Under the pieces are notes generated by a model that did no database searches, was not told where the DNA came from, and worked only from the letters and a program-made list of their open reading frames with translations. Position numbers and translations under genes: made by a program. A DNA stretch of 64,000 bases, taken from the NCBI RefSeq assembly GCF_024105735.1, contig NZ_JAAAML010000003.1, forward strand, positions 1 through 64,000, given 5' to 3'. Positions 1-64,000 of the stretch are shown here, one piece after another. This DNA is from Parahoeflea alexandrii. GTDB taxonomy: Bacteria > Pseudomonadota > Alphaproteobacteria > Rhizobiales > Rhizobiaceae. The number at the start of each line of letters is the position of its first letter. Position 1 is the stretch's first letter.

Positions 1-2
1 CC

Positions 3-182
3 ATCTACAACGAGGCGGCCGAAGCCATCATCGCGCATCGCGACGGCAAGCCTGCCCCCGAAGGCGTCATCTATCCCGGCATCGAAGAGGGCCTGGCAGG
101 CGTCGCCTTCGTCACCGCCTGCGTCGAATCTTCCAAACGCGGCGGCGCATGGGTCAAGTTCGGAAATTATATGAAGCGGTAG
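3..182 (+). CDS. Gfo/Idh/MocA-family oxidoreductase, C-terminal end only
   Basis: Only the last 59 codons lie in the window; the gene runs off the left edge. The tail contains the GIEEGLAGVAFVTACVESS helix typical of the C-terminal domain of Gfo/Idh/MocA NAD(P)-dependent oxidoreductases, where this helix helps form the substrate pocket. It converges on the mobA-like gene. LigC, the CHMS dehydrogenase of the protocatechuate 4,5-pathway, belongs to this superfamily. The visible tail, however, looks more like the sugar/inositol-dehydrogenase branch, so a LigC role is only a possibility that the missing N-terminal part would decide. Confidence 0.6.
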   Translation: MYNEAAEAIIAHRDGKPAPEGVIYPGIEEGLAGVAFVTACVESSKRGGAWVKFGNYMKR

Positions 183-314
183 CAGCACGTACGCAACAGC
201 GAAGCGGGCGGCGATTCCATTCTTCCCGGGACCGGTCTTTGTCGGGATGTACCGCGGCAGCTCTATAACGGATGCCACGGCAAGGGCTTTGCAAGACGGG
301 TTTCAAGCCCATTG

Positions 315-336
315 CCGCCCCGCTCGCTCGGGGCGG
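315..336. terminator. GC-rich hairpin between convergent genes
   Basis: CCGCCCCG and CGGGGCGG form a perfect 8-bp stem with a 6-nt loop in the gap between the oxidoreductase and the convergent mobA-like gene. No T-tract follows on either strand, so intrinsic termination is only a guess from its position. Confidence 0.3.
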
Positions 337-461
337 GATTCAGTCTGACGGCTTGCATGGCCCGGGTGCGTAGGAGCGGATGTTCCGATTGAACTCCTAT
401 GTCGAGGCAATTCGAAGGGCTCCCACCGCCAGTCTTGTTCTCTGGCCTTATCCCCGTGGGT

Positions 462-2384
462 TCAAGGTGCCTGTTCCTTCATGAAACCGTCGAAGAAGGC
501 TGCCAGTTGGTCATGGGCATCGAGCGGCAGGACATGGGCGACATACTGGTCGGGGCGCACGATCACCAGGCATCCCTCGCTTCTGTCGATGCCGCGCATA
601 TCGAAGATGTTCGGGCCCTGCTTGAGATCGGGGCAGAACATCTTCTCGTAATCGACAAGGCCGAGGCTGCCCTTTTGCGGCTTGAGAAAGGCCGGCAGCG
701 CTTCAAGCGCAAGCTCGTGCGTGCCCTGCTGGAAGATCGCGCGGACATCGAACACCGCATCGATATCCTGGTCCGGGCGGGTGAAGCGGCGCACTGGCGA
801 TGCGGGATCTTCAGACAGGAAGCGGCACAGCCGGGCAATCGCCGAACCGGCCGATGACGGATCCTCATTGGGACAAAAGGCAAAGAGCCGCCAGCGCGCG
901 TCCGCGTGGACGACATGGCCGAGTTGAACCGGCTTGGCGTCGGCGAGGCGGACGACGGGGGCGGAATGGAACCGCGTGCCGATCTCGAAGCCGGTGGCAA
1001 GCGATTGCCACCGGTCGCCGCCGGTCAGCCGCGATTCCCCGTACCTGACCGACATGCCGGCGGTGTAACGGCCATGCTGGATAAAGTAGCGCTGGAACCG
1101 CGGCGCCTCGCCGTTGTCGCCGTCGCCGGCTTCTGGTGGCTCGCTCATGATGCGCGACCACTCCCGGTCGAAGTCGATCAGGTCCTGCGCCACTGCCTGC
1201 CGCTCGGCGGAATAGCTGTGCAGGATGTCCGCGGGACAGAGACCCCGCAACACCGAGGCCAGTTTCCAACCGAGATTGAACCCGTCGCCCATCGACACAT
1301 TCATGCCCTGACCCGCCTTCGGGCTATGGGTGTGGCAGGCGTCACCGCAGATGAAGACACGCGGCAGGCGGGAGCCAGCTTCGCTTTCGGGAACATCGTC
1401 AAACTTGTCGGTCAGGCGCTGGCCGATCTCGTAGACCGACCACCAGACCACTTGCTTCACGTCGATCGAATAGGGCCGGAAGATGCGTTGCGCAGCGGCG
1501 ACCAGATGGTCGACGGTGATGTTGCGGCTTGCCACGCGTTCATCGGATTTAAGCTTGTCGAGCTCGATGTAGAGCCGGATCAGATATCCACCCTCGCGGG
1601 GGATGATGATGATGTTGCCCTCGCTGGCTGACTGGATCAGCGTCTTGCAGCGGATATCGGGGAAGTCCGTGACCGCCAGCACATCCATGACACCCCAGGC
1701 CTGGTTGGCCGAATCGCCTTCAAGCTTGCGGCCGATCGCCTTGCGCACGGCGCTGCGCGCGCCGTCGCAGCCCACGACGTAGCGCGCCTTGAGCTCGACC
1801 GTCTCGCCTTCACGGCCGGGATCGAGCCTTTCGAGCGTGGCCGTCACCGGGAAGTCGCCAGCCGCCGGATCGACGGTCAGTCCGGCAAGCTGGAGGGAAT
1901 AATCGGGCTCGAGCCGGGAGGGCGAATTGCGCATGACCTCAAGATACATGTCGTGCACGCGGGCCTGGTTGAGAATCATGTGCGGCATTTCCGAGAGGCC
2001 GTCCTCGACGTCCTGGATGCGGCCATTGCGGACGATCTGTTCTGGCGCCCGGGGATCGGGTTTCCAGAACGTCGTCTCGTTGACCCAGTAGCCCTGTTTG
2101 AGGATCTTTTCGGCAAAGCCGAAGGCATTGAACATTTCCATCGAGCGGCAGGAAATCCCGTCAGCCTGTCCCTTGTCCATTGGACCGGACCTGCGCTCGA
2201 CAATCCGTGTCGTGATTTCCGGGAAGGCGGCGAGCTGGGCGGCAAGCGTCAGCCCCGCAGGTCCGGAGCCGACGATCAGGACATCGACAGGCGCGTCAAA
2301 ATCCGGATCGGAAACCGGCCGGCCCGCAGCGGCATCGGACACTTCGGGGTCCCCGGGGCGAAATCCGTCGAGATGGTACTGCAT
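462..2384 (-). CDS. mobA: 3-hydroxybenzoate 4-monooxygenase (MobA-like flavoprotein)
   Basis: A 640-aa single-component FAD aromatic hydroxylase that would convert 3-hydroxybenzoate to protocatechuate with NADPH and O2. The dinucleotide-binding motif GSGPAG is at residues 39-44. A CDGARS motif lies near residue 208 and the second FAD motif GDACHTHSPKAGQGMN near 345-360. A thioredoxin-like C-terminal domain ends in the RPDQYVAHVLPL segment. Length, the opening MQYHLDGFRPGDPE and many internal blocks match my memory of Comamonas testosteroni MobA rather than generic phenol hydroxylases. GGAGGAG precedes the ATG. It is divergent from a MarR gene, as expected for the mobA/mobR pair. Substrate is inferred from family resemblance; a related hydroxybenzoate is possible. 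Confidence 0.85.
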   Translation of the reverse strand: MQYHLDGFRPGDPEVSDAAAGRPVSDPDFDAPVDVLIVGSGPAGLTLAAQLAAFPEITTRIVERRSGPMDKGQADGISCRSMEMFNAFGFAEKILKQGYWVNETTFWKPDPRAPEQIVRNGRIQDVEDGLSEMPHMILNQARVHDMYLEVMRNSPSRLEPDYSLQLAGLTVDPAAGDFPVTATLERLDPGREGETVELKARYVVGCDGARSAVRKAIGRKLEGDSANQAWGVMDVLAVTDFPDIRCKTLIQSASEGNIIIIPREGGYLIRLYIELDKLKSDERVASRNITVDHLVAAAQRIFRPYSIDVKQVVWWSVYEIGQRLTDKFDDVPESEAGSRLPRVFICGDACHTHSPKAGQGMNVSMGDGFNLGWKLASVLRGLCPADILHSYSAERQAVAQDLIDFDREWSRIMSEPPEAGDGDNGEAPRFQRYFIQHGRYTAGMSVRYGESRLTGGDRWQSLATGFEIGTRFHSAPVVRLADAKPVQLGHVVHADARWRLFAFCPNEDPSSAGSAIARLCRFLSEDPASPVRRFTRPDQDIDAVFDVRAIFQQGTHELALEALPAFLKPQKGSLGLVDYEKMFCPDLKQGPNIFDMRGIDRSEGCLVIVRPDQYVAHVLPLDAHDQLAAFFDGFMKEQAP

Positions 2385-2413
2385 GAACGCTCCTCCAAAT
2401 TAATATGTAGACT

Positions 2414-2450
2414 TACTATTATCCCGAAAATGCCCGCAAGGCAAATAGTA
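2414..2450. promoter_or_regulatory. Candidate MarR/MobR operator in the mobA-marR divergent promoter
   Basis: TACTATT (2414-2420) and AATAGTA (2444-2450) form an inverted repeat in the AT-rich 154-bp gap between the divergent mobA-like and marR genes. MarR-family dimers usually bind such palindromes between themselves and the gene they repress. The spacing is longer than a usual MarR half-site spacing, so the true box may be only part of it. Confidence 0.4.
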
Positions 2451-2538
2451 TGTGTAATTATCAATTTGGGGTAAGCTGGCGCCGGGCGCGCCGGTGCCGA
2501 TGCCGCGTTCCGATGTTATGCGAAGAAACGGAGAGACG

Positions 2539-2976
2539 ATGACACATGTATCGAGAATGCCCGGACACCTGATCCGGCGGCTGCATCAGATCTCGACCCA
2601 TGTCTTCATGACCCGCACCAGGGAGGCGGGGTTCGACCTTACGCCGGTGCAGTTTGCCGCTCTCGATGCGATCCGCGAGAGCCCCGGGATCGACCAGGCC
2701 GGACTGGCCGATGCGGTGGCCAAGGACCGGGCAACAATCGGCGCCGTGGCCGACCGTCTGGAGCAGAAAGGTCTGGTCAGCCGGAAGGTGAATGCGCAGG
2801 ACAAGCGCGCGCGCATCCTGGCACTGACGGACGAGGGAGAAGCCCTGGTCGCGGCGCTCAAGCCGCTGGTGGAGGAGCTCCAGACCGACATTCTCCCCGG
2901 CCTCGACGAGACCGAATACCAGCTGTTCGTCGAGCTTGCCGCCAAGGCGGCCAGAACCGCCGGCAGTGTCGGGTAG
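2539..2976 (+). CDS. mobR: MarR-family regulator, probable MobR
   Basis: A 145-aa winged-helix repressor. The HTH spans about residues 40-75 (PGIDQAGLADAVAKDRATIGAVADRLEQKGLV) and the wing carries the typical DKRARILALTDEG motif. The start chosen is the ATG at 2539, which follows GGAGAG at 2530; a longer reading frame upstream lacks an RBS. MobR of Comamonas testosteroni is a MarR protein that controls mobA in response to 3-hydroxybenzoate. Divergent placement next to a MobA-like gene makes the same role likely here. Effector identity is inferred. Confidence 0.8.
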   Translation: MTHVSRMPGHLIRRLHQISTHVFMTRTREAGFDLTPVQFAALDAIRESPGIDQAGLADAVAKDRATIGAVADRLEQKGLVSRKVNAQDKRARILALTDEGEALVAALKPLVEELQTDILPGLDETEYQLFVELAAKAARTAGSVG

Positions 2977-2990
2977 GGTGTTTCGCCAGC

Positions 2991-4295
2991 CTACCGGAAC
3001 ATCGCCGAGGGGATCGTCAGCGCGATCTGCGGAAAGACGATGACCGCCAGCAGGCAGACGGCCATTGCGACCCAGAACGGTATCACGCCGCGGAAGATCG
3101 TGGCCATCGGCACGTCCTGGGCGACGCTCTTGACCACGAAGACATTCAGCCCGACCGGGGGCGTGATCATGCCCATCTCGATGACGATGACCGCAACCAC
3201 GCCGAACCAGATCGGATCGAACCCAAGGCCGGTGATGATCGGAAAGAAGATCGGGATCGTGACGACCAGCATGGCCAGGCCGTCCATGAACATGCCGAGC
3301 ACCAGATAGGCGATGATGATCAGCAACAGGACGCCGTAAGGGCCGAGACCCGCCGATGTCATGGCTTCGCCCAGCATGGCCGGTACGTGGGTCAGCGCCA
3401 GGAACGGGTTGAGCACGCTCGCGCCGATGACGATGAGATAGAGCATGGCCGTGGTGCCAACGGTGTCACTGACGGCCTGCTGGAGCATGCGCCAATCGAG
3501 CTTGCGCATGCCGATTGCCATCAGGATGACCAGCCCGGCACCGATACCGGCAGCTTCGACGGGTGTGAAGACACCGAGATAGATGCCGCCGATGGAAACG
3601 ATGATCACCGTGACCAGCGGCAGGGCGCGCATCAGGGCACGCATCCGCATCGATATCGACACCCATTCCCCGCGTGGACCGGCTTCAGGGTCTTTCAGCG
3701 TGACCAGCGCCACGGCTGCCATGAACAGCGCGGTGAGCAAGAGCCCGGGCAATATGCCTGCCATGAAGAGCTGGCCGATGCTTTCCTCGGTCAGGATCGC
3801 GTAGAGCACGAAACCGGTGGATGGCGGGATGAGAAAGCCGAGAGTGCCGCCCGCGGCAATGGCGCCCGTCGCCAGCGCGTCGGAGTATCTGAAGCGCTTC
3901 ATTTCGGGCAACGCAACCTTGCCGATGGTCACGGCTGTCGCCACGGACGAGCCGCTGACCGCCGCGAAAGCGGCACATCCGATGATCGATGCCGAGGCCA
4001 GTCCGCCGCGCAGAAAACCGACCCAGGCAAAGGCTGCCTCATACAGACGGCTGCTGAATCCGGCGACGGAGGCGATGTTTCCCATCAGGATGAACAGCGG
4101 AATCACAGTCAGACTGTAGTTTGAAGCGGCCGAGAAGGTTTCCGTAACGAGCAGCGCGTTGGCCGACCGGGCGCCGCTGATCAGGACGGTTCCGAAATAG
4201 CCGGCGGCCAGCATGGCCATTCCCACCGGCATGCGGAACACCATGAGGGCGAACATCATCGCAAGGCCACCGAGCCCGATCACCAAATCACTCAC
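2991..4295 (-). CDS. dctM: TRAP transporter large permease, DctM family
   Basis: A 434-aa, very hydrophobic membrane protein with the usual 12 or so helices of the TRAP large subunit, which couples Na+ flux to solute import. Family blocks visible are GCAAFAAVSGSSVATAVTIGKVALPEM in the N-terminal half and the glycine-rich GTLGFLIPPST loop. I start it at the GTG at 4295 (reading SDLVIGLGGLAMMF), which has AGGAGTGG upstream and overlaps dctQ by 8 nt, implying translational coupling. The frame continues upstream but is antisense-like there. It forms a dctP-Q-M operon downstream of a LysR gene. Beside mobA, uptake of an aromatic or other organic acid is a fair guess. Confidence 0.88.
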   Translation of the reverse strand: MSDLVIGLGGLAMMFALMVFRMPVGMAMLAAGYFGTVLISGARSANALLVTETFSAASNYSLTVIPLFILMGNIASVAGFSSRLYEAAFAWVGFLRGGLASASIIGCAAFAAVSGSSVATAVTIGKVALPEMKRFRYSDALATGAIAAGGTLGFLIPPSTGFVLYAILTEESIGQLFMAGILPGLLLTALFMAAVALVTLKDPEAGPRGEWVSISMRMRALMRALPLVTVIIVSIGGIYLGVFTPVEAAGIGAGLVILMAIGMRKLDWRMLQQAVSDTVGTTAMLYLIVIGASVLNPFLALTHVPAMLGEAMTSAGLGPYGVLLLIIIAYLVLGMFMDGLAMLVVTIPIFFPIITGLGFDPIWFGVVAVIVIEMGMITPPVGLNVFVVKSVAQDVPMATIFRGVIPFWVAMAVCLLAVIVFPQIALTIPSAMFR

Positions 4296-4800
4296 TGCGG
4301 GCCACTCCTGACCGGATGATGTCCACGAGCTGGATTGCCAGCACGAGGGCGTAGAGGGCCGCTCCGAGGACCAGCAGTCCGTAGAAGGGCCAAAGCGGGA
4401 TGCTGAGCATGTTGGTGGCGTCGCCATATTCGGCGGCGTCGGCAAGCTTTCCCCAGGAGCGCCAGCCCAGCAGCGCCAGCAGGTAGATCGAGATGCCGCG
4501 CGCCAGGATGTCGCCGGCAAACCGGCCGAAGGCGCCGATCATGCCGTCAAACACATCGACGCGGATATGCAATTCCTTCTGTGCCGCGCTCGGCATCGCC
4601 AGCATCACCAGCACGACCGAAGCCATCTCGATGATTTCGTTGTTGCCGAGGATGGGAGCATTGAAGGCATAGCGCATGACGACACCGGCAAACGTCACCA
4701 CCAGAAGCACGGCCAGCGCCAGCGACGATGCAAGGGTGAGCACGCGGACAGTCCATTCGACGGATGTCGAATGGACCAGGTCGGTTCGCGCGTTTTTCAC
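4288..4800 (-). CDS. dctQ: TRAP transporter small permease, DctQ family
   Basis: A 170-aa integral membrane protein with four predicted helices, matching the size of DctQ subunits that brace the large TRAP permease. The first helix is TLASSLALAVLLVVTFAGVVMRY, and NNEIIEMASVVLVMLAM in the second is typical of the family. It lies 7 nt downstream of dctP and overlaps dctM, so the three are one transcription unit. Confidence 0.86.
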   Translation of the reverse strand: MKNARTDLVHSTSVEWTVRVLTLASSLALAVLLVVTFAGVVMRYAFNAPILGNNEIIEMASVVLVMLAMPSAAQKELHIRVDVFDGMIGAFGRFAGDILARGISIYLLALLGWRSWGKLADAAEYGDATNMLSIPLWPFYGLLVLGAALYALVLAIQLVDIIRSGVARSE

Positions 4801-4807
4801 GACTTGC

Positions 4808-5797
4808 TCACATGCTCTTCAGGGCGTCGACAAATGCCTTGGCCTTGATGCCCGCGGCCTCGGCCTCGCCGATCACCGTGTCGACAACCGGCGCCGATGC
4901 GGCGTTGAACTTCGCCGCCTCGTCGGCGGAAAGCGTGATCACTTCCTTGCCGTCTGCAGACGCGAAGCCGGCAAGCGCCTTGTCGGCGATGCCGAGCCAG
5001 GCCTGGTTGCCGTTTACGGAGGCTTCACGGCCGGCTTCCAGCACGACTTTCTGCTGGTCTTCGCTCAGATCGCCGAAGCTGTCGCGGTTCATGATCAGGA
5101 AGAAGCTCGAGATCGTGGTTTCCATGCCGGTGGTGATGAACTGCGTCACTTCGGCGAGCTTGAACGCGCCGAGCGTGGTGGCGTCGGTCATGGCGCCGTC
5201 GATGACGCCGGTCTGCATCGCGTTGTAGATGTCGGGAGCCGGCATCGATACCGGGGTTGCGCCCCAGCCTTCAACCACGAGGCCGGCATTGCGCGACGGG
5301 ACCCTGATCTTGAGACCCTTGAGGTCTTCAAGCGTGCGGACCGGCTTTGATGCCGTGAAGATGACATTCGGCGCATTGTTCCAGATGCCCACCAGCGCCA
5401 CGCGCTTGTACTCATCCGACAGCATGTCGATGTTCTTGAGGATCTGCGCCGTGCCCGTGTCTGCGGAAATCACGCCGGGAAGCTCCGTCAGCAGCGTCTG
5501 GGGGAAGTTCGATGCGGTGTAGCCGGGCAGGCCGAAGGCGATGTCGGTGACGCCGTCGACGGCACGATTGTACTGCTCTCTCGGGCCCGGGCCGAGTTCG
5601 CCGCCCATGAAGACGCTGACCGTCACTTCGCCATTGGTTTCCTTTGCGATCTTTTCCGCAAACGGCTTGTAGACCTTGTCGACGACGAAGTGGGTGGGCG
5701 GCTGAAAATCAGCCAGTTTCAACTCGGCCGCCGAGACGGCTCCGGTGATGATGCCCAGTACAGCGACGGCACCGGTGATGGTTCTGGAAACAGACAT
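4808..5797 (-). CDS. dctP: TRAP transporter solute-binding protein, DctP family
   Basis: A 329-aa periplasmic binding protein with a Sec signal peptide (MSVSRTITGAVAVLGIITGAVSA, cleavage near AVSA-AELK). The family core includes VRTLEDLKGLKIRVPSRNAG, whose Arg usually salt-bridges the carboxylate of the ligand, and the later GVIDGAMTD segment. The ATG at 5797 is preceded by GGGAGGAATGC; an upstream in-frame Met lacks an RBS. First gene of the dctPQM operon, so made in excess over the permeases. Ligand unknown; a carboxylate, perhaps 3-hydroxybenzoate or a relative, is inferred from context. Confidence 0.87.
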   Translation of the reverse strand: MSVSRTITGAVAVLGIITGAVSAAELKLADFQPPTHFVVDKVYKPFAEKIAKETNGEVTVSVFMGGELGPGPREQYNRAVDGVTDIAFGLPGYTASNFPQTLLTELPGVISADTGTAQILKNIDMLSDEYKRVALVGIWNNAPNVIFTASKPVRTLEDLKGLKIRVPSRNAGLVVEGWGATPVSMPAPDIYNAMQTGVIDGAMTDATTLGAFKLAEVTQFITTGMETTISSFFLIMNRDSFGDLSEDQQKVVLEAGREASVNGNQAWLGIADKALAGFASADGKEVITLSADEAAKFNAASAPVVDTVIGEAEAAGIKAKAFVDALKSM

Positions 5798-5915
5798 TGC
5801 ATTCCTCCCTGAGAGACATCCAGCCATTGACCCGGCTGCTCGAAATGTCTCCGATTTCTACAAGTCCGCCGGGAGTGAAACCATTTCAAAGACGTGCGGA
5901 GGCCATAATTAATGG

Positions 5916-7088
5916 CTATAGCGAAGGTCTGTAGTTACTGACCAGATCGATCAGCGTGGCTTGCGAAGCCGTTGGTTTCCAGCCGCGGCGGGTGGTTATT
6001 CCGATCGCCCGCGCGGTGTCCGGCAATTCAAAATCGATCCGTGCAATTCTGCCGGCTTCTATCTCGGCCTCTGCCTGGAGGGCGGAAACGCAGCCGAGGT
6101 GGTCGCTGTTTAACAGCAATTCGCGAATGAGAATGTGCGACGCGGTTTCGACAATCCGATCGGGCACCGTGTGGCCGGTACCGGTGAACATGTCCTCAAA
6201 ATGCTTGCGCGTCGGTGTGCCCGCGGCGGCCACAGCCCATGGATAGTCGAGCAGGTCGCCGACACCGATGGATGATCGCCCCACAAGCGGATGGGCGGGA
6301 CCGGCAACGATTGCGAGCGTGTCGTCAAACAGCGGCGTCTGCTCGATGTCGCCAATCGGGGCCGGATCGCGCAAGGCGCCGATCAGGAAATCGACTTCGC
6401 CGTTGCGCAAGCCGGAAATCATTTCGTCGTAGGGCCCGTCAAGTATGCGCAGCGGCAGTCTCGGCCATGCCTGCCTGAACCGGGCGATGACCTTTGGCAG
6501 GAGATAGGCCCTGGACAGAGGCATGGCGCCGACCACGATGCGGCCGGTTTCACGGCCGAGCGCTTCGGCGATTTCCATGTCCGCCTGCATCAGTTCCGCA
6601 TCCATCAACCGCGCTGCACTGGCAAGCAACTGCCCGGCCCGCGTAGCGACAATGCCTGTGGACGTTCGCTCGAAAAGCGGCCGCACCGCTTCTTTTTCGA
6701 GCTGGCTGACGGCCCGGTGAACGGTTGGCTGGGCGATCCCAAGCCGCCTGGCAGCAAGAGTGAAGTTGCCGGTTTCGCGAACCGCAATCAGGGCTTCGAG
6801 CTGCGACGCCGTCGCCGTAACCCGCAATCGCGGCGCAACCGATGCGAACGCCTCGTCGATGAGGGACAAGGCCCGGCCGATGCGCTCCGCGTGGAGCCTG
6901 CCCAACGCGGTGGCGAAGACGCCCTGTGGCGTGCGGTCGAACAGCGCCGCATCGAGTTCCGCCTCGATCTTGTTGATCGCCTGGGTGACCGCCGGCTGGG
7001 ACAGGCCGCAATCGCGGGCGGCCTTGCTGATCGACGCCAGGTTCGAGACCGCCAGGAAGATCCGCAAGTGGCGAATATTGTGCTTCAT
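5916..7088 (-). CDS. LysR-family regulator with two tandem HTH domains
   Basis: A 390-aa LysR regulator, longer than the usual ~300 aa because the N-terminal winged helix is present twice. HTH1 is about residues 6-63 (LASISKAARDCGLSQPAVTQAINKIE) and HTH2 about 95-153 (GNFTLAARRLGIAQPTVHRAVSQLE). A normal effector-binding domain follows from about residue 170 (GRIVVGAMPLSRAYLLP). It overlaps the upstream dehydrogenase gene by 4 nt, so both are read from the promoter that is divergent from galB. It is the obvious candidate controller of the gal/lig-type operon. What the second HTH adds, such as binding a compound operator, is unknown. Confidence 0.85.
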   Translation of the reverse strand: MKHNIRHLRIFLAVSNLASISKAARDCGLSQPAVTQAINKIEAELDAALFDRTPQGVFATALGRLHAERIGRALSLIDEAFASVAPRLRVTATASQLEALIAVRETGNFTLAARRLGIAQPTVHRAVSQLEKEAVRPLFERTSTGIVATRAGQLLASAARLMDAELMQADMEIAEALGRETGRIVVGAMPLSRAYLLPKVIARFRQAWPRLPLRILDGPYDEMISGLRNGEVDFLIGALRDPAPIGDIEQTPLFDDTLAIVAGPAHPLVGRSSIGVGDLLDYPWAVAAAGTPTRKHFEDMFTGTGHTVPDRIVETASHILIRELLLNSDHLGCVSALQAEAEIEAGRIARIDFELPDTARAIGITTRRGWKPTASQATLIDLVSNYRPSL

Positions 7089-7984
7089 GGCACAGGCTTG
7101 TCCGAAAGAATGGCATTCAGGATGCGGTCGGCACGCTCACCGACATCGGCGCTGCCACCGGCCAGCCCGAGACCGGCGATCTCGGCCTGCCAATCGGTGA
7201 TCGCGTCCGACATGCGCGACGGCAAACCCTGCTCGGTGACGGTGCGGGCCACTTCCCGCATTTCCGCGGCCCGGCGTTCGCCATGAACCATCATGCGCTC
7301 GAGATTGTAGGCCGACCGTTTTGCCCAGTCGATGCCCGGATCGGACGCCTGCAGGGAGTGTAGCACTTCGGCTTCGACACCGGCCCGCCGCGCCGCAAGC
7401 AGGCATTCTGCTGTCAGGGCCTCAAACCCCTTGATCATGACCGAACGAAACATCTTGATCGCCGAGGCCTGCCCCACCGCGTCGCCGGCATGTCGCGGCT
7501 GCATGTCCAGCGCCTCGAGCAACAGCATGGCATCGACCGCCCCGGGGCCGGAGACCAGCAGCGGCGTCCGGTGCCGTTTGGGATGAACCGGCGCCATCAC
7601 GGCGACATCGACATAGATGCCTCCCGCTGCCTCAATCACCTCTGCTGCCTGCCGCTTCGTTCCCGGCGAACAGGAATTGCAATCAAACCAAACCGTGCCG
7701 GCGGGGATGTGCGGCGCACAGTCTTGCGCCGCCACCAGGGCCTGGTCGGCTGTAACCAGGCTGAAAACCGCCTGGGCGCCCGCGAGCGCTTCGGCTTGCG
7801 AGCCGCAGATCCTGACGCCCAGCCTGTCTGCCCTGAGCTTTAGTGTGTCCCGCTCTCCCGGCTTGCCGATTTTCAGATCGTAGCAGGAGATCGCGCCATC
7901 GTTTCTCTCGCGCCAGCCGGACACAAAGGCTTCCGCAGCCTCCCCGAATCCGATGATCGCCACTCCGCTGCCGAGATTTGCCAT
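7085..7984 (-). CDS. NAD(P)-dependent dehydrogenase with DUF1932 C-terminal domain
   Basis: A 299-aa 6-phosphogluconate/3-hydroxyisobutyrate-type dehydrogenase. The Rossmann start VAIIGFGEAAEAFVSGW is at residues 8-24, followed by DCNSCSPGTKR. The DUF1932 domain (SAIKMFRSVMIKGFEALTAECLLAARRAG) replaces the usual C-terminal domain. The start at 7984 is preceded by an AGAGCGGA-type RBS. The gene shares an operon with the tandem-HTH LysR gene and is divergent from galB. Substrate is not known. Because the protocatechuate 4,5-pathway needs a hemiacetal dehydrogenase (LigC) and none is clearly visible, this protein is a candidate for that step. This is inference from context only. Confidence 0.75.
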   Translation of the reverse strand: MANLGSGVAIIGFGEAAEAFVSGWRERNDGAISCYDLKIGKPGERDTLKLRADRLGVRICGSQAEALAGAQAVFSLVTADQALVAAQDCAPHIPAGTVWFDCNSCSPGTKRQAAEVIEAAGGIYVDVAVMAPVHPKRHRTPLLVSGPGAVDAMLLLEALDMQPRHAGDAVGQASAIKMFRSVMIKGFEALTAECLLAARRAGVEAEVLHSLQASDPGIDWAKRSAYNLERMMVHGERRAAEMREVARTVTEQGLPSRMSDAITDWQAEIAGLGLAGGSADVGERADRILNAILSDKPVP

Positions 7985-8053
7985 GGTTCCGCTCTCTTGC
8001 CTTTCAGTGGCCGGAAGTCTGGCAGAACGCCTGCGGCCAATCCACCCACTATA

Positions 8054-8090
8054 GCAATTTCTTATGTGATGCGCGCCGCATTGAAATTGC
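8054..8090. promoter_or_regulatory. Inverted repeat in the galB/LysR-unit divergent promoter
   Basis: GCAATTTC (8054-8061) and GAAATTGC (8083-8090) are perfect 8-bp inverted arms 21 nt apart, in the 158-bp gap between the divergent dehydrogenase-LysR unit and galB. Position and symmetry fit an operator for the tandem-HTH LysR regulator or a companion regulator. Confidence 0.45.
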
Positions 8091-8142
8091 CCAAGACAGC
8101 GTGAATGCGCAAAATTCGCGCAACCGGATTGGAGAAAACCCG

Positions 8143-8877
8143 ATGTCAATGAAGAAGACCGCGCTGGTCATCAGCGCTCACGCGGCCGATTTCGTCTGGC
8201 GCTGCGGCGGCGCCATCGCCGCGCATGCCGAGCTTGGATACGACGTCACCGTGCTCTGCCTGTCGTTTGGCGAACGCGGCGAGAGCGCCAAACTCTGGAA
8301 ACAGCCGGGCATGACCCTGCAGGCGGTGAAAGACGCCCGCCGCAAGGAAGCCGAAGAGGCGGCGAAGGCGCTGGGCGTGCATGAGCTGGTGTGCCTCGAT
8401 CTCGGCGATTATCCGCTGGAGCTTTCCCGCGACGACAAGAACCAGGTGGTCGACGTCATCCGCAAGGTCCAGCCGGCCTTCATGCTGTCGCACTCGAAAT
8501 ACGACCCGTACAACACCGATCACAGCTACACGACACAGGTGGCGCTCGAGTGCCGGATGATCGCCCAGGCCTGGGGACACAATCCGGGCGAGAAGGTGCT
8601 TGGCGCGCCGCAGCTCTACCTGTTCGAGCCGCACCAGACCGAGCAGATGGGATGGAAGCCGGACACGTTTCTGGACATCACCCCGGTGTGGGAGAAAAAG
8701 CGCGCGGCGATCGAGTGCATGCAGGGCCAGGAGCATCTCTGGGAGTATTACACCCGCGTGGCGCAACAACGCGCCAATCATTTCAAGCGCAATTCCGGCG
8801 GTCAGTCCGGTGGCCGCGACTGCAAATATGCCGAAGGGTTTGAATCGATCTTCCCGCGCACGGTGGACGAGCTTTGA
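8143..8877 (+). CDS. galB: 4-oxalomesaconate hydratase (PIG-L family)
   Basis: A 244-aa PIG-L/LmbE-fold metal hydrolase homologue. GalB of Pseudomonas putida hydrates 4-oxalomesaconate to 4-carboxy-4-hydroxy-2-oxoadipate. The GalB-specific start SAHAADFVWRCGGAIAAHAE replaces the common PHPDD metal motif of deacetylases. LSFGERGESAKLW, DLGDYPL, LSHSKYDPYN-DH and GQEHLWEYYTRVA all match my memory of P. putida GalB closely. The start chosen is the ATG at 8143 after GGAG at 8131; the open frame extends to 7978 but that part is the promoter region. First gene of a + strand operon with the dioxygenase, aldolase and tautomerase. It is an analogue of the unrelated LigJ. Confidence 0.88.
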   Translation: MSMKKTALVISAHAADFVWRCGGAIAAHAELGYDVTVLCLSFGERGESAKLWKQPGMTLQAVKDARRKEAEEAAKALGVHELVCLDLGDYPLELSRDDKNQVVDVIRKVQPAFMLSHSKYDPYNTDHSYTTQVALECRMIAQAWGHNPGEKVLGAPQLYLFEPHQTEQMGWKPDTFLDITPVWEKKRAAIECMQGQEHLWEYYTRVAQQRANHFKRNSGGQSGGRDCKYAEGFESIFPRTVDEL

Positions 8878-8919
8878 TGTCAGGATTTCGCGGCGGACCT
8901 GAAATCACTGGAGTATCCC

Positions 8920-9882
8920 ATGTCTGAACCCTGCTTCGACATCGCACACCTGGCCCATGTCGAGATGTACACGGACAGGTTCGAGGAAAGCCTCGACTTC
9001 TTCACACGGGTCTACGGCCTGACCGTTTCGGGCCAGGACGAGACCTCGGCCTATCTGAGGGCCTGGGATGATTACGAGTTTCACAGCCTGAAACTGACAC
9101 GGCATCACACCACTGGTGTCGGGCATATCGCCTATCGCGCCTCTTCGCCCGAAGCCCTCAAGCGGCGGGTCGTCGCCATCGAGGCAAGCCGCTTCAAGAG
9201 CCTCGGATGGGTGGATGGCGATCTCGGTCACGGCCGGGCCTACCGCTTCGAGGATCCGTTCGGCCATGTGTTCGAGATCTACTGGGACACCGTCAGGTAC
9301 CGGCCGGATGCAGCGCATAAGCCGGCGCTCAAGAATATGGCAAGCCGGTTTCACGCCACCGGCGCCTGTCCGCGCCGCATCGACCATCTCAACCTGCTGG
9401 CGACCGATGTGTCCGAGTTCCGGGAGTTCATGGAAACATGCCTGGGCTCGCGTGTGACCGAGATCATCCAGCTCGACAATGGCCGCCTTGGCGGCTGCTG
9501 GTTCACCATCAACAACAAGACCTATGACCTGGCCTGCACCGAAGAGCATGGCGGCGGCAGCGGGCGCCTTCACCACGTCACCTACGCCACCGATTCCCGC
9601 GAGGACATATTGCGCGCCGCCGACATCTTTCTCGAGAACGGCGTTCACATCGAAACGGGACCGCACAAGCACGCCGTCCAGGGCACGTTCTTTCTCTATG
9701 TCTGGGAGCCCGCGGGCAACCGCGTCGAACTGGCGAACTCCGGCGCCCGGCTGATCCTGCAGCCCGATTGGGAACCGGTGGTCTGGACCGAGGCCGACCG
9801 CAGGAAGGGCCAGGCCTGGGGCCTGAAGACAATCGAGAGTTTCCACACCCACGGAACCCCTCCGGTCAAGAAGGATCATTGA
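8920..9882 (+). CDS. Type I (VOC-fold) extradiol ring-cleavage dioxygenase
   Basis: A 320-aa two-domain VOC protein of the catechol 2,3-dioxygenase / homoprotocatechuate 2,3-dioxygenase class. The Fe(II)/Mn(II) facial triad can be placed as His in [11 protein letters not shown], His in [11 protein letters not shown] and Glu in [10 protein letters not shown]. The second-shell [18 protein letters not shown] segment is typical of type I enzymes. Its operon position predicts a protocatechuate- or gallate-like substrate whose cleavage product feeds 4-oxalomesaconate metabolism. The known enzymes at this step (LigAB, GalA, DesZ) are type II, so this would be a non-orthologous replacement. Regiospecificity (4,5 or 2,3) cannot be read from sequence. 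Confidence 0.85.
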
Positions 9883-9883
9883 A

Positions 9884-10555
9884 GTGCCAGTTGTCAGACA
9901 GACTATCGATCGCGCCGACGCCGAGCTCATCAGGCGGCTGGGCGAAGCCGGCGTCGCCACCGTGCACGAGGCGCAGGGCCGCACCGGGCTGATGAAGCCG
10001 AACATGCGCCCGATCCAGCAGGATCTCGCCATCGCCGGATCGGCGGTGACAATCTCCGCCGCACCCGGCGACAACTGGATGATCCATGTGGCCATCGAGC
10101 AATTGCAGGAGGGCGACATCATGGTGCTGGCGCCGACCGCCCCCTGCGACATGGGCTATTTCGGCGACCTGCTGGCAACCTCCGCCATGGCCCGCGGCTG
10201 CAGAGCCCTCATCATTGATGCCGGCGTACGCGACACGCGGGATCTTCGCAGGATGGGGTTTGGCGTCTGGTCGACGGCGGTTTCGGCGCAGGGCACGGTC
10301 AAGGAGACATTGGGCAGCGTGAATGTGCCACTCGTGTGCGCCGGCGCCCTGGTCAATCCGGGCGATATCATCATCGCAGACGATGACGGGGCCTGCGTTG
10401 TTCCCCGTGCCAATGCCGAAACCGTCATGGCCGCCACCGCGAAGCGGCTCGATGCCGAGGAGGCAAAACGCGCGCGGCTTGCCGCGGGCGAACTCGGCCT
10501 CGACATCTACGACATGCGTCCGCGGCTTGCCGAAAAGGGCCTGAAATATGTCTGA
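9884..10555 (+). CDS. galC: 4-carboxy-4-hydroxy-2-oxoadipate aldolase (RraA-like)
   Basis: A 223-aa class II pyruvate aldolase of the RraA-like HMG/CHA family (LigK/GalC/ProA), which splits CHA into pyruvate and oxaloacetate. The family motif [22 protein letters not shown], with the GVRD loop holding the metal-binding acidic residue, is near residues 100-125. VVPRANAE is also typical. It starts at GTG 9884, one base after the dioxygenase stop, with AAGGA upstream, and overlaps the next gene by 8 nt. The tail [19 protein letters not shown] is characteristic of the CHA aldolase branch rather than RraA itself. Confidence 0.9.
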
Positions 10556-11600
10556 CGGCATTGCCTGCCTGTGGATGCGCGGCGGCACCTCGAAAGGTGC
10601 CTATTTTCTCAAGCGCGACCTTCCCGACACTCCGGCCGAGCGGGATGCGCTGCTGCTCAGGATCATGGGTTCACCGGATCCGCGCCAGATCGACGGCATT
10701 GGCGGGGCTGATCCGCTGACCTCGAAGGTCGCCATTCTGTCGCCCTCCACGCGCGCGGATGCTGATGTCGACTACCTGTTTCTCCAGGTCTTTGTCGATC
10801 AGGCGCTGGTGTCCGATGCGCAGGGCTGCGGCAATATCCTGGCGGCGGTCGGCCCGGCAGCGATAGAGCGAGGCCTCGTCGCGGTTTCCGGCGAGACCAC
10901 GCCGGTGCGCATCCACATGCTCAACACGGGTGAGGTCGCCACCGCCCAGATTTCGACACCCGGCGGCAAGGTGAGCTACGAGGGGAGTGCCGCCATCGAC
11001 GGGGTTCCCGGCACCCATGCGCCGGTTCCGCTGATGTTTAACAACATTGCCGGATCGATGTGCGGGACCCTGCTGCCGACCGGCAACAATGTCGATGTCA
11101 TCGACGGCATCGAGTGCACGCTGATCGACAACGGAATGCCCTGCGTAATCATGCGGGCCTCCGATCTGGGTGTCACGGGCGGCGAGACGAGAGAGGAACT
11201 CGACGGCAATGCAACTCTGAAGGCCCGACTTGAGGCGATCCGGCTTGTCGCCGGCCCGCTGATGAACCTGGGGGACGTCAAGGACAAGTCCGTGCCGAAG
11301 ATGACCCTGGTCTCTGAAGCCCGCTCCGGCGGCGCGATCAGCACCCGTAGTTTCATTCCGCATAGGTGCCATGCCACGATCGGCGTCTTCGCCGCCGTCA
11401 GCGTCGCAACCGCGTGCCTGCTCCACGGATCTCCGGCTCACGCGTGCGCGTCCATTCCGTCCGACGGGCGATACGCAATCGAACATCCGACAGGTGTGAC
11501 AGAAGTCCTGATAGAGCAGGACGCAACGGGCGGCGTATCCGGTGCAGGCATATTGCGGACGGCGCGCAAGCTCATGGATGGTCGGGTCTACCAGGTATGA
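10548..11600 (+). CDS. galD: 4-oxalomesaconate tautomerase (PrpF family)
   Basis: A 350-aa PrpF-type isomerase with a diaminopimelate-epimerase-like double fold. GalD interconverts enol and keto forms of 4-oxalomesaconate, and LigU performs the related 1,3-allylic isomerisation. Visible PrpF motifs are [11 protein letters not shown] at the N terminus, [39 protein letters not shown] (catalytic Cys context) and [18 protein letters not shown]. It overlaps the aldolase by 8 nt, so the two are translationally coupled. With galB and galC it completes conversion of 4-oxalomesaconate to pyruvate and oxaloacetate. GalD versus LigU chemistry cannot be separated here. Confidence 0.85.
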
Positions 11601-11726
11601 GCAATTAACAGCTTGTGCTCATTCTGGCGGAGGCGACTGATGCATTGCGCGGATGCGGACGCAAGGCTACGCGTCAACCGGGAATGTCTGGGGCAGGGGC
11701 CGGGGGCGGCTGTCTGCCAGGCACTG

Positions 11727-12638
11727 TCATCCTTGCGCCGAACAGGCCTTCTGGATGTAGTCGCGCAACCAGCGATGAGCCGGATCATGGGTGAAGCGTC
11801 GATGCCAGACGATCTCATGCGAGATCGGCGCGATTTCCAGCGGTATGGGGATCACTGCCAGCTCGTAGTTCTCGGCAAAGTAATCCGCGGTTCGCTTGGT
11901 GAAGACACCCACTTGATTGCTGTCGCGCAGAAGATGCGGTACCAGGGTGAAGTTGGTCAAGGCCGTCTGCACGTGCCGCGCATGGCCGAAGCGGGACAGA
12001 ATCGCATCAAAGGCCGCGTGACGTCCGCCGCCCGAGCGGACCACCAGATGCGGATAGGACAGAAGCGACTGGAAATCGGCGGCCCCTTCTGCGCGCAGGA
12101 TCGGGTGTCCCTTTCGGCACAGGCAGACCAGGTCCTCGGAAAACGCAACCGAGCGCAACATGCTCGTCGGCAGATCATCGAACCAGCCCAGGGCAAGATC
12201 GATTTCTCCACTGGCCAGCAGGCGGATCGAAACATCCCGGTCGGACGTTCGCAGATCAAGCCGCATGTTCGGGGCGATTGCGTGCATCGTGCGCATGACC
12301 GGCAGGAAGATTGGCAGGCTCAGCCGATCAGGAGCGCCGATCACGAAATGCGAACTGTCGGTTGCCAGATCGATTTCTGTTTCCTGCCGGAGGCAAAGCT
12401 CGACCCGCCTGACGATCTGCTCGACTTCGGGTGCCATGGCTTCCGCCCGCGGGGTCGGTACAAGACCGGCGCCTTCACGCACAAACAGCGGATCGTCCAG
12501 CGCATCCCGCAGACGCTTGAGGGAATTCGAGATCGCCGACTGTGTGCGGCCAAGCCGCTCTCCGGTCCTTGTCACACTGCGCTCTTCCATCAGCGTGTTG
12601 AAGACCAGCAGCAGGTTCATGTCGAAGGTTCTCAGCAT
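11727..12638 (-). CDS. LysR-family transcriptional regulator
   Basis: A 303-aa LysR regulator. The N-terminal winged HTH covers about residues 8-65 (RSVTRTGERLGRTQSAISNSLKRLRDALDDPLFVREG). The effector domain runs from about 95 to 295 and is of the NodD/NahR/LinR-like type, judged from LPIFLPVMRTMHAIAPNM. It is divergent from the ligI unit and separated by a palindrome of ATC-N9-GAT form, so it probably controls ligI and the TRAP genes in response to an aromatic-ring-cleavage intermediate. Effector unknown. Confidence 0.87.
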   Translation of the reverse strand: MLRTFDMNLLLVFNTLMEERSVTRTGERLGRTQSAISNSLKRLRDALDDPLFVREGAGLVPTPRAEAMAPEVEQIVRRVELCLRQETEIDLATDSSHFVIGAPDRLSLPIFLPVMRTMHAIAPNMRLDLRTSDRDVSIRLLASGEIDLALGWFDDLPTSMLRSVAFSEDLVCLCRKGHPILRAEGAADFQSLLSYPHLVVRSGGGRHAAFDAILSRFGHARHVQTALTNFTLVPHLLRDSNQVGVFTKRTADYFAENYELAVIPIPLEIAPISHEIVWHRRFTHDPAHRWLRDYIQKACSAQG

Positions 12639-12655
12639 GGCATGCCACGTCCACT

Positions 12656-12670
12656 ATCATTTGAAATGAT
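12656..12670. promoter_or_regulatory. Candidate LysR operator, ATC-N9-GAT palindrome
   Basis: ATCATTTGAAATGAT is a perfect 7-1-7 palindrome lying 18 bp from the start of the LysR gene and upstream of ligI. It fits the ATC-N9-GAT form reported for several LysR regulators of the NodD class, as well as T-N11-A. Confidence 0.55.
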
Positions 12671-12782
12671 GATAATAACATACAACAAAAATTTGCCAAA
12701 TGTACACTTGAAACCTACGGTTCCATGATCCTTGCTGAGGAGGCAAGGCGTCGCCCACGGGTGACATTGAGGAGGAGTATAG

Positions 12783-12815
12783 ATGATGCATTACCTGCAC
12801 GGCCGGTTTGCATGA
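12783..12815 (+). other. Possible 10-codon leader ORF coupled to ligI
   Basis: The only good Shine-Dalgarno sequence (GAGGAGG, about 12769-12775) sits before ATG-ATG at 12783, not before the ligI ATG at 12812. That ATG opens a 10-codon frame (MMHYLHGRFA) whose stop TGA overlaps the ligI start codon as ATGA. This suggests ligI translation is coupled to a short leader peptide. It could also mean that ligI uses a poor start of its own. Confidence 0.4.
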
Positions 12816-13714
12816 GTGTTTCTGATTTGGGGGCTGCAGGTTATCTGTCCTATTGCGCCACTCCAAAGCGTCCCGATTTCCGGGTGCCCGAGGGCGCGGT
12901 CGATGCGCATTGCCACGTATTCGGACCGGCAACGCGCTTTCCCTTCGCGCCCGAGCGGAAGTATACACCGGTCGACGCTCCCAAGGAGCAACTGTTCCGG
13001 CTGCGCGATTATCTCGGTTTTTCACGCAACGTGATTGTTCAGGCCACATGCCATGGCCGCAACAATGACGCTCTCGTCGACGCGCTTGCCACCTCCGATG
13101 GACGGGCCCGCGGTGTCGCCGTTGTCGGCGCCGACGTCACCGATCCGGAACTCGATGCCCTTGACCGGGCCGGCGTACGCGGCGTGCGGTTCAACTTCCT
13201 CAAGCGGCTGGTCGATGATACGCCGCACGCGGTGTTTGAACGGATCGCGCAAAGAGTTCAGCCGCTCGGCTGGCATGTCGTGGTCTATTTTGAGGCGCAA
13301 GACCTCGCAACCGTCGCACCGCTTCTGGGCCGGTTGCCGGGCAGGATTGTCGTCGACCACATGGGACGCCCCGATGTCACAAAGGGCGCCGACGGTCCCG
13401 AGTTTGCCCGTTTCATTGAACTCATGGAGCGCAATCAGCAGATCTGGGTCAAGGTTTCCTGTCCGGAACGGCTTACCGTATCCGGTCCACCCTATGACGA
13501 TGTCGTGCCCTTCGCCCATCGCCTGGTGACAACGTTCCCCGACCGCGTCCTCTGGGGCACCGACTGGCCTCATCCGAACATGGAAACGCACATGCCGGAC
13601 GACGGGGTCCTGACCGATCTCATTCCGCGCATCGCTCCCACGGAGTCCCTGCAACAGGCCCTGCTTGTCACCAACCCGATGCGGCTCTACTGGCCCGAGG
13701 AGATGCAGCCTTGA
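12812..13714 (+). CDS. ligI: 2-pyrone-4,6-dicarboxylate lactonase
   Basis: A 300-aa amidohydrolase-superfamily lactonase that opens 2-pyrone-4,6-dicarboxylate to 4-oxalomesaconate. AVDAHCHVFGP (residues 29-39) supplies the HxH pair. RNVIVQATCHG, RFNFLKRLVDDTP, GWHVVVYFEA, VVDHMGRPDV and the Asp of WGTDWPHPNM follow in the order I recall for Sphingobium LigI, and the C terminus LVTNPMRLYWPEEM matches almost exactly. I start at the ATG 12812; the longer frame to 12725 lacks family residues. Its product is the substrate of the galB/galD genes upstream. It overlaps the TRAP permease start, so uptake and hydrolysis are co-expressed. Confidence 0.92.
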   Translation: MSVSDLGAAGYLSYCATPKRPDFRVPEGAVDAHCHVFGPATRFPFAPERKYTPVDAPKEQLFRLRDYLGFSRNVIVQATCHGRNNDALVDALATSDGRARGVAVVGADVTDPELDALDRAGVRGVRFNFLKRLVDDTPHAVFERIAQRVQPLGWHVVVYFEAQDLATVAPLLGRLPGRIVVDHMGRPDVTKGADGPEFARFIELMERNQQIWVKVSCPERLTVSGPPYDDVVPFAHRLVTTFPDRVLWGTDWPHPNMETHMPDDGVLTDLIPRIAPTESLQQALLVTNPMRLYWPEEMQP

Positions 13715-15636
13715 CCCCCGGTGCACAGGCCTCTTCGTTGAACCGGATTCTCGTCGCTGGCCTGGCGAGCACAATGATCGTCGCCTGCATCCTTTGGAAC
13801 ATCAAGGCCCCGACACGTCTGGGTCTGGCGATCCTCCCGCAGCAGTACATGGCCTTCCAGCTCGGCATTGCGCTGGCGGTCGCCTATCTGCGTTTCGGGT
13901 TCAATGGACAGGACAAGACGCGGGTTGGCTGGGTCGACGGCACCATTGCCGCGATCGCCTTTGTCACGCTGATGTATGCCGCCTGGGACTTTGCCTGGCT
14001 GCTGCAGGAACAGGCCTACCGGCCCTGGCAGATCACTGTGATCGGCACCGTCGTTACCCTTGCCGTTCTGGAAGGCGTGCGCCGCCGTGCGGGACTTATG
14101 CTGTTTTCGATTGTCAGCCTTTTTCTTGTCTATGCGCTCGTTGCCGACAAGGTGCCGGGACGGCTGATCGGCAAGGAACTGAGCCCGGAGCGGCTGGTCC
14201 AGTATGCGGGCTTCGATCCCAACGCGGTTTTCTCCACACCGCTGGCGGTCGGCACGATCGTGGTGATGCTCTTTGTCTTCTTCGGCCAGTTGCTCTTAGC
14301 GGCGGGCGGCGGAAATTTTTTTACCGACCTGGCGATGGCTGCTACCGGGCGGACGCGCGGCGGAAGCGCCAAGATCTCGGTCGTCGGGTCAGCGCTGTTC
14401 GGCTCGATCTCAGGCTCGGCGGTCGCAAATGTCGTCACCACCGGCGTCGTCACCATCCCGCTGATGAACCGGGGCGGCTATTCCAAGCGCGATGCCGGCG
14501 CGATCGAGGCCGTCGCCTCGACTGGCGGCCAGCTGACGCCGCCGATCATGGGAGCCGCCGCGTTCCTGATGGCCGAGTTTCTCGATATCCCATACCTGGC
14601 CGTGGCCGGCGCAGCCCTGCTGCCGGCCGCACTCTACTATCTCGCTGTTTTCACCCAGGTGGATCTGATAGCCGCGCGTGACAAGATTGCCTCCGCGGAT
14701 ACTGATGGGCTCACACCCCGGCAGGTGCTGCGCGAGGGCTGGCATTTCATCCTGCCCTTCGCCGTATTGCTGCTGGCATTGTTCGTCTGGCGAATGGATC
14801 CCGAGGAGTCCGCTCTGCTCTCCTCCGTCGCGATTGTCGGCGTCGGTTTCCTGCGGGGTTATCGCGGCGAGCGGCTCACACTGCGCACGCTGGGTCGGGT
14901 CTTCGTCGACACCGGTATCGCCATGATCAACCTGATCCTCGTCGTTGCCGCCGCGGGCTTCGTCATCGGGGTTCTCAACATCACCGGCCTCGGCTTTGCG
15001 CTGACCCTGGTTCTTGTCGACACGGTGGGGTCCAATCTGAGCCTGCTGCTCATCGCATCGGCAGCGATCTGCATCATACTCGGCATGGGCATGCCGACCT
15101 CGGGGGTCTACGTGCTTCTGGCCGCGCTGGTCGCACCTTCGCTGGTCCAGGCCGGAATCACGCCGATGGCCGCGCATCTGTTCATTCTGTATTTCGGGAT
15201 GCTGTCGATGATCACGCCGCCGGTTGCGCTGGCTGCTTTCGCGGCGGCGACGATTACCAGGGACGACCCGCTTCTGACCGGCGTTGCCTCGATGCGCATC
15301 GGCTGGGCAGCTTTCATCATCCCTTTCCTATTCGTGGCCACGCCGGAACTGCTGATGGAGGGGGAGACGGCACGGATGGGGCTGATGATGGCGCTCTCCG
15401 TCATCGGCATCATCGCCGTCACGAGCGGGATCGTCGGCTACTGGAGCGGGCCATTGAACCTGCCGTTGCGCGGGCTTGTTGTGGTGCTCGGTCTCTGCAC
15501 CCTGCCACTCGGCTTCCTGCCGGCCGGCGACATCTTTCACGAAATAGCAGCCGGGCTCTGTCTCGTCCTTGCCCTGCTGCTCGCCTTACGGGGCAGGTTC
15601 CATCATGAAAACACCAAGGGAGGAATTCAATCATGA
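13711..15636 (+). CDS. TRAP transporter fused 4TM/12TM permease
   Basis: A 641-aa membrane protein in which the small (DctQ-like) and large (DctM-like) TRAP permeases are fused, the form that partners TAXI-type binding proteins. The N-terminal ~150 aa hold four helices. The remainder carries large-subunit signatures such as SVVGSALFGSISGSAVANVVTTGVVTIPLMNRGGY and GGQLTPPIMGAAAFLMAEFL. The start is TTG at 13711 in a TTGA overlap with the ligI stop. It is followed directly by the TAXI binding protein gene with a 4-nt overlap. Linkage to ligI suggests import of a ring-cleavage-related dicarboxylate such as PDC. Confidence 0.88.
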   Translation: MTPGAQASSLNRILVAGLASTMIVACILWNIKAPTRLGLAILPQQYMAFQLGIALAVAYLRFGFNGQDKTRVGWVDGTIAAIAFVTLMYAAWDFAWLLQEQAYRPWQITVIGTVVTLAVLEGVRRRAGLMLFSIVSLFLVYALVADKVPGRLIGKELSPERLVQYAGFDPNAVFSTPLAVGTIVVMLFVFFGQLLLAAGGGNFFTDLAMAATGRTRGGSAKISVVGSALFGSISGSAVANVVTTGVVTIPLMNRGGYSKRDAGAIEAVASTGGQLTPPIMGAAAFLMAEFLDIPYLAVAGAALLPAALYYLAVFTQVDLIAARDKIASADTDGLTPRQVLREGWHFILPFAVLLLALFVWRMDPEESALLSSVAIVGVGFLRGYRGERLTLRTLGRVFVDTGIAMINLILVVAAAGFVIGVLNITGLGFALTLVLVDTVGSNLSLLLIASAAICIILGMGMPTSGVYVLLAALVAPSLVQAGITPMAAHLFILYFGMLSMITPPVALAAFAAATITRDDPLLTGVASMRIGWAAFIIPFLFVATPELLMEGETARMGLMMALSVIGIIAVTSGIVGYWSGPLNLPLRGLVVVLGLCTLPLGFLPAGDIFHEIAAGLCLVLALLLALRGRFHHENTKGGIQS

Positions 15637-16604
15637 CCAAGTTCGTTAGCCTGATTGCCGCAGGCGCCATCAGCATCGGCCTCGCCAGTGCTGCCAGCGC
15701 ACAGGTGGTGACCATCGCCTCGGGCGCACAGGGCACACTGGCCTACAACACCGGGCAGGCGGTCGCCAAGGTCGCCAACGATGCTGGAATTACCGGTCGC
15801 ACCCAGCCGCTTGTCGGCTATCTGCCGCTGATCAGCAATGGCGAGGTCGACTTCGGCTTCTCAAACCTCATCGAAACCGAATACGCGGTCACCGGGACCG
15901 GGAATTACGACCGGGCCAGCCCCGACATTCAGCTTGTCGGCACCATGTTCAACCTGGTCACCGGCATGATGGCGCCTTGTGATCTTGGGCTCGCCACCAT
16001 CGCCGATGTCAAGGCACGGGCCGCCGATCTGCGGATTGCGTCGGAATACACGTCCTCGACGATCATCAAGTTCTACATCGCCGGCGGGCTGGCGAATGGC
16101 GGGATGAGCTATGACGACTTCCAGCAGGTACCGGTGGCGAGTTTCGTCGCCGGCATCGACGCGCTGGGCGACGGGCTCGTCGACATCGCCCTTGTGTCGC
16201 TCAATGCGGGCGCGGGGCAACAGGCTTCGGTCAAGCTGCAGGACCGGGGCGGGCTGTGCTACATCTCCCAGGATTCATCCGAAGCAGGTACGGCCGCATT
16301 CAAGGAATACCTCCCTGCCGGCAAGCTCGTGTCCCGCGAGCAGAACGAAAAGGTCAACGGTTTGCAGAACCACCCGGCCAACCTGATGAGCATTCCCTGG
16401 GTGCTGATGACAAACAACAAGGTGGACGAGGATCTCGTCTACCGTCTGACCAAGGCGATCGCCGAGAACAAGGAAGCCTTGAAGGCATCGTTCGGCGCCT
16501 TCGGGGGCTTTGACCCCAAGACGATGGCGCCGGCGTCTTCCGTGCCCTATCACGCAGGCGCCCTGCGCTATTTTGCGGAAGCCGGGATTTCTGTCGGCAA
16601 ATGA
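15633..16604 (+). CDS. TAXI-family TRAP solute-binding protein
   Basis: A 323-aa periplasmic protein with a Sec signal (MTKFVSLIAAGAISIGLASAASA, cleavage near ASA-QVV). The TAXI feature is the opening VVTIASGAQGTLAYNTGQAVAKVAND and the SNGEVDFGFSN block; NMT1-like folds share this. It overlaps the fused permease by 4 nt and so forms the two-gene TAXI-TRAP transporter. Ligand not known; the ligI neighbour points to a pyrone or tricarboxylate-like acid. Confidence 0.87.
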   Translation: MTKFVSLIAAGAISIGLASAASAQVVTIASGAQGTLAYNTGQAVAKVANDAGITGRTQPLVGYLPLISNGEVDFGFSNLIETEYAVTGTGNYDRASPDIQLVGTMFNLVTGMMAPCDLGLATIADVKARAADLRIASEYTSSTIIKFYIAGGLANGGMSYDDFQQVPVASFVAGIDALGDGLVDIALVSLNAGAGQQASVKLQDRGGLCYISQDSSEAGTAAFKEYLPAGKLVSREQNEKVNGLQNHPANLMSIPWVLMTNNKVDEDLVYRLTKAIAENKEALKASFGAFGGFDPKTMAPASSVPYHAGALRYFAEAGISVGK

Positions 16605-16614
16605 CACCGTGGTG

Positions 16615-16640
16615 TGCGCCCTCTCTTGCGAGGGGGCGCA
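16615..16640 (+). terminator. Hairpin between TAXI binding-protein and hydrolase genes
   Basis: TGCGCCC (16615-16621) and GGGCGCA (16634-16640) pair in the 58-nt gap and are followed by AAATTCTT. This could trim or stabilise the binding-protein mRNA. There is no true T-tract. Confidence 0.3.
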
Positions 16641-16662
16641 AATTCTTGAGAAGGACCGACTG

Positions 16663-17319
16663 ATGATGACGCAAACAAAGGCTGCAGACGGCCATCTTTT
16701 CGATTGCTGGATCGAACCCGCAAAAAGCGAACGCAAGGGAGGAATCGTCATCCTCCAGGAGATCTTCGGCGTGACCGACCAGCTCAAGGGTGTGGCCGCC
16801 ATTTATGCCGCGCTCGGCTATGAAGTGGCGATCCCGGCATTGTTCGACCGCCAGGAACGCGGTGTTGTCGTGCCTTTTGACAAGGGGCCGAAGGGACGCG
16901 ATCTGATGCTGGCCGCCAAGCTCGACGAGACCATGGTGGACGTCGCCGCAGCCGTCGCCGCGCTCGCGAAAAATGGCGGCAAGGTCGGCGTGATCGGCTT
17001 TTGCTGGGGCGGCGGCCTGGCCATCCGGGCGGCCCAGACGCTGGATATCGCCGCTGCGGTCGCCTTCTACGGCACCCGGCTGCCGCAATACCTGGATCGT
17101 CCGCTCAAGGCGCCGATGCAGGGCCATTGGGGTACTCAGGACGATCATGTCCCCGCCGAGATGCTGGCAGAGGCCCAAGCCTATCTGCCCCAGATGGAGG
17201 TCCATACCTACACGGCAGGGCATGCCTTCGCCAATGATGCGCGCCCATCCTACGTTCCCGACGTGGCGGCGAAAGCCCACGCTCGAACCCAGGCCTTCCT
17301 GCAGAAGCACCTCGGTTGA
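16663..17319 (+). CDS. Dienelactone hydrolase family protein
   Basis: A 218-aa alpha/beta hydrolase of the DLH family. The Cys-Asp-His triad is visible as Cys114 in GFCWGGGLA, Asp160/161 in GTQDDHVPAEM and His188 in TAGHAFAND. The conserved N-terminal QEIFGV motif that positions the lactone carboxylate is at residues 32-37. The start at 16663 (ATGATG) follows GAGAAGG; the open frame extends upstream into the binding-protein gene and is not used. Last gene of the ligI-TRAP unit. It may hydrolyse a lactone or pyrone related to the pathway. Its substrate is not deducible. Confidence 0.85.
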   Translation: MMTQTKAADGHLFDCWIEPAKSERKGGIVILQEIFGVTDQLKGVAAIYAALGYEVAIPALFDRQERGVVVPFDKGPKGRDLMLAAKLDETMVDVAAAVAALAKNGGKVGVIGFCWGGGLAIRAAQTLDIAAAVAFYGTRLPQYLDRPLKAPMQGHWGTQDDHVPAEMLAEAQAYLPQMEVHTYTAGHAFANDARPSYVPDVAAKAHARTQAFLQKHLG

Positions 17320-17835
17320 GCATGGTTTGAGGCATGTCTTCGCCAACCCGTTTGTTGAACGGTTGTCGAAGACTTAAACAAGATCCGCTGTGCCGGGTAT
17401 TTAGACACCAGCACGGCGCACGCACCAATGACGTCTGTGTTTCCTTGCCACGAACCCGCGTGCCACACTTTTCATGACCGGCCTTGGGCCAGGAACACTC
17501 GAATCCGGCACCCTCCATGCTGTACGGCTCGTCCTCGGTCACACAAAACCCAAAGCACTTTGCGCTGTCTTGGTCTGGATGATGAGAACACCCGCGTGAA
17601 GACGGGAAGCCAACGCGGCTTGTCTCAAGAACCAGCCGACGCGAAAATGCTTTGTTTGCTATCCGGTGCGCATGCTGAGGATCCATAGATCTGGAATACA
17701 AGGAGGAGATCTCTGCAAGTGGGTGGCTGCGTGGAGGCGTTGCGACTTTCAAGCCGTAAGACATCAAGCTCACATTTCGTCGCTTTGGCCCAACAGGCAT
17801 CTGCACCGCAAAAAGGTGGGCACAACGGATGCGGG
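17320..17835. other. Gene-free stretch left of the element
   Basis: No frame in this ~500-bp stretch shows family motifs, an RBS-start combination or a recognisable RNA. Composition differs little from the flanks. It separates the catabolic block from the integrase remnant and is probably debris from earlier insertions at the tRNA-Arg site. Confidence 0.4.
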
Positions 17836-18085
17836 TTATCTTTCTGAAAAGGAGCGTTTGGCCGAGGGACTGCGCGTTTTAAGCATATGCACTTGATGTG
17901 CCGTGATCTCTTCCCTGATTGTACCCACGCATAGGTAGTCCGACGCGGTCTGGCTCTTGTTCGGTCTGCCGCATCCAGCGGAGCGCATCGGTGCGTGTTT
18001 GAAAGTGTTTGCAGCGGGGATCATGGCCAGTGCGTCGAACATGTGCCTGCCACTTGTCATTGCGTTTTCGTAGGAATGCCACGTC
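17836..18085 (-). pseudogene. Frameshifted N-terminal remnant of a tyrosine integrase
   Basis: Read on the minus strand, one frame gives an integrase arm-binding domain: VAFLRKRNDKWQAHVRRTG, then CKHFQTRTDALRWMRQTEQEPDRVGLP. This matches the typical phage integrase N terminus (RKRNDKWQAQVRRKG ... FRTKADAQAW ... DRRGLP). After about position 17925 the similarity seems to move to another frame (TIREEITAHQVHMLKTRSPSAKRS, resembling the start of the core-binding domain). It then ends with no catalytic domain. The remnant lies just outside attL, so it is likely a relic of an older element that used the same tRNA gene. Confidence 0.6.
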
Positions 18086-18189
18086 GGCAATTCCTGTCAG
18101 TGTGATCAGATTGTGACCGGTGACAAAACAGGACTGTTCCAGGGCTTGCTCGTCCGTGCACAACCCATTGTGTTCGTTAGGTTGTGAAA

Positions 18190-18237
18190 TGGCGCACCCG
18201 ACAGGATTCGAACCTGTGACCTCTGCCTTCGGAGGGC
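18190..18237. repeat. attL: 48-bp copy of the tRNA-Arg 3' half
   Basis: These 48 bp are identical to 39120-39167, the 3' part of the intact tRNA-Arg gene (CCA end, T arm and 3' side of the anticodon stem-loop). Identity stops at 18238 (g against a). It is the left attachment site of the element. Being only half a tRNA, it is not functional. Confidence 0.92.
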
Positions 18238-18361
18238 GCAGGAATGGTGTTGTTTGCCGTTCTTCTGGGTTTCTGCGTCTTTCCTAGCTATTGAAAATAA
18301 AGCATTATTACATAAATGTATTTTACTGTGGCTGCTTCGGTTTGCCTCAGATTACCAATAT

Positions 18362-18382
18362 GGTGTTAGCCCGGTGTTAGCC
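18362..18382. repeat. Left pair of putative integrase arm-type sites
   Basis: Two direct copies of GGTGTTAGCC separated by one C lie between attL and the integrase start. The same paired motif occurs at 39052-39072 near attR and nowhere else I found. Short tandem motifs just inside both att cores are typical of arm-type sites bound by the integrase N-terminal domain. Confidence 0.6.
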
Positions 18383-18395
18383 TGAGGGGAATTGC

Positions 18396-19724
18396 ATGGA
18401 AAACTTCAAACTCACGAAATCCTTAGTTGATGCGTTGAAGCCTCAGACCGAGCCTGCGAAGGACTACATCGCATGGTGCGGCGAACTGCGTGGCTTTGGG
18501 TGCCGTGTACGCAGGACAGGTGCTAAAAGCTTCGTCGCCATGTACCGTGTTAAAGGTGCAGGTCGCAGCGGCAAGCCGAGGATGGTAACCATTTGCAAGG
18601 TTGGTGAACTGACACCAGATCAAGCTAGGAAGAGGGCCAAGGAAACACTTGCGAGAGCAGCACTTGGCGAAGACGAAGCGGTCGAAAAGGCACGAAAAAG
18701 GGCGGAACTAACTGTAACCCAACTTTGCGATGAATACCTTGCTGAAGGCTGCGACGCGAAGAAGGCGTCCACGGTTGCAACCGATCGTGGCCGTATTGCG
18801 CGTCACATAAAGCCTCTTATGGGCAAAATGCGCATAGGCCAAGTTAGGCGCGGTGATATCGAACGCTTCATGCGCGACGTTGCCACTGGGAAGACTGCGG
18901 TGGTGGAGAACGGACGCGCCGTCGTAACTGGCGGCAAGGGAACCGCCGCTCGGACAGTGCGTTTGCTTGGTGGCATCTTCAGCTATGCGGTGGCGCGTGG
19001 ATACATCGAAACTAACCCGCGTTTCGGCGTGAAGGTTTATGCTGACGGCAAGGGCGAGCGCTTTTTAACCAAGGAAGAAATGCAGCGTTTGGGCGAAACG
19101 CTTCGTGAAGCTGAATTTGTCGGTCTACCTTGGAATCTTAATGAAGAAAAAGATGCCAAGCATTTGCCCACAAAAGATGAAGACCGGCGTGAAATCGTTT
19201 CACCGTATGCCGTCGCCGGGATCCGCCTTCTAATGCTCACAGGGTGCCGCGTGGGTGAAATCTTGGGATTGCGCTGGTCAGATGTCGATTTCGAACGCGG
19301 CGTTTTTAACCTGGCGGATTCCAAGACAGGTGCAAAGAAAGTTCTGCTTGGAGCGTCTGCGCTTGAAGTGCTGGCGGAACTCCCGCGAACAGGGGAGTAC
19401 GTGATTGCCGGTGCCTTGCCCAATAAACCGCGTTCGGACCTCAAGCGCCCGTGGGAACGTATTAAGCGACACGCCGGGCTTGAAAGCTTGCGATTACATG
19501 ACCTTAGGCATTCGTTCGCGTCGGTTGGTGCAGGCGCGGGAATGGGGCTTGCGATCGTAGGCAAGTTGCTTGGTCACGAATCGCCCTCTACAACGGCTCG
19601 TTACGCCCACTTGGCTGACGATCCTTTGCGCCGTGCATCGGAGAGCATATCAGGCATGATTGCAACGGCAATGAGTGGAAGCGATCAGGGCGCGGCTACA
19701 CCAATAAAGAAACTCGGAGATTGA
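18396..19724 (+). CDS. int: Tyrosine recombinase / integrase
   Basis: A 442-aa P4-like integrase that would insert and excise the element at tRNA-Arg. An N-terminal DUF4102-like arm-binding domain covers residues 1-100 (KSFVAMYRVKG...RMVTICKVGELTPDQARKRA), a SAM-like core-binding domain about 105-205, and the catalytic domain 220-420. The complete active site is present: Arg285 (TGCRVGEIL), Lys310, His368/Arg371 (LHDLRHSFAS), His394 (LGHESPSTT) and Tyr403 (ARYAHL). It lies 158 bp from attL. The paired arm motif is just upstream of its start, so it may repress its own promoter. Confidence 0.95.
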   Translation: MENFKLTKSLVDALKPQTEPAKDYIAWCGELRGFGCRVRRTGAKSFVAMYRVKGAGRSGKPRMVTICKVGELTPDQARKRAKETLARAALGEDEAVEKARKRAELTVTQLCDEYLAEGCDAKKASTVATDRGRIARHIKPLMGKMRIGQVRRGDIERFMRDVATGKTAVVENGRAVVTGGKGTAARTVRLLGGIFSYAVARGYIETNPRFGVKVYADGKGERFLTKEEMQRLGETLREAEFVGLPWNLNEEKDAKHLPTKDEDRREIVSPYAVAGIRLLMLTGCRVGEILGLRWSDVDFERGVFNLADSKTGAKKVLLGASALEVLAELPRTGEYVIAGALPNKPRSDLKRPWERIKRHAGLESLRLHDLRHSFASVGAGAGMGLAIVGKLLGHESPSTTARYAHLADDPLRRASESISGMIATAMSGSDQGAATPIKKLGD

Positions 19725-20200
19725 CCATTGTGGGCAAGATGTCGTGGGAACAAACATTTAGAGATACGGTTGAGGGGCGTCCAGGACTTTTCACAGCAGA
19801 AATCTCCGCTGATAACGGTCTCCTTGGGGTAAACAAACCAATTTCCAAGGGCGCAAAACCACAGCCACATTTGGTTGTGGAACTGCTGCGCAGCGATATT
19901 CCGCTAACAAAAGAACTGCGAGCGATTATCGCGGACTTTCTGGACCCGAACGCCCAAACAGCATTTTGGTTCAAGCCTTTTGGTCGCCGAAACAAAGGAC
20001 GTCATCCGGATTGGAAGACCTGGCACATGGACGCGGCGATCTTTGTCGAAAAGAATTCCGAGGATCGGGGTACTTTTGAGGCTGCAGTTCAAGGTGCAAT
20101 GCAAAAATACGGCTTGCAGAGATCCCAAGTGACAGACGCATGCAAAATACTAAAAGAAGTGAGAAAATATGAGCGCAGCCTTCGCGAGGAAGACCTGTAG
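19721..20200 (+). CDS. Hypothetical protein coupled to the integrase
   Basis: A 159-aa soluble protein with no family I recognise. It starts with TTG at 19721 in a TTGA overlap with the integrase stop; an in-frame GTG at 19730 and ATG at 19739 are alternatives. It is rich in charged residues and contains KPFGRRNKGRHPDWKTWHMDAAIFVEKNSEDRGTF-type sequence in the middle and a basic helix at the C terminus. Coupling to int suggests a role in excision or its control, but nothing in the sequence proves that. Confidence 0.6.
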   Translation: MTIVGKMSWEQTFRDTVEGRPGLFTAEISADNGLLGVNKPISKGAKPQPHLVVELLRSDIPLTKELRAIIADFLDPNAQTAFWFKPFGRRNKGRHPDWKTWHMDAAIFVEKNSEDRGTFEAAVQGAMQKYGLQRSQVTDACKILKEVRKYERSLREEDL

Positions 20201-20234
20201 TCCGGCTAATTCGGCCCATTAGGTGGACCGTTAA

Positions 20235-20251
20235 GATTTTGTATTAAAATC
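20235..20251. promoter_or_regulatory. Palindrome upstream of the AlpA-like gene
   Basis: GATTTT and AAAATC arms flank GTATT in the AT-rich gap before the small HTH gene. It is a candidate operator or promoter element for the early operon of the element. Confidence 0.3.
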
Positions 20252-20312
20252 GTAAATGTGAATATTGATTGCCATTCCGTGCGTTTGACATGGTTGATTT
20301 AGGATGGCATCA

Positions 20313-20558
20313 ATGACCCAATCGACATTCCTTCGCCGCGACAAAGCGGCTGCGTACCTTCAAGAGCGCTTCGGCGCATACACTACCAACACACTTGCAA
20401 AGCTTGCCTGTGTTGGAGGCGGGCCGAGATTTCGCAAGCTTGGGCCGTTTCCCGTTTACTTGTCCGAAGACCTTGACGAGTGGGCGAAGTCACGCATGTC
20501 GCGCTCTGTTTCCAGCACATCGGAATTTGGTGCAAGCGACAGGCGGGAAACCGAATGA
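20313..20558 (+). CDS. AlpA/excisionase-like small HTH DNA-binding protein
   Basis: An 81-aa protein with a MerR-type winged HTH of the AlpA/excisionase class. FLRRDKAAAYLQERFGAYTTNTLAKLA is the HTH, GGGPRFRKLGPFPVYLSEDLDEWAKSRM the wing and the signature ...EDLDEWAKS end. The ATG at 20313 has AGGA 8 nt upstream; the ATG at 20304 overlaps that RBS. In P4-like elements AlpA activates int and promotes excision, and this gene lies between int and the primase as expected for such a regulator. Confidence 0.75.
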   Translation: MTQSTFLRRDKAAAYLQERFGAYTTNTLAKLACVGGGPRFRKLGPFPVYLSEDLDEWAKSRMSRSVSSTSEFGASDRRETE

Positions 20559-20616
20559 AACGGTTGCAGTACGACAATTCAGTTGCAAACTTACACAACG
20601 CTTACGAGGTATTGTC

Positions 20617-23600
20617 GTGAGCGCTGGGGGTGAAACGAGCGGGGCTGGCGATAGAGGGCACGGTGGCACCTCTCACCTCCATAGGGCTAGGCCAATTCAT
20701 GAACCGGGAATGCTTTCGCAGATTCAGCGTGGCGTTCGCGATGCTTTCCGGCTTGCATGCGTTCAAAATGGCTGGAGTCCGGTCCCGCTGCGGGCGTCAA
20801 GCCCCTTGGACAACGAAGGCACTTGGGCGCACGGAAGTAAGCTTCCATCGATTGTAGGCTGGCAAGCTGTCAGGCGTGTCACCGAAGATGACGTCAATGA
20901 ATGGCTGTCGGATGAATATTCGGCTGGGCTTGGGACGGGGGTAAGAACCGGGCTGCAAGTTTGCGACGATGGGAGCAACGTTTGGGTTCACACCATCGAC
21001 GTAGATGTGGACGGAATGCTTGGTTCCTTGAGAGGTGCACGGCTTGACGAGGCCGAAAAGAAATACGCGATTGTAAACAATGTGGTATTTCTCGCTCGGC
21101 AATTTCTGGGTGAGGACGTGATGATCCGGGAGGGCCGCTTTGGCCGCGTTACTATTGTTGCTATCAGTCGTGGCCTAGTCGATTTTGGAAATGCTCTTCA
21201 CTTTGGGTTGGACAGCGAAGGCCACCATGATCACATCGATTTCCGGTGTGCCGATGGACAGCAGATCGCCTGTCAGGGTGTCCACCCATTTGTATATCCC
21301 GATGGAACCCAACACTGCTACGCATGGATCGGCGATAGATCACCGGCAACGGTCAAGCTGACCGACGTTTGTTGTATTACGCAACAGCAGGCTACCGCGT
21401 TTGTAGATGCGCTAGCGGATCGGCTCAAGCCGTTTGGAATTACAAGGTCGCCGCCCCCCGGAACCGCCAACACCCAAACAGGTGACGCTATAGAGACGGG
21501 CGGCTCATACGATCCAATAATCAGTGCTAATAGCGGACTGATTACAGGGCGGCGCGATCTCTATATCCATAGAATCGCGGGTCAAAGTCTTTTCGTGTTG
21601 AGCATACAGCAGAGCAACCCGCCAAGCGCTGCGGATACGCCCCTCATTGACAGGGCAGCGAACGAGGCCTTTGCGAAGATTTCGACAAACTGCGAGATGG
21701 CGGACGCGGGCGGCAAGACCATAACGCTGGAACGTGTTCGAAAGGCCGTCGTGAAGGCTATCCCCAGAACCGTGCGCGACTGGAAGGCAAGGAAGGCATC
21801 CAGCGCCGATGGGGCCAGGATCTATCAGCAGAGCCAAAATGCACAGGCGGCAAAGTTGGCTGAACACGCAAAGCAGAAAGGATCCGAGGGGCAGTCGAGC
21901 GCATTCGATTATGTTCCACTGCCTCCTGCTGAAACACGCTCTCTCGCAGAATTGAGAAGTGTGCTCCATGACGGCATCAGCGGATTTATCATTCCGACCT
22001 TGGCCAACATGTATCTCACCTACGGGTTGGCAGAACGCAGGCTTCGTATTGCCCGCGCGCAAGCTGGGATTGGGAAAACGCACGCAACAATCGAAATTCT
22101 ACCTAAGGCCATTGTGGCTGACAGGGCGTTGGTTGCAGGGAGCCTTAAACGCTGGGAAAGTTGGCGGCTCCGTAGGGAGATTTTCAGAGCAGGGAACCCA
22201 GACGTCCGGTTTGAAGAAGCTGAACCAGATCGGGACATGCAACCCATGCGGTTCCTGTTCACAGCGCCGCCGCACAAGCTCTTAATGCAGACGGAAGACG
22301 GTCTGCTGAAATCCCTCAAGGAAGCCGGTGTCGATGCGTCTGTGCTGCGCTGGGTTTCGCAAGTCCACAAAGACCCGGTGAACCGTGACGGTGTGACCTA
22401 CCACCCATGCAGGATTCCTGAGGTGGTCATAAAGGTCAAGGAGCGTGGGGATTCGCCACTGCAAGCCTGCATGTCGAAGCAGTTTTTAAGCAAGGAGCAG
22501 TATGCTTGGTTTGTCGCCAACAAGGAAGCGGATCGGCAAAAAGCTCTTTATATGAAACTGGTGAGAATCGCAGCCGATAAAACCCGAGATCATGCGGAGA
22601 AGGTCTCGGAATTGCGTGGGGCCAATGTTCAACTTGAGAAGGCTCAGCGCGACGGCGATGTTGATGCAATCAAAGACGCGAAAGCAGAGGTCCGGAGGTG
22701 CACGGGCCCGTTTGAGCGAAGCAAGAATACCAAAGACCGGCTGGATAGACGCGTTCGCCAGACGCTGAAGAATCAGAGGATTGTGAAACGGCAAATGGCC
22801 ATCCATGGCGCACACAGCCAGGAATTTCATCCGTCGCTTGAGGATCGGATCAAAGGGCAAAAGGCCGTGCCGCCTCCTGTGGATGTCTTCGCTGGAAAGA
22901 AGCCACCGACTGGGACCATTTGCAACTGCCCATACGCGAAGACTTGCGCCTATGGCTCGCAATTGGCAATCGGGCGTGATGGGAAGCCAGGTCTGGAACT
23001 TGGCGAAATCCTAATCAACAAGCGCGACCCGGACATTTTGCTGGCCACCCACAACATGACCACGAAGCCCGGAGGGCATCTGATTGAGGCGCGAAAGCGC
23101 GGCATGAATATCGTAGATGAGAGCCTTTTAGATGTCAGCGTCAGCGGCGATCCGACAACCGTTGATATGGGGCAGCTTTCGCTCGTCGCGCCTCACTTGG
23201 CAGGGGCAATTCACCTCTATCTGCGTGCGTGCGGTGGCGAGCTAGGGGATAATTTTGGAAATATTAACGTGCCTTTTCATCGTGATCTTTTGCACGCATC
23301 CTATGATTGTCAGGATATGCACGTCGCAGGCGGGCCGCCAGAGAAAATATCGAGAAGCCGTGTCATATCAGAAATCCAAGACGGGTTGAAACGGTGCAAT
23401 GAGATTCTGAAGTCGCGGCCTTCATTCATCAAGGCACCCAACTGGAGTAATGAGATCCAAGACGCATCCGATTTGGCGTCTTTCGAAAGTGGAATGCTCC
23501 AGAGGCTCGCCCGTGTTCTTGTCGAGTTATTACGGTTCGCCGGAGGGAAACAACAGTTGTCAGCGGGTTTGACCATTGCGCGAAAATCCGGAGAAACTGG

Positions 23601-24909
23601 CGTCGCCTTAGAATTTCGAAGTCTCATGAGACTGCATCCAAGCTGGTCTGCTCGCACCACCACAAAGGGCGAAGACACAATCACGCACTGGTTTCCGATT
23701 TTGATGCTCTCCGCGACACCCGGAGAAGAACGACATCTGAGTGCCGCCACTGGAATAGCCGATATAGAGACGATAATTGACTTGCCGGATATCCCATTCA
23801 AGCAGGGAACGCGTGTTGTTTGTGTGTCTGGTGTTGGCGACAATCGAACCAAAATCCGCGAAGAGATTTCCGACAATTTCGAATTTCCTCGAAACGCAAA
23901 ACATGAGTGGTTTCGCAAGTTTATGGAGCGCGATTTGAAGGCTCACGGGAAAACTTACGACCCGGCCAAAGCTGGCTTGGTGACGACACTAGATGCGCTC
24001 CCCAAGATCAGAGACCATTACCTGGTGGAAGGCAGCGAGAACTATGTCACCTACGGCGGCGCTATCGGGAGCAACAAGCTTGAGGACGTGCCGGTGCTGG
24101 TCATATATGGACGCCACGGGCCGCGCGACGATGACATTATACGCCTGTCAGAGCTGATATTCGGTAAGCGCGTCGAGGAGCCACTGACTGCGCTAGAGTT
24201 GTCGATGCTTCCCGCCGTTGATGAAAACGGCAACACGATTGGGCGTCCTGAGCCATATGTTGTGCGTGACGAATACGTAGACCTGAACAATGTGGATGTG
24301 ATTGCTGAACTTACTGCCCTTGGGGCCACCCGGTCTGGTCGTATGTTTTTTCAGCGGTTCCAAGTTAAGCATGAAACACGGGGCGGTATCGTTTCCCCAT
24401 ATGTGCGAGAACACCATGATCCCGAAATAGCTGCTATATCTATTCACTTTTTTGAGGACGCAACCCATCAAGATGCGATTTATCGTGCCCGCCTCGGCAA
24501 TCGAAAAGATGGTCACGAATGTACGGTTTACGCCTTCACGGACATGTATCTCCCGCAAGCAACAGAACTTCACAAGCTTGATGATTTGAAGACGCAGGAT
24601 GACCTAACCCGCACGGGGGTATTCTGCATATATTGGCGCTGGCTGGTTGCAACAAGACCTGATCAGTTCAAGGACAAAAAGAGCGTCGATGCGAAGTTAG
24701 ACACGCGGTGGCACGCTGTGCCGTCTGCTCCAGACGGCTGGGTAAGGCACAACATCTGTTTTGATGGGAGCAGCGAGCCATTTGAGGTTTACGTTGACCC
24801 GTCAATCGACGACCACGAAGCTGCAATTCGGGCGGAAGTAGCAGAATTATATGTGATATTCACAAGCCGAACCAAGCGCGGCGCGAAGCTCAATGTGCCC
24901 TTTGAATAA
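20617..24909 (+). CDS. Putative PrimPol-helicase replication protein of the element
   Basis: A 1,430-aa protein. I start at the GTG at 20617 because GAGG lies 7 nt upstream and the earlier frame overlaps the HTH gene. Residues ~45-270 look like a bifunctional primase-polymerase domain: SKLPSIVGWQAV, GLGTGVRTG, the acidic D128-V-D130 of IDVDVDG and HIDFRCADGQQIACQGVHP with D208. A P-loop AGIGKT is at 483-488. D834-E835 in NIVDESLLD may be Walker B and LSATP near 1031-1035 resembles an SF2 helicase motif. CNCPYAKTC (769-777) is a Cys cluster that could bind Zn or Fe-S. A charged coiled-coil-like stretch lies near 650-690. It probably replicates the excised element. Domain calls are from motifs only. 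Confidence 0.7.
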   Translation: MSAGGETSGAGDRGHGGTSHLHRARPIHEPGMLSQIQRGVRDAFRLACVQNGWSPVPLRASSPLDNEGTWAHGSKLPSIVGWQAVRRVTEDDVNEWLSDEYSAGLGTGVRTGLQVCDDGSNVWVHTIDVDVDGMLGSLRGARLDEAEKKYAIVNNVVFLARQFLGEDVMIREGRFGRVTIVAISRGLVDFGNALHFGLDSEGHHDHIDFRCADGQQIACQGVHPFVYPDGTQHCYAWIGDRSPATVKLTDVCCITQQQATAFVDALADRLKPFGITRSPPPGTANTQTGDAIETGGSYDPIISANSGLITGRRDLYIHRIAGQSLFVLSIQQSNPPSAADTPLIDRAANEAFAKISTNCEMADAGGKTITLERVRKAVVKAIPRTVRDWKARKASSADGARIYQQSQNAQAAKLAEHAKQKGSEGQSSAFDYVPLPPAETRSLAELRSVLHDGISGFIIPTLANMYLTYGLAERRLRIARAQAGIGKTHATIEILPKAIVADRALVAGSLKRWESWRLRREIFRAGNPDVRFEEAEPDRDMQPMRFLFTAPPHKLLMQTEDGLLKSLKEAGVDASVLRWVSQVHKDPVNRDGVTYHPCRIPEVVIKVKERGDSPLQACMSKQFLSKEQYAWFVANKEADRQKALYMKLVRIAADKTRDHAEKVSELRGANVQLEKAQRDGDVDAIKDAKAEVRRCTGPFERSKNTKDRLDRRVRQTLKNQRIVKRQMAIHGAHSQEFHPSLEDRIKGQKAVPPPVDVFAGKKPPTGTICNCPYAKTCAYGSQLAIGRDGKPGLELGEILINKRDPDILLATHNMTTKPGGHLIEARKRGMNIVDESLLDVSVSGDPTTVDMGQLSLVAPHLAGAIHLYLRACGGELGDNFGNINVPFHRDLLHASYDCQDMHVAGGPPEKISRSRVISEIQDGLKRCNEILKSRPSFIKAPNWSNEIQDASDLASFESGMLQRLARVLVELLRFAGGKQQLSAGLTIARKSGETGVALEFRSLMRLHPSWSARTTTKGEDTITHWFPILMLSATPGEERHLSAATGIADIETIIDLPDIPFKQGTRVVCVSGVGDNRTKIREEISDNFEFPRNAKHEWFRKFMERDLKAHGKTYDPAKAGLVTTLDALPKIRDHYLVEGSENYVTYGGAIGSNKLEDVPVLVIYGRHGPRDDDIIRLSELIFGKRVEEPLTALELSMLPAVDENGNTIGRPEPYVVRDEYVDLNNVDVIAELTALGATRSGRMFFQRFQVKHETRGGIVSPYVREHHDPEIAAISIHFFEDATHQDAIYRARLGNRKDGHECTVYAFTDMYLPQATELHKLDDLKTQDDLTRTGVFCIYWRWLVATRPDQFKDKKSVDAKLDTRWHAVPSAPDGWVRHNICFDGSSEPFEVYVDPSIDDHEAAIRAEVAELYVIFTSRTKRGAKLNVPFE

Positions 24910-24926
24910 TATTCGGGGCTGCGTGT

Positions 24927-24991
24927 CTCAACTCCCTAGCCGTGATCATGATAAAGGGGCTATATATCGTGGGCACGGCTAGGGAGTGACA
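24927..24991 (+). repeat. 65-bp hairpin repeat, copy 1
   Basis: Lies 18 bp after the PrimPol-helicase stop. The arms ACTCCCTAGCCGTG (24931-24944) and CACGGCTAGGGAGT (24974-24987) pair perfectly. Inside, CATGAT (24947-24952) pairs with ATCGTG (24966-24971) with one T-G. Copy 2 at 34005-34069 differs at only 2 of 65 positions. Homology continues more weakly on the right side to about 25080. No T-run follows the stem directly. Confidence 0.85.
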
Positions 24992-25208
24992 TTTGCCCTT
25001 TTCGTTAGAGTTTTTTGTCCGCTGCAATGACGAGAGCGCCAGTTAAAGGAGACAGGGCCGAACAACACCGAAGTTGTGTTGTTCGTGACGGGATCGAACC
25101 ACAATGAGTGCACACGTTGGCGCGGTGCAGGGTAAGATCCGGTGGGCTCATGGAATGGGCGAGCGTTGAAGTGGTTTGGAGGCCATTCACTCGGCCATTT
25201 CAAATTGC

Positions 25209-25283
25209 TCAATAAAGAAATCTACCTTCGCCTGTTCGCGCAGCTTGCACATGATGTTCAACCATGGAGTAGCGCGCGCTCAT
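25209..25283 (-). other. Possible small ORF or gene remnant after the HEPN gene
   Basis: An ATG overlapping the HEPN gene stop (ATGA) opens a 24-codon frame. A second frame over the same DNA (25187-25252) reads MCKLREQAKVDFFIEQFEMAE. The two together look like the frameshifted end of a lost gene or non-coding spacer. No family is recognised. Confidence 0.2.
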
Positions 25284-26026
25284 GCGGCCTCCTCTGCCTC
25301 GTCTGGCGGGTATAGGTCTGCGAGTCTCTGGTGGAGTGATTGGACCGCACCGAAGCCGATCTCGTCACAGACATCCCGAATGTCGTAGTCGCGGCAAAAG
25401 GCGATGTCGCTGGCCGACATATAGAACTCTTTCACCAGCACCTCTTCGATCTGCTGGGCATCGTCGGTGTATTCGCGTTCCTCGGCATCTTGCGAGGCGA
25501 TCAGGAAAGCCTTGTAGCCCTCGCCGATGGTCGGGGCGCTGTGGCGCTGGATTTCCTCTACCGTGCGAAAGACGTCGCGCACCTTCCGGGCCAGTTCGTC
25601 TTCGGAGTTGAAAAAGATGTTGCCGTTGGCGTGGGCGGTGTCGTTGCGTTCGTCCACCAGCTTGGCATAGGTGCCGATCTTGGCGTTGTCGCACTGGATC
25701 AGCTTGAGGAACCGTAACACCGACCGCTCATTCACCGCGCTGAACACGAAGGGCGAGGTCGCATCCATCAGGTTTTTCTCAACATCCTTGCTGAACCCAA
25801 CCATTGCTGTCTCGAAGGGGCCAGGGCGGATCAGCCTGATCTGCCAGATGTTGAAATAGACAAAGCTCATCACCAGCATGTGGTAAGCGAGGAAGGCGAA
25901 CTGGTATTTGCCATGCTCGACATTGGTGTCGAAGGCCTCCCAGAGGAAGCGGACATAATCGCGCTCCTTGGTCGTGCGATAGGACAGCGGCAGATAGGTT
26001 TCCAGCTGGGCGGCCTCTTCAATCAT
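25280..26026 (-). CDS. HEPN-motif protein in the type I R-M operon
   Basis: A 248-aa mostly helical protein overlapping the hsdMS stop by 4 nt, so tightly co-expressed with it. Residues 123-135 read LVDERNDTAHANG, an R-x4-H motif (Arg127, His132) in the setting typical of HEPN-fold ribonucleases, with a hydrophobic helical N-terminal half (FAFLAYHMLVMSFVYFN). No ATPase or nuclease domain of other type is seen. HEPN nucleases such as PrrC are known guards of type I R-M systems, and this small protein might play an analogous part. It could equally be an assembly or modulatory subunit. Function is inferred from one motif and operon position. Confidence 0.65.
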   Translation of the reverse strand: MIEEAAQLETYLPLSYRTTKERDYVRFLWEAFDTNVEHGKYQFAFLAYHMLVMSFVYFNIWQIRLIRPGPFETAMVGFSKDVEKNLMDATSPFVFSAVNERSVLRFLKLIQCDNAKIGTYAKLVDERNDTAHANGNIFFNSEDELARKVRDVFRTVEEIQRHSAPTIGEGYKAFLIASQDAEEREYTDDAQQIEEVLVKEFYMSASDIAFCRDYDIRDVCDEIGFGAVQSLHQRLADLYPPDEAEEAA

Positions 26027-28611
26027 GTGGCCCTCTCACCCTTGGCCACGCCCCAGACCCGGGCGATAGCGGCATCGATCTTTTTCTCGAAGCGAGCGAT
26101 CAGGTCACGATTGCCATTGACAAGGGCTTGCTCGGCTTCGATTTCGGCAACGATGGCACTTTGCATGTCAATGGATGGCAGAGGGACTCGAAACTCTCTC
26201 AGGGCTTTAAGGGAAACTGTCTTCTGCGCCACGCCAGTTGCGGCTTCATCTCCCTGTTTCTTCCCCGCCGGTGAGCGTAGGTAATGCAACAGATAGCCGC
26301 TCATAACTTGGTTCGAAGGACGCAAGAGTGCGATGTGGCGTTGGAAGCAGAACTCGCGGCTGCCAATCACTGGAACGACGACACCGTATGAACCAGTAAC
26401 GGAATATAGCAAGTCGCCAGCAATCGGCCGCCGCGTCTCCTTCAGCGCGTTGAAATATTCACGAGGGACGAAGAATGTCTTTTCGAATTTAACGCCATCG
26501 GTTTCGTGCAGATTGGAAATCGTCACGAATGGTATGCCCTCGTCTGCTTTAGGCGGAGGCTGGTGGTCGCCGTCTGTGATGGATGTGCAGATGTCGCCCA
26601 TCGCAGCCACAGGCCAGTCAGGGTCAACAGGGATGTGTGGGCGGTAGTTGTCGATGACGGCTCGGGCACCGTCGATGACACGCTGATAGCCCTCGATCTC
26701 GGCCACTATCTCGCGCTGCACCTCAATCGGTGGGAGGGGAATTTCAAAGCCTTCGACGAATGAACGGGGAACCCGTTGCAGTCCCCCGGTTCCCGTCATT
26801 TGTGGAATAGCTTTGGCGCGGAAGACTTCGTGCGTCACGCAGCGATAAACCCATTCGGCAAGCACGTTTTCACAGGGCCGCAGTACGTAAAATTCGCTGG
26901 ACCCGAAGCCGACGCCGTTGCGCAAATTGCGCGCGATGCCCGCCTTCCCATTCTCAAAGCATGGAGTGACCTTCGCCAAAAGAACATCACCGTTAGCGAA
27001 ATAGGTATAGCTCGCGCCGACCTCAGCCAGCGTCTTGACCTCTTTGGCTTCAAAGCCGATACGCCACTCGTTCAAGTCAGCCATAGGTACAAAAGAAACT
27101 TCGGTTTCAGGCAGGAGGTCCGAGAGTTCCTTCTTGGGAGGGTTTAACGTGCACACCTCGGCGATACGGACACGTGGGATTTCGTGCTCTTCTGCCGTCG
27201 CAAGTTTATAACGTTCGCCACTCAGGTTGTAGTCGCCACCTTCTGCAAGCTCTTCCCGAGAAACGGCAAACCCAAGTTCACTTTCCAGCTCCTCACCGAC
27301 GCCAGCCCGTGCCGCCAACAACCACGCCCCGAGCGCGGCTTTTACCTGCGCCAGTTGCGATCCCTTCACCGCCTTGCGCTGTGCGCCAAGGGCGAAGCCG
27401 TCATTCTCGATCTTGAAGAAGGCGACGTGCTGACTGGCCTTGGCCACCGCCCGGTCGAGGATCAGGATAGACGTCTTGACGCCCGAATAGGGATTGAACA
27501 CGCCTGCGGGCAGCGAGATGACGGCAGCAAGGTAGCCATCCACGAGCATCTTGCGCAGCGCCACATAGGCGCTCTGGCTTTGGAAGATGATGCCCTCGGG
27601 CACAATGATGGCGGCGCGACCCTGTGGCGTCAGGTGCTCGGCCATGTAGTCGACAAACAACACTTCGCTGCGCTTCGACTGCACCTGAAACCGGGTGTGC
27701 GGCTTGATCCCGCCCTTTGGCGACATGAAAGGCGGATTAGCAAGGATGACATCGGCCATCTCCGTCCATTTCTCCTCGCTGGTCAACGTGTCGTATTCCT
27801 CGACCTTCGGATCAGCGAAACCGTGCAGATAGAGGTTCACAAGGCTGAGGCGCACCATGTCGGGCGAAATATCGTAGCCCTTGATGTTGCGCGCCAGTTG
27901 TTTGCGCTCTTCGGGCGTCAGCAGATCACCGGGATAGCGCAGCGGGCTTTCCAGCGCCTGCTCGGCGGCATCCGTTTCCTGCCCCTTGCCGTTGCCGTTT
28001 GCCACATGAGACGAGTTGGCCTTGAGGATATGCTTGTAGGCCGAAATCAGAAAACCCGCCGTGCCACAAGCCGGGTCCATGATGATTTCGGACTTCTTCG
28101 GGTCGATGATCTCGACCATGAAATCGATGATGTGGCGCGGCGTGCGGAATTGGCCTGCGTCGCCTTGGCTGCCGAGAACCGACAGCAGGTATTCAAACGC
28201 ATCACCGAGCTTTTCGCTGTGGTCATAGGTGAAGTGGTTGATCTCGCGTAGGAAGCTTCGCAACGTCTCGGGGTCGCGATAAGGCAGATAGGCGTTGCGA
28301 AAGATCGACCGGAACAGCTCTGGCAACTGGTCGTTCTCTACCATCTTGGTCAGTGCTTCGGAGTAGGAGTTGAGCATTTCCTGACCCGACACGCCCGGCG
28401 CGACCAGCCTTGCCCAGCGGTAGCGTTCATAGTCTTTGGTGAAGAATTTCCGTTCGCCGCCCAGCTCCTCGGACTCGAGGTCCATGTCGTCCATGAATTT
28501 GTAGATCAATGCGACCGTGATCTGTTCGACCTGGCTTTTCGGGTCGGGAACCTTGCCCACGAGGATATCGCGGCAGGTGTCGATACGGCGCTTGGTGTCA
28601 GTGTCGAGCAT
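26023..28611 (-). CDS. hsdM: Type I R-M methyltransferase-specificity fusion (HsdM-HsdS)
   Basis: An 862-aa protein fusing an N6-adenine methyltransferase with a specificity subunit. HsdM N-terminal helices occupy ~1-150. SAM motif I DPACGTAGFL is at 179-188 and catalytic motif IV NPPF at 292-295. From about residue 470 there are two HsdS target-recognition domains: TRD1 begins IPRVRIAEVCTLNPP and ends with the coiled region VQREIVAEIEGYQRVIDGAR; TRD2 begins WPVAAMGDICTSITDGDHQPPP and ends with MQSAIVAEIEAEQALVNGNRDLIARFEKKI. The second gene of the operon, 12 nt after hsdR. Methylates and specifies the recognition site, and directs HsdR. Normal systems encode M and S separately. Confidence 0.9.
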   Translation of the reverse strand: MLDTDTKRRIDTCRDILVGKVPDPKSQVEQITVALIYKFMDDMDLESEELGGERKFFTKDYERYRWARLVAPGVSGQEMLNSYSEALTKMVENDQLPELFRSIFRNAYLPYRDPETLRSFLREINHFTYDHSEKLGDAFEYLLSVLGSQGDAGQFRTPRHIIDFMVEIIDPKKSEIIMDPACGTAGFLISAYKHILKANSSHVANGNGKGQETDAAEQALESPLRYPGDLLTPEERKQLARNIKGYDISPDMVRLSLVNLYLHGFADPKVEEYDTLTSEEKWTEMADVILANPPFMSPKGGIKPHTRFQVQSKRSEVLFVDYMAEHLTPQGRAAIIVPEGIIFQSQSAYVALRKMLVDGYLAAVISLPAGVFNPYSGVKTSILILDRAVAKASQHVAFFKIENDGFALGAQRKAVKGSQLAQVKAALGAWLLAARAGVGEELESELGFAVSREELAEGGDYNLSGERYKLATAEEHEIPRVRIAEVCTLNPPKKELSDLLPETEVSFVPMADLNEWRIGFEAKEVKTLAEVGASYTYFANGDVLLAKVTPCFENGKAGIARNLRNGVGFGSSEFYVLRPCENVLAEWVYRCVTHEVFRAKAIPQMTGTGGLQRVPRSFVEGFEIPLPPIEVQREIVAEIEGYQRVIDGARAVIDNYRPHIPVDPDWPVAAMGDICTSITDGDHQPPPKADEGIPFVTISNLHETDGVKFEKTFFVPREYFNALKETRRPIAGDLLYSVTGSYGVVVPVIGSREFCFQRHIALLRPSNQVMSGYLLHYLRSPAGKKQGDEAATGVAQKTVSLKALREFRVPLPSIDMQSAIVAEIEAEQALVNGNRDLIARFEKKIDAAIARVWGVAKGERAT

Positions 28612-28623
28612 GCGGGTCTTTCA

Positions 28624-31170
28624 TCAAAGGAACGGGTTCAGGGACACATAGTCCTTGATATATTCGGGGATGCGCCTGCGCCATGCGGCTGGCACCTCCT
28701 TGAGGTCGCGAGTCGTGAAGGTCGGGTTTACATTGAGGTCTCCGAAATGTCCCGCGTCAACCAAGGCGCGGACCTTGGCGTCACGGATATAGGCTTCGAA
28801 GAAATAGCGCATCTGGGCAACGCGGTCGGCTTCCTCGGGCTTTTGGTCAAGCAGAAACTTCTGGAATTCATCGTCGATCAGTTCGGCCTTGCTCTTGAAT
28901 TTGGGAATGAAGCCGAACGCCTTTTCGATCAATTCGCGGATCGTGATGCGACGATCAACACCAGCCGCGCGGCGCAGGCGTTCCAGGTTGAAATATTCAT
29001 CGGGCTTGTCGAACAGTTCCTCAATGACATGCCGGGTCGCCGTCTCCCAATTCTGCTGTTCAACCAGTTCGGCAAGCCGCTTGTCGGACCGCGCCATGTC
29101 CTCGAATTTCTTGAAAAGCTCCCGGTCGACGCGCATTCCCTCCGGCCCGATCTGCTGCTCGAACTGGTAGACAACCTGATCGGGCTCGAGGAACTCGTAA
29201 AAAGCCGCGGCGGTGGTCGTTGTCGTTGTTGTGTCGCCTCCGGAAGTCAGCGGCATTGCGGCGGGCTTGGGAAGCTTGAGCTCTTGATCGTACTGAAATT
29301 CCTCTTCGAAAAATTCGCAGTTGGCGAAGAAATCGAACAGGCGGTAGGCCGTTTTCTGAACATCGCCAAGCGCTGTCTTCTGCGCCGGATCGAACATTTC
29401 CTCGGAGAAATTGTGCTTGCGGGTGCCACGGCCCTTCATCTGGACAAAATCAGACGGTGAGAAAATCGGCCGCATCAGCGCAAGGTTCAACAGATCGGGG
29501 CAATCGTAGCCTGTGGTCATCATGCCAACCGTCACGCACACCCGCGCCTTGCTGGTGCGGTAATTCTCCAATCCGTCACTGTGGCCAGCCAGATTGTTGT
29601 TGGCAAAGTTGATTGTCATCTTCTGTGCATGGGTGACGTCGCTGGTCACCTGCATGGCGAAATCGGATTGGTAGCGGCCCGGCCAGAGCTGATCGGCCAA
29701 TGTGTTCAGGATCTGTGTGATCTTTGCAGCATGATTTTGGCTGACGGCAAAGGCAATGGTCTTGCCGAACTCGCCCGAGATCGGATCCCGCATGCCATGT
29801 TCAAGCAACGCCCGGCAGAAGACTTGATTGGTCGCCTCCGCAAAGAAGCGCTTCTCGAAATCGCGGCCAGCGAAGGCTTCCTTCAGCTCGGTTCCGTCCT
29901 CGGCGGTCGTTTCGACCGTGAACCCCTCTTCTGACAGCAGTTGGGTGGTGACGCCTGTTCGCGCATCGACGACATAAGGATTGATCAGGAAGCCATCACG
30001 CACGCCATCCAGCAGCGAATAGCGATAGGTTGGATCGCCAGACTCGCAGCCGAAGGTCTTGTAGGTATCCAGCATCATCCGCCGTTCGGACTCGCGCGGA
30101 TCTCTTTCGGAGGTTTTTCCTTTCACGGATTGCTTGAGATAATCCTTGGGCGTTGCGGTGAGCCCCAGCTTGTAGCCGATGAAATATTCAAAGACCGCGC
30201 GCGCGTTGCCGCCAATCGACCTGTGGGCTTCATCCGAGATTACCAGATCGAAATCTGTCGGTGAAAACAAACGGCGGTACTTGTCGTTGAAGAGAAGGGA
30301 CTGGACCGTGGTGACAACAATGTCCGCCTTGCGCCAGTCGTCTCTTTGTTCCTTGTAGATGATCGAGGTGAAATCATTCTTGAGAAGCGCCTTGAATGCC
30401 TTGTCCGCCTGGGTTTCTAGCTCCAGCCGGTCGACAAGAAACAGAACTCGCTTGGCATTGCGCGTTTTTAGAAAGAGCTTGACCACAGCGGCTGACGTGA
30501 GCGTTTTTCCGGTTCCGGTCGCCATCTCGAAAAGGAAACGGGTGGCGCCTTTTTTCGCTTCCTCTTGGATACGTTCAATTGCGCGCTGCTGGTACTTGCG
30601 GAGAAACCGCAGCTTCTGCTTTTCGATGAATGCCGGTCGCTCGGCTTCGTTCTTCCAGGCCGCCTCATTGGCATAACCGGGCATCTGCGTAAGGGCGATA
30701 AAGTCCAGCCCTACCGGCTCAGCCGACAATCTGCCTGCATTGGGCTCGAAGGCGTAGTGGTTCTTGATGTCATCGGGACCCGGGAATTTCGAAATGACGC
30801 TGGGATTGCCCTGCTCAAGATCCCAAAGAAAATGCATGATGCCATTGCTGAGGATCACGAAACGGGCGTTCTGCGAACGCGCATATTTGCGGGCCTGCTC
30901 TTTGGCAGAGAGCGGATGCTTTTCCTCAGATTTTGCTTCCAGAACGATGAGCGGTTTGCCGTCCGCGTCCAGCAACAGGAAATCGATAAAGCCATTTTTG
31001 GCTTTCTCGAAATTTGTCCCGAGCGCTTCAATGTCGGTGTTTTTTAGCTTCACGTTCGGTTCAAGAACGATATTCGCCGGACCGCGCTCGCTTTCGAAAA
31101 ACCGCCAGCCTGCTTCCTCGAGCAACTTGTTGATCTTGATCCGTGCGGTCGCTTCTTTGTGGGCCGACAA
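28624..31170 (-). CDS. hsdR: Type I restriction endonuclease subunit R
   Basis: About 848 aa. The PD-(D/E)xK nuclease has Asp69 (FIDFLLLD) and E84-A-K86 (IVLEAKS), numbered from the longer TTG start at 31188. The SF2 translocase has the P-loop ATGTGKT (223-229), DEAH box (319-322, VISDEAHRS) and GLTATP. I prefer the TTG at 31170, which follows AGAGGA by 6 nt; no ATG fits. A helical C-terminal part contacts the methylase. It is shorter than the classic ~1,000-1,100-aa HsdR, as in some compact type I families. First gene of the operon hsdR-hsdMS-HEPN, transcribed away from the GmrSD-like gene. Confidence 0.9.
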   Translation of the reverse strand: MSAHKEATARIKINKLLEEAGWRFFESERGPANIVLEPNVKLKNTDIEALGTNFEKAKNGFIDFLLLDADGKPLIVLEAKSEEKHPLSAKEQARKYARSQNARFVILSNGIMHFLWDLEQGNPSVISKFPGPDDIKNHYAFEPNAGRLSAEPVGLDFIALTQMPGYANEAAWKNEAERPAFIEKQKLRFLRKYQQRAIERIQEEAKKGATRFLFEMATGTGKTLTSAAVVKLFLKTRNAKRVLFLVDRLELETQADKAFKALLKNDFTSIIYKEQRDDWRKADIVVTTVQSLLFNDKYRRLFSPTDFDLVISDEAHRSIGGNARAVFEYFIGYKLGLTATPKDYLKQSVKGKTSERDPRESERRMMLDTYKTFGCESGDPTYRYSLLDGVRDGFLINPYVVDARTGVTTQLLSEEGFTVETTAEDGTELKEAFAGRDFEKRFFAEATNQVFCRALLEHGMRDPISGEFGKTIAFAVSQNHAAKITQILNTLADQLWPGRYQSDFAMQVTSDVTHAQKMTINFANNNLAGHSDGLENYRTSKARVCVTVGMMTTGYDCPDLLNLALMRPIFSPSDFVQMKGRGTRKHNFSEEMFDPAQKTALGDVQKTAYRLFDFFANCEFFEEEFQYDQELKLPKPAAMPLTSGGDTTTTTTTAAAFYEFLEPDQVVYQFEQQIGPEGMRVDRELFKKFEDMARSDKRLAELVEQQNWETATRHVIEELFDKPDEYFNLERLRRAAGVDRRITIRELIEKAFGFIPKFKSKAELIDDEFQKFLLDQKPEEADRVAQMRYFFEAYIRDAKVRALVDAGHFGDLNVNPTFTTRDLKEVPAAWRRRIPEYIKDYVSLNPFL

Positions 31171-31188
31171 AGCTCGTCCTCTGCTCAA

Positions 31189-31833
31189 ACCGGGCGTGAA
31201 ATCAATACCCTAGAGTTGCATAGAGGATTTGGACCGAGTTGTGTAGGTGGTGTTAAGCGAATGCGGCGATATGGGGTGTGTCGAGAGTGCTTCGGCGGTG
31301 ATCCCGAACCAACAAATCCTTGGCGTTTCCTGCCTCAAAGCAACTGGTCGGTTGGTGTTGATTGGCCTGCTTTGGGTGGCGACAGGCATCCGGTATTCTG
31401 AAGGGTAAAGCCTATGCGTATAGGTCGGCACAGTGAAGCGGTGGTTGAACCATGCAAGGGGTATGCAGCCCAAATTCCTGGTCATCAGGCGCTACGGGAG
31501 GGCTGGGCGGCGCATAGGTCACCGGGCAAGGGCGGCGCGTGTCAATCGGCAGGAAATTGAACAGCTGGGCAAGGCGGCTGGTCGCTATGATCTGGTCAAA
31601 ATGAGGTGGGCAATGGTGGCAGAAGCTCATTCGGACAAGCATTGACATGGCTTTGAGCCTATTAGCCTCCTTCGGTATATGGCTTGTCATGGTGTTTTTG
31701 GTCCATAGTCGACCTTTGTGGGGACTGTGCAATGAATGAAGCACAGCGCCCTCTGGGAGATAGACAAAGTACCCTGCCTTGTTGCATTCGTCACATCACT
31801 ACCTCTAATAGCCATAACTCTTCAGGAGACTTC
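31189..31833. other. Divergent promoter region between hsdR and the GmrSD-like gene
   Basis: About 640 bp with no convincing gene. Short open frames (for example 31433-31645, +) have no RBS and no recognisable motif. It must hold the promoters of both divergent defence genes. I see no clear palindromic operator. Confidence 0.45.
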
Positions 31834-33930
31834 ATGATTGCCAACCAACGCCTTTTTCCCAAAATCATCAATGGAGCATCCCAGTTTGTAATTCCTGTTT
31901 TCCAACGTGACTATAGCTGGTCCGAAGAGAACTGCCGGCAGCTTTGGAAGGACATCGTCACGGTCGCTGAAGCCCCCGTGGAACGCGGCCATTTCATCGG
32001 ATCGGTCGTTTATATCCAGACAGGGGATAGCTCAGCGGGCTTTACCCGGTGGTTGTTAATTGACGGCCAGCAGCGAGTCACGACGCTTACCTTGCTGCTT
32101 ACCGCGCTGCGCGACCAAATTCGCGAGACTGGGTGGACGGGGAGCGAGGATGGACCGACCGCAAAGCGGATCGAGGCGTATTTTCTGCGTAATTTGCAGG
32201 AGGAGGGTGAGCGCGAAATCAAGCTTAAGCTTCGCCGTCATGACGACGCCACCCTTCAGGCGTTGATCGCCGGGGATAGCCATCCGGCAAATCCTTCGCC
32301 GCGGATTCGCGACAATTACGAGCTGTTCCGGGACCTTCTACAAGATTCTGACCCCGAGTTGATCTATCGAGGCATCAACCGCCTTCTCCTTGTTGATGTG
32401 ACTCTCGAGCGCGGTATCGATGATCCCCAATTGATTTTTGAAAGCCTCAATTCGACTGGAGTTGATCTTAGCCCTTCTGATCTGATTCGAAATTTCATCC
32501 TTATGAGTTTGCCAGAGAAGGATCAGACCCGCCTTTACAATACTTATTGGGACCAAATAGAGGTCCTATTCCGCGGCAGTGAGCGCGTTTTCGACAACTT
32601 TATCCGTGATTTCCTTGCTCTACGCTCCCGATCAACCAAACTTGAACGGTCCGACAGAGTCTATGCGGCCTTCCGCCGTGTATTCAGTAATATCGGGGAC
32701 AACACCGAAAAACTGGAGGATTTGCTAAAGGAACTCCTTAGGCGCGCGCGCCAATACGCTGCTTTCGCTATCGGCGGCGGAACCGATGAATTGGCAAGGG
32801 CTTTTGCTGACCTTCGACGCCTTGGTGACGTACCGGCCATTCTGATAATGCGTCTTCTCGAGGTGCACGAAACTTCGAGAACCTTGAGCGCAGCAGAGCT
32901 TTTGGAGGCGACCCGACTTTTGGAAAGCTATCTTTTGCGCCGTGCCGTCATCGGGGCACAGACACGGGGCTATGGGCTCGAATTTGCCAAACTGGCCTAT
33001 CGGATCGACGAAAACCATCCGCTTCCTTCGCTGAAGGCTGCGTTAACGCGGCTGCCTACGTCATATGCCTTCCCAGAAAATTTGGCTTTCGAACATGCGC
33101 TTCTTGAAGGAGATATTTATCATAAGAGAGTCTGCTCCCATCTCCTTGAGGCGCTCGAAAACCGTGGCAGCAGGGAGCAAAGTGACACGAGTGACTATAG
33201 CATCGAGCATATTCTGCCCCAAAATGAAAATCTAAATGAGGCATGGCGGACGATGCTCGGTGATGACTGGCGGCAGGTCCAAAAGACCTGGTTGCATCGA
33301 CTCGGAAACCTAACCCTCACCGGGTACAACAGTACCTACAGTGATAAAGCCCTCCACACGAAGCAGACTATCCCCAAGGGATTCAAAGAGAGTTCAGTCC
33401 GCCTCAATCAAGATGTTCGAGATGCGTCCTGCTGGACTTCACATGAGATCCGGGAACGTGGTCAGCGGCTCGCCAAACGAGCTTTGGAAATATGGCCACG
33501 TTTAAATGCAGACCCTACCATGATTAGGGCCATGGAGACGGCAGAACTCCAAGCTCGAGCTGCTCGACGGAGCGTCGATGAGGTGCCGATGACTGAAGAG
33601 GCGATGGAAATGTTTAAGGTCCTACAGTCCCGGCTTCGAGCTGCCTTTCCTGACGCCATCGAGATGGCCGAAACTCGATCGATCAGCTATCACGACCCAG
33701 AGTTCTTTCTCGAGGTGATCCCACGCAAACGCGGCCTCGGCCTCCTCATAGCCATCGATTACAACGAGGTCGGGGAATTAGAGGGGGCCGCACAAGACAC
33801 ATCTGACTACACTTTCATTGTCAATGCCTCATATCAGGGCGGCGTGCTGATCAATGTGCGCGATGAAGCACTGATCGACAGAGCGGTCGTAATTGCAAGT
33901 CGGGCGCGGAACCTTCTTTCTTCAGGATAA
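31834..33930 (+). CDS. DUF262/DUF1524 protein, GmrSD-like type IV restriction nuclease
   Basis: A 698-aa single-chain GmrSD-type protein. The N-terminal DUF262 (ParB/Srx-like NTPase) domain holds FQRDYSWSEENCRQLWKDI and the signature DGQQR at 77-81. The DUF1524 HNH domain has IEHILPQNE (His459) followed by WLHRLGNLTLTGYNSTYSDKAL. A C-terminal domain of about 110 aa (EVIPRKRGLGLLIAID..., DUF5655-like) follows. GmrSD enzymes cut phage DNA with modified (glucosylated hydroxymethyl) cytosines. Start is the ATG at 31834 after CAGGAGAC; the longer frame to 31684 has no RBS. It complements the divergent type I R-M system, which such modifications can block. Confidence 0.87.
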   Translation: MIANQRLFPKIINGASQFVIPVFQRDYSWSEENCRQLWKDIVTVAEAPVERGHFIGSVVYIQTGDSSAGFTRWLLIDGQQRVTTLTLLLTALRDQIRETGWTGSEDGPTAKRIEAYFLRNLQEEGEREIKLKLRRHDDATLQALIAGDSHPANPSPRIRDNYELFRDLLQDSDPELIYRGINRLLLVDVTLERGIDDPQLIFESLNSTGVDLSPSDLIRNFILMSLPEKDQTRLYNTYWDQIEVLFRGSERVFDNFIRDFLALRSRSTKLERSDRVYAAFRRVFSNIGDNTEKLEDLLKELLRRARQYAAFAIGGGTDELARAFADLRRLGDVPAILIMRLLEVHETSRTLSAAELLEATRLLESYLLRRAVIGAQTRGYGLEFAKLAYRIDENHPLPSLKAALTRLPTSYAFPENLAFEHALLEGDIYHKRVCSHLLEALENRGSREQSDTSDYSIEHILPQNENLNEAWRTMLGDDWRQVQKTWLHRLGNLTLTGYNSTYSDKALHTKQTIPKGFKESSVRLNQDVRDASCWTSHEIRERGQRLAKRALEIWPRLNADPTMIRAMETAELQARAARRSVDEVPMTEEAMEMFKVLQSRLRAAFPDAIEMAETRSISYHDPEFFLEVIPRKRGLGLLIAIDYNEVGELEGAAQDTSDYTFIVNASYQGGVLINVRDEALIDRAVVIASRARNLLSSG

Positions 33931-34277
33931 ATAATTGATAATATTATCATATTTATGTTCGTGCGTATTGTCCTCCACTGCAGGAGGTGGTGGGCTGTTG
34001 TTGCCTCAACTCCTTAGCCGTGATCACGATAAAGGGGCTATATATCGTGGGCACGGCTAGGGAGTGACAATTGGCCTTTTCGTCGAGGCTTTTATTTTTT
34101 TGCCATTTCAATGACGAGCGCGCTCAGCAACCGAGATGAAGCCGCACAACATCGATGCTGAGGTGATCAGCGGCGAAGCTTATTGATCGGCGATGAACTT
34201 AATGCGCGCATAAATGGTGAAATAATAGCGACGACCCGTTCGGCCTGCTAATACATGGACGGCGCGCTGGCCACCAC
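33931..34277. other. Convergent intergenic region holding hairpin copy 2
   Basis: Between the convergent GmrSD-like and DUF3644-like genes. Apart from the 65-bp hairpin and its weaker right-hand homology to about 34160 (including a T7 run and CAATGACGAG shared with copy 1), no gene is seen. A short palindrome CCACTGCAGGAGGTGG-like sequence lies at about 33974-33990. Confidence 0.5.
34005..34069 (+). repeat. 65-bp hairpin repeat, copy 2
   Basis: Matches copy 1 (24927-24991) at 63 of 65 positions. The arms ACTCCTTAGCCGTG and CACGGCTAGGGAGT pair with one T-G at 34014, and the inner arms CACGAT and ATCGTG pair perfectly. Both changes relative to copy 1 are C/T exchanges opposite G, so each copy keeps the full stem if read as + strand RNA. 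It lies 75 bp after the GmrSD-like stop. Confidence 0.85.
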
Positions 34278-35324
34278 TTAGTTGTTCCGTTTGGTCCATA
34301 GTTCGGCCATGTCTATACCCGGAAGCGCGTCCTGCATTCGGCGCAGAGCATTGTCTGAGAAACACGGAATTTTCTGCGCACCGAATTCGAAAATGTGGCA
34401 GCAGTCAGCATCATCGTCAATGCCGAGATGAGCGCGTAGCACCTTCGCCTTTGGTGCGCTGAGGCCAATCTTCTCAGCAAGTTCCGTCCGCTGCATATGG
34501 AACTTCTTCCGCAGGTCGACCTCTCGGACAGCCGCTGAAGCTGTGGGATCATCGCCACCGACGTAGTGGACCGGAGCGCCTTGCTTTTTCGTGAAGTGAA
34601 CAACCAAGTTGACGCCTTCACCCTCCGTAGTCGTTCCTACCATAGCGAGGCGCGGGAAAACTGCGGTGAACTCGGTGCCGCCCCGCATTGCTCTCTCAAT
34701 ACGGTCTATGTCGCGCTCTGATATCTCAACCTCATCGGTTACAATCGCTTCCATCGCAAGCATTGTACGAATCCTCGCGCGTGCCTCGTCGCGAGCGCGA
34801 CGTCCTGGCTGGAGTAACTCATTGATGTAGGTGAACTCCTCGTTCACGAGGAACTCGAAGTCGCCCGGCGGCTTGGTTGAGATCGGCAGTACGCGTGGCG
34901 GGATGTATTCATGCAGCGTAACGCCCAGCTTGCGGTTTAAGTAGGCGTCAAAAGCGGTGATGAGAGCCCGCATCTGCATGTAGAGCAGATCCTCGGAAAC
35001 GTAGACAAACCAATGTTGGGCGGCGTCGCGCTGGGCGTCGATCGCACGCATGATGCCAGCCTCCTCAGCGGTTAGCTGATGATGCGCGAAACACAAGCCG
35101 AGGCAGCGCTCGAAGCCGATCGCCCTACCGGTCCCCTTGTCGAAGACCTTTGCTCTGCCCTGCACGAGCACAGCCTTAAGCAGCATCTCACAGGCGTGCT
35201 GGGAATGCATCAAAACCATCGTGACGCGACCGGCGTCGTCGTAGCTGTTGAAGGCCGCCATGGCCGTCCGAAGGGACTCGATGGCTTTTGTCTTAAGCGT
35301 TCGAGCATCGCGTATCAGTTTCAT
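34278..35324 (-). CDS. DUF3644-like HEPN/HTH protein
   Basis: A 348-aa protein from the ATG at 35324, which follows GGGGGGCGAG (a TTG 12 nt upstream is the alternative). The N-terminal ~135 aa resemble DUF3644: AMAAFNSYDDAGRVTMVLMHSQHACEMLLKAVLVQ and, at residues 96-106, IDAQRDAAQHW with an HEPN-type R-x4-H (Arg99, His104). The C-terminal ~70 aa form a winged HTH-like module (LRKKFHMQRTELAEKIGLSAPKAKVLRAHLGI ... HIFEFGAQKIPCFSDNALRRMQDAL). Such HEPN proteins are common in defence islands as putative RNases. The function here is not proven, and a regulator role is also possible. Confidence 0.6.
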   Translation of the reverse strand: MKLIRDARTLKTKAIESLRTAMAAFNSYDDAGRVTMVLMHSQHACEMLLKAVLVQGRAKVFDKGTGRAIGFERCLGLCFAHHQLTAEEAGIMRAIDAQRDAAQHWFVYVSEDLLYMQMRALITAFDAYLNRKLGVTLHEYIPPRVLPISTKPPGDFEFLVNEEFTYINELLQPGRRARDEARARIRTMLAMEAIVTDEVEISERDIDRIERAMRGGTEFTAVFPRLAMVGTTTEGEGVNLVVHFTKKQGAPVHYVGGDDPTASAAVREVDLRKKFHMQRTELAEKIGLSAPKAKVLRAHLGIDDDADCCHIFEFGAQKIPCFSDNALRRMQDALPGIDMAELWTKRNN

Positions 35325-35533
35325 CTCGCCCCCCAATTGTTCAATTCAGGGTTATGTTAACCCAATACACTTGCCTCTGGTAGCATGAGACAGAGCCGGG
35401 TAGTGTCTACTCGATCAATGACCGCCTTGCGCCTTCAGTTGGGACACCCAGTCAAGCCTTGTTTTCACCCAAACGTCGAAGTTTCATTAGATACCCGCTT
35501 TAAGGAGTTCGGGCGTGAAGATTCAGCAATGGG

Positions 35534-36466
35534 TTAGGATCGGAGTACGGCTTCGATCTTCTTCCATTCAGGAATCTTGTCGAACTGGTATTTTCGTAGT
35601 CCCGGCAGTTTAGTGAAAATGTCGAAAGCGTGTAGCACCCTCAAGATCATCAGGGGCGCGTTGTACGATGCCATTACGATGCCTTGAAGGGCTTGCTTCC
35701 GCTCCGCTATCATAGCGTCCAGAACTGCTCTCTCTTGAAGAGGGTCCACAATCCAAGCATCGTTGTCAGGAACGAAGGTCACCCTCACAGATTCTGCTGC
35801 GGGATGAACGATCTCACAGAGATCTGCGTAAAACGCTTTTACGCCTACGATCTTCATCCGCTCGACCATGTTAATGTATTGGAAGGCCTGCATCGCCTTA
35901 TGGCTGTCTGGGGCCGTCTCGGTCTTGCCGACCTTCCTAGCGTGCGTAAAATGAATGAACGAGTTCTCAAGGTCCTCGGAGAGGATCATTGTCTCTCCTG
36001 CCTTGCCTGAAATCTCCGCCTTGACGGCATCTTTTATTCCAGCAAGTGTAAGCGCGACGGGATTTAGGCTGTGACCGATGTCGCCTGCAGATTCGATAAG
36101 GCTTCTGCAGGCTGAGGCGCAACCATAGAGGCTCCCCGCGTCATGCTCGCGGATTGCAACCTGGATCCATCTCGTCGTTCGGAATATGGATGCAACAGAT
36201 GACATATGGGCCCGGCATAGCATCTCGGTCCAGTACACCCGCCCGGTGTATTCCCGGCCTGTATGCTCATCACGAGACTTCCGTTCGAACTCCGAGATGT
36301 CTTCGAACGTATATCGCTCTTTGATCAGATCATGCGCGATGTCGTTGACAATGCGACCGTATATTTCCGTGCTTTTGCCGAATAATGCGGACATTTTTTT
36401 AGTGTCCAGCTCAAGTGGGGAGTCCGAAGACGAGCTAGCGGCCATGTTGCTATCTATACCTTTCAC
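35534..36466 (-). CDS. Hypothetical helical protein, possible defence gene
   Basis: A 310-aa, largely helical protein of no family I can name with confidence. It has a charged N terminus, a central CASACRSLIESAGDIGHSLNP block and FYADLCEIVHPAAESVRV near residues 217-234. This YxxLCxxVHP pattern is seen in several uncharacterised proteins near defence genes. An alternative start is the Met at residue 8. It stands alone, in the same direction as the DUF3644-like gene and ~200 bp upstream of it, inside the cargo zone of the element. Confidence 0.5.
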   Translation of the reverse strand: MKGIDSNMAASSSSDSPLELDTKKMSALFGKSTEIYGRIVNDIAHDLIKERYTFEDISEFERKSRDEHTGREYTGRVYWTEMLCRAHMSSVASIFRTTRWIQVAIREHDAGSLYGCASACRSLIESAGDIGHSLNPVALTLAGIKDAVKAEISGKAGETMILSEDLENSFIHFTHARKVGKTETAPDSHKAMQAFQYINMVERMKIVGVKAFYADLCEIVHPAAESVRVTFVPDNDAWIVDPLQERAVLDAMIAERKQALQGIVMASYNAPLMILRVLHAFDIFTKLPGLRKYQFDKIPEWKKIEAVLRS

Positions 36467-37142
36467 AAGTTTCGAGCGGCTGATCAGACTACCCTAGCAG
36501 ATCGCTTTGTGAAGGTGGTCAGACGGCTGATCTAGAACCAGGTGCTTTCGCCCATTTCGGTCATTTATGTCCGACGCAGCGAACTTCCACTCCGCCCGAA
36601 GCGGAGTTCGTTTCATGTGACCGATTATGGAGGCAGGCTTTGATGCGGTACCGCTGATCGCGCTGACCTTGGCGTGTTGTTTGCCTCAAGACGAGTAGAA
36701 GGGTCAACGGTGTTTGGCGATCGGCGGCGGTGACTATTCGGTGTCAGGTATTTTCGACCAGCCAGAAGTGGTTCGATCTGCTCGCCCGCATCATGCGAGG
36801 GAATTTGAGTATTCACTTAAAGGCGATATGAGCCACAACGCGCTGTACGGCTGCGCATGACAGGTGGTGCGGTAGTATTATGCCGCACACGACTTGAGAC
36901 AGAAAATTTGCGAAAATTCCATGTATACCTGACGTCTTGAGCAGAAAATGGAACAAAACTGAACCCATTTTCGCGATCTTTCGCAATCTACCAAAATGTT
37001 TCAAATTTCTAGCACCTTCCTCAAAAGACACCGGAGACAAGCGACCCAAAATGGTGCAGCGCTCAGGGCACTGGTGTCGCGCTTGAAAATTCAGATCGAG
37101 TCACGGCGCAGAGTCACAACCATCAAACGCCGAGAAATAGCC
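36467..37142. other. Gene-poor stretch in the element
   Basis: About 680 bp without a convincing gene, AT-rich from 36850 on. It holds a hairpin (ACTCCGC-CCGAA-GCGGAGT, 36589-36607) and probably the promoter of the two attR-proximal genes. The open frame upstream of 37143 (from 36996) is basic and low in complexity and lacks an RBS, so I leave it out of the gene. Confidence 0.4.
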
Positions 37143-37910
37143 ATGGAACTACCATCCGATCCAACTGACAACGCCGAACCGTCTGCCCCTGCTGGCATGA
37201 GCGGTATCCCTGACCACTTGGTTTCCGGCCTTGCAGGTGGCGGCATGTTCACAGTCAAGCCGTCCGACCGCACCATCCAACTTAAGATTCTGGCTGACCG
37301 TCGCCGCCTCGCTGAACAGTCCCAATGGACCGCCGATCAAATCGCGGCGGTGACCGGGCCGAACGGCGATCCAACGGCACTTGGCGCTGCGAAGGCAGGT
37401 CGCTTGCAAGCACTCGAAGCTCAACGGATAAAACTCGAAGCTGAGAACTACCGCCTGACCTGTCTTGACCTGCAAACACGGGCCGGTGACCAGGAACGCG
37501 AACGGCGCAGCGAAGCGAAGAACAAAGCCAATGTCGTCATGCACGGTCTCGTGGATAATGCTCTTGCCACCATCGCAGCCATCTCGATCAACCCGATGGC
37601 GTCGGCATCACAGTTGGCGGCAAACCGCCTGATCTTGAGCATCGCCGTTGGCGAAGAATTTGCCGCAACCATATCGCACATGGTCGATTTCTCGCATTGC
37701 GAAACGACGGCGCAACGCATGTCTTATGTGACTGACCTTTATTCGCGTGGCCTGATCTCAGCTGATGAGCATTCTGTGTTGTTCAAGGGCCTTGCGGCAG
37801 AGTCGGGCGTGATCAAAGCAGAATTGGCTGACAGATTGGCTCAGTTGGAGCTATCCGAAAGCGAAATGAATGCCGCCGACAGAGCCCGCACGATCGAGCA
37901 TCGTGTCTGA
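37143..37910 (+). CDS. Hypothetical protein A of the attR-proximal pair
   Basis: A 255-aa protein with no recognised family, starting at ATG 37143 with a weak GAGAAA RBS (the frame is open to 36996). It has an acidic, Pro-rich start and then a long charged helix (TALGAAKAGRLQALEAQRIKLEAENYRL). A helical C-terminal half follows (VVMHGLVDNALATIAAISINPMASASQLAANRLIL). The layout faintly resembles phage small terminase (Nu1-like) proteins, but no motif settles this. It lies 53 bp upstream of hypothetical protein B in the same direction; both adjoin attR, a place where satellite elements often keep conserved genes. Confidence 0.55.
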   Translation: MELPSDPTDNAEPSAPAGMSGIPDHLVSGLAGGGMFTVKPSDRTIQLKILADRRRLAEQSQWTADQIAAVTGPNGDPTALGAAKAGRLQALEAQRIKLEAENYRLTCLDLQTRAGDQERERRSEAKNKANVVMHGLVDNALATIAAISINPMASASQLAANRLILSIAVGEEFAATISHMVDFSHCETTAQRMSYVTDLYSRGLISADEHSVLFKGLAAESGVIKAELADRLAQLELSESEMNAADRARTIEHRV

Positions 37911-37963
37911 GATACTGCCCCGGCATCCCCTGCCGGGTGCCAACTACTCAACGGAGAACGCTC

Positions 37964-38950
37964 ATGTCGAATGCCACCATGCTCAAGCGTATATCGGCGT
38001 TGGAATCTCGTAAAGCTGAACGGGCGAAGAAGGCCGCTGGGTCGGGTGTCGTTGATTATGAAATCTGGCAGCTAAACGATGAGGAAATTCACCCAACGGC
38101 CAGGTGTGTTTTACCGCCAGAAGGGACAGCCCACGCCCATCACGTTGTCATGCAGTCCATACCTTCGAACCGCTATATTGATCCGGGCAAGTCCATACTC
38201 CCATTCTGGTGTCGTTCCAGCGTGATCGATGATCAAGCCATGATTGACGACCCTGCTTGTCCGGTGGTGGGCAGCTTTCAATTCTGTGCCAGAGGCCCGA
38301 ATCTGGTCCCGCTGAGAGGCCCGCTCACAACGCTTGAAATCAACAACGGTGGTCGACAGGTTGGCAGCCATGAGGATATGACACCAGCGGCCAGATTGGC
38401 TGCTCTTGAGCCGGGACATGACGATGTATCCGATGTTGAGGCGGCTACGCCGTTGGTTGAAAGTGATGAGGTTCGGGCTGATCAGTTTACGCGGCAAAAG
38501 CGGATGATGGACGAGTTGATCCGGCTTCAATCTCACGGGTGCGAAGTGATAATCGACCTTGCAGTTTTGGGCGGTCGGTCCCTGTCAGACCCTGATGGTT
38601 TTGCCGATGCGGTCACTGTTTCCGGTAGCTCCCGTGCTCCTGCCGTGACGCTGGTGTCTGACCAGGTTGACGACACCACGGGCGACAATGCCAAGGGTGA
38701 GGCAGCGCAGGCAGCTGACGGGGCGGCTAAAGGCTGGGAGGGCGATGGAGACCAGTGGTCGAGCGACGACTTGGCGCGTGCCCTTGGTTTCGAGCAAGAC
38801 GATAGGTCACATTCGACATCGGACGATGAAATGACCGCTGGCGTCGAAGAGCATCTGGCCAGCCTCAGGGCCAAGCCCACCGACCAGACAGGCACTGTAT
38901 CCACCAGACCTACCCCCTATGGCACAGCCAACCGCTTCGATGACAGATGA
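37964..38950 (+). CDS. Hypothetical protein B of the attR-proximal pair
   Basis: A 328-aa protein, ATG at 37964 after CGGAGAAC. The N-terminal ~35 aa are a basic helix (MLKRISALESRKAERAKKA). A middle region has three Cys and no known motif. The C-terminal third is acidic and of low complexity (GDNAKGEAAQAADGAAKGWEGDGD). No family recognised. The acidic tail and lack of hydrophobic segments fit a cytoplasmic protein. Probably one operon with hypothetical protein A. Confidence 0.55.
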   Translation: MSNATMLKRISALESRKAERAKKAAGSGVVDYEIWQLNDEEIHPTARCVLPPEGTAHAHHVVMQSIPSNRYIDPGKSILPFWCRSSVIDDQAMIDDPACPVVGSFQFCARGPNLVPLRGPLTTLEINNGGRQVGSHEDMTPAARLAALEPGHDDVSDVEAATPLVESDEVRADQFTRQKRMMDELIRLQSHGCEVIIDLAVLGGRSLSDPDGFADAVTVSGSSRAPAVTLVSDQVDDTTGDNAKGEAAQAADGAAKGWEGDGDQWSSDDLARALGFEQDDRSHSTSDDEMTAGVEEHLASLRAKPTDQTGTVSTRPTPYGTANRFDDR

Positions 38951-39051
38951 AAAATGGCCTGAACTGACCAAGGCGGAAGCTCCGGAGCTGCATTGATGGG
39001 GTAATCTTAAGGCTTGATGGAAATCTCGACAAATAGAGCATATTCGTGAGC

Positions 39052-39072
39052 GGTGTTAGCCCGGTGTTAGCC
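39052..39072. repeat. Right pair of putative integrase arm-type sites
   Basis: Same paired GGTGTTAGCC motif, spacing and orientation as at 18362-18382, here 47 bp inside attR. The exact match runs 22 bp at both ends of the element. Confidence 0.6.
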
Positions 39073-39119
39073 TAGCGTTTTCGTGGTGGCTTATGAAGAA
39101 TCTAATTATTTGAAATTAT

Positions 39120-39167
39120 TGGCGCACCCGACAGGATTCGAACCTGTGACCTCTGCCTTCGGAGGGC
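39120..39167. repeat. attR: 48-bp core shared with attL
   Basis: Identical to 18190-18237. It forms the 3' part of the intact tRNA-Arg gene, so integration left a working tRNA at this end. Confidence 0.92.
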
Positions 39168-39196
39168 AGCACTCTATCCAGCTGAGCTACGGGTGC
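39120..39196 (-). tRNA. tRNA-Arg(CCG)
   Basis: A 77-nt cloverleaf read on the minus strand. The acceptor stem is GCACCCG/CGGGTGC with an encoded CCA end. A D arm, the anticodon loop CTCCGAA (anticodon CCG, reading CGG) on a CTGCC/GGCAG stem, and the TTCGAATCC T loop are all present. It is the integration site of the element. Confidence 0.96.
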
Positions 39197-39440
39197 ATCC
39201 GTGGCGCCTGGCGGGCCGGTTCAGCCCCGAGGGGCCCGAACATTGCGTCGCGAGGCAGCTGATATCCGGTCTTCTAGCCGATCACGCTCGGCGCATCAAC
39301 GTCGAAAATGCGTTCCCGTGAGGGAAACGACGGTGGCGGGAAGGGGTCTGGCAAGCCGCTCGGCACGATATGGTCTGTGCCGCGGCTTTGCGCCGCTCAC
39401 TGGGGCTGAAATCCTTTGCGCAATCCCGCGCCGTGGGGCA

Positions 39441-42107
39441 TCAGGCGACCTTGCGCCAGGGTTCCTCGCGGACGAATGCCATCAGCTGTTCCGAGGTCAT
39501 GGGACGCGCCAGCGCATAGCCCTGCAACGTGTCGCAGCCGATATCGCGCAGGATGCCGGCATGCTCCATGGTCTCCACACCTTCGGCCACCACCTTGATG
39601 CCGAGCGACTGGCCGATATCGATGATCGACGCCACCAGGTTGCGCTGGCTGGGAGATGAAACCAGCGGCGAGATCAGCTGCCGGTCAATCTTCAGCCGTG
39701 TCGGCTTGACCTGCACGAGGCTGACGATCGAAGCAAAGCCGGTGCCGAAATCATCGATCTCGATATCGATGCCCAGGGATTTGAGGTGGGCGATGTTGGC
39801 GACGATGGTTTCGTTCTTGTCATCGAGAAAGATCGATTCGAGCAGCTCGAACGACAGCGTGCCGCGCTCGAAGCTGAGCCCGTTGAGGCTTTCGATGAGA
39901 TCGTCGTCATAAAGCCGGCCGGCGGAAACATTGACTGACATCTTGGGAATCGAGATCCCGGCGGCCTTCCAGCGCGTTGACTGCCACAAGGTTTGTTCCA
40001 GGATGGCGCGGTCGATCAGCGGAACCACGTTGAGTTCCCCCGCGGTCTTCAGGAATGCATCCGGCGAAAGCACGCCTTCGCTCGGATGGATCCAGCGGGC
40101 GAGCGCTTCCACGCCAATGATATCGAGTGTCCTGGCGTCGAATTGCGGCTGGAAAAAGGGCACGAACTCGCTGCGGTCCAGGCCGTTGAGAATGTCGTCG
40201 GCGACCCGCTTGTTGCGGATGATCTCGGCCTTGAGCGAACTGTTGAAGAACTCGCACCTGTTCCGGCCGTTGCTCTTGGCACGGTAGAGAGCGATGTCCG
40301 CGTCAATCAGCAATCTCTTGCCGCAATGCTTGTTGCCTGGTTCCGCCATGGCAACGCCAATGCTGACCCCGAAGCGGCATTCATGGCCCTCATAGGGAAC
40401 CGGTTCGCGCATCTTGGTGATGATCCGGTTGGCGAGCGATTCGAGTTCCGCCTCGCCGGCCTCGGAAGTCGTGGCGATGATGAATTCGTCGCCGCCGATG
40501 CGGGCAACGAAATCGTTGGCGCGTGTGCTCGCCGACAGCACCGATGCGGCATGGACCAGCATCGCGTCACCGGCTGCATGTCCCAGCGTGTCGTTGATCT
40601 GCTTGAACCGGTCGAGATCGATATGCAGCAACGCGGTGACCCTGTTTCCGGCTGCGCCATCGTTCAGCATTTCATCGAGAAAGCGCCGGTTGGGCAGACC
40701 GGTCAGGCTGTCGTGAAGGGAGTTGCGCTCCATCTGGGCGCGTGCCTCTTCCAGTTCCTGGTTGCGCGCCTCGGCGCTTTGCTTGGCCGCCAGCAGGCTG
40801 GCGTTGAGTTCGACATCCGCGGACACGTCCCAGACCACACCGATCAGGAATCGTGATCCGTTTCCATCAGCGTGGACCGCTCCGATGGAGCGTACCCATC
40901 GGGTTGTGCCGTCAAGCGAGCGGATCCGGAAATTCGAGTTGTAGTCGCCGCCCGTTGATACCGCGTCTTCAAACTCTTCAGTGGCCTTTGCAAGGTCATC
41001 GGGATGGACCGCATTGGCCCAGGTTTCCTTTGTAATCCGCTTGATGTCATCGGTGAGACCGAAAAGCTCCCGGATCCGTGTGTCCCAGTTGATTTCCCAG
41101 GTGTCGAGGTTGACTTCCAGAACGCCTATTTTCGATGTTTCCAGCGCAAGCTTGTGCCTCTGCGACAATCGCTGGAGCTGACCTTGCCGGCGGTTGATCT
41201 CCTGAATGTGCGTCTGGCGAATATCGTTGAGATAGCCCGCGATCAGGATGGGCAGTATGACCAGCAAGCCGGCAAGCAGGATCACCGACCGGATCTGCCA
41301 GGCATTGTCAGGGGTTGTCGACCATCCGCCAGCGGGGACGGCCGCGATCTGCCAGCTGCCGCTCGGCAGGGAGACCTGCGAAGTGACCGGCTCGTCGCCG
41401 AAAATGCCTGGGTCGCCGAAGAACACGGCTCCGGTCTCGCCCGTGGCGTCTTGACCGCGAATGGCTATCTTCAGAGGCAGGTTGAGGTCCGACAGGCCAC
41501 TGGCCGCATAGAGCCGTTCAGTGTCAACCACCGCTGCAACCAGGCCCCAGAGATGCCGGTCACCGGACTGGTTCTCGACAAACACCGGAAAACGCCCGAC
41601 AAATCCTTGGCCGCCCTGCAGCAGGTTGACCGGTCCGGCCAGCACCATCTGCTTGGATGCGACCGCGCGCAGCGCTGCTTCCCGTTGCATTTCGTTCCTG
41701 CGATAGTCGAGGCCGATGGCCTTCTCGTTGCCTTCGACCGGGTACATCAGGCTGATGACCATTCCCGGAGCACCGGCGATGTTGCGCAGTTGCGAATGTT
41801 CGCCCACAAGCCCGGCTGCGATCTTGCTGAACTGGACCTGGTCCATAGCCGGTTGCGTGGCGATAACCGAGACAAGCCCCCGGACCAGCTGGATATTGCT
41901 GGTGATGTTGCCTTCCAGTTTCGCCCGCACAAGGCCGAGTTGCTCGCTGACCTTTACCCTGGCACCCTGATGATGGACGATGCGGTTCTGGTACTCGGCG
42001 AACACGCCGGTTGCCACCGTGACCGCAAGCGCAATCCCGGCAGCAAGAACAGTTGGCCGTGACAGCAGGTGCGGGCGCCTGGGTTTGGGGTTTGAATTGC
42101 CTGGCAT
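39441..42107 (-). CDS. CHASE-PAS-GGDEF-EAL cyclic-di-GMP protein
   Basis: An 888-aa inner-membrane signalling protein that would make and/or degrade cyclic di-GMP. TM1 is about residues 17-37, a periplasmic CHASE domain about 65-260 (LVRGLVSVIATQPAMDQVQF...) and TM2 about 273-293. A PAS/PAC domain spans about 320-435 with an FGLTDD and IRSLDGTTRWVRSIG block. The GGDEF domain has an intact GGDEF at 538-542 (ARIGGDEFIIA) and the EAL domain an intact EAL at 667-669 (IIGVEALARW). Both catalytic signatures look active. It stands alone just outside the element and is divergent from tctC. Ligand unknown. Confidence 0.92.
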   Translation of the reverse strand: MPGNSNPKPRRPHLLSRPTVLAAGIALAVTVATGVFAEYQNRIVHHQGARVKVSEQLGLVRAKLEGNITSNIQLVRGLVSVIATQPAMDQVQFSKIAAGLVGEHSQLRNIAGAPGMVISLMYPVEGNEKAIGLDYRRNEMQREAALRAVASKQMVLAGPVNLLQGGQGFVGRFPVFVENQSGDRHLWGLVAAVVDTERLYAASGLSDLNLPLKIAIRGQDATGETGAVFFGDPGIFGDEPVTSQVSLPSGSWQIAAVPAGGWSTTPDNAWQIRSVILLAGLLVILPILIAGYLNDIRQTHIQEINRRQGQLQRLSQRHKLALETSKIGVLEVNLDTWEINWDTRIRELFGLTDDIKRITKETWANAVHPDDLAKATEEFEDAVSTGGDYNSNFRIRSLDGTTRWVRSIGAVHADGNGSRFLIGVVWDVSADVELNASLLAAKQSAEARNQELEEARAQMERNSLHDSLTGLPNRRFLDEMLNDGAAGNRVTALLHIDLDRFKQINDTLGHAAGDAMLVHAASVLSASTRANDFVARIGGDEFIIATTSEAGEAELESLANRIITKMREPVPYEGHECRFGVSIGVAMAEPGNKHCGKRLLIDADIALYRAKSNGRNRCEFFNSSLKAEIIRNKRVADDILNGLDRSEFVPFFQPQFDARTLDIIGVEALARWIHPSEGVLSPDAFLKTAGELNVVPLIDRAILEQTLWQSTRWKAAGISIPKMSVNVSAGRLYDDDLIESLNGLSFERGTLSFELLESIFLDDKNETIVANIAHLKSLGIDIEIDDFGTGFASIVSLVQVKPTRLKIDRQLISPLVSSPSQRNLVASIIDIGQSLGIKVVAEGVETMEHAGILRDIGCDTLQGYALARPMTSEQLMAFVREEPWRKVA

Positions 42108-42549
42108 TGCTGTCTACTTGTCGCTGTTCTCGAGGTCTGTAAGTTCTGCGACGGCATGAGGCCGCCGCCGTGCTTCAAAAAGAATGCTAATTCAGAAGTG
42201 TGTAATAAATGCCTAAGGCCGTATTGCTTCCGATATCGGTTTGAAGTTTTGTTCTTGTTAAGCTTTCGTGGGAGCAACACTGGTTCTTGTCGACTGCGAT
42301 GTCGGGCAAACAGGGCCGTAGAAGGTCATGTCCTGCGACAAGCTTGCAGAGCTTGTTAATGGGTAACACCGCTGCTTGAGCTGACTGCGTCGGTTTTTCC
42401 CGAACGCGCATGACAAACCATTTCCCAGATGATTTAATGAGTTCGCCGGCGTGCAACCGATCAGGGAGAAGGATCGGAAGTGGAGGTCGCCGGCACCACG
42501 GGGCGCGCCGATGAAAGCGCTTCCATTTTGGAATTTTCGGGAGGAAAGA
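42108..42549. other. Intergenic region between the GGDEF-EAL gene and tctC
   Basis: About 440 bp carrying the two divergent promoters. The frame upstream of tctC (from 42451) lacks an RBS and family similarity. No RNA gene or strong palindrome is seen. Confidence 0.4.
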
Positions 42550-43506
42550 ATGCTTAGATTGAAATCCGTAAAGACGTTGGTGATTGCTTCCGCGGTCTCG
42601 CTTGCCGCGGCGACTGGCGCTCTGGCGTTTCCGGACAAGGCGATCGAATACATCATCCCGTTCGGCCCGGGCGGTGAATCCGATATTTCCGCCCGCTTTC
42701 AGCAGCCCTTCTTCAAGGACAAGTTCGGCCAGGATCTGGTGGTTTCCTACAAGCCGGGCGGCGGCGGTGCCGTCGGCTGGGCACAGCTCAACTCGATGGC
42801 CGGCGATGGCTATACCATCATGGGCATCAACCTGCCGCATATTGTCATCCAGCCCGCCCAGAAGGATGTCGGCTACACGACGGAAGACATCAACGCCTTC
42901 TACATGTTTCACTACACACCCGATGCGATCGTCGTGACTGCTGACAGTCCTTACCAGGCGCTTGAGGACCTGATCGCCGACGCCAAGGCCAATCCTGGCG
43001 CGCTGACCATGTCCGGCTCGGGCAAGGCCACCGCCAATCACCTGGCGCAAATCCGCTTTGACAAGATGGCCGGCATCAAGACCACCTATGTGCCTTTCAA
43101 GGGCACCGGCGCGTCGACCACCGCCAACCTCGGCAAGCAGGTCAAGGCGCAGTGGGGTTACACCACCGTTGGTGCGGCCCAGGGCGACGCGGTCCGGATG
43201 TTGGCGGTGGCCATGGAAGAACGCCATCCGCTGTTCCCCGATGTGCCGACCTTCAAGGAACTTGGCTTCGAGATGGTTGGCGGTGCCTATCGCGGCATGG
43301 CCGTCCCCAAGGACACGCCGGCTGATACTGTCAAGGCATTGTCCGACATGTTCGGCGAAATCAACGCCGACGAGGCATTCCGCAAGCAGATGCTCGACGG
43401 CGGGTTTGCCCTGCTCGATGTCGGTGCCGACGGCATGGCGGAGTTCATGAAGGCCCGCAAGGACGAATATGTCGAGGCGGCAACGGAAGCGGGCCTGCTC
43501 AACTGA
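42550..43506 (+). CDS. tctC: Tripartite tricarboxylate transporter binding protein TctC
   Basis: A 318-aa periplasmic binding protein with a Sec signal (LVIASAVSLAAATGALA-FPDKAIEYIIPF). The family hallmark is the opening FPDKAIEYIIPFGPGGESDISARFQQP, which forms the carboxylate-binding loops. VVSYKPGGGGAVGWAQL and the PFKGTGASTTANLGKQV segment are also typical. Start at ATG 42550 after GGAGGAAAG. First gene of a tctC-A-B operon. Ligand unknown; the family takes citrate and other (aromatic) carboxylates. Confidence 0.9.
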   Translation: MLRLKSVKTLVIASAVSLAAATGALAFPDKAIEYIIPFGPGGESDISARFQQPFFKDKFGQDLVVSYKPGGGGAVGWAQLNSMAGDGYTIMGINLPHIVIQPAQKDVGYTTEDINAFYMFHYTPDAIVVTADSPYQALEDLIADAKANPGALTMSGSGKATANHLAQIRFDKMAGIKTTYVPFKGTGASTTANLGKQVKAQWGYTTVGAAQGDAVRMLAVAMEERHPLFPDVPTFKELGFEMVGGAYRGMAVPKDTPADTVKALSDMFGEINADEAFRKQMLDGGFALLDVGADGMAEFMKARKDEYVEAATEAGLLN

Positions 43507-43518
43507 TCCATCGCCTTG

Positions 43519-43543
43519 CGCCCGGGCCGGGATGGCCCGGGTG
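43519..43543 (+). terminator. Hairpin between tctC and tctA
   Basis: CCCGGGCC (43521-43528) and GGCCCGGG (43534-43541) make a perfect 8-bp stem with a 5-nt loop, extended by a G-T and a C-G pair and followed by GTTTCTT-like sequence. It is probably a partial terminator or mRNA-stabilising hairpin that lets the binding protein exceed the permeases. Confidence 0.5.
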
Positions 43544-43640
43544 TTTCTTGCGGGCAGTGTGACACGAGCCAAAGAGGCGACCGCTCGCCATAGGGCAGTA
43601 TCCTTGGGCGCTCGCACTCGAGCTGAATGGACAATCCGAC

Positions 43641-45167
43641 ATGGATTTTGAACATCTGGCCAATGCGCTGACATTGACCAATCTGGCGCTTGCGCTGTTC
43701 GGCGTTGTCGCAGGCACGGTCATCGGATCGATCCCGGGCCTTTCTGCCACCATGGCGGTCGCGGTGCTGGTGCCGATCACCTTTGCCATGACACCGGCTT
43801 CGGCGCTGATCCTTCTCGGCGCGATCTACACCGGCGCAATCTATGGCGGCGCCTATTCCGCCATCCTGCTCAATACGCCCGGCACGCCATCGGCCATCGG
43901 CACCACCTTTGACGGCTATCCCATGGCCAAGCGCGGTGATGGTGACCTGGCCGTCGCCATCGCCTGCTATGCCAGTGTTTTCGGCGGCATGATCGGGGCA
44001 CTGGCGCTGCTGCTGCTGGCGCCGCCGCTGTCCTCGGTCGCGCTTGCGTTCGGGCCGGTCGAGTATCTCTGGCTCTCGATCTTCGGCCTGTCGCTGATCG
44101 CTTCGCTGTCGACCGGCAATGTGCTCAAGGGGCTGGCGGGCGGCGCTTTCGGCCTGCTGCTGTCCTGCGTCGGGGTTGCCGAGATTTCCGCCGACATCCG
44201 GCTGACCTTCGGCAGTCCCACCATGATCGGCGGCATCGAAGTTGTCGGCGCGCTGATCGGACTTTACTGCATACCGGTGCTGATTGATCTTGTCGCAACG
44301 CCGGAGCGCCATCTCAAGGTCGACAAGGGCGGCCGGGCGGTCCGGTTCCGCGAAGGCGCGATCATAGCCTGGCGCTCGAGGTTCAACCTGTTGCGGTCCT
44401 CGATCATCGGAACGCTGATCGGGATTCTTCCGGGAGCGGGCGGTTCCGTCGCAGGCCTCGTTGCCTATTCCGAAGCCAAGCGTACCGCCAGACCCGACCA
44501 GAAATTCGGCGAGGGCGAACCCGATGGCATCATGGCGACGGAAGCCGCCAACAACGCCACCGTCGGCGGCGGTTTCATCCCCACGCTGGTGCTCGGCATT
44601 CCAGGCACGCCGCCGGATGCGGTCATCCTGGGCGCGCTGCTGGTGCAGGGGGTTCGGACCGGGCCGACACTGTTCGAGGGCGGCGGATCGATCGTCTACA
44701 CCTTCATTTTCGGCCTGTTCATAGCCACCATCCTGATGCTGCCCACGGGCCTCTTGATCGGCCGCTATGCCTACAAGACGATCGTGACCATCCCCAAGAC
44801 CATCCTGGTTCCGTCGGTTGGCTTCATGACCATCATCGGCACCTTCGCCATCCGCAATTCGATTTCCGATGTTATCATCATGATCGTGCTGGGGACGGTC
44901 GGCTGGGTTCTGTCGCGCTTCGGCTTTGCCGCGTCCCCGATCGTGCTGGGGCTGATCCTTGGTCCGATCGCAGAGCAGGGCTTCGTCCAGGCCTGGATCA
45001 TCGGCGAAGCCACCGGCAATCTCGCGGGCATGTTCTTTGGCCGGCCGATCTCGCTGGCGATCATCGCCTTCACCATCCTGTCGCTGCTCTACCCGGTCAT
45101 TCAGGGCAGGCGGGCCAGGAAACTTCTCGATATGCAGGCGGGTTCTAATGCCAAGACAGACGATTGA
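43641..45167 (+). CDS. tctA: Tripartite tricarboxylate transporter large permease TctA
   Basis: A 508-aa, 11-12 TM permease. Characteristic TctA blocks are GTVIGSIPGLSATMAVAVLVPITF, GAIYGGAYSAILLNTPGTPSAIGTTFDGYPMAKRG and, in the second half, the repeated GIPGTPPDAVILGALLVQGV. The inverted-repeat Gly-Pro motifs define the substrate/Na+ sites. Its 3' end overlaps tctB by 20 nt. Confidence 0.92.
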   Translation: MDFEHLANALTLTNLALALFGVVAGTVIGSIPGLSATMAVAVLVPITFAMTPASALILLGAIYTGAIYGGAYSAILLNTPGTPSAIGTTFDGYPMAKRGDGDLAVAIACYASVFGGMIGALALLLLAPPLSSVALAFGPVEYLWLSIFGLSLIASLSTGNVLKGLAGGAFGLLLSCVGVAEISADIRLTFGSPTMIGGIEVVGALIGLYCIPVLIDLVATPERHLKVDKGGRAVRFREGAIIAWRSRFNLLRSSIIGTLIGILPGAGGSVAGLVAYSEAKRTARPDQKFGEGEPDGIMATEAANNATVGGGFIPTLVLGIPGTPPDAVILGALLVQGVRTGPTLFEGGGSIVYTFIFGLFIATILMLPTGLLIGRYAYKTIVTIPKTILVPSVGFMTIIGTFAIRNSISDVIIMIVLGTVGWVLSRFGFAASPIVLGLILGPIAEQGFVQAWIIGEATGNLAGMFFGRPISLAIIAFTILSLLYPVIQGRRARKLLDMQAGSNAKTDD

Positions 45168-45618
45168 GTTATCATCCAGAACCGGCAGGAAAGACATCGG
45201 GACACTGATCGTCGCGAGTGTGTTCATCTGCCTGGGTCTGATAACGCTCTACGACGTGACGACCTATTCGGACACCGATTCCGTGGTTTTCCCGACCTTT
45301 GTCGCCTATGCCCTGATCTTCTGTTCGGTGCTGGTGATTATCGCGTCCTGGCTCAGGCCGAGCCAAAGCAACGGGTTCGGAAGCGGCGACTGGTGGCGCA
45401 GGCTGCTGCTGGTGGCAACCATGCTGGTTGCCTGCCTCATCATGCCGGTCAGCGGTTTTCTGCCGGCAACGGCAATCGCTTTCGCCGGTGGGCTGTTCGC
45501 CGCGCGCCACGAGGGTTGGGATACCCGGAGCGCGGTGGTTTTCGCGGCGTCGGGCATCGCGATCATGGCTGGTTTCTATGCCCTCTTCCGCTTTGCACTG
45601 GGCGTGCCGCTGCCGTGA
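45148..45618 (+). CDS. tctB: Tripartite tricarboxylate transporter small permease TctB
   Basis: A 156-aa protein with four predicted TM helices (GTLIVASVFICLGLITLY first; FPTFVAYALIFCSVLVIIASWL next), the size and layout of TctB. I start at ATG 45148 inside the end of tctA; the longer frame to 44959 is antisense-like tctA sequence. The order tctC-A-B differs from the classic C-B-A. Confidence 0.83.
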   Translation: MPRQTIELSSRTGRKDIGTLIVASVFICLGLITLYDVTTYSDTDSVVFPTFVAYALIFCSVLVIIASWLRPSQSNGFGSGDWWRRLLLVATMLVACLIMPVSGFLPATAIAFAGGLFAARHEGWDTRSAVVFAASGIAIMAGFYALFRFALGVPLP

Positions 45619-45642
45619 TCCGGCGCGCGTGGCTTCTCGGCC

Positions 45643-46527
45643 TCACGTCACATGTTTGCGCCAGTCGTGCTCTTCCTTGAAGCCCAGCATCTCGCGGATC
45701 TTGCGGTTTGAATAAAGCGCTTCATGCTCGCCCATCTCGCGGGTCAGCGGCACGCCAGGGAAGAACCGCTCGGCGATCTCGGCGGTCGGCATGTCGACCG
45801 AATTGGTGTCGTTGCCGGCGTTGAACACCTGGTAGCCGAGGCCGTCGGTCTTCAGGCAGCGGTCGACGATCTGGCCGAGATCACGCGCGTCGATATAGCA
45901 GAAGATGTTGCGGCGGCGGACGCCCGGATCGGCGAAGAAACCGGGGAACCGGTCATACTCATGCGGCTCCATCACATTGCCGATCCTTAACGCATAGATA
46001 TCGAAGCCTGAGCGGCGCTGGAAGCTGCGTGCCGTTTGTTCATTGACGACCTTGGACAGTCCATACGAGTCCATCGGGTTGACGTCCATGTCCTCTTCGA
46101 CCGGCAACGACGCCGGGCTGACTTCGCCATCGGCGAAGCAGACGCCGTAAGTGGTTTCAGAGGAGGCGATGATGATCTTGCGGATGCCGAGCTTCACCGC
46201 AGCCTCGATGACGTTGTAGGTGCCGACCGTGTTGACGCGGAAGGTCTCATTGTCTGGACGGATGAGAATTCGCGGCACGGCGGCGAAGTGGACGACGGCG
46301 TCGAACTTCGGAACGCCTGTTCCGGGCTCCAGCTCATCGAAATTGGCGTAGCTGGTCAGGACGTTGAACATCTGCCCGGAATCGGTGATGTCGGCGGTGA
46401 GATTGTCGACGCCGGGATGGTTGAGAGGCGTCAGGTCGACATTGACCACCCGGTGCCCCTGGTCGAGAAGATAGGGAACCACATGTTTTCCGGCCTTGCC
46501 GGAGCCTCCGGTGAACAATATGCGCAT
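45643..46527 (-). CDS. NAD-dependent epimerase/dehydratase (extended SDR)
   Basis: A 294-aa extended short-chain dehydrogenase. The Rossmann motif TGGSGKAGKHV is near residues 7-17. The catalytic Ser sits in IIIASSETTYG and the YxxxK motif is YGLSK in NPMDSYGLSKVVNEQ. The start at 46527 has GGAGGAGA just upstream; an ATG 15 nt earlier lies within that RBS. Similar proteins act on nucleotide sugars or uronates; the substrate is not known here. It converges on tctB and sits 40 bp from the BaiN-family gene, so it stands apart from the tct genes functionally. Confidence 0.83.
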   Translation of the reverse strand: MRILFTGGSGKAGKHVVPYLLDQGHRVVNVDLTPLNHPGVDNLTADITDSGQMFNVLTSYANFDELEPGTGVPKFDAVVHFAAVPRILIRPDNETFRVNTVGTYNVIEAAVKLGIRKIIIASSETTYGVCFADGEVSPASLPVEEDMDVNPMDSYGLSKVVNEQTARSFQRRSGFDIYALRIGNVMEPHEYDRFPGFFADPGVRRRNIFCYIDARDLGQIVDRCLKTDGLGYQVFNAGNDTNSVDMPTAEIAERFFPGVPLTREMGEHEALYSNRKIREMLGFKEEHDWRKHVT

Positions 46528-46566
46528 CGTTGTCTCCTCCATCTTTCATGCTCTTGATGCAGCGCG

Positions 46567-47757
46567 TCAGACGCTGCGTCCGGCGGCGGCCCCGGAGGAC
46601 CACGCCCATTGAAAATTGTGCCCGCCGAGGTGGCCGGTCACGTCCATCACTTCGCCGATGAAGTGCAGACCGGGAACCAGCCGGCTTTCCATGGTCTTCT
46701 GGTTTAGCTGGTTTGTATCGACCCCGCCAAGGGTGACCTCGGCTGTCCTGTAGCCCTCGGTGCCGCCGGGCACGATGCCGAAATTCCGGATGCCGGCGAC
46801 GATCTCTTCTATCGCGCTGTTGCTCAGGTCCGCCAGCCGCGGCGGTGTTGTGTCGGCCTCGCTGCCCAGTTGCTGCGCCAGCCGCTTGGTCAGAACGTCG
46901 CCGAGAACCGTCCAGACCGATGCCTTGGGTCGCGTCGTCCGTCCGGCCTTGATATGGGACGCCAGGTCCAGACCGGGCGCAAGATCGATCGTGACCGTGT
47001 CACCCTCGCGCCAGTAGGAGGATACCTGCAGCATCGCAGGGCCCGAGAGCCCCCGATGGGTGAACAGCATGGCTTCGTCAAACGCGGTGCCATTGCACGA
47101 TGCATGGACATCAAGCGCGACGCCCGAAAGGCTGCCCCAGCTCTCATGCATGTTGGAGGCCCAGGTGAACGGCACCAGCCCGGCCCTGGTCTCGGTCACA
47201 TCATGACCGAATTGCCGGGCGAGTTCGTAGCCAAGCCCTGTGGCGCCCATCTTGGGGATGGACTTGCCGCCAGTAGCCACGACCAGTGAACGTGACTGCC
47301 ATGTGCCGGCGCTGGTGCGTGTCTCAAAGCCGCCGTCCACCTGCGTGACCTTGGTGATGTCCGTCGCCAGTTCCAGCCGGGCCCCGGCCTCGCGCATGTC
47401 ACTGGTCAGCATGGCGATGATCTCGCGCGCCGACCCGTCGCAGAACAATTGCCCCAGTGTCTTTTCGTGAAACGCGATGCCGCGGGTTTTCACGCGGTCG
47501 ATGAAATCATGCTGGGTGAAGGATTTGAGCGCAGAGATGGCGAAATGCGGGTTGTTGGAAATGAAATTTTTCGGCGTGCAGTGCAGATTGGTGAAGTTGC
47601 AGCGTCCGCCGCCGGATATGCGGATCTTCTCGCCCGGCGCCTTGGCATGGTCGATCACCACGACCGAGCGGCCGCGCTGCCCGGCTTCGATGGCGCACAT
47701 CATGCCCGCGGCACCCGCGCCCAGAACGACGACATCCGTTTTGGTGATGGCTGACAT
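46567..47757 (-). CDS. BaiN/HI0933-family FAD oxidoreductase
   Basis: A 396-aa flavoprotein. The FAD-binding GAGAAGMMCAIEAGQRGRSVVVIDHA is at residues 11-36. The family block GEKIRISGGGRCNFTN comes next, followed later by VVATGGKSIPKMGATG and the C-terminal GEVMDVTGHLGGHNFQWAWSSGAAAG. These define the HI0933 (YhiN/BaiN) family, whose cellular role is poorly known. Start at ATG 47757; the frame extends upstream to 47895 without an RBS. Confidence 0.87.
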   Translation of the reverse strand: MSAITKTDVVVLGAGAAGMMCAIEAGQRGRSVVVIDHAKAPGEKIRISGGGRCNFTNLHCTPKNFISNNPHFAISALKSFTQHDFIDRVKTRGIAFHEKTLGQLFCDGSAREIIAMLTSDMREAGARLELATDITKVTQVDGGFETRTSAGTWQSRSLVVATGGKSIPKMGATGLGYELARQFGHDVTETRAGLVPFTWASNMHESWGSLSGVALDVHASCNGTAFDEAMLFTHRGLSGPAMLQVSSYWREGDTVTIDLAPGLDLASHIKAGRTTRPKASVWTVLGDVLTKRLAQQLGSEADTTPPRLADLSNSAIEEIVAGIRNFGIVPGGTEGYRTAEVTLGGVDTNQLNQKTMESRLVPGLHFIGEVMDVTGHLGGHNFQWAWSSGAAAGRSV

Positions 47758-47936
47758 TGAGGCTCCGGATTGTGGCTGCCCGGCAAGACCGGCAGCCTGG
47801 GCATGAGATCGATCCCAATACCAGACCGTTCGGCCGCGACAAACCCCGCAGATCCGAGAATTCCGCCCCAGTCTCGGCAGTTGCCAGCAGCGCATCGCTG
47901 CCTGTAGGTAGATTCAGGACTTCAGCGGGATTGACC

Positions 47937-49031
47937 ATGGCCACTTACTCCTTCGACCTCGATCCCGTTTCCGTGAGCATCGACCTGAGCGTCGGCCATA
48001 TCGCCGAACTGAAGATCCGCGATGGAAACCGCATATTGTCCCCGCTTCACCGGGCCCCGTGGGTCGATGACCCGGAAGCGGACTTTCCGCCCGACACGCC
48101 GGCCAACGTCCGAAGGTTGTCGGGCGATTTCTTCTGTGCCCCCTTTGGCCGCAACGATATAGAGGAAGGACCTCCGCACGGCTGGAGCGCTAACAGCGCC
48201 TGGGATCACATCGAAACCACCCGGCAGGAGAACCGGTTGACGGCTGTCTTCCGGCTGCAGCGGAAGGTTATGGGAGCGATCGTTGAAAAGCGGATTTCGC
48301 TGATCGCCGGGCATCCGTTCATCTATCAGGAGCACAGCCTCACGGGCGGAGAAGGGGCAGTCTCGGTTGCCCATCATGTGATGGTTCACATGGCAGGTGG
48401 AGGAGATCTGGCGATCTCGCCGAAACGGCTGGCGCAAACGCTGCCGGAACCTCTGGAGACAGATCCCGCACGCGGCCGCTCTCTCCTGGCAGCCGGGACC
48501 GAGACGGCCGACCTCGCATGTTTTCCGCTCGCCGATGGGGGGGGGGCGGACCTGACCGCGTACCCGTTGGGCGATGCGCATGAGGATTTTGCCGCGCTGG
48601 TTGAACGACCAGGTCATTCGCTGGGCTGGAGCGTTGTAAGCCGCAAGCTTGAGTGCGACCGGGTCATTGTGCTCAAGCGTCCCGACACGCTGCCGCTCAC
48701 CATGCTCTGGATGAGCAATGGCGGACGCCACTATGCGCCGTGGTCCAGCCGTCATACCGGTGTCCTGGGCATCGAGGACGCACGGGCGTCACCACTTGGT
48801 CACGCCGATTCGTGCCGGGAGAACAGCTTGAACCAGAGAGGCATTGCAACGGCATTTCAACTTGAAGAGGGAATGGCGACAACAGTTCGCCAGATCATCG
48901 GAGCCTGCGCGTCCGGGAAGGATGGCGATTCGATTCGCGATGTAACGGCGGAGACAGACCGATTGATTTTGAGGTCACAGGATGGTCGGGTCGGCACCCT
49001 AGCCTATGATCCGGCTTTTCTGTCTGCGTGA
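47937..49031 (+). CDS. Aldose 1-epimerase-like (galactose mutarotase fold) protein
   Basis: A 364-aa protein resembling the galactose-mutarotase-like superfamily of uncharacterised aldose epimerases. Features are GHIAELKIRDGNRILSPLHRAPW at the start, GDFFCAPFGRND near residue 65, HHVMVHMAGGGDLAISPK and LWMSNGGRHYAPWSSRHTGVLGIEDA near the C terminus, where the catalytic Glu is expected. I start at ATG 47937. It is divergent from the BaiN-family gene. A role in handling a sugar or sugar acid is inferred from fold only. Confidence 0.68.
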   Translation: MATYSFDLDPVSVSIDLSVGHIAELKIRDGNRILSPLHRAPWVDDPEADFPPDTPANVRRLSGDFFCAPFGRNDIEEGPPHGWSANSAWDHIETTRQENRLTAVFRLQRKVMGAIVEKRISLIAGHPFIYQEHSLTGGEGAVSVAHHVMVHMAGGGDLAISPKRLAQTLPEPLETDPARGRSLLAAGTETADLACFPLADGGGADLTAYPLGDAHEDFAALVERPGHSLGWSVVSRKLECDRVIVLKRPDTLPLTMLWMSNGGRHYAPWSSRHTGVLGIEDARASPLGHADSCRENSLNQRGIATAFQLEEGMATTVRQIIGACASGKDGDSIRDVTAETDRLILRSQDGRVGTLAYDPAFLSA

Positions 49032-49188
49032 AAATGATCGGGATGAAGTTGATCGGGCATCTGTTCATCTGCGGTCGGGAATAACGGGCCGAACCAGTTT
49101 CCGGTGATTCGATCATGGCACCGGAGAGAATACGCAGCCTCCCTCATCAGAAAGGAGGCTGCGCGAGGTGTTACAAGCCTTGGCCTGA

Positions 49189-49449
49189 TCAGCAGGGCGC
49201 TTCGTAGACGCGGCCATAGGCGTCGCGATAGCGGCACATGCCGGGAGTGGTTGCTGCACCGATGAGAGCCCCGGCGGCACCGCCAATCAGGGCGCCGCCT
49301 GCGACATTGTTGCCCGTCGCTGCGGCGATCAGGGCGCCGGTGCCGGCTCCGACAGCCGCGCCGCCTGCGGCACGCTTTTCGGTGGTGGTGCAGCCGGCGG
49401 CGGCCAGAAGGGATACCGCGGCGAGGGTGGAAAGAACGAGTCTGGTCAT
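49189..49449 (-). CDS. Glycine-zipper lipoprotein
   Basis: An 86-aa outer-membrane-type lipoprotein. The signal MTRLVLSTLAAVSLLAAAGC ends in a lipobox Cys at about residue 20. A glycine-zipper segment follows (GGAAVGAGTGALIAAATGNNVAGGALIGGAAGALIGA) and then a short Cys-containing tail. The start at 49449 is preceded by GGAG; longer frames lack an RBS. Typical of rhizobial YMGG/OsmB-like small lipoproteins of unknown function. Confidence 0.78.
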   Translation of the reverse strand: MTRLVLSTLAAVSLLAAAGCTTTEKRAAGGAAVGAGTGALIAAATGNNVAGGALIGGAAGALIGAATTPGMCRYRDAYGRVYEAPC

Positions 49450-49492
49450 CAAAGGCTCCATCTTGATGCATGAACTACAAACGGACGCAAAC

Positions 49493-49603
49493 TCACTCGA
49501 ACGAGGATTGATGCTTCCGGGCCACGGTCTCATTGTACAGGATAACGATGGCTGACACCATCATGGCGATGCTCATCGCAAGTGCAAGCGTTGAAATCAA
49601 CAT
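49493..49603 (-). CDS. Small 36-aa single-pass membrane protein
   Basis: An ATG at 49603, with AAAGGA 7 nt upstream, opens a 36-codon frame. It reads a hydrophobic helix (MLISTLALAMSIAMMVSAIV) followed by a polar tail ending HQSSFE. The strong RBS and clean TM-tail layout favour a real miniprotein lying upstream of the lipoprotein gene in the same direction. Family unknown. Confidence 0.5.
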   Translation of the reverse strand: MLISTLALAMSIAMMVSAIVILYNETVARKHQSSFE

Positions 49604-49844
49604 GGTCAGTCCTTTCGGGTCATCTTTCATTCGTTTCGTCTAGTAAACGCTGATGAACCGGATTTGGTTGCATTGCTCCTCAAGATATTTTGCGCCGGGT
49701 CCTTTCTGGCGGAATCCGCGAGGGCAGGGGTCTGGTGGAACAGATCCCGGCAACACGCCCATCCATGATTTTGAGAGCCCACCACGCGTGGTCCTTCGGG
49801 ATGCAGCCTGAAACGGATGATTGCCTTGGTGTATCGAGGCGGGC

Positions 49845-50627
49845 CTACTGGCGGTTCATGCCCGAGCGATGTGCCCATCCGGTCATGCGCATCTCGAGCC
49901 ATGCCATAAGCGCGTACATGACGATGCCTTCGATGGCGAGCATCACCAGTCCGGCAAACACCAGCGGCACGTTGAATTGGCTCTGGGCTGCCAGCATCAT
50001 GTGCCCCAGGCCGGAATTTGCCGCCACGGTCTCGGAAATCACCGAGCCGACGAAGGCAAGTGTGATGGCGATCTTCAGCGAGCCGAAGAAATAGGGCATC
50101 GACCGCGGGATGCCGACCTTGAGCATGATGTCGAGCTTCTTGGCGCCAAGCGCCCGCAGCACGTCTTCCATCTCAGGCTCGATGGTGGCAAGGCCGGTTG
50201 CGACATTGACCACGATCGGGAAGAAGGCGATCAGAAACGCGGTCAGGATGGCCGGCACCGTGCCGATGCCGAACCAGATCACCAGGATCGGCACGACCGC
50301 GACCTTGGGAACGGCGTTGAAGCCGATCATCAGCGGATAGAGGCCCTTGTAGATAAAGCGCGACCAGCCGACGAGCAGTCCGAGCGCCAGTCCGCCGGCG
50401 ACCGCCAGGGCAAACCCCACAAGGGTGGTGTAGAGCGTTTGCAGCGAATTCTTCCAGATTGCCGGCCAGTAGTCGACGATCGACTGGGCGACAACCGACG
50501 GCGCCGGGAGGATGTAGACCGGCAGGCTGAGGCCGCGCGATGCAGCTTCCCAGAGTGCAAACAGCGTGATGGTATAGATCCACGGCGCAAGGTCGGTGAA
50601 ATCACGTTTGGGTCGGGCCTCGGCCAT
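49845..50627 (-). CDS. ABC transporter permease, NitT/TauT (SsuC/TauC) type
   Basis: A 260-aa inner-membrane permease with about six helices. The EAA loop reads VLRALGAKKLDIMLKVGIPRSMPYFFGSLKIAITLAFVGSVISE, characteristic of the SsuC/TauC/NrtB family. Last gene of the unit SBP-ATPase-permease, overlapping the ATPase stop at 50627. Divergent from the urease operon; imports a small N- or S-containing organic solute, exact ligand unknown. Confidence 0.88.
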   Translation of the reverse strand: MAEARPKRDFTDLAPWIYTITLFALWEAASRGLSLPVYILPAPSVVAQSIVDYWPAIWKNSLQTLYTTLVGFALAVAGGLALGLLVGWSRFIYKGLYPLMIGFNAVPKVAVVPILVIWFGIGTVPAILTAFLIAFFPIVVNVATGLATIEPEMEDVLRALGAKKLDIMLKVGIPRSMPYFFGSLKIAITLAFVGSVISETVAANSGLGHMMLAAQSQFNVPLVFAGLVMLAIEGIVMYALMAWLEMRMTGWAHRSGMNRQ

Positions 50628-51442
50628 CAGACTGCCTCCGCCTGTTGCGCCCGTGCCGTGGCGATATGGCCGCGCAGATCGTGGACGACATCGGTAAACT
50701 CGGCTTCGAACATGATTTCCAGATCCCGGGGGCGCGGGAAATGCACCTCGCGTTCAGTGATGATCTTGCCCGGACGGGCGCTCATTACGAAGATCCGGTC
50801 CGCCAGGAACACCGCTTCGCGCAGATCGTGGGTGACAAGCACCACGGTGACATCGGTTGAAAAATGCAGGTCCCGGATCACGCACCAGAGTTCTTCGCGG
50901 GTAAAGGCGTCGAGCGCCCCGAACGGCTCGTCCAGCATCAAGAGGTCCGGCTCGTGGATCAGCGCCCGGCATAGGCTGGCGCGCTGCTGCATGCCGCCCG
51001 AAAGCTGCCAGGGATACTTCGAGCCGAAGCCCTTCAGCCCCACGGTCTCAAGCAGGTGCTCGGCCTTTTCGGCATATTCCTTGCGGTGGGTGCGGATCCG
51101 GCCGCGATGCTTTTCCACGATCTCGAGCGGCAGCAGGATGTTGTCGAGTGTCGTCCGCCACGGCAGCATTGTCGGGTTCTGAAACGCCATGCCGACGATC
51201 GAGACCGGCTCGGTGACCCGCTCTCCAGCCACGCTGACGGTGCCTGTCTGGGGAATGTAGAGACCGGTGACCAGTTTCATGAGAGTAGACTTGCCGCACC
51301 CTGACGGTCCGACGACGGCTGCGAATTCACCCTTTTTCACGGCCATTGTCAGGCCTGAAACCGCCAGCGTTCCTTCAGCGCCGCCGTAACGCATGTCGAC
51401 ATTTTCAATGCCGACCATCGGCACGGCAGAAGGATTGGTCAT
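50627..51442 (-). CDS. ABC transporter ATP-binding protein, NitT/TauT type
   Basis: A 271-aa ATPase with Walker A GPSGCGKST (about residues 43-51), a Q-loop FQNPTMLPW, the signature LSGGMQQR, Walker B LLMLDEPFGALD and the H-loop VLVTHDLREAVFLADR. The MLPWRTTLDNILLPLE stretch is typical of SsuB/TauB. It powers the adjacent permease. Confidence 0.92.
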   Translation of the reverse strand: MTNPSAVPMVGIENVDMRYGGAEGTLAVSGLTMAVKKGEFAAVVGPSGCGKSTLMKLVTGLYIPQTGTVSVAGERVTEPVSIVGMAFQNPTMLPWRTTLDNILLPLEIVEKHRGRIRTHRKEYAEKAEHLLETVGLKGFGSKYPWQLSGGMQQRASLCRALIHEPDLLMLDEPFGALDAFTREELWCVIRDLHFSTDVTVVLVTHDLREAVFLADRIFVMSARPGKIITEREVHFPRPRDLEIMFEAEFTDVVHDLRGHIATARAQQAEAV

Positions 51443-51532
51443 GGTCTGGTCCCGCCTGGCCCGCTGCTGTCAACGCGCCATTGTCCTGTGCAGCGGGTCC
51501 CGGTCACGGGACCCGCGGTTGAAAGCCCCGTG

Positions 51533-52540
51533 TCAGGGAAGCATACGCTCTTCTTTCGGCGCAAGGTAGGAGCTGTCGAACACCTTGTCCGCAGCCGGCG
51601 GGTTGGCAACGCCCATTGATGTCTTGAGGAACTCCATCGACTGCGTCAGCTTGGCAGGATCGATGCCGCCAAAGCCGTTGGCAACCACCGCGGGCGTCTT
51701 GATCGACTGGGCGATCGCCATGTTGAGGCGGTCAAGCTCGACGTCCTTGTTGAGCACTTCATTGCGCGGGATCACGAACCCGACGGCTGCTTCCGGGTCT
51801 GCGACCGTGTCCTGGAAGCCCTTGGTCAGCGCCTTGATGAAGCCCTTGACCGCATCGGGATTGGCTTCGGCGAAATCGGAATTGACCATCACCACGTTGC
51901 CGTAGAGATCAAGCCCGTTCTCGGCCATCATGATCAGCGCGATGTCGTCCGGATCGACCCCCTGGGCCTTCAGGTTGATCACCGAGGAAAAGGAGAAGCC
52001 GAAGATCGCGTCGACCTGGCCCTGCGCCAGCATCGGCTCGCGGACTGGGAAGCCAACGTTTTCGATGGTGATCGTGCCCGTGTCGATGCCTGCGACGGAA
52101 GCAAAGGCCGGCCACTGGCCGAACGCCGCGTCCGGTGGAGGCGCGCCGAGCTTCTTGCCTTCGAGCGATTTCGGATCCTCGCTCACACCGAGGCTCTTGC
52201 GTCCGATGACGGCAAACGGCGGGCGCTCATAGGCCATCATTACCGCCTTCACCTTGCCGTCCGGGTTTTCCTCGAGGAACTTGATCAGAGCATTAACGTC
52301 GCCAAAGCCCATGTCATAGGCGCCGGTCGCCACCCGCGGGATCGATTCGCGGCTGCCGGCGCCGCTGTCGATGGTGACGTCCAGGCCTTCATCCTTGAAG
52401 TAGCCCTTGTCGAGCGCGATGAAGAATGGCGCGGAGGGCGCCTCGAATTTCCAGTCGAGTGTGAATTTGACGGCTGTTTCTGCCTGGGCCGCGCTGGCCG
52501 AGATTGCGAGTGCAGCGCAAACACCGAGAATATGACGCAT
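51533..52540 (-). CDS. ABC transporter substrate-binding protein (NMT1/THI5-like)
   Basis: A 335-aa periplasmic protein with a Sec signal (MRHILGVCAALAISASAAQA). The NMT1/THI5-like core is KFTLDWKFEAPSAPFFIALDKGYFKDEGLDVTIDSGAGS and GAYDMGFGDVNALIKF. Relatives bind nitrate, taurine, alkanesulfonates or pyrimidine precursors. First gene of its operon, 90 bp upstream of the ATPase. Its promoter shares an AT-rich 230-bp gap with ureD, so nitrogen control of both is plausible but unproven. Confidence 0.88.
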   Translation of the reverse strand: MRHILGVCAALAISASAAQAETAVKFTLDWKFEAPSAPFFIALDKGYFKDEGLDVTIDSGAGSRESIPRVATGAYDMGFGDVNALIKFLEENPDGKVKAVMMAYERPPFAVIGRKSLGVSEDPKSLEGKKLGAPPPDAAFGQWPAFASVAGIDTGTITIENVGFPVREPMLAQGQVDAIFGFSFSSVINLKAQGVDPDDIALIMMAENGLDLYGNVVMVNSDFAEANPDAVKGFIKALTKGFQDTVADPEAAVGFVIPRNEVLNKDVELDRLNMAIAQSIKTPAVVANGFGGIDPAKLTQSMEFLKTSMGVANPPAADKVFDSSYLAPKEERMLP

Positions 52541-52768
52541 GATTTTCCCCTGTGGAGGTTTTTCGGTTCTTGTTGGGCTGCATCCTGAAAAGCAAATGAT
52601 GAAAAATCAAGCGGAAAAATCGAATGGCAAAAAAATAAGCAGTATGCCAAAATATTGATCATGAAATCGCGATATCTGATTGTTTAACAGACCGAATTTT
52701 GCCGATGCGGCCTTGCGTTACCTGTGGTCTTTTCAGATGATCGGGCTCGACACGATCAAAGGGCGCCG

Positions 52769-53644
52769 ATGACTTCCCTGTATCCTCTTCCCAAGGCCGA
52801 AGGCGGCATGGCCATGCAGCGGACCCGCGGCGCAGGGCGCCTGTCGGTCAAGCTGTCCGCCGGTCAAAGCCGCATCGACCGGCTTTTTCAGGAAGGTTCC
52901 GCCCGTATCCGTCTCCCGCGCGTGGCCCGAGGGGCCCCGCTTGAGGCCGTACTGATCAACACCGCGGGCGGCCTGACCGGTGGCGATCGCATGGAATGGC
53001 AATTCGAGGCAGGCGAGGGCGCGGCGCTGCTGCTTGCCACTCAGGCCTGCGAGAAAACCTACAAGGCGCAGGGCGACAGTGAAGCCCGGGTCTCTGTGCA
53101 ATTGAAGCTGAATGCCGGAAGTTCCTTGGCCTGGTTGCCGCAGGAAACCATCCTGTTTGACCGGGCGCGGCTGGCGCGAAGCATAGAGGTGGATATGGCT
53201 CCCGGAGCCCGACTGCTGATGGTGGAGCCGGTGGTCTACGGCCGCCTCGCCATGCGGGAGGCCGTTACCGAGGGCCAGTTCCATGACCGCTGGCGCATCC
53301 GCGAGGCAGGGCACCTGGTTCACGCCGAGGACATGAGGCTTGGGCCGATGATTGCCAAAGCCTTGAGCCGTCCGGCAGTGGCAAATGGCGGGCTGGCGAT
53401 GGCGACCGTGCTGATGATCGCGCCGGATGCGGAGGCCAGGCTGGCCGACGCACGCCGGCTGGTCGGCGGCTGCGGCGGCGCCAGCCACATGATGATTCCT
53501 CCGGGTGCCGGCCAAGGCGCCGGAACTGGCAAGCTTCTTGCTCGCATTGTTGCAGGCGACAGCTATGAACTGCGCAAAGTGCTGGTACCATTGATCCGCC
53601 TGCTCAATCCTGCGGGCGGCATGCCGAAAGTCTGGTCGATTTGA
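52769..53644 (+). CDS. ureD: Urease accessory protein UreD
   Basis: A 291-aa urease maturation scaffold that binds apo-urease with UreF and UreG for nickel insertion. The family block [38 protein letters not shown] is clear, as are [14 protein letters not shown] and the C-terminal [16 protein letters not shown] start at ATG 52769 after AAAGGG; the frame reaches 52724 without an RBS. First gene of the urease operon, 10 nt before ureA. Confidence 0.92.
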
Positions 53645-53654
53645 GAGAGGCGCC

Positions 53655-53957
53655 ATGAACCTGACACCGAGGGAAAAAGACAAACTGCTCATCGCCATGG
53701 CCGCCATCGTGGCGCGCAAACGGCTGGAGCGGGGCGTCAAGCTCAACCATCCCGAAGCCATCGCGCTAATCACCGATTTTGTCGTCGAAGGCGCGCGCGA
53801 CGGCCGCCCGGTGGCCGATCTGATGGAGGCCGGCGCCCATGTGGTCACCCGCGACCAGGTGATGGATGGCATCGCCGAAATGATCCACGACATCCAGGTC
53901 GAGGCAACGTTCCCCGACGGCACCAAACTGGTGACCGTGCACGAACCGATCCGCTAG
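53655..53957 (+). CDS. ureA: Urease gamma subunit
   Basis: A 100-aa gamma subunit, full length. [50 protein letters not shown] is the conserved N-terminal half; [22 protein letters not shown] sequence closes it. Structural component of the (alpha-beta-gamma)3 urease trimer. Confidence 0.96.
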
Positions 53958-54093
53958 GAAAAGTCCGGTGAATCCGAAATCTCCCCTCGACGCCGCCCTT
54001 TTGTCAGAGCAGTATTTGCAATGCACGAAAGTGCTTCATCCTGACGGCGTGACCAATTGAGGGCGCCGCGTTGACCACAAGAGGAACTTCACG

Positions 54094-54684
54094 ATGATCA
54101 AACGCTTTTTCATGACGACCGCGGCCCTTGTTGCCGCTACGGCTCCGGCCTTTGCGCACCTCGATCCTGCCGAGCATGGCTCGTTCGCGGCGGGTATTTC
54201 GCATCCGCTCTTCGGTCTCGACCATGTCTTGGTGATGCTGGCTGTTGGCCTCTGGGCGGCTTCGCTCGGTGGACGCGCCATGCTGGTCGTCCCCGCAAGC
54301 TTCGTTGGCGCGATGGGGCTCGGGTTTGCCGCCGCGATCGCTGGCGTGCCGCTTCCCTTCGTCGAACCGGTGATCTTGGCCTCGATCATTTTCATCGGCA
54401 TCATGGTGGCCTTGGCGCTGCCTTTCTCGGTTGCCGGAATGGCGGTGTCGGTCGGCTTCTTTGCGGTATTTCATGGCCATGCGCACGGCGGTGAACTCGG
54501 CCAGGCCGGGGCGGCAAGCTTTGCCATCGGCTTCATGCTTGCAACCGCGGCGCTGCATGCCACCGGCATTGCGCTCGGCCTGGGTTTCTCCCGGCTTCAG
54601 GCATCTGCCGGGAAGGCCTATTTGACCCGCTCGGCAGGTCTTGCAACTGCCGCTGCCGGGTTGGCGCTGGCATTCGCCGGCTGA
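54094..54684 (+). CDS. ureJ: HupE/UreJ-family membrane protein
   Basis: A 196-aa membrane protein with a cleavable-looking N terminus ([17 protein letters not shown]) and about six helices. The family motif is [19 protein letters not shown], whose His/Asp are thought to bind Ni. [10 protein letters not shown] provides a second His cluster. HupE/UreJ proteins import nickel for urease or hydrogenase. It lies between ureA and ureB, as in rhizobial urease operons. Confidence 0.9.
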
Positions 54685-54710
54685 TCGGAACAGGCTACGG
54701 AGAAATGACA

Positions 54711-55016
54711 ATGGTCCCAGGTGAAATCATTACGAAAGAAGGCGATATCGAACTCAACGCGGGCGCGGCCACGGTCACGCTCAAGGTCGCCAACACCGGT
54801 GACCGGCCGGTGCAGGTGGGCAGCCATTATCATTTCTTCGAAACCAACGAGGCCCTGAGCTTCGACCGTGAAAGGGCGCGTGGCCAGAGGCTCGATATAG
54901 CCGCTGGCACCGCTGTCCGGTTTGAACCGGGCCAGGAACGCGACGTGACCCTCGTGCCGCTTTCGGGCGGCCGTGAGGTCTATGGATTTCAGCAGAAGGT
55001 GATGGGGAAACTCTGA
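54711..55016 (+). CDS. ureB: Urease beta subunit
   Basis: A 101-aa beta subunit: [46 protein letters not shown] and [35 protein letters not shown] prefer the ATG at 54711 to the one at 54705, because GGAG at 54699-54702 is well spaced only for the former. Confidence 0.95.
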
Positions 55017-55055
55017 AGGTTTCGCTGCGCCTGAACAGGGGGAAGGAGAACCCGT

Positions 55056-55871
55056 ATGTGCCATGTATGCGTGATCAACAACGTCAAGTCCTCAATGCTG
55101 TCGCGCCGTGATTTCTTCCGCAAATCCGCGGCCGCCGGGCTCGCTGCCACGGCGGCGGGCGCTGTTTCCGCCCGCCCGGCCCTGGCCCAGGCAACCGGCA
55201 AGGTGGTCGATCTCACCCACACGCTTGACGGCGATTTCCCGACATTCGATGGCAAGCCTGGAATCCTTTACACCGAGAACGTCAATTTCGATGCTTCCGG
55301 CTACCAGCTCTGGGAACTGACCATTTTCGAGCACTCCGGCACCCATATCGATGCGCCGCTGCACTTCTCCAAGGACGGCACATCGGTGGCCGAACTCGAT
55401 CCGCAAAACCTGATCTGTCCGCTCTGCATCATCGATATCAAGGCCAAGGCTGCCGACGAGCCGAATTCGATGGTCGAGCCCGAAGACATCGAGGCCTATC
55501 TCAGCGCTCACGGCGACATCCCCGAAGGCGCCTGCGTGGCCATGAACTCAGGCTGGCAGGACAAGGTCGGCGATGCCAGTTACCGCAACAACGCGGAAGG
55601 CAATTTCGCCTTTCCGGGCTTTTCCAAGGCTGCGACTGACATGCTGGCCGAGATGGGCGCGGCCTCGATCGCGGTTGACACGCTTTCGCTCGATCCGGGC
55701 AATTCGGCGGATTTCGCCGTCCATTACTCATGGCTCCCGGGTGGACGTTTTGGCATCGAGAACATCGCCAATCTCGATGCTCTGCCCGCGAGCGGGGCCA
55801 CCCTGTTTGTCGGTGCTCCAAAGCACCGCAACGGCACCGGCGGTCCCGCCCGCATCATGGCCATGGTCTGA
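55056..55871 (+). CDS. Tat-exported cyclase-family hydrolase (kynurenine formamidase-like)
   Basis: A 271-aa PF04199-type metal hydrolase. The metal motif HSGTHIDAPLHF lies near residues 90-101 and a twin-Arg signal SRRDFFRKSAAAGLAATAAG at about 16-35, so the enzyme should be exported folded with its metal. Relatives are kynurenine formamidase and isatin hydrolase. Its substrate is unknown. Start is taken at 55056; the Met at residue 14, just before SRRDFF, would give a more usual Tat signal. It sits inside the urease operon between ureB and ureC, a place where no urease function is known for this family. Confidence 0.83.
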   Translation: MCHVCVINNVKSSMLSRRDFFRKSAAAGLAATAAGAVSARPALAQATGKVVDLTHTLDGDFPTFDGKPGILYTENVNFDASGYQLWELTIFEHSGTHIDAPLHFSKDGTSVAELDPQNLICPLCIIDIKAKAADEPNSMVEPEDIEAYLSAHGDIPEGACVAMNSGWQDKVGDASYRNNAEGNFAFPGFSKAATDMLAEMGAASIAVDTLSLDPGNSADFAVHYSWLPGGRFGIENIANLDALPASGATLFVGAPKHRNGTGGPARIMAMV

Positions 55872-56197
55872 TGGCCCGCAAACCCGCAAATCCCATCGAG
55901 ATATGGCGAGCCTATGCCGGTCTCGGCATGCTCGCCCTGGAGGCGCAGGCCGTGGTGGGCATGCGGCTGCTTGGGATGAGTGGCGCCTGGCCGGTCGGCA
56001 AGAACGAGAACCGGAAAATGCTGTCGGAAAAGCCGCCGGCGTTTTCCAAGGCGGCCACCGCGGCGGCCAGAAAGGCGGCGTCAGGCGCAAGGCCGGATCA
56101 GGTCCTCTCGGCTGCCGTCAAGCCGCTGGCGCAAACCGCACGGGCAAACCGCAAGCGTCTCGCCGCCAAGGCGGGGTTTCGCGGGACGAAAGCATGA
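55871..56197 (+). CDS. Hypothetical protein inside the urease operon
   Basis: A 108-aa basic, Ala/Lys-rich protein (MARKPANPIEIWRAYAGLGMLALEAQAVVGMRLLGMSG, then KAATAAARKAAS repeats). The ATG directly follows the cyclase stop and the end overlaps the next gene as ATGA. The N-terminal helix and basic Ala-rich tail resemble small rhizobial antifreeze/phasin-like hypotheticals. Function unknown. Confidence 0.65.
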   Translation: MARKPANPIEIWRAYAGLGMLALEAQAVVGMRLLGMSGAWPVGKNENRKMLSEKPPAFSKAATAAARKAASGARPDQVLSAAVKPLAQTARANRKRLAAKAGFRGTKA

Positions 56198-56628
56198 GCC
56201 GATTGAAGAAGATCGTTCGAAAAGGGTTGGGATTTGGTCTGGCCGGCCTGCTGGCGACCTCCACGCTGGCCGATGACAAGCCCGATTGCATCGATCCGCA
56301 GACCCAGATGGAAATGACCTATTGCGCCAGTGTCGACTATGAGGATGCCGACGCCGATCTCAATGCGCTCTGGCCCGATGTAATCGCCGCTGCAAAACTC
56401 AACGACGAATATGTGGCCGACATGGCGCGTGAACGCGGCGTGCCGACAACGGTGGAAGCCCTGCGCGATGCCCAGCGCGCCTGGATCAGGTTCCGCGACG
56501 CTCAATGCGAATTCGAAGCCTATGAAGTCTTCGGCGGCACCATGCAGCCGATGGTCGGAAGCCTCTGTCTGGCGCGGCTGACCCGAGAACGCATCACGTT
56601 GCTGTCCCAGGCACTTGAGAGCCGCTGA
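56194..56628 (+). CDS. LprI/DUF1311-family secreted protein
   Basis: A 144-aa protein with a signal-like N terminus (IVRKGLGFGLAGLLATSTLA) and the DUF1311 pattern: a first Cys (PDCIDPQTQMEMTYCA), then AWIRFRDAQCEFEAYEVFGGTMQPMVGSLCLARLTRERI. LprI in mycobacteria inhibits lysozyme; other members have no assigned role. ATG at 56194 overlaps the preceding stop. Confidence 0.78.
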   Translation: MSRLKKIVRKGLGFGLAGLLATSTLADDKPDCIDPQTQMEMTYCASVDYEDADADLNALWPDVIAAAKLNDEYVADMARERGVPTTVEALRDAQRAWIRFRDAQCEFEAYEVFGGTMQPMVGSLCLARLTRERITLLSQALESR

Positions 56629-56684
56629 TGGCCCGCTTTTTGCATGCTCGACTGACTGAGTGCTAAACCAACCGAGGATCACCG

Positions 56685-58397
<1,713 letters not shown>

Positions 58398-58490
58398 ATA
58401 TGCCGCATGGCTGCGGACAAATACCTGCGGTCTCTTCAGTCCCGTTGATGCTCGTCAAGCCATGCAGCATCATTTTTGGCTTATACTTGA

Positions 58491-58507
58491 CTTCTGAACG
58501 TCAGAAG
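58491..58507 (+). promoter_or_regulatory. Hairpin just upstream of the host-attachment gene RBS
   Basis: CTTCTGA and TCAGAAG (7-3-7) form a perfect inverted repeat that runs into the GGGAGAAG RBS of the next gene. It could be an operator or an mRNA hairpin modulating translation. Confidence 0.35.
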
Positions 58508-58517
58508 GGAGAAGCCA

Positions 58518-58967
58518 ATGTCCGGTATCAGGTTGAAGCACAAGGGGTGGGTTTTGATTGTAGACGGCGAGAAGGCATTGTTTCTGGAAAACACCGGCAC
58601 TCCGGATCACCCGGAACTGCATGTGGTCACCGCGTTCGGGCAATCCAACCCCAGAACATCGGCACAGGGTGAGGATCGTCCCGGACGCCTGTCCGACGGG
58701 ATGGGCAGCGCGCACCGAAGTGCGGTGCAGGAAACCGATTGGCACCGCTTGGCCAAACACGAATTCGCCCATAAGATCGCATCGCTGCTCGAGCAGGAAG
58801 CTCAGGCGGACCGCTTCGACCAACTCGTCATCGTGGCGCCGTCGGTGATCATGGGTGAATTGCGCAAGTCGTTGTCTGGCCGTGTTTCAGACCGGATTGT
58901 TGCGGAAGTGGCAAAGGATCTCACCAAGCACCCGGTGCCTGAAATTGAAAAGCTGCTTTTCGGATAG
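58518..58967 (+). CDS. Host-attachment family protein (PF10116-like)
   Basis: A 149-aa protein. [17 protein letters not shown] at the start, then the linker [57 protein letters not shown] and [14 protein letters not shown] at the end are the signature of the family annotated as required for attachment to host cells in rhizobia and Agrobacterium. The fold resembles eRF1 domain 1/ribosome-associated proteins, and the actual role is uncertain. It lies between ureC and ureE, 8 nt before ureE. Confidence 0.8.
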
Positions 58968-58975
58968 GGATACGC

Positions 58976-59521
58976 ATGAATCTGCTGACGGTCACATCAG
59001 TCACAAGGACGTTTGAGAATCCCGTCGCAACCATTACCCTGGATGAAACCGCACGGCATCGACGCCGCATGCGGATGGTCTCCGACCGCATGGAGAACGG
59101 CGCCACCATCGCCTTCCTGCTTGACCTGCCGCAGGCGCAGCTGTTGCGCCATGGTGACGGTCTGGTGCTCGATGATGGCCGCGTCATCGAGATTCGCGCG
59201 GAACCCGAAAGGCTGATGGAGGTGAGGGGCAGGGATGCCCGGCATCTGCTGTCGCTGGCCTGGCAGATCGGCAACAGGCACCTGGCTGCTGAAATCTCCG
59301 AAACGGCAATCCGGCTGAGAACCGATCACGTGATCCGCGACATGCTGATCGGGCTTGGAGCTTCGGTTGAGGACATCGAAGCGCCGTTCGATCCCGAGGG
59401 CGGCGCCTATGGCGGGGCGCATGCCAGTAATCATCACGACCACGACCACGACCACGACCGCGACCACGACCACGGCCATGAACATGCGCATGGTCATGAA
59501 CACGGGCACACCCATGACTAG
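58976..59521 (+). CDS. ureE: Urease accessory nickel metallochaperone UreE
   Basis: A 181-aa UreE. The N-terminal peptide-binding domain and the metal-binding domain ([31 protein letters not shown]) are typical, the latter with the conserved GNRHLA motif. A long His/Asp-rich tail from about residue 150 (HHDHDHDHD... to the end) binds many Ni(II) ions. It delivers nickel to the UreDFG-apourease complex. The tail overlaps the next gene's start. Confidence 0.94.
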
Positions 59522-59732
59522 AAACCACGATTGGCATGGCGATCAGATCACCAGGGATACGGTCATTGATGCAGCCTACCGGAATACCCAGAATGTACGC
59601 CGCTTCTTCCTGTCCGAGATTGGTGAAAGGTTCAAGTTCGATCGCCCCTTCATGGAGTGGATGAGAACTCACCGGGGAGACAGGATGTCAGACGCCGTTG
59701 CCGAATGGCTGCGCCGCGAGGCCGCGAAATGA
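59514..59732 (+). CDS. DUF6434-like small protein
   Basis: A 72-aa protein overlapping the ureE stop by 8 nt and the ureF start by 4 nt. The pattern [65 protein letters not shown] fits the DUF6434/SAP-like family of small proteins with no known function. Its translational coupling on both sides suggests it is expressed with the urease maturation genes. Confidence 0.7.
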
Positions 59733-60388
59733 ACGATGCAACGGCGCTTTTGCGGCTGATGAGCTGGCTCTCGCCGGTGTTTCCCATTGGTGGATTTGCC
59801 TATTCCGCCGGGCTGGAGCAGGCGGTGCACGCGGGCCATGTCGGCGACCGCGAGTCGCTCGCCGCCTGGGTCGAGGTTCAACTCACCCAGGGCGCGCAAT
59901 GGAATGACGCCGTCATGCTGGTGGAAGCCCATCGCGGCGCCGGTGACAGGGATGGACTTGCTGAACTGTCCGATCTTTGCCGGGCGCTCTGTGTCGGCCA
60001 GGAGCGTCTCAACGAAACGGTGGGGCAGGGGACGTCGTTTCTTCAGGCCGTGTCCCATTGGGTCAGTCGCGATCACTTCCCCGGACGGGAGACGCCCTTG
60101 CCGGTGGCTGTCGGAATTGCGGCAGGTGTCGACGGCATAGATCCCCGCCTGGCTGTCGGCGCCTATCTGCACGCCTTCGCGTCCAACCAGCTGCAATGCG
60201 CCATCAGGCTCTCCGTCCTGGGCCAGGATGGTGCCGCCGGAGCGCTGGCCGGCCTCGAGACGATCATCGGCGAAACAGCCGGGCGCGCCGCGAATTCGAC
60301 ACTGGAAGATCTTGGCGGCGCTGCCTTTGTTGCCGATATTGCCTCGATGAACCACGAGACCCTCGAACCGAGACTGTTCCTGTCATGA
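59729..60388 (+). CDS. ureF: Urease accessory protein UreF
   Basis: A 219-aa all-helical UreF. LLRLMSWLSPVFPIGGFAYSAGLEQAVHAGHV is the family signature, and ASNQLQCAIRLSVLGQDGAAGALAGLE the C-terminal block. It links UreD and the GTPase UreG and acts as a fidelity factor in nickel insertion. Start at ATG 59729; the frame from 59657 is not used. Confidence 0.93.
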   Translation: MNDATALLRLMSWLSPVFPIGGFAYSAGLEQAVHAGHVGDRESLAAWVEVQLTQGAQWNDAVMLVEAHRGAGDRDGLAELSDLCRALCVGQERLNETVGQGTSFLQAVSHWVSRDHFPGRETPLPVAVGIAAGVDGIDPRLAVGAYLHAFASNQLQCAIRLSVLGQDGAAGALAGLETIIGETAGRAANSTLEDLGGAAFVADIASMNHETLEPRLFLS

Positions 60389-60834
60389 TCATTGTATCGG
60401 CCCTGTTCATAGCGCTTGTGCTAGGACTGACCTCAGCCCTGCATTTTTACTGGGCCGCGGGCGGCATGTGGCCGGCCAGAGACGAGCAGAGCCTCGCTCG
60501 AACCGTCATCGGTGGCAACGGCATCGCCGGAATGCCCGACCGGCGGCTGACCATTGCGGTGGCAAGTTGCATAGCGCTTGCCGCGGTCTGGCCGATGCTG
60601 TGGCTCGGCTGGATCGTCACACCGGCACCGGATTGGCTGTTGACGGCCGGCATGGCAGTTCTGTCTATCGTGTTCATTGCCCGCGGCATCGCCGGATTTG
60701 TTCCTGCCGTAAAGAAAAGGAACAGTGAAGAGCCCTTCGCGACGCTGAACGCGCGCTATTTTTCGCCATTGATCGTGCTGCTTGGCTTGATTTTGACAGT
60801 ACTCCTTCTGACAGATCCGAGGGTAACCCCATGA
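60385..60834 (+). CDS. DUF3995-like membrane protein
   Basis: A 149-aa protein with four helices ([29 protein letters not shown] first). The HFYWAAGG motif and WP pair are typical of DUF3995. It overlaps ureF and ureG by 4 nt each, so is fully embedded in the operon. Function unknown. Confidence 0.72.
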
Positions 60835-61463
60835 CATCATCGAACGGCCCCCTGCGCATCGGCATCGGCGGCCCGGTTGGCTCCGGCAAGACTGCCCTGA
60901 CCGACAAGCTCTGCAAGGCGATGCGCGACACCTACTCGGTCGCGGTGATCACCAATGACATCTACACCCGCGAGGACGCCGAGGCGTTGGTGCGGATGCA
61001 GGCACTGCCGTCCGACCGGGTGGTTGGCGTCGAGACCGGCGGCTGTCCGCACACGGCAATCCGCGAGGATGCCTCGCTCAACCTGCGTGCCATCGATGCG
61101 CTGAACGAGCGCCATCCCGGTCTCGACATCATCTTCATCGAGTCCGGCGGCGACAATCTCGCCGCCACCTTCTCGCCGGATCTCGCCGACCTGACGATCT
61201 ATGTCATCTCTGTGTGCCAGGGCGAGGAGATCCCCCGCAAGGGAGGTCCGGCGATCACCAGGTCGGACCTGCTGGTGATCAACAAGATGGATCTCGCTCC
61301 CCATGTCGGTGCCGATCTTTCGGTCATGGAACGCGATGCATCGGCTGGCCGCAAGGGGCGTCCGCATTTGTTTACCGATATGCGCCGCGGCGCAGGGATC
61401 GAGGATGTGGTGGCCTTCATCGAGGAGACCGGCGGGCTGCGCGCCGCCACGGCGGCGCAATAA
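60831..61463 (+). CDS. ureG: Urease accessory GTPase UreG
   Basis: A 210-aa SIMIBI-class GTPase. The P-loop [11 protein letters not shown] is at about residues 12-22, the Ni-binding Cys-Pro-His in [15 protein letters not shown], and [25 protein letters not shown] and the base motif NKMD follow. It supplies GTP-driven nickel insertion into UreABC. Last gene of the operon; its 3' end faces the Anbu gene. Confidence 0.95.
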
Positions 61464-61484
61464 CCGGCCGGTAAGCGCCCCGGT

Positions 61485-62219
61485 TCAGTCCCGCTCGAAA
61501 TCCGGCAGGCTGTTGAAGGCCGAGCGCAACGCATCGGACCACCCGTCGGAGATTTTCCGGTAGTAGGGATCGGTGGACTGGATTCGCTTCTCGTAGCCTT
61601 TGGTCAGGCTGTCGCGCTCGTAGTATTGAAGATCGAGCGGCAGACCCACCGACAGGTTCGATTTCAGCGTCGAATCGAACGAGACGTAGAGCAGTTTGGT
61701 CGCCATTTCGAAGCTCATTTCCGGATCATACGCCCGCACCAGGATCGGCTTTCCGTACTTGTGCTCGCCGATCTGGAAAAACGGATTGTCGTCCGTCGCC
61801 TCGATGAAATTGCCTTCCGGGTAGATCAGGAACATCCGCATCGCGCCGCCGGCGACCTGGCCGCCGAGAATGAAGGTGGCGCTGAAGGTGGATTCGCTCT
61901 GGTAGCCGCCGTCCGACGCAGTCTTGATCACGTCGCGCACGGTCTCGCCGACCAGGCGCGCAACGCCGAACATCGAGGGCACTTCCATGATGTCCGGGTG
62001 CCGGTCTTCGGCGGCCTTGGTATGTTCTTCCAGCATGCTGACAACCGTCTGCGTGGTCGCCAGATTGCCCGCCGACAAAAGCGTGATCAGGCGTTCCCCG
62101 GGCTTGGACCAGGTGTACATCTTGCGGAAGGTGGAAATGTTGTCGACGCCTGCATTCGTCCGGGTGTCGGACATGAACACGAGGCCCCTGTTGAGGCGTA
62201 GCCCGACACAATAAGTCAT
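61485..62219 (-). CDS. Anbu-type proteasome-like peptidase
   Basis: A 244-aa Ntn-hydrolase-fold protein of the ancestral proteasome beta-subunit (Anbu) family. The N terminus M-T-Y-C-V-G-L-R-L exposes Thr2 as the would-be nucleophile after Met removal. GLVFMSDTRTNAGVDNISTFRKMYTW supplies the Asp and Lys of the active-site set. The gene follows transglutaminase and alpha-E genes, the standard Anbu operon, which usually also has an ATP-grasp gene (expected beyond the right edge). The substrate of Anbu is unknown. Confidence 0.88.
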   Translation of the reverse strand: MTYCVGLRLNRGLVFMSDTRTNAGVDNISTFRKMYTWSKPGERLITLLSAGNLATTQTVVSMLEEHTKAAEDRHPDIMEVPSMFGVARLVGETVRDVIKTASDGGYQSESTFSATFILGGQVAGGAMRMFLIYPEGNFIEATDDNPFFQIGEHKYGKPILVRAYDPEMSFEMATKLLYVSFDSTLKSNLSVGLPLDLQYYERDSLTKGYEKRIQSTDPYYRKISDGWSDALRSAFNSLPDFERD

Positions 62220-62255
62220 GATTCGCGAATCAGCCCCGAAAATTAAGCAGGATTC

Positions 62256-63050
62256 TTATTGCTCCACTGTGATCCGGACTGCAAGCTGTTCTTCGCCGGT
62301 GCCGGTGCGCACACCTGATATCGGCGCGGCATCCTTGTAGTCGAGGCCATAGGCGATGTGGACATAGCGGTCATCGGGCGAGATATCGTTTGCCGGATCG
62401 AAGCCGACCCAGCCGAGGCCGTCGACATGGGCTTCCGCCCATGCGTGGCTTGCGGCCTGGTTGGGCGTATCCTCCATCATCAGGTAGCCCGACACGTATC
62501 GTGCCGGGAACCCCATCACGCGGGCGGCTGCGACAAAGGCCTGGGCGTGATCCTGGCAGACCCCTTTTCCGGAGGCCAGCGCATCTTCCGCCAGCGTCTG
62601 GGTCTGCGTCGCCCCCGGGACATAGGCCATGGCCTGATGCAGCTCGGTCTTGAGGCTGTGCAACTGGTCGAGCGGCTTGCCCTTCTCGATGCCGCGTGCC
62701 AGCTCGCGGATCAGTTTGCCCGGTTTCGTCAGCGCTGAATCCCGTTGGTAGAGCCACAACGGCATGTAGGCCTTGTGCGGGCCCGATACGCCGATCTTGT
62801 CGTAGGTCTCGACAATGCCGGAAGCCACGACCTTGATGGCTTCGGTGTCACGGCTCGCACTCACCAGTTCCACCATGTTTCCGAAATGGTCGACATAGCG
62901 TGCTTCCACCGTGCCGCCTTCAACCTCTGTGTTCCAGGAATGCACTGTCTGCAGTGGGCTGTTCTGCGGGGTCAGTCTGAGGCGCTGCAGCGCATACCGG
63001 ACCGGCTGCGCATAGGCATATTCTGTCACATGGGAAATCTTGAGCTGCAT
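62256..63050 (-). CDS. Transglutaminase-family cysteine peptidase-like protein
   Basis: A 264-aa protein. The N-terminal bacterial transglutaminase-like domain (MQLKISHVTEYAYAQPVRYALQRLRLTPQNS) precedes a Cys-His-Asp core: Cys in GKGVCQDHAQAFVAAAR, His in SHAWAEAHVDGLGWVGFDP, and Asp in the latter segment. Start at ATG 63050; the frame to 63305 overlaps the alpha-E gene and is not coding. Probably makes or cuts an isopeptide product that the Anbu system handles; this is inferred from gene linkage. Confidence 0.88.
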   Translation of the reverse strand: MQLKISHVTEYAYAQPVRYALQRLRLTPQNSPLQTVHSWNTEVEGGTVEARYVDHFGNMVELVSASRDTEAIKVVASGIVETYDKIGVSGPHKAYMPLWLYQRDSALTKPGKLIRELARGIEKGKPLDQLHSLKTELHQAMAYVPGATQTQTLAEDALASGKGVCQDHAQAFVAAARVMGFPARYVSGYLMMEDTPNQAASHAWAEAHVDGLGWVGFDPANDISPDDRYVHIAYGLDYKDAAPISGVRTGTGEEQLAVRITVEQ

Positions 63051-63054
63051 CAGG

Positions 63055-63999
63055 TCAGTCCTGGTAGAACCGGTAGGCTTCGGAGATTTCGGCAGCAACC
63101 CGGCTGTTCTGGCTGATGAAACCCTGAAGAAATTCGTGAAGACCGGTATCCATGATCGACTGGATTTCCCGCTCCCGCAGCATCCCCAATGTGGCTGCCG
63201 CGGTCTCATGGCAGCTTTCCCGTGCGCCATATTCCCGCTCGAGGTAGGAGAGGTTGGCGTTGATCTTGTCGTAGCAATAGGCAAGCGATCGCGGCATGCG
63301 GCCATTCAGGATCAGAAAATCCGCGATGTTGGACGGCTTGTAGTCGTCGTCATAGACCCATCCGTACGAGCGGTGTGCCGACACCGACCTCAGGATCGAT
63401 TCCCACTGCACATTGTCGAGCGATGAGCCGACATAGGAAACCGCAGGCAACAGCACATAGTACTTCACATCCAGAATGCGCGAGGTGTTGTCGGCGCGCT
63501 CGATGAAGGTGCCGATGCGCGAGAAATTGTAGAGCTCGTTGCGCAGCATGGTGCCGTGAAAGGCGCCGCGTATCAGTCCCGTGCGCTGCTTGATGTTGTC
63601 GATGATCCCCGGCATGTCCGCACTTGAAGGCTTGCGCGCCAGCTGTGCCTTGATGTCGAGATAGCATTCGTTGGTTGCCTCCCAGGCCTCGCGGGTGAGC
63701 GCCGTTCTCACCATCCGCCCGTTGTTCCTTGCAGCTTCGATGGCGCAAAGAATGCTCGACGGGTTGGACTTGTCGCGCAGCAGATAGTTCACGGCATCGG
63801 CGCTGGTGACTTCGGGATTGGTCTCGCAATAGGCGCTGTAGACCCCCGAACTGCGCAGCACCGATTCCCACTCCTCCTCGTGCCCATGCATGCGGGTGAG
63901 CGACATGCGCAGGCCGGCATCGATCAGTCGTGCCGTGTTCTCCGCGCGCTCGATATAGCGGAACATCCAGAACAGGCCGTTTGCGGTTCTTCCCAGCAT
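63055..63999 (-). CDS. Alpha-E domain protein of the Anbu operon
   Basis: A 314-aa helical alpha-E domain protein, complete: its ATG is at the last bases of the window. MLGRTANGLFWMFRYIERAENTARLIDAGLRMSL is the family N terminus. EAARNNGRMVRTALTREAWEATNECY and the second ERADNTSRILDVKYYVLLP repeat follow. It precedes the transglutaminase gene by 4 bp. The usual upstream partner, a circularly permuted ATP-grasp gene, would lie beyond the right edge. The alpha-E/ATP-grasp/transglutaminase set is predicted to synthesise a peptide tag. Confidence 0.9.
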   Translation of the reverse strand: MLGRTANGLFWMFRYIERAENTARLIDAGLRMSLTRMHGHEEEWESVLRSSGVYSAYCETNPEVTSADAVNYLLRDKSNPSSILCAIEAARNNGRMVRTALTREAWEATNECYLDIKAQLARKPSSADMPGIIDNIKQRTGLIRGAFHGTMLRNELYNFSRIGTFIERADNTSRILDVKYYVLLPAVSYVGSSLDNVQWESILRSVSAHRSYGWVYDDDYKPSNIADFLILNGRMPRSLAYCYDKINANLSYLEREYGARESCHETAAATLGMLREREIQSIMDTGLHEFLQGFISQNSRVAAEISEAYRFYQD

Positions 64000-64000
64000 G

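Follow-up and report, generated by a model that had tools for sequence, protein, structure and literature searches.

P4-like satellites combine a tRNA-directed integrase, an AlpA-type regulator, a primase-helicase and cargo genes. P4 itself has two separated cis sites, ori and crr. For bacterial PrimPol islands, the points at which replication begins seem to be mostly unmapped. In the plasmid pRN1, a stem-loop of about 100 nt that begins 54 bp downstream of the PrimPol-helicase gene is needed for replication (PMC4234260). It functions after relocation, loss of its loop or truncation is not tolerated, and the adjoining terminator is dispensable; among pRN plasmids its conservation is below that of the flanks (PMC4234260). 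Hairpin sites are also recognised by RepB', the primase of RSF1010 (PMC4434180).

Two copies of a hairpin in an integrase-bearing island

The window, a 64,000-nt stretch of the Parahoeflea alexandrii genome, contains an island of about 21 kb in tRNA-Arg(CCG). It is bounded by attL (18190-18237), a 48-bp repeat of the tRNA 3' half, and by attR (39120-39167, minus strand) inside the tRNA gene at 39120-39196. A 22-bp repeat (GGTGTTAGCC twice) occurs near each end (18362-18383 and 39052-39073) and may provide the integrase arm sites. In genome G010, considered as an empty site, the tRNA and right flank match; this supports the right border only, because the left match is the 58-bp tRNA end alone.

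The plus-strand genes begin with a tyrosine integrase (18396-19724; Arm-DNA-bind_3, Phage_integrase) and an 84-aa regulator (20304-20558). The regulator has no match of its own and is HTH_17/AlpA-like via its homologues, so that a weak RHH match (E 0.046) was rejected as a CopG-like parallel to pRN1 orf56. Next lies a protein with PrimPol and SF2-like helicase parts (20710-24909), its start taken as 20710 in a frame open from TTG 20395. PrimPol scores 20.5 bits in Pfam against a cut-off of 22.8, and a structure model of the N-terminus (20710-21765) is of low confidence (pLDDT 41). By eye and script we located candidate DxD, hDxR and GVHP motifs and an SF2-like helicase set. No relative of the island's PrimPol was found. 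Compared with a P4-like satellite, the putatively mobile island has a clear integrase and att repeats, an AlpA/HTH_17 regulator via homologues only and a primase below cut-off.

Further genes belong to the defence cargo or adjoin it. On the minus strand, a 248-aa weakly HEPN-like protein (25280-26026; RiboL-PSP-HEPN 17.8 bits against a cut-off of 28.4; RNDTAH by eye) adjoins a fused type I methylase-specificity protein (HsdM-HsdS, 26023-28611) and an HsdR-like type I restriction subunit (28624-31188). A GmrSD-type protein follows on the plus strand (31684-33930), then PDC-S19 on the minus strand (34278-35336; assigned by PADLOC, with Pfam DUF3644 below cut-off and RDAAQH by eye).

The original prediction placed a 65-bp repeat at 24927-24991 and 34005-34069 with 63/65 identity, in convergent intergenic regions, and all of this holds. 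These are the only two copies in the genome. The repeat unit extends to 82 nt at 94% identity (24924-25005 and 34002-34083, plus strand), each unit comprising a stem (24931-24987 and 34009-34065) and a conserved tail, and the copies lie in direct orientation, 9,078 bp from start to start. Copy 1 begins 17 nt past the PrimPol-helicase stop (not 18, as first counted) and its stem 21 nt past it. The predicted 14-bp outer stem was recovered, followed by a 2x2 internal loop, an inner stem of 7 rather than 6 bp and an apical loop of 11 nt. Both differences are indeed C/T exchanges opposite G, giving one G-U per copy on the plus strand and A-C mismatches on the minus strand. The RNA fold has z-scores of -6.2 and -5.6, and 0/200 shuffles matched the fold of either copy, whichever strand was taken. 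Folded as DNA, both strands outdo 200/200 shuffles. Each copy holds three GTG, a common word. The arms do not recur elsewhere within the island, and neither hairpin intergenic region contains iterons or 8-mer repeats.

Divergence of the copies and searches for relatives

The right flank of copy 1 (25006-25107) aligns to 34084-34186. The alignment extends to about 25107 / 34186 with 70/95 identical columns, gaps omitted, and the flank is homologous overall (0/500 shuffles score as high), with weak homology in its outer part beyond 25085 / 34169 (17/500). At 63/65, and with its apical loop counted in, the hairpin has changed less between the copies than the right flank, as had been claimed. A recent simple duplication, named beforehand as a counter-explanation, does not fit such a diverged flank. 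The proposal that the changes preserve pairing carries no weight as covariation: 22 of the 42 possible transitions at paired stem positions leave pairing intact, and two changes would both be expected to do so about one time in four. Both changes are one-sided, and the comparison involves two sequences only.

The copies may instead mark a module boundary, with the hairpin unit acting as shared homology for entry and exit of defence modules. A circle of the R-M and GmrSD genes with one unit would have recombined behind the PrimPol gene, leaving two direct copies. The direct orientation and 9,078-bp spacing fit the recombination boundary raised in the original prediction. Homology of the R-M genes to Paracoccus (within 25293-31158) and of PDC-S19 to Rhizobium (34285-35331) ends at the genes, showing that modules moved as units. 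However, the cassette between the copies has no recognised recombinase gene, and the 25/95 aligned flank columns that differ argue against a recent event. One check proposed beforehand was whether the hairpin flanks other cargo in related islands; the searches turned up the unit in no further island. Exchange would moreover account for history but not for conservation of the hairpin, and we regard it as an unlikely explanation.

The original prediction looked to other genomes for copies and counted their absence against itself. No third copy was found in the searches made, which covered the organism's own genome, other genomes and related loci. A covariance model (R2) gave no convincing relative among 100 other genomes and 27 sources. 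Its match in G025, one of the 100 genomes (E 0.076), reads by eye as coding sequence and was taken as chance, as was one in L063 (E 0.087 over the 27 sources). Two viral matches (L007, L008) had little in common outside the searched letters and were also taken as chance. In Rfam 15 at gathering score, the two matches in the window are a tRNA and RF02514, both away from the hairpins. Next to the R-M trio of L109 and next to PDC-S19 of L013 there is no such hairpin. The hairpin thus belongs to the island, since these relatives of the cargo lack it.

Transcript-based explanations

The main rival to a replication site is a structured mRNA 3' end. A stable hairpin would end each plus-strand gene (PrimPol-helicase, GmrSD) and block 3' exonucleases, whilst a terminator after it would shield the convergent defence gene. 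In line with this, both copies lie behind a plus-strand stop codon between convergent genes. Copy 2 is followed by an intrinsic-terminator-like stem and T-run (34073-34101, plus strand) that begins 8 nt past the end of the long stem, and copy 1 by TTTTTT (25011-25016, plus strand). In two sister islands (L060, L061), a different long hairpin stands roughly 40 and 60 nt past the last plus-strand ORF. By contrast, the long stem is directly followed by GACA in both copies and not by the T-run of an intrinsic terminator, copy 1 has no predicted stem-and-T-run terminator behind it, and homology between the copies continues past the T-run. The loop and both arms are also kept (63/65), beyond what stem pairing needs. 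We surveyed hairpins in 744 kb of the organism's own genome (the window and 34 further stretches), with a crude ORF caller and hairpin scorer of our own. Of 17 hairpins scoring at least 13, these two included, just four lie between convergent ORFs (these two, L090 and L108) against 94 convergent gaps counted, which also speaks against this reading. On this evidence an mRNA-end role is somewhat doubtful.

A plus-strand small RNA, with a long 5' hairpin and a terminator, might act on an island gene, for instance by being itself a partner of the HEPN-like neighbours. The z-scores of both RNA folds and the terminator-like site after copy 2 are consistent with this, and an RxxxxH motif is seen by eye in both right-hand neighbours. 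RNA-based regulation is reported for an AbiF system (PMC12373285). Nevertheless, a simple sigma-70 consensus scan found nothing promoter-like immediately upstream on the plus strand, and no Rfam family reaches gathering score. Both neighbour genes occur elsewhere without the hairpin (L109, L013), for which reason a HEPN-partner RNA was dropped as the main reading. We consider a small RNA unlikely.

A candidate replication site and its described parallels

Our tentative reading, to which we give somewhat less than an even chance, is that the hairpin is a cis site for replication by the island's PrimPol-helicase, with copy 2 a duplicate or second site. The integrase would first excise the island. 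The stem-loop immediately downstream of the PrimPol-helicase gene (stem 24931-24987 of copy 1) would then be recognised and opened by that enzyme, which would prime DNA synthesis at this site, on the model proposed for pRN1. Copy 2 might be another site of this kind, or what remains of an R-M and GmrSD circle recombined into the island here. A replication site had been suggested in the original prediction. That suggestion gains indirectly from the pRN1 parallel and from dyads that follow PrimPol genes in a single related family. The conservation of hairpin and loop above the flank, the DNA fold and the absence of the hairpin beside the cargo relatives also count in its favour. The hairpin and PrimPol are tied by position only, because no relative of either was found. 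Against it, copy 2 lies behind GmrSD and not behind a rep gene, and the T-run or terminator after each copy suits an mRNA end equally. The SF2-like helicase, a conservation pattern opposite to that in pRN plasmids, the lack of recurring arms or 8-mers and the PrimPol score below cut-off count against it too.

The dyads come from a scan of other loci. An integrase match was present in 21 other genomes, of which 16 were taken further. Among 11 loci with related integrases, scanned over one or two large proteins each, four have a PrimPol-, NrS-1- or D5-type rep (L059, L065, L066, L074). In 7/13 loci (the window, L066 and L118-L122), or 6/12 excluding the window, which prompted the count, the rep gene is followed within 250 bp by a dyad with an arm score of at least 11. 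The threshold was set after the scores were seen. In controls, drawn from one genome of different base composition, such dyads follow 15/517 ORF 3' ends of the organism's own genome and 5/238 where a 150-bp gap follows. The six other loci are one family, that is, one of four other rep lineages; L059 with L124-L126, L065 and L074 score only 6-9. The count leaves out L123 (a partial match with no stop within the locus) and L060-L064 and L067-L073, which either showed no recognisable PrimPol-type rep or lay outside the scan for one. The relatives of the L066 rep in phages and plasmids had diverged too far to be of help. In this PrimPol-DUF3987 family long inverted arms stand right after the PrimPol stop, as in the island, but the dyads are unrelated in sequence, with 41-52-nt loops, GC-rich repeated arms and an AT-rich stretch inside or near the dyad. 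AT-rich stretches feature in many origins.

Should such islands begin replication at a stem-loop downstream of the PrimPol gene, as proposed for an archaeal plasmid, their origins could be read from sequence, and in this island the site would in addition show where defence genes change places. A bolder and improbable version has duplicated pRN1-like stem-loop origins bracketing a swappable restriction/GmrSD cassette, the hairpin being both the PrimPol-helicase start site and the join for module exchange.

Amongst described systems, P4 resembles the island as an integrase satellite with two separated cis sites, but its origin is of the repeat type, and its alpha protein carries a Toprim primase (PMC4234260). 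The RSF1010 sites ssiA and ssiB are likewise hairpins of tens of bases with GTG near the 3' side (PMC4434180). In RSF1010 each strand carries one site, the origin is of the iteron type and the primase is separate, whereas both island copies have the same orientation on one strand at a distance of 9 kb, and iterons were not seen. pRN1 is an archaeal plasmid with one stem-loop and an SF3 helicase, whereas the bacterial integrated island has two stem-loops and, by motifs, an SF2-like helicase; the stem-loop is more variable than its flanks in pRN plasmids and less variable in the island. The pRN1 arrangement, a stem-loop directly 3' of the PrimPol-helicase gene, is found at copy 1 (17-21 nt past the stop) but not at copy 2. 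Like pRN1, with its putative origin 3' of orf904, the island has a long stem-loop in non-coding DNA right after a PrimPol-helicase gene, a terminator nearby and a gene for a small DNA-binding regulator, here HTH_17/AlpA-like, ahead of the PrimPol gene.

A conserved hairpin repeat in a tRNA-Arg island

The two hairpins lie in a ~21-kb island whose two ends (18190-18237 and 39120-39167) share 48 bp of the 3' half of tRNA-Arg(CCG); inside these, a second repeat of 22 bp occurs at 18362-18383 and again at 39052-39073. GC content in 1-kb steps is 0.52-0.59 within the island against 0.59-0.61 outside. An integrase, a small regulator and a gene encoding a PrimPol plus SF2-like helicase (20710-24909, + strand, about 1400 aa) precede hairpin 1 (stem 24931-24987). 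There follow a weakly HEPN-like gene, HsdMS and HsdR on the - strand, GmrSD on the + strand, hairpin 2 (stem 34009-34065), PDC-S19 on the - strand, three genes without family matches and the tRNA. Among eight aligned homologues of the regulator that were scanned, three matched HTH_17 and one AlpA; the window's own regulator matched neither these nor any other family scanned. The PDC-S19 protein matches Pfam DUF3644, below cut-off, and DUF3644 is listed among HEPN families (PMC3710099). The three genes at 35534-38950 (310, 304 and 337 aa) had no match in Pfam, NCBIfam, PHROGs or PADLOC. Elsewhere in the window, 56838-57126 (- strand) matched Rfam RF02514 (5' ureB sRNA) at 125.7 bits, which may merely mirror conserved urease coding sequence.

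The repeat unit spans 82 nt (24924-25005 and 34002-34083) with 94% identity between copies, and within it the 65-bp hairpin is identical at 63/65 positions, as originally predicted. The predicted 14-bp outer stem was confirmed; the inner stem has 7 bp rather than 6, behind a 2x2 internal loop, and closes an 11-nt loop. Each copy folds better than 200/200 shuffles on either strand, as RNA and as DNA alike. Right-flank homology can be aligned to about 25107 and 34186 and taken whole outscores 500/500 shuffles, with no clear excess similarity between copies in its outer part (17/500 shuffles as good) or left of the hairpin (36/500). Only 70/95 aligned flank columns are identical (gaps left out), significantly fewer than in the hairpin (Fisher p 6e-5), supporting the claim that the hairpin itself is conserved. 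Since the flank has diverged more, the repeat is not a fresh duplication, which, if without a transcript, had been named as grounds against the original prediction, and the hairpin has been kept constant or homogenised between copies. The inter-copy differences are two single C/T changes, each opposite G, and had been noted as preserving pairing, though as thin evidence for covariation. Covariation is unsupported: 22/42 transitions retain a pair on either strand, so the changes are uninformative on selection for pairing.

Distribution of the hairpin and its neighbours

The genome holds two hairpin copies. DNA searches (E 0.001) found none in 17 genus, 393 family and 296 order genomes, draws that overlap one another. 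Plasmid and phage records gave no hairpin match, and a stem pattern scan of the species genome collection returned 0 stretches. Two matches in viral contigs were judged chance and two other scans of these were empty. R2, a covariance model of the hairpin, gave one weak match in 26 related loci and one in 100 other family genomes, both judged chance, and none across 680 kb of the same genome. Intergenic region 1, which holds copy 1, had no match in plasmid records; region 2, which holds copy 2, had a single 46-base match, within thiC. No further copies, an outcome also named as grounds against the prediction, were found in the genus, family, order, plasmid, phage and viral-contig searches made. 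A limited literature search found no account of a comparable hairpin pair. The pair is real and conserved, and known so far from this island only.

Relatives of the PrimPol-helicase were likewise absent from 296 family genomes (E 1e-30), 384 class genomes (E 1e-8), plasmid and phage records, viral contigs and the species genome collection. As the pattern and peptide scans were strict, more distant relatives may exist.

The cargo does have relatives. Plasmid pPZ02 of Paracoccus zhejiangensis carries the same trio of HsdR, HsdMS and HEPN-like gene, the last with a protein 88.5% identical to the window's; the plasmid's three blastn pieces all lie inside 25293-31158 of the window, none beyond. A Rhizobium plasmid matches PDC-S19 only (34285-35331). 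The hairpin was not found in either stretch; it is part of the island or of the joins between modules, not of the cargo. The HEPN-like protein itself (25280-26026, - strand; RNDTAH) is unclassified and joined to a type I R-M system with fused HsdM-HsdS.

Dyads behind replication genes of related islands

Integrase relatives (E 1e-60) occurred in 22/199 family genomes, the window's own among them, and sister regions were retrieved from 16 of the 21 others. The same tRNA-Arg(CCG) adjoins loci L059, L060, L061 and L074. L060 and L061 share a different long hairpin near the right end, past the last + strand ORF and some 155-170 bp in from the tRNA end (10098-10167 and 10747-10807; arm GAAGGCGGCTCCGAGGAAA, then TATCTCTA-type repeats). 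L059 and L074 have no long hairpin there; in L059 the replication gene (rep) is followed by one at a distance of 555 bp. Large proteins were scanned in 11/16 sister loci, and PrimPol-, NrS-1- or D5-type reps were found in L059, L065, L066 and L074.

A dyad of arm score at least 11, a threshold chosen after scores were seen, lies in the 250 bp behind rep in 7/13 loci (the window, L066 and L118-L122), or 6/12 without the window, which prompted the test; L059, L065, L074 and L124-L126 have none. Control ORFs, all from this genome, reached that score in 15/517 cases, and in 5/238 where the following gap was at least 150 bp. L066 and L118-L122 form one family, so outside the window one of four lineages has a dyad. 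An AT-rich stretch lies within or near these dyads, with inverted CCCACCCTT-type repeats directly 3' of the PrimPol-DUF3987 gene in L066 (13695-13769) and at most 250 bp after the stop of the PrimPol-DUF3987 rep in L118-L122. This DNA looks origin-like and is a candidate origin of these elements.

Replication site or mRNA end

We tentatively favour the hairpin pair as a cis site for replication of the island itself, the likeliest reading although short of an even chance. Nearly as good is the explanation that the hairpins are structured mRNA ends, as each closes a + strand gene, with a T-run after copy 1 and a terminator-like stem after copy 2. However, the loop is conserved between copies, homology extends beyond the T-run and comparable hairpins are rare elsewhere in the genome sample.

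The replication-site reading has precedents. According to PMC4234260, plasmid pRN1 needs for its replication a stem-loop of ~100 nt, located 54 bp past its PrimPol-helicase gene, which still functions when relocated and tolerates many point changes, but not truncation or loop loss; the adjacent terminator is dispensable. The same source describes a similar stem-loop in phage BIP-1, again following the rep gene, and its authors report no direct evidence of their own that the pRN1 stem-loop is the origin. In RSF1010, hairpin sites are described as bound by the primase RepB' (PMC4434180). The pRN1 stem-loop and copy 1 are alike in position and shape, though not in sequence, and by analogy with pRN1 and RSF1010 copy 1 is a natural candidate for such a site.
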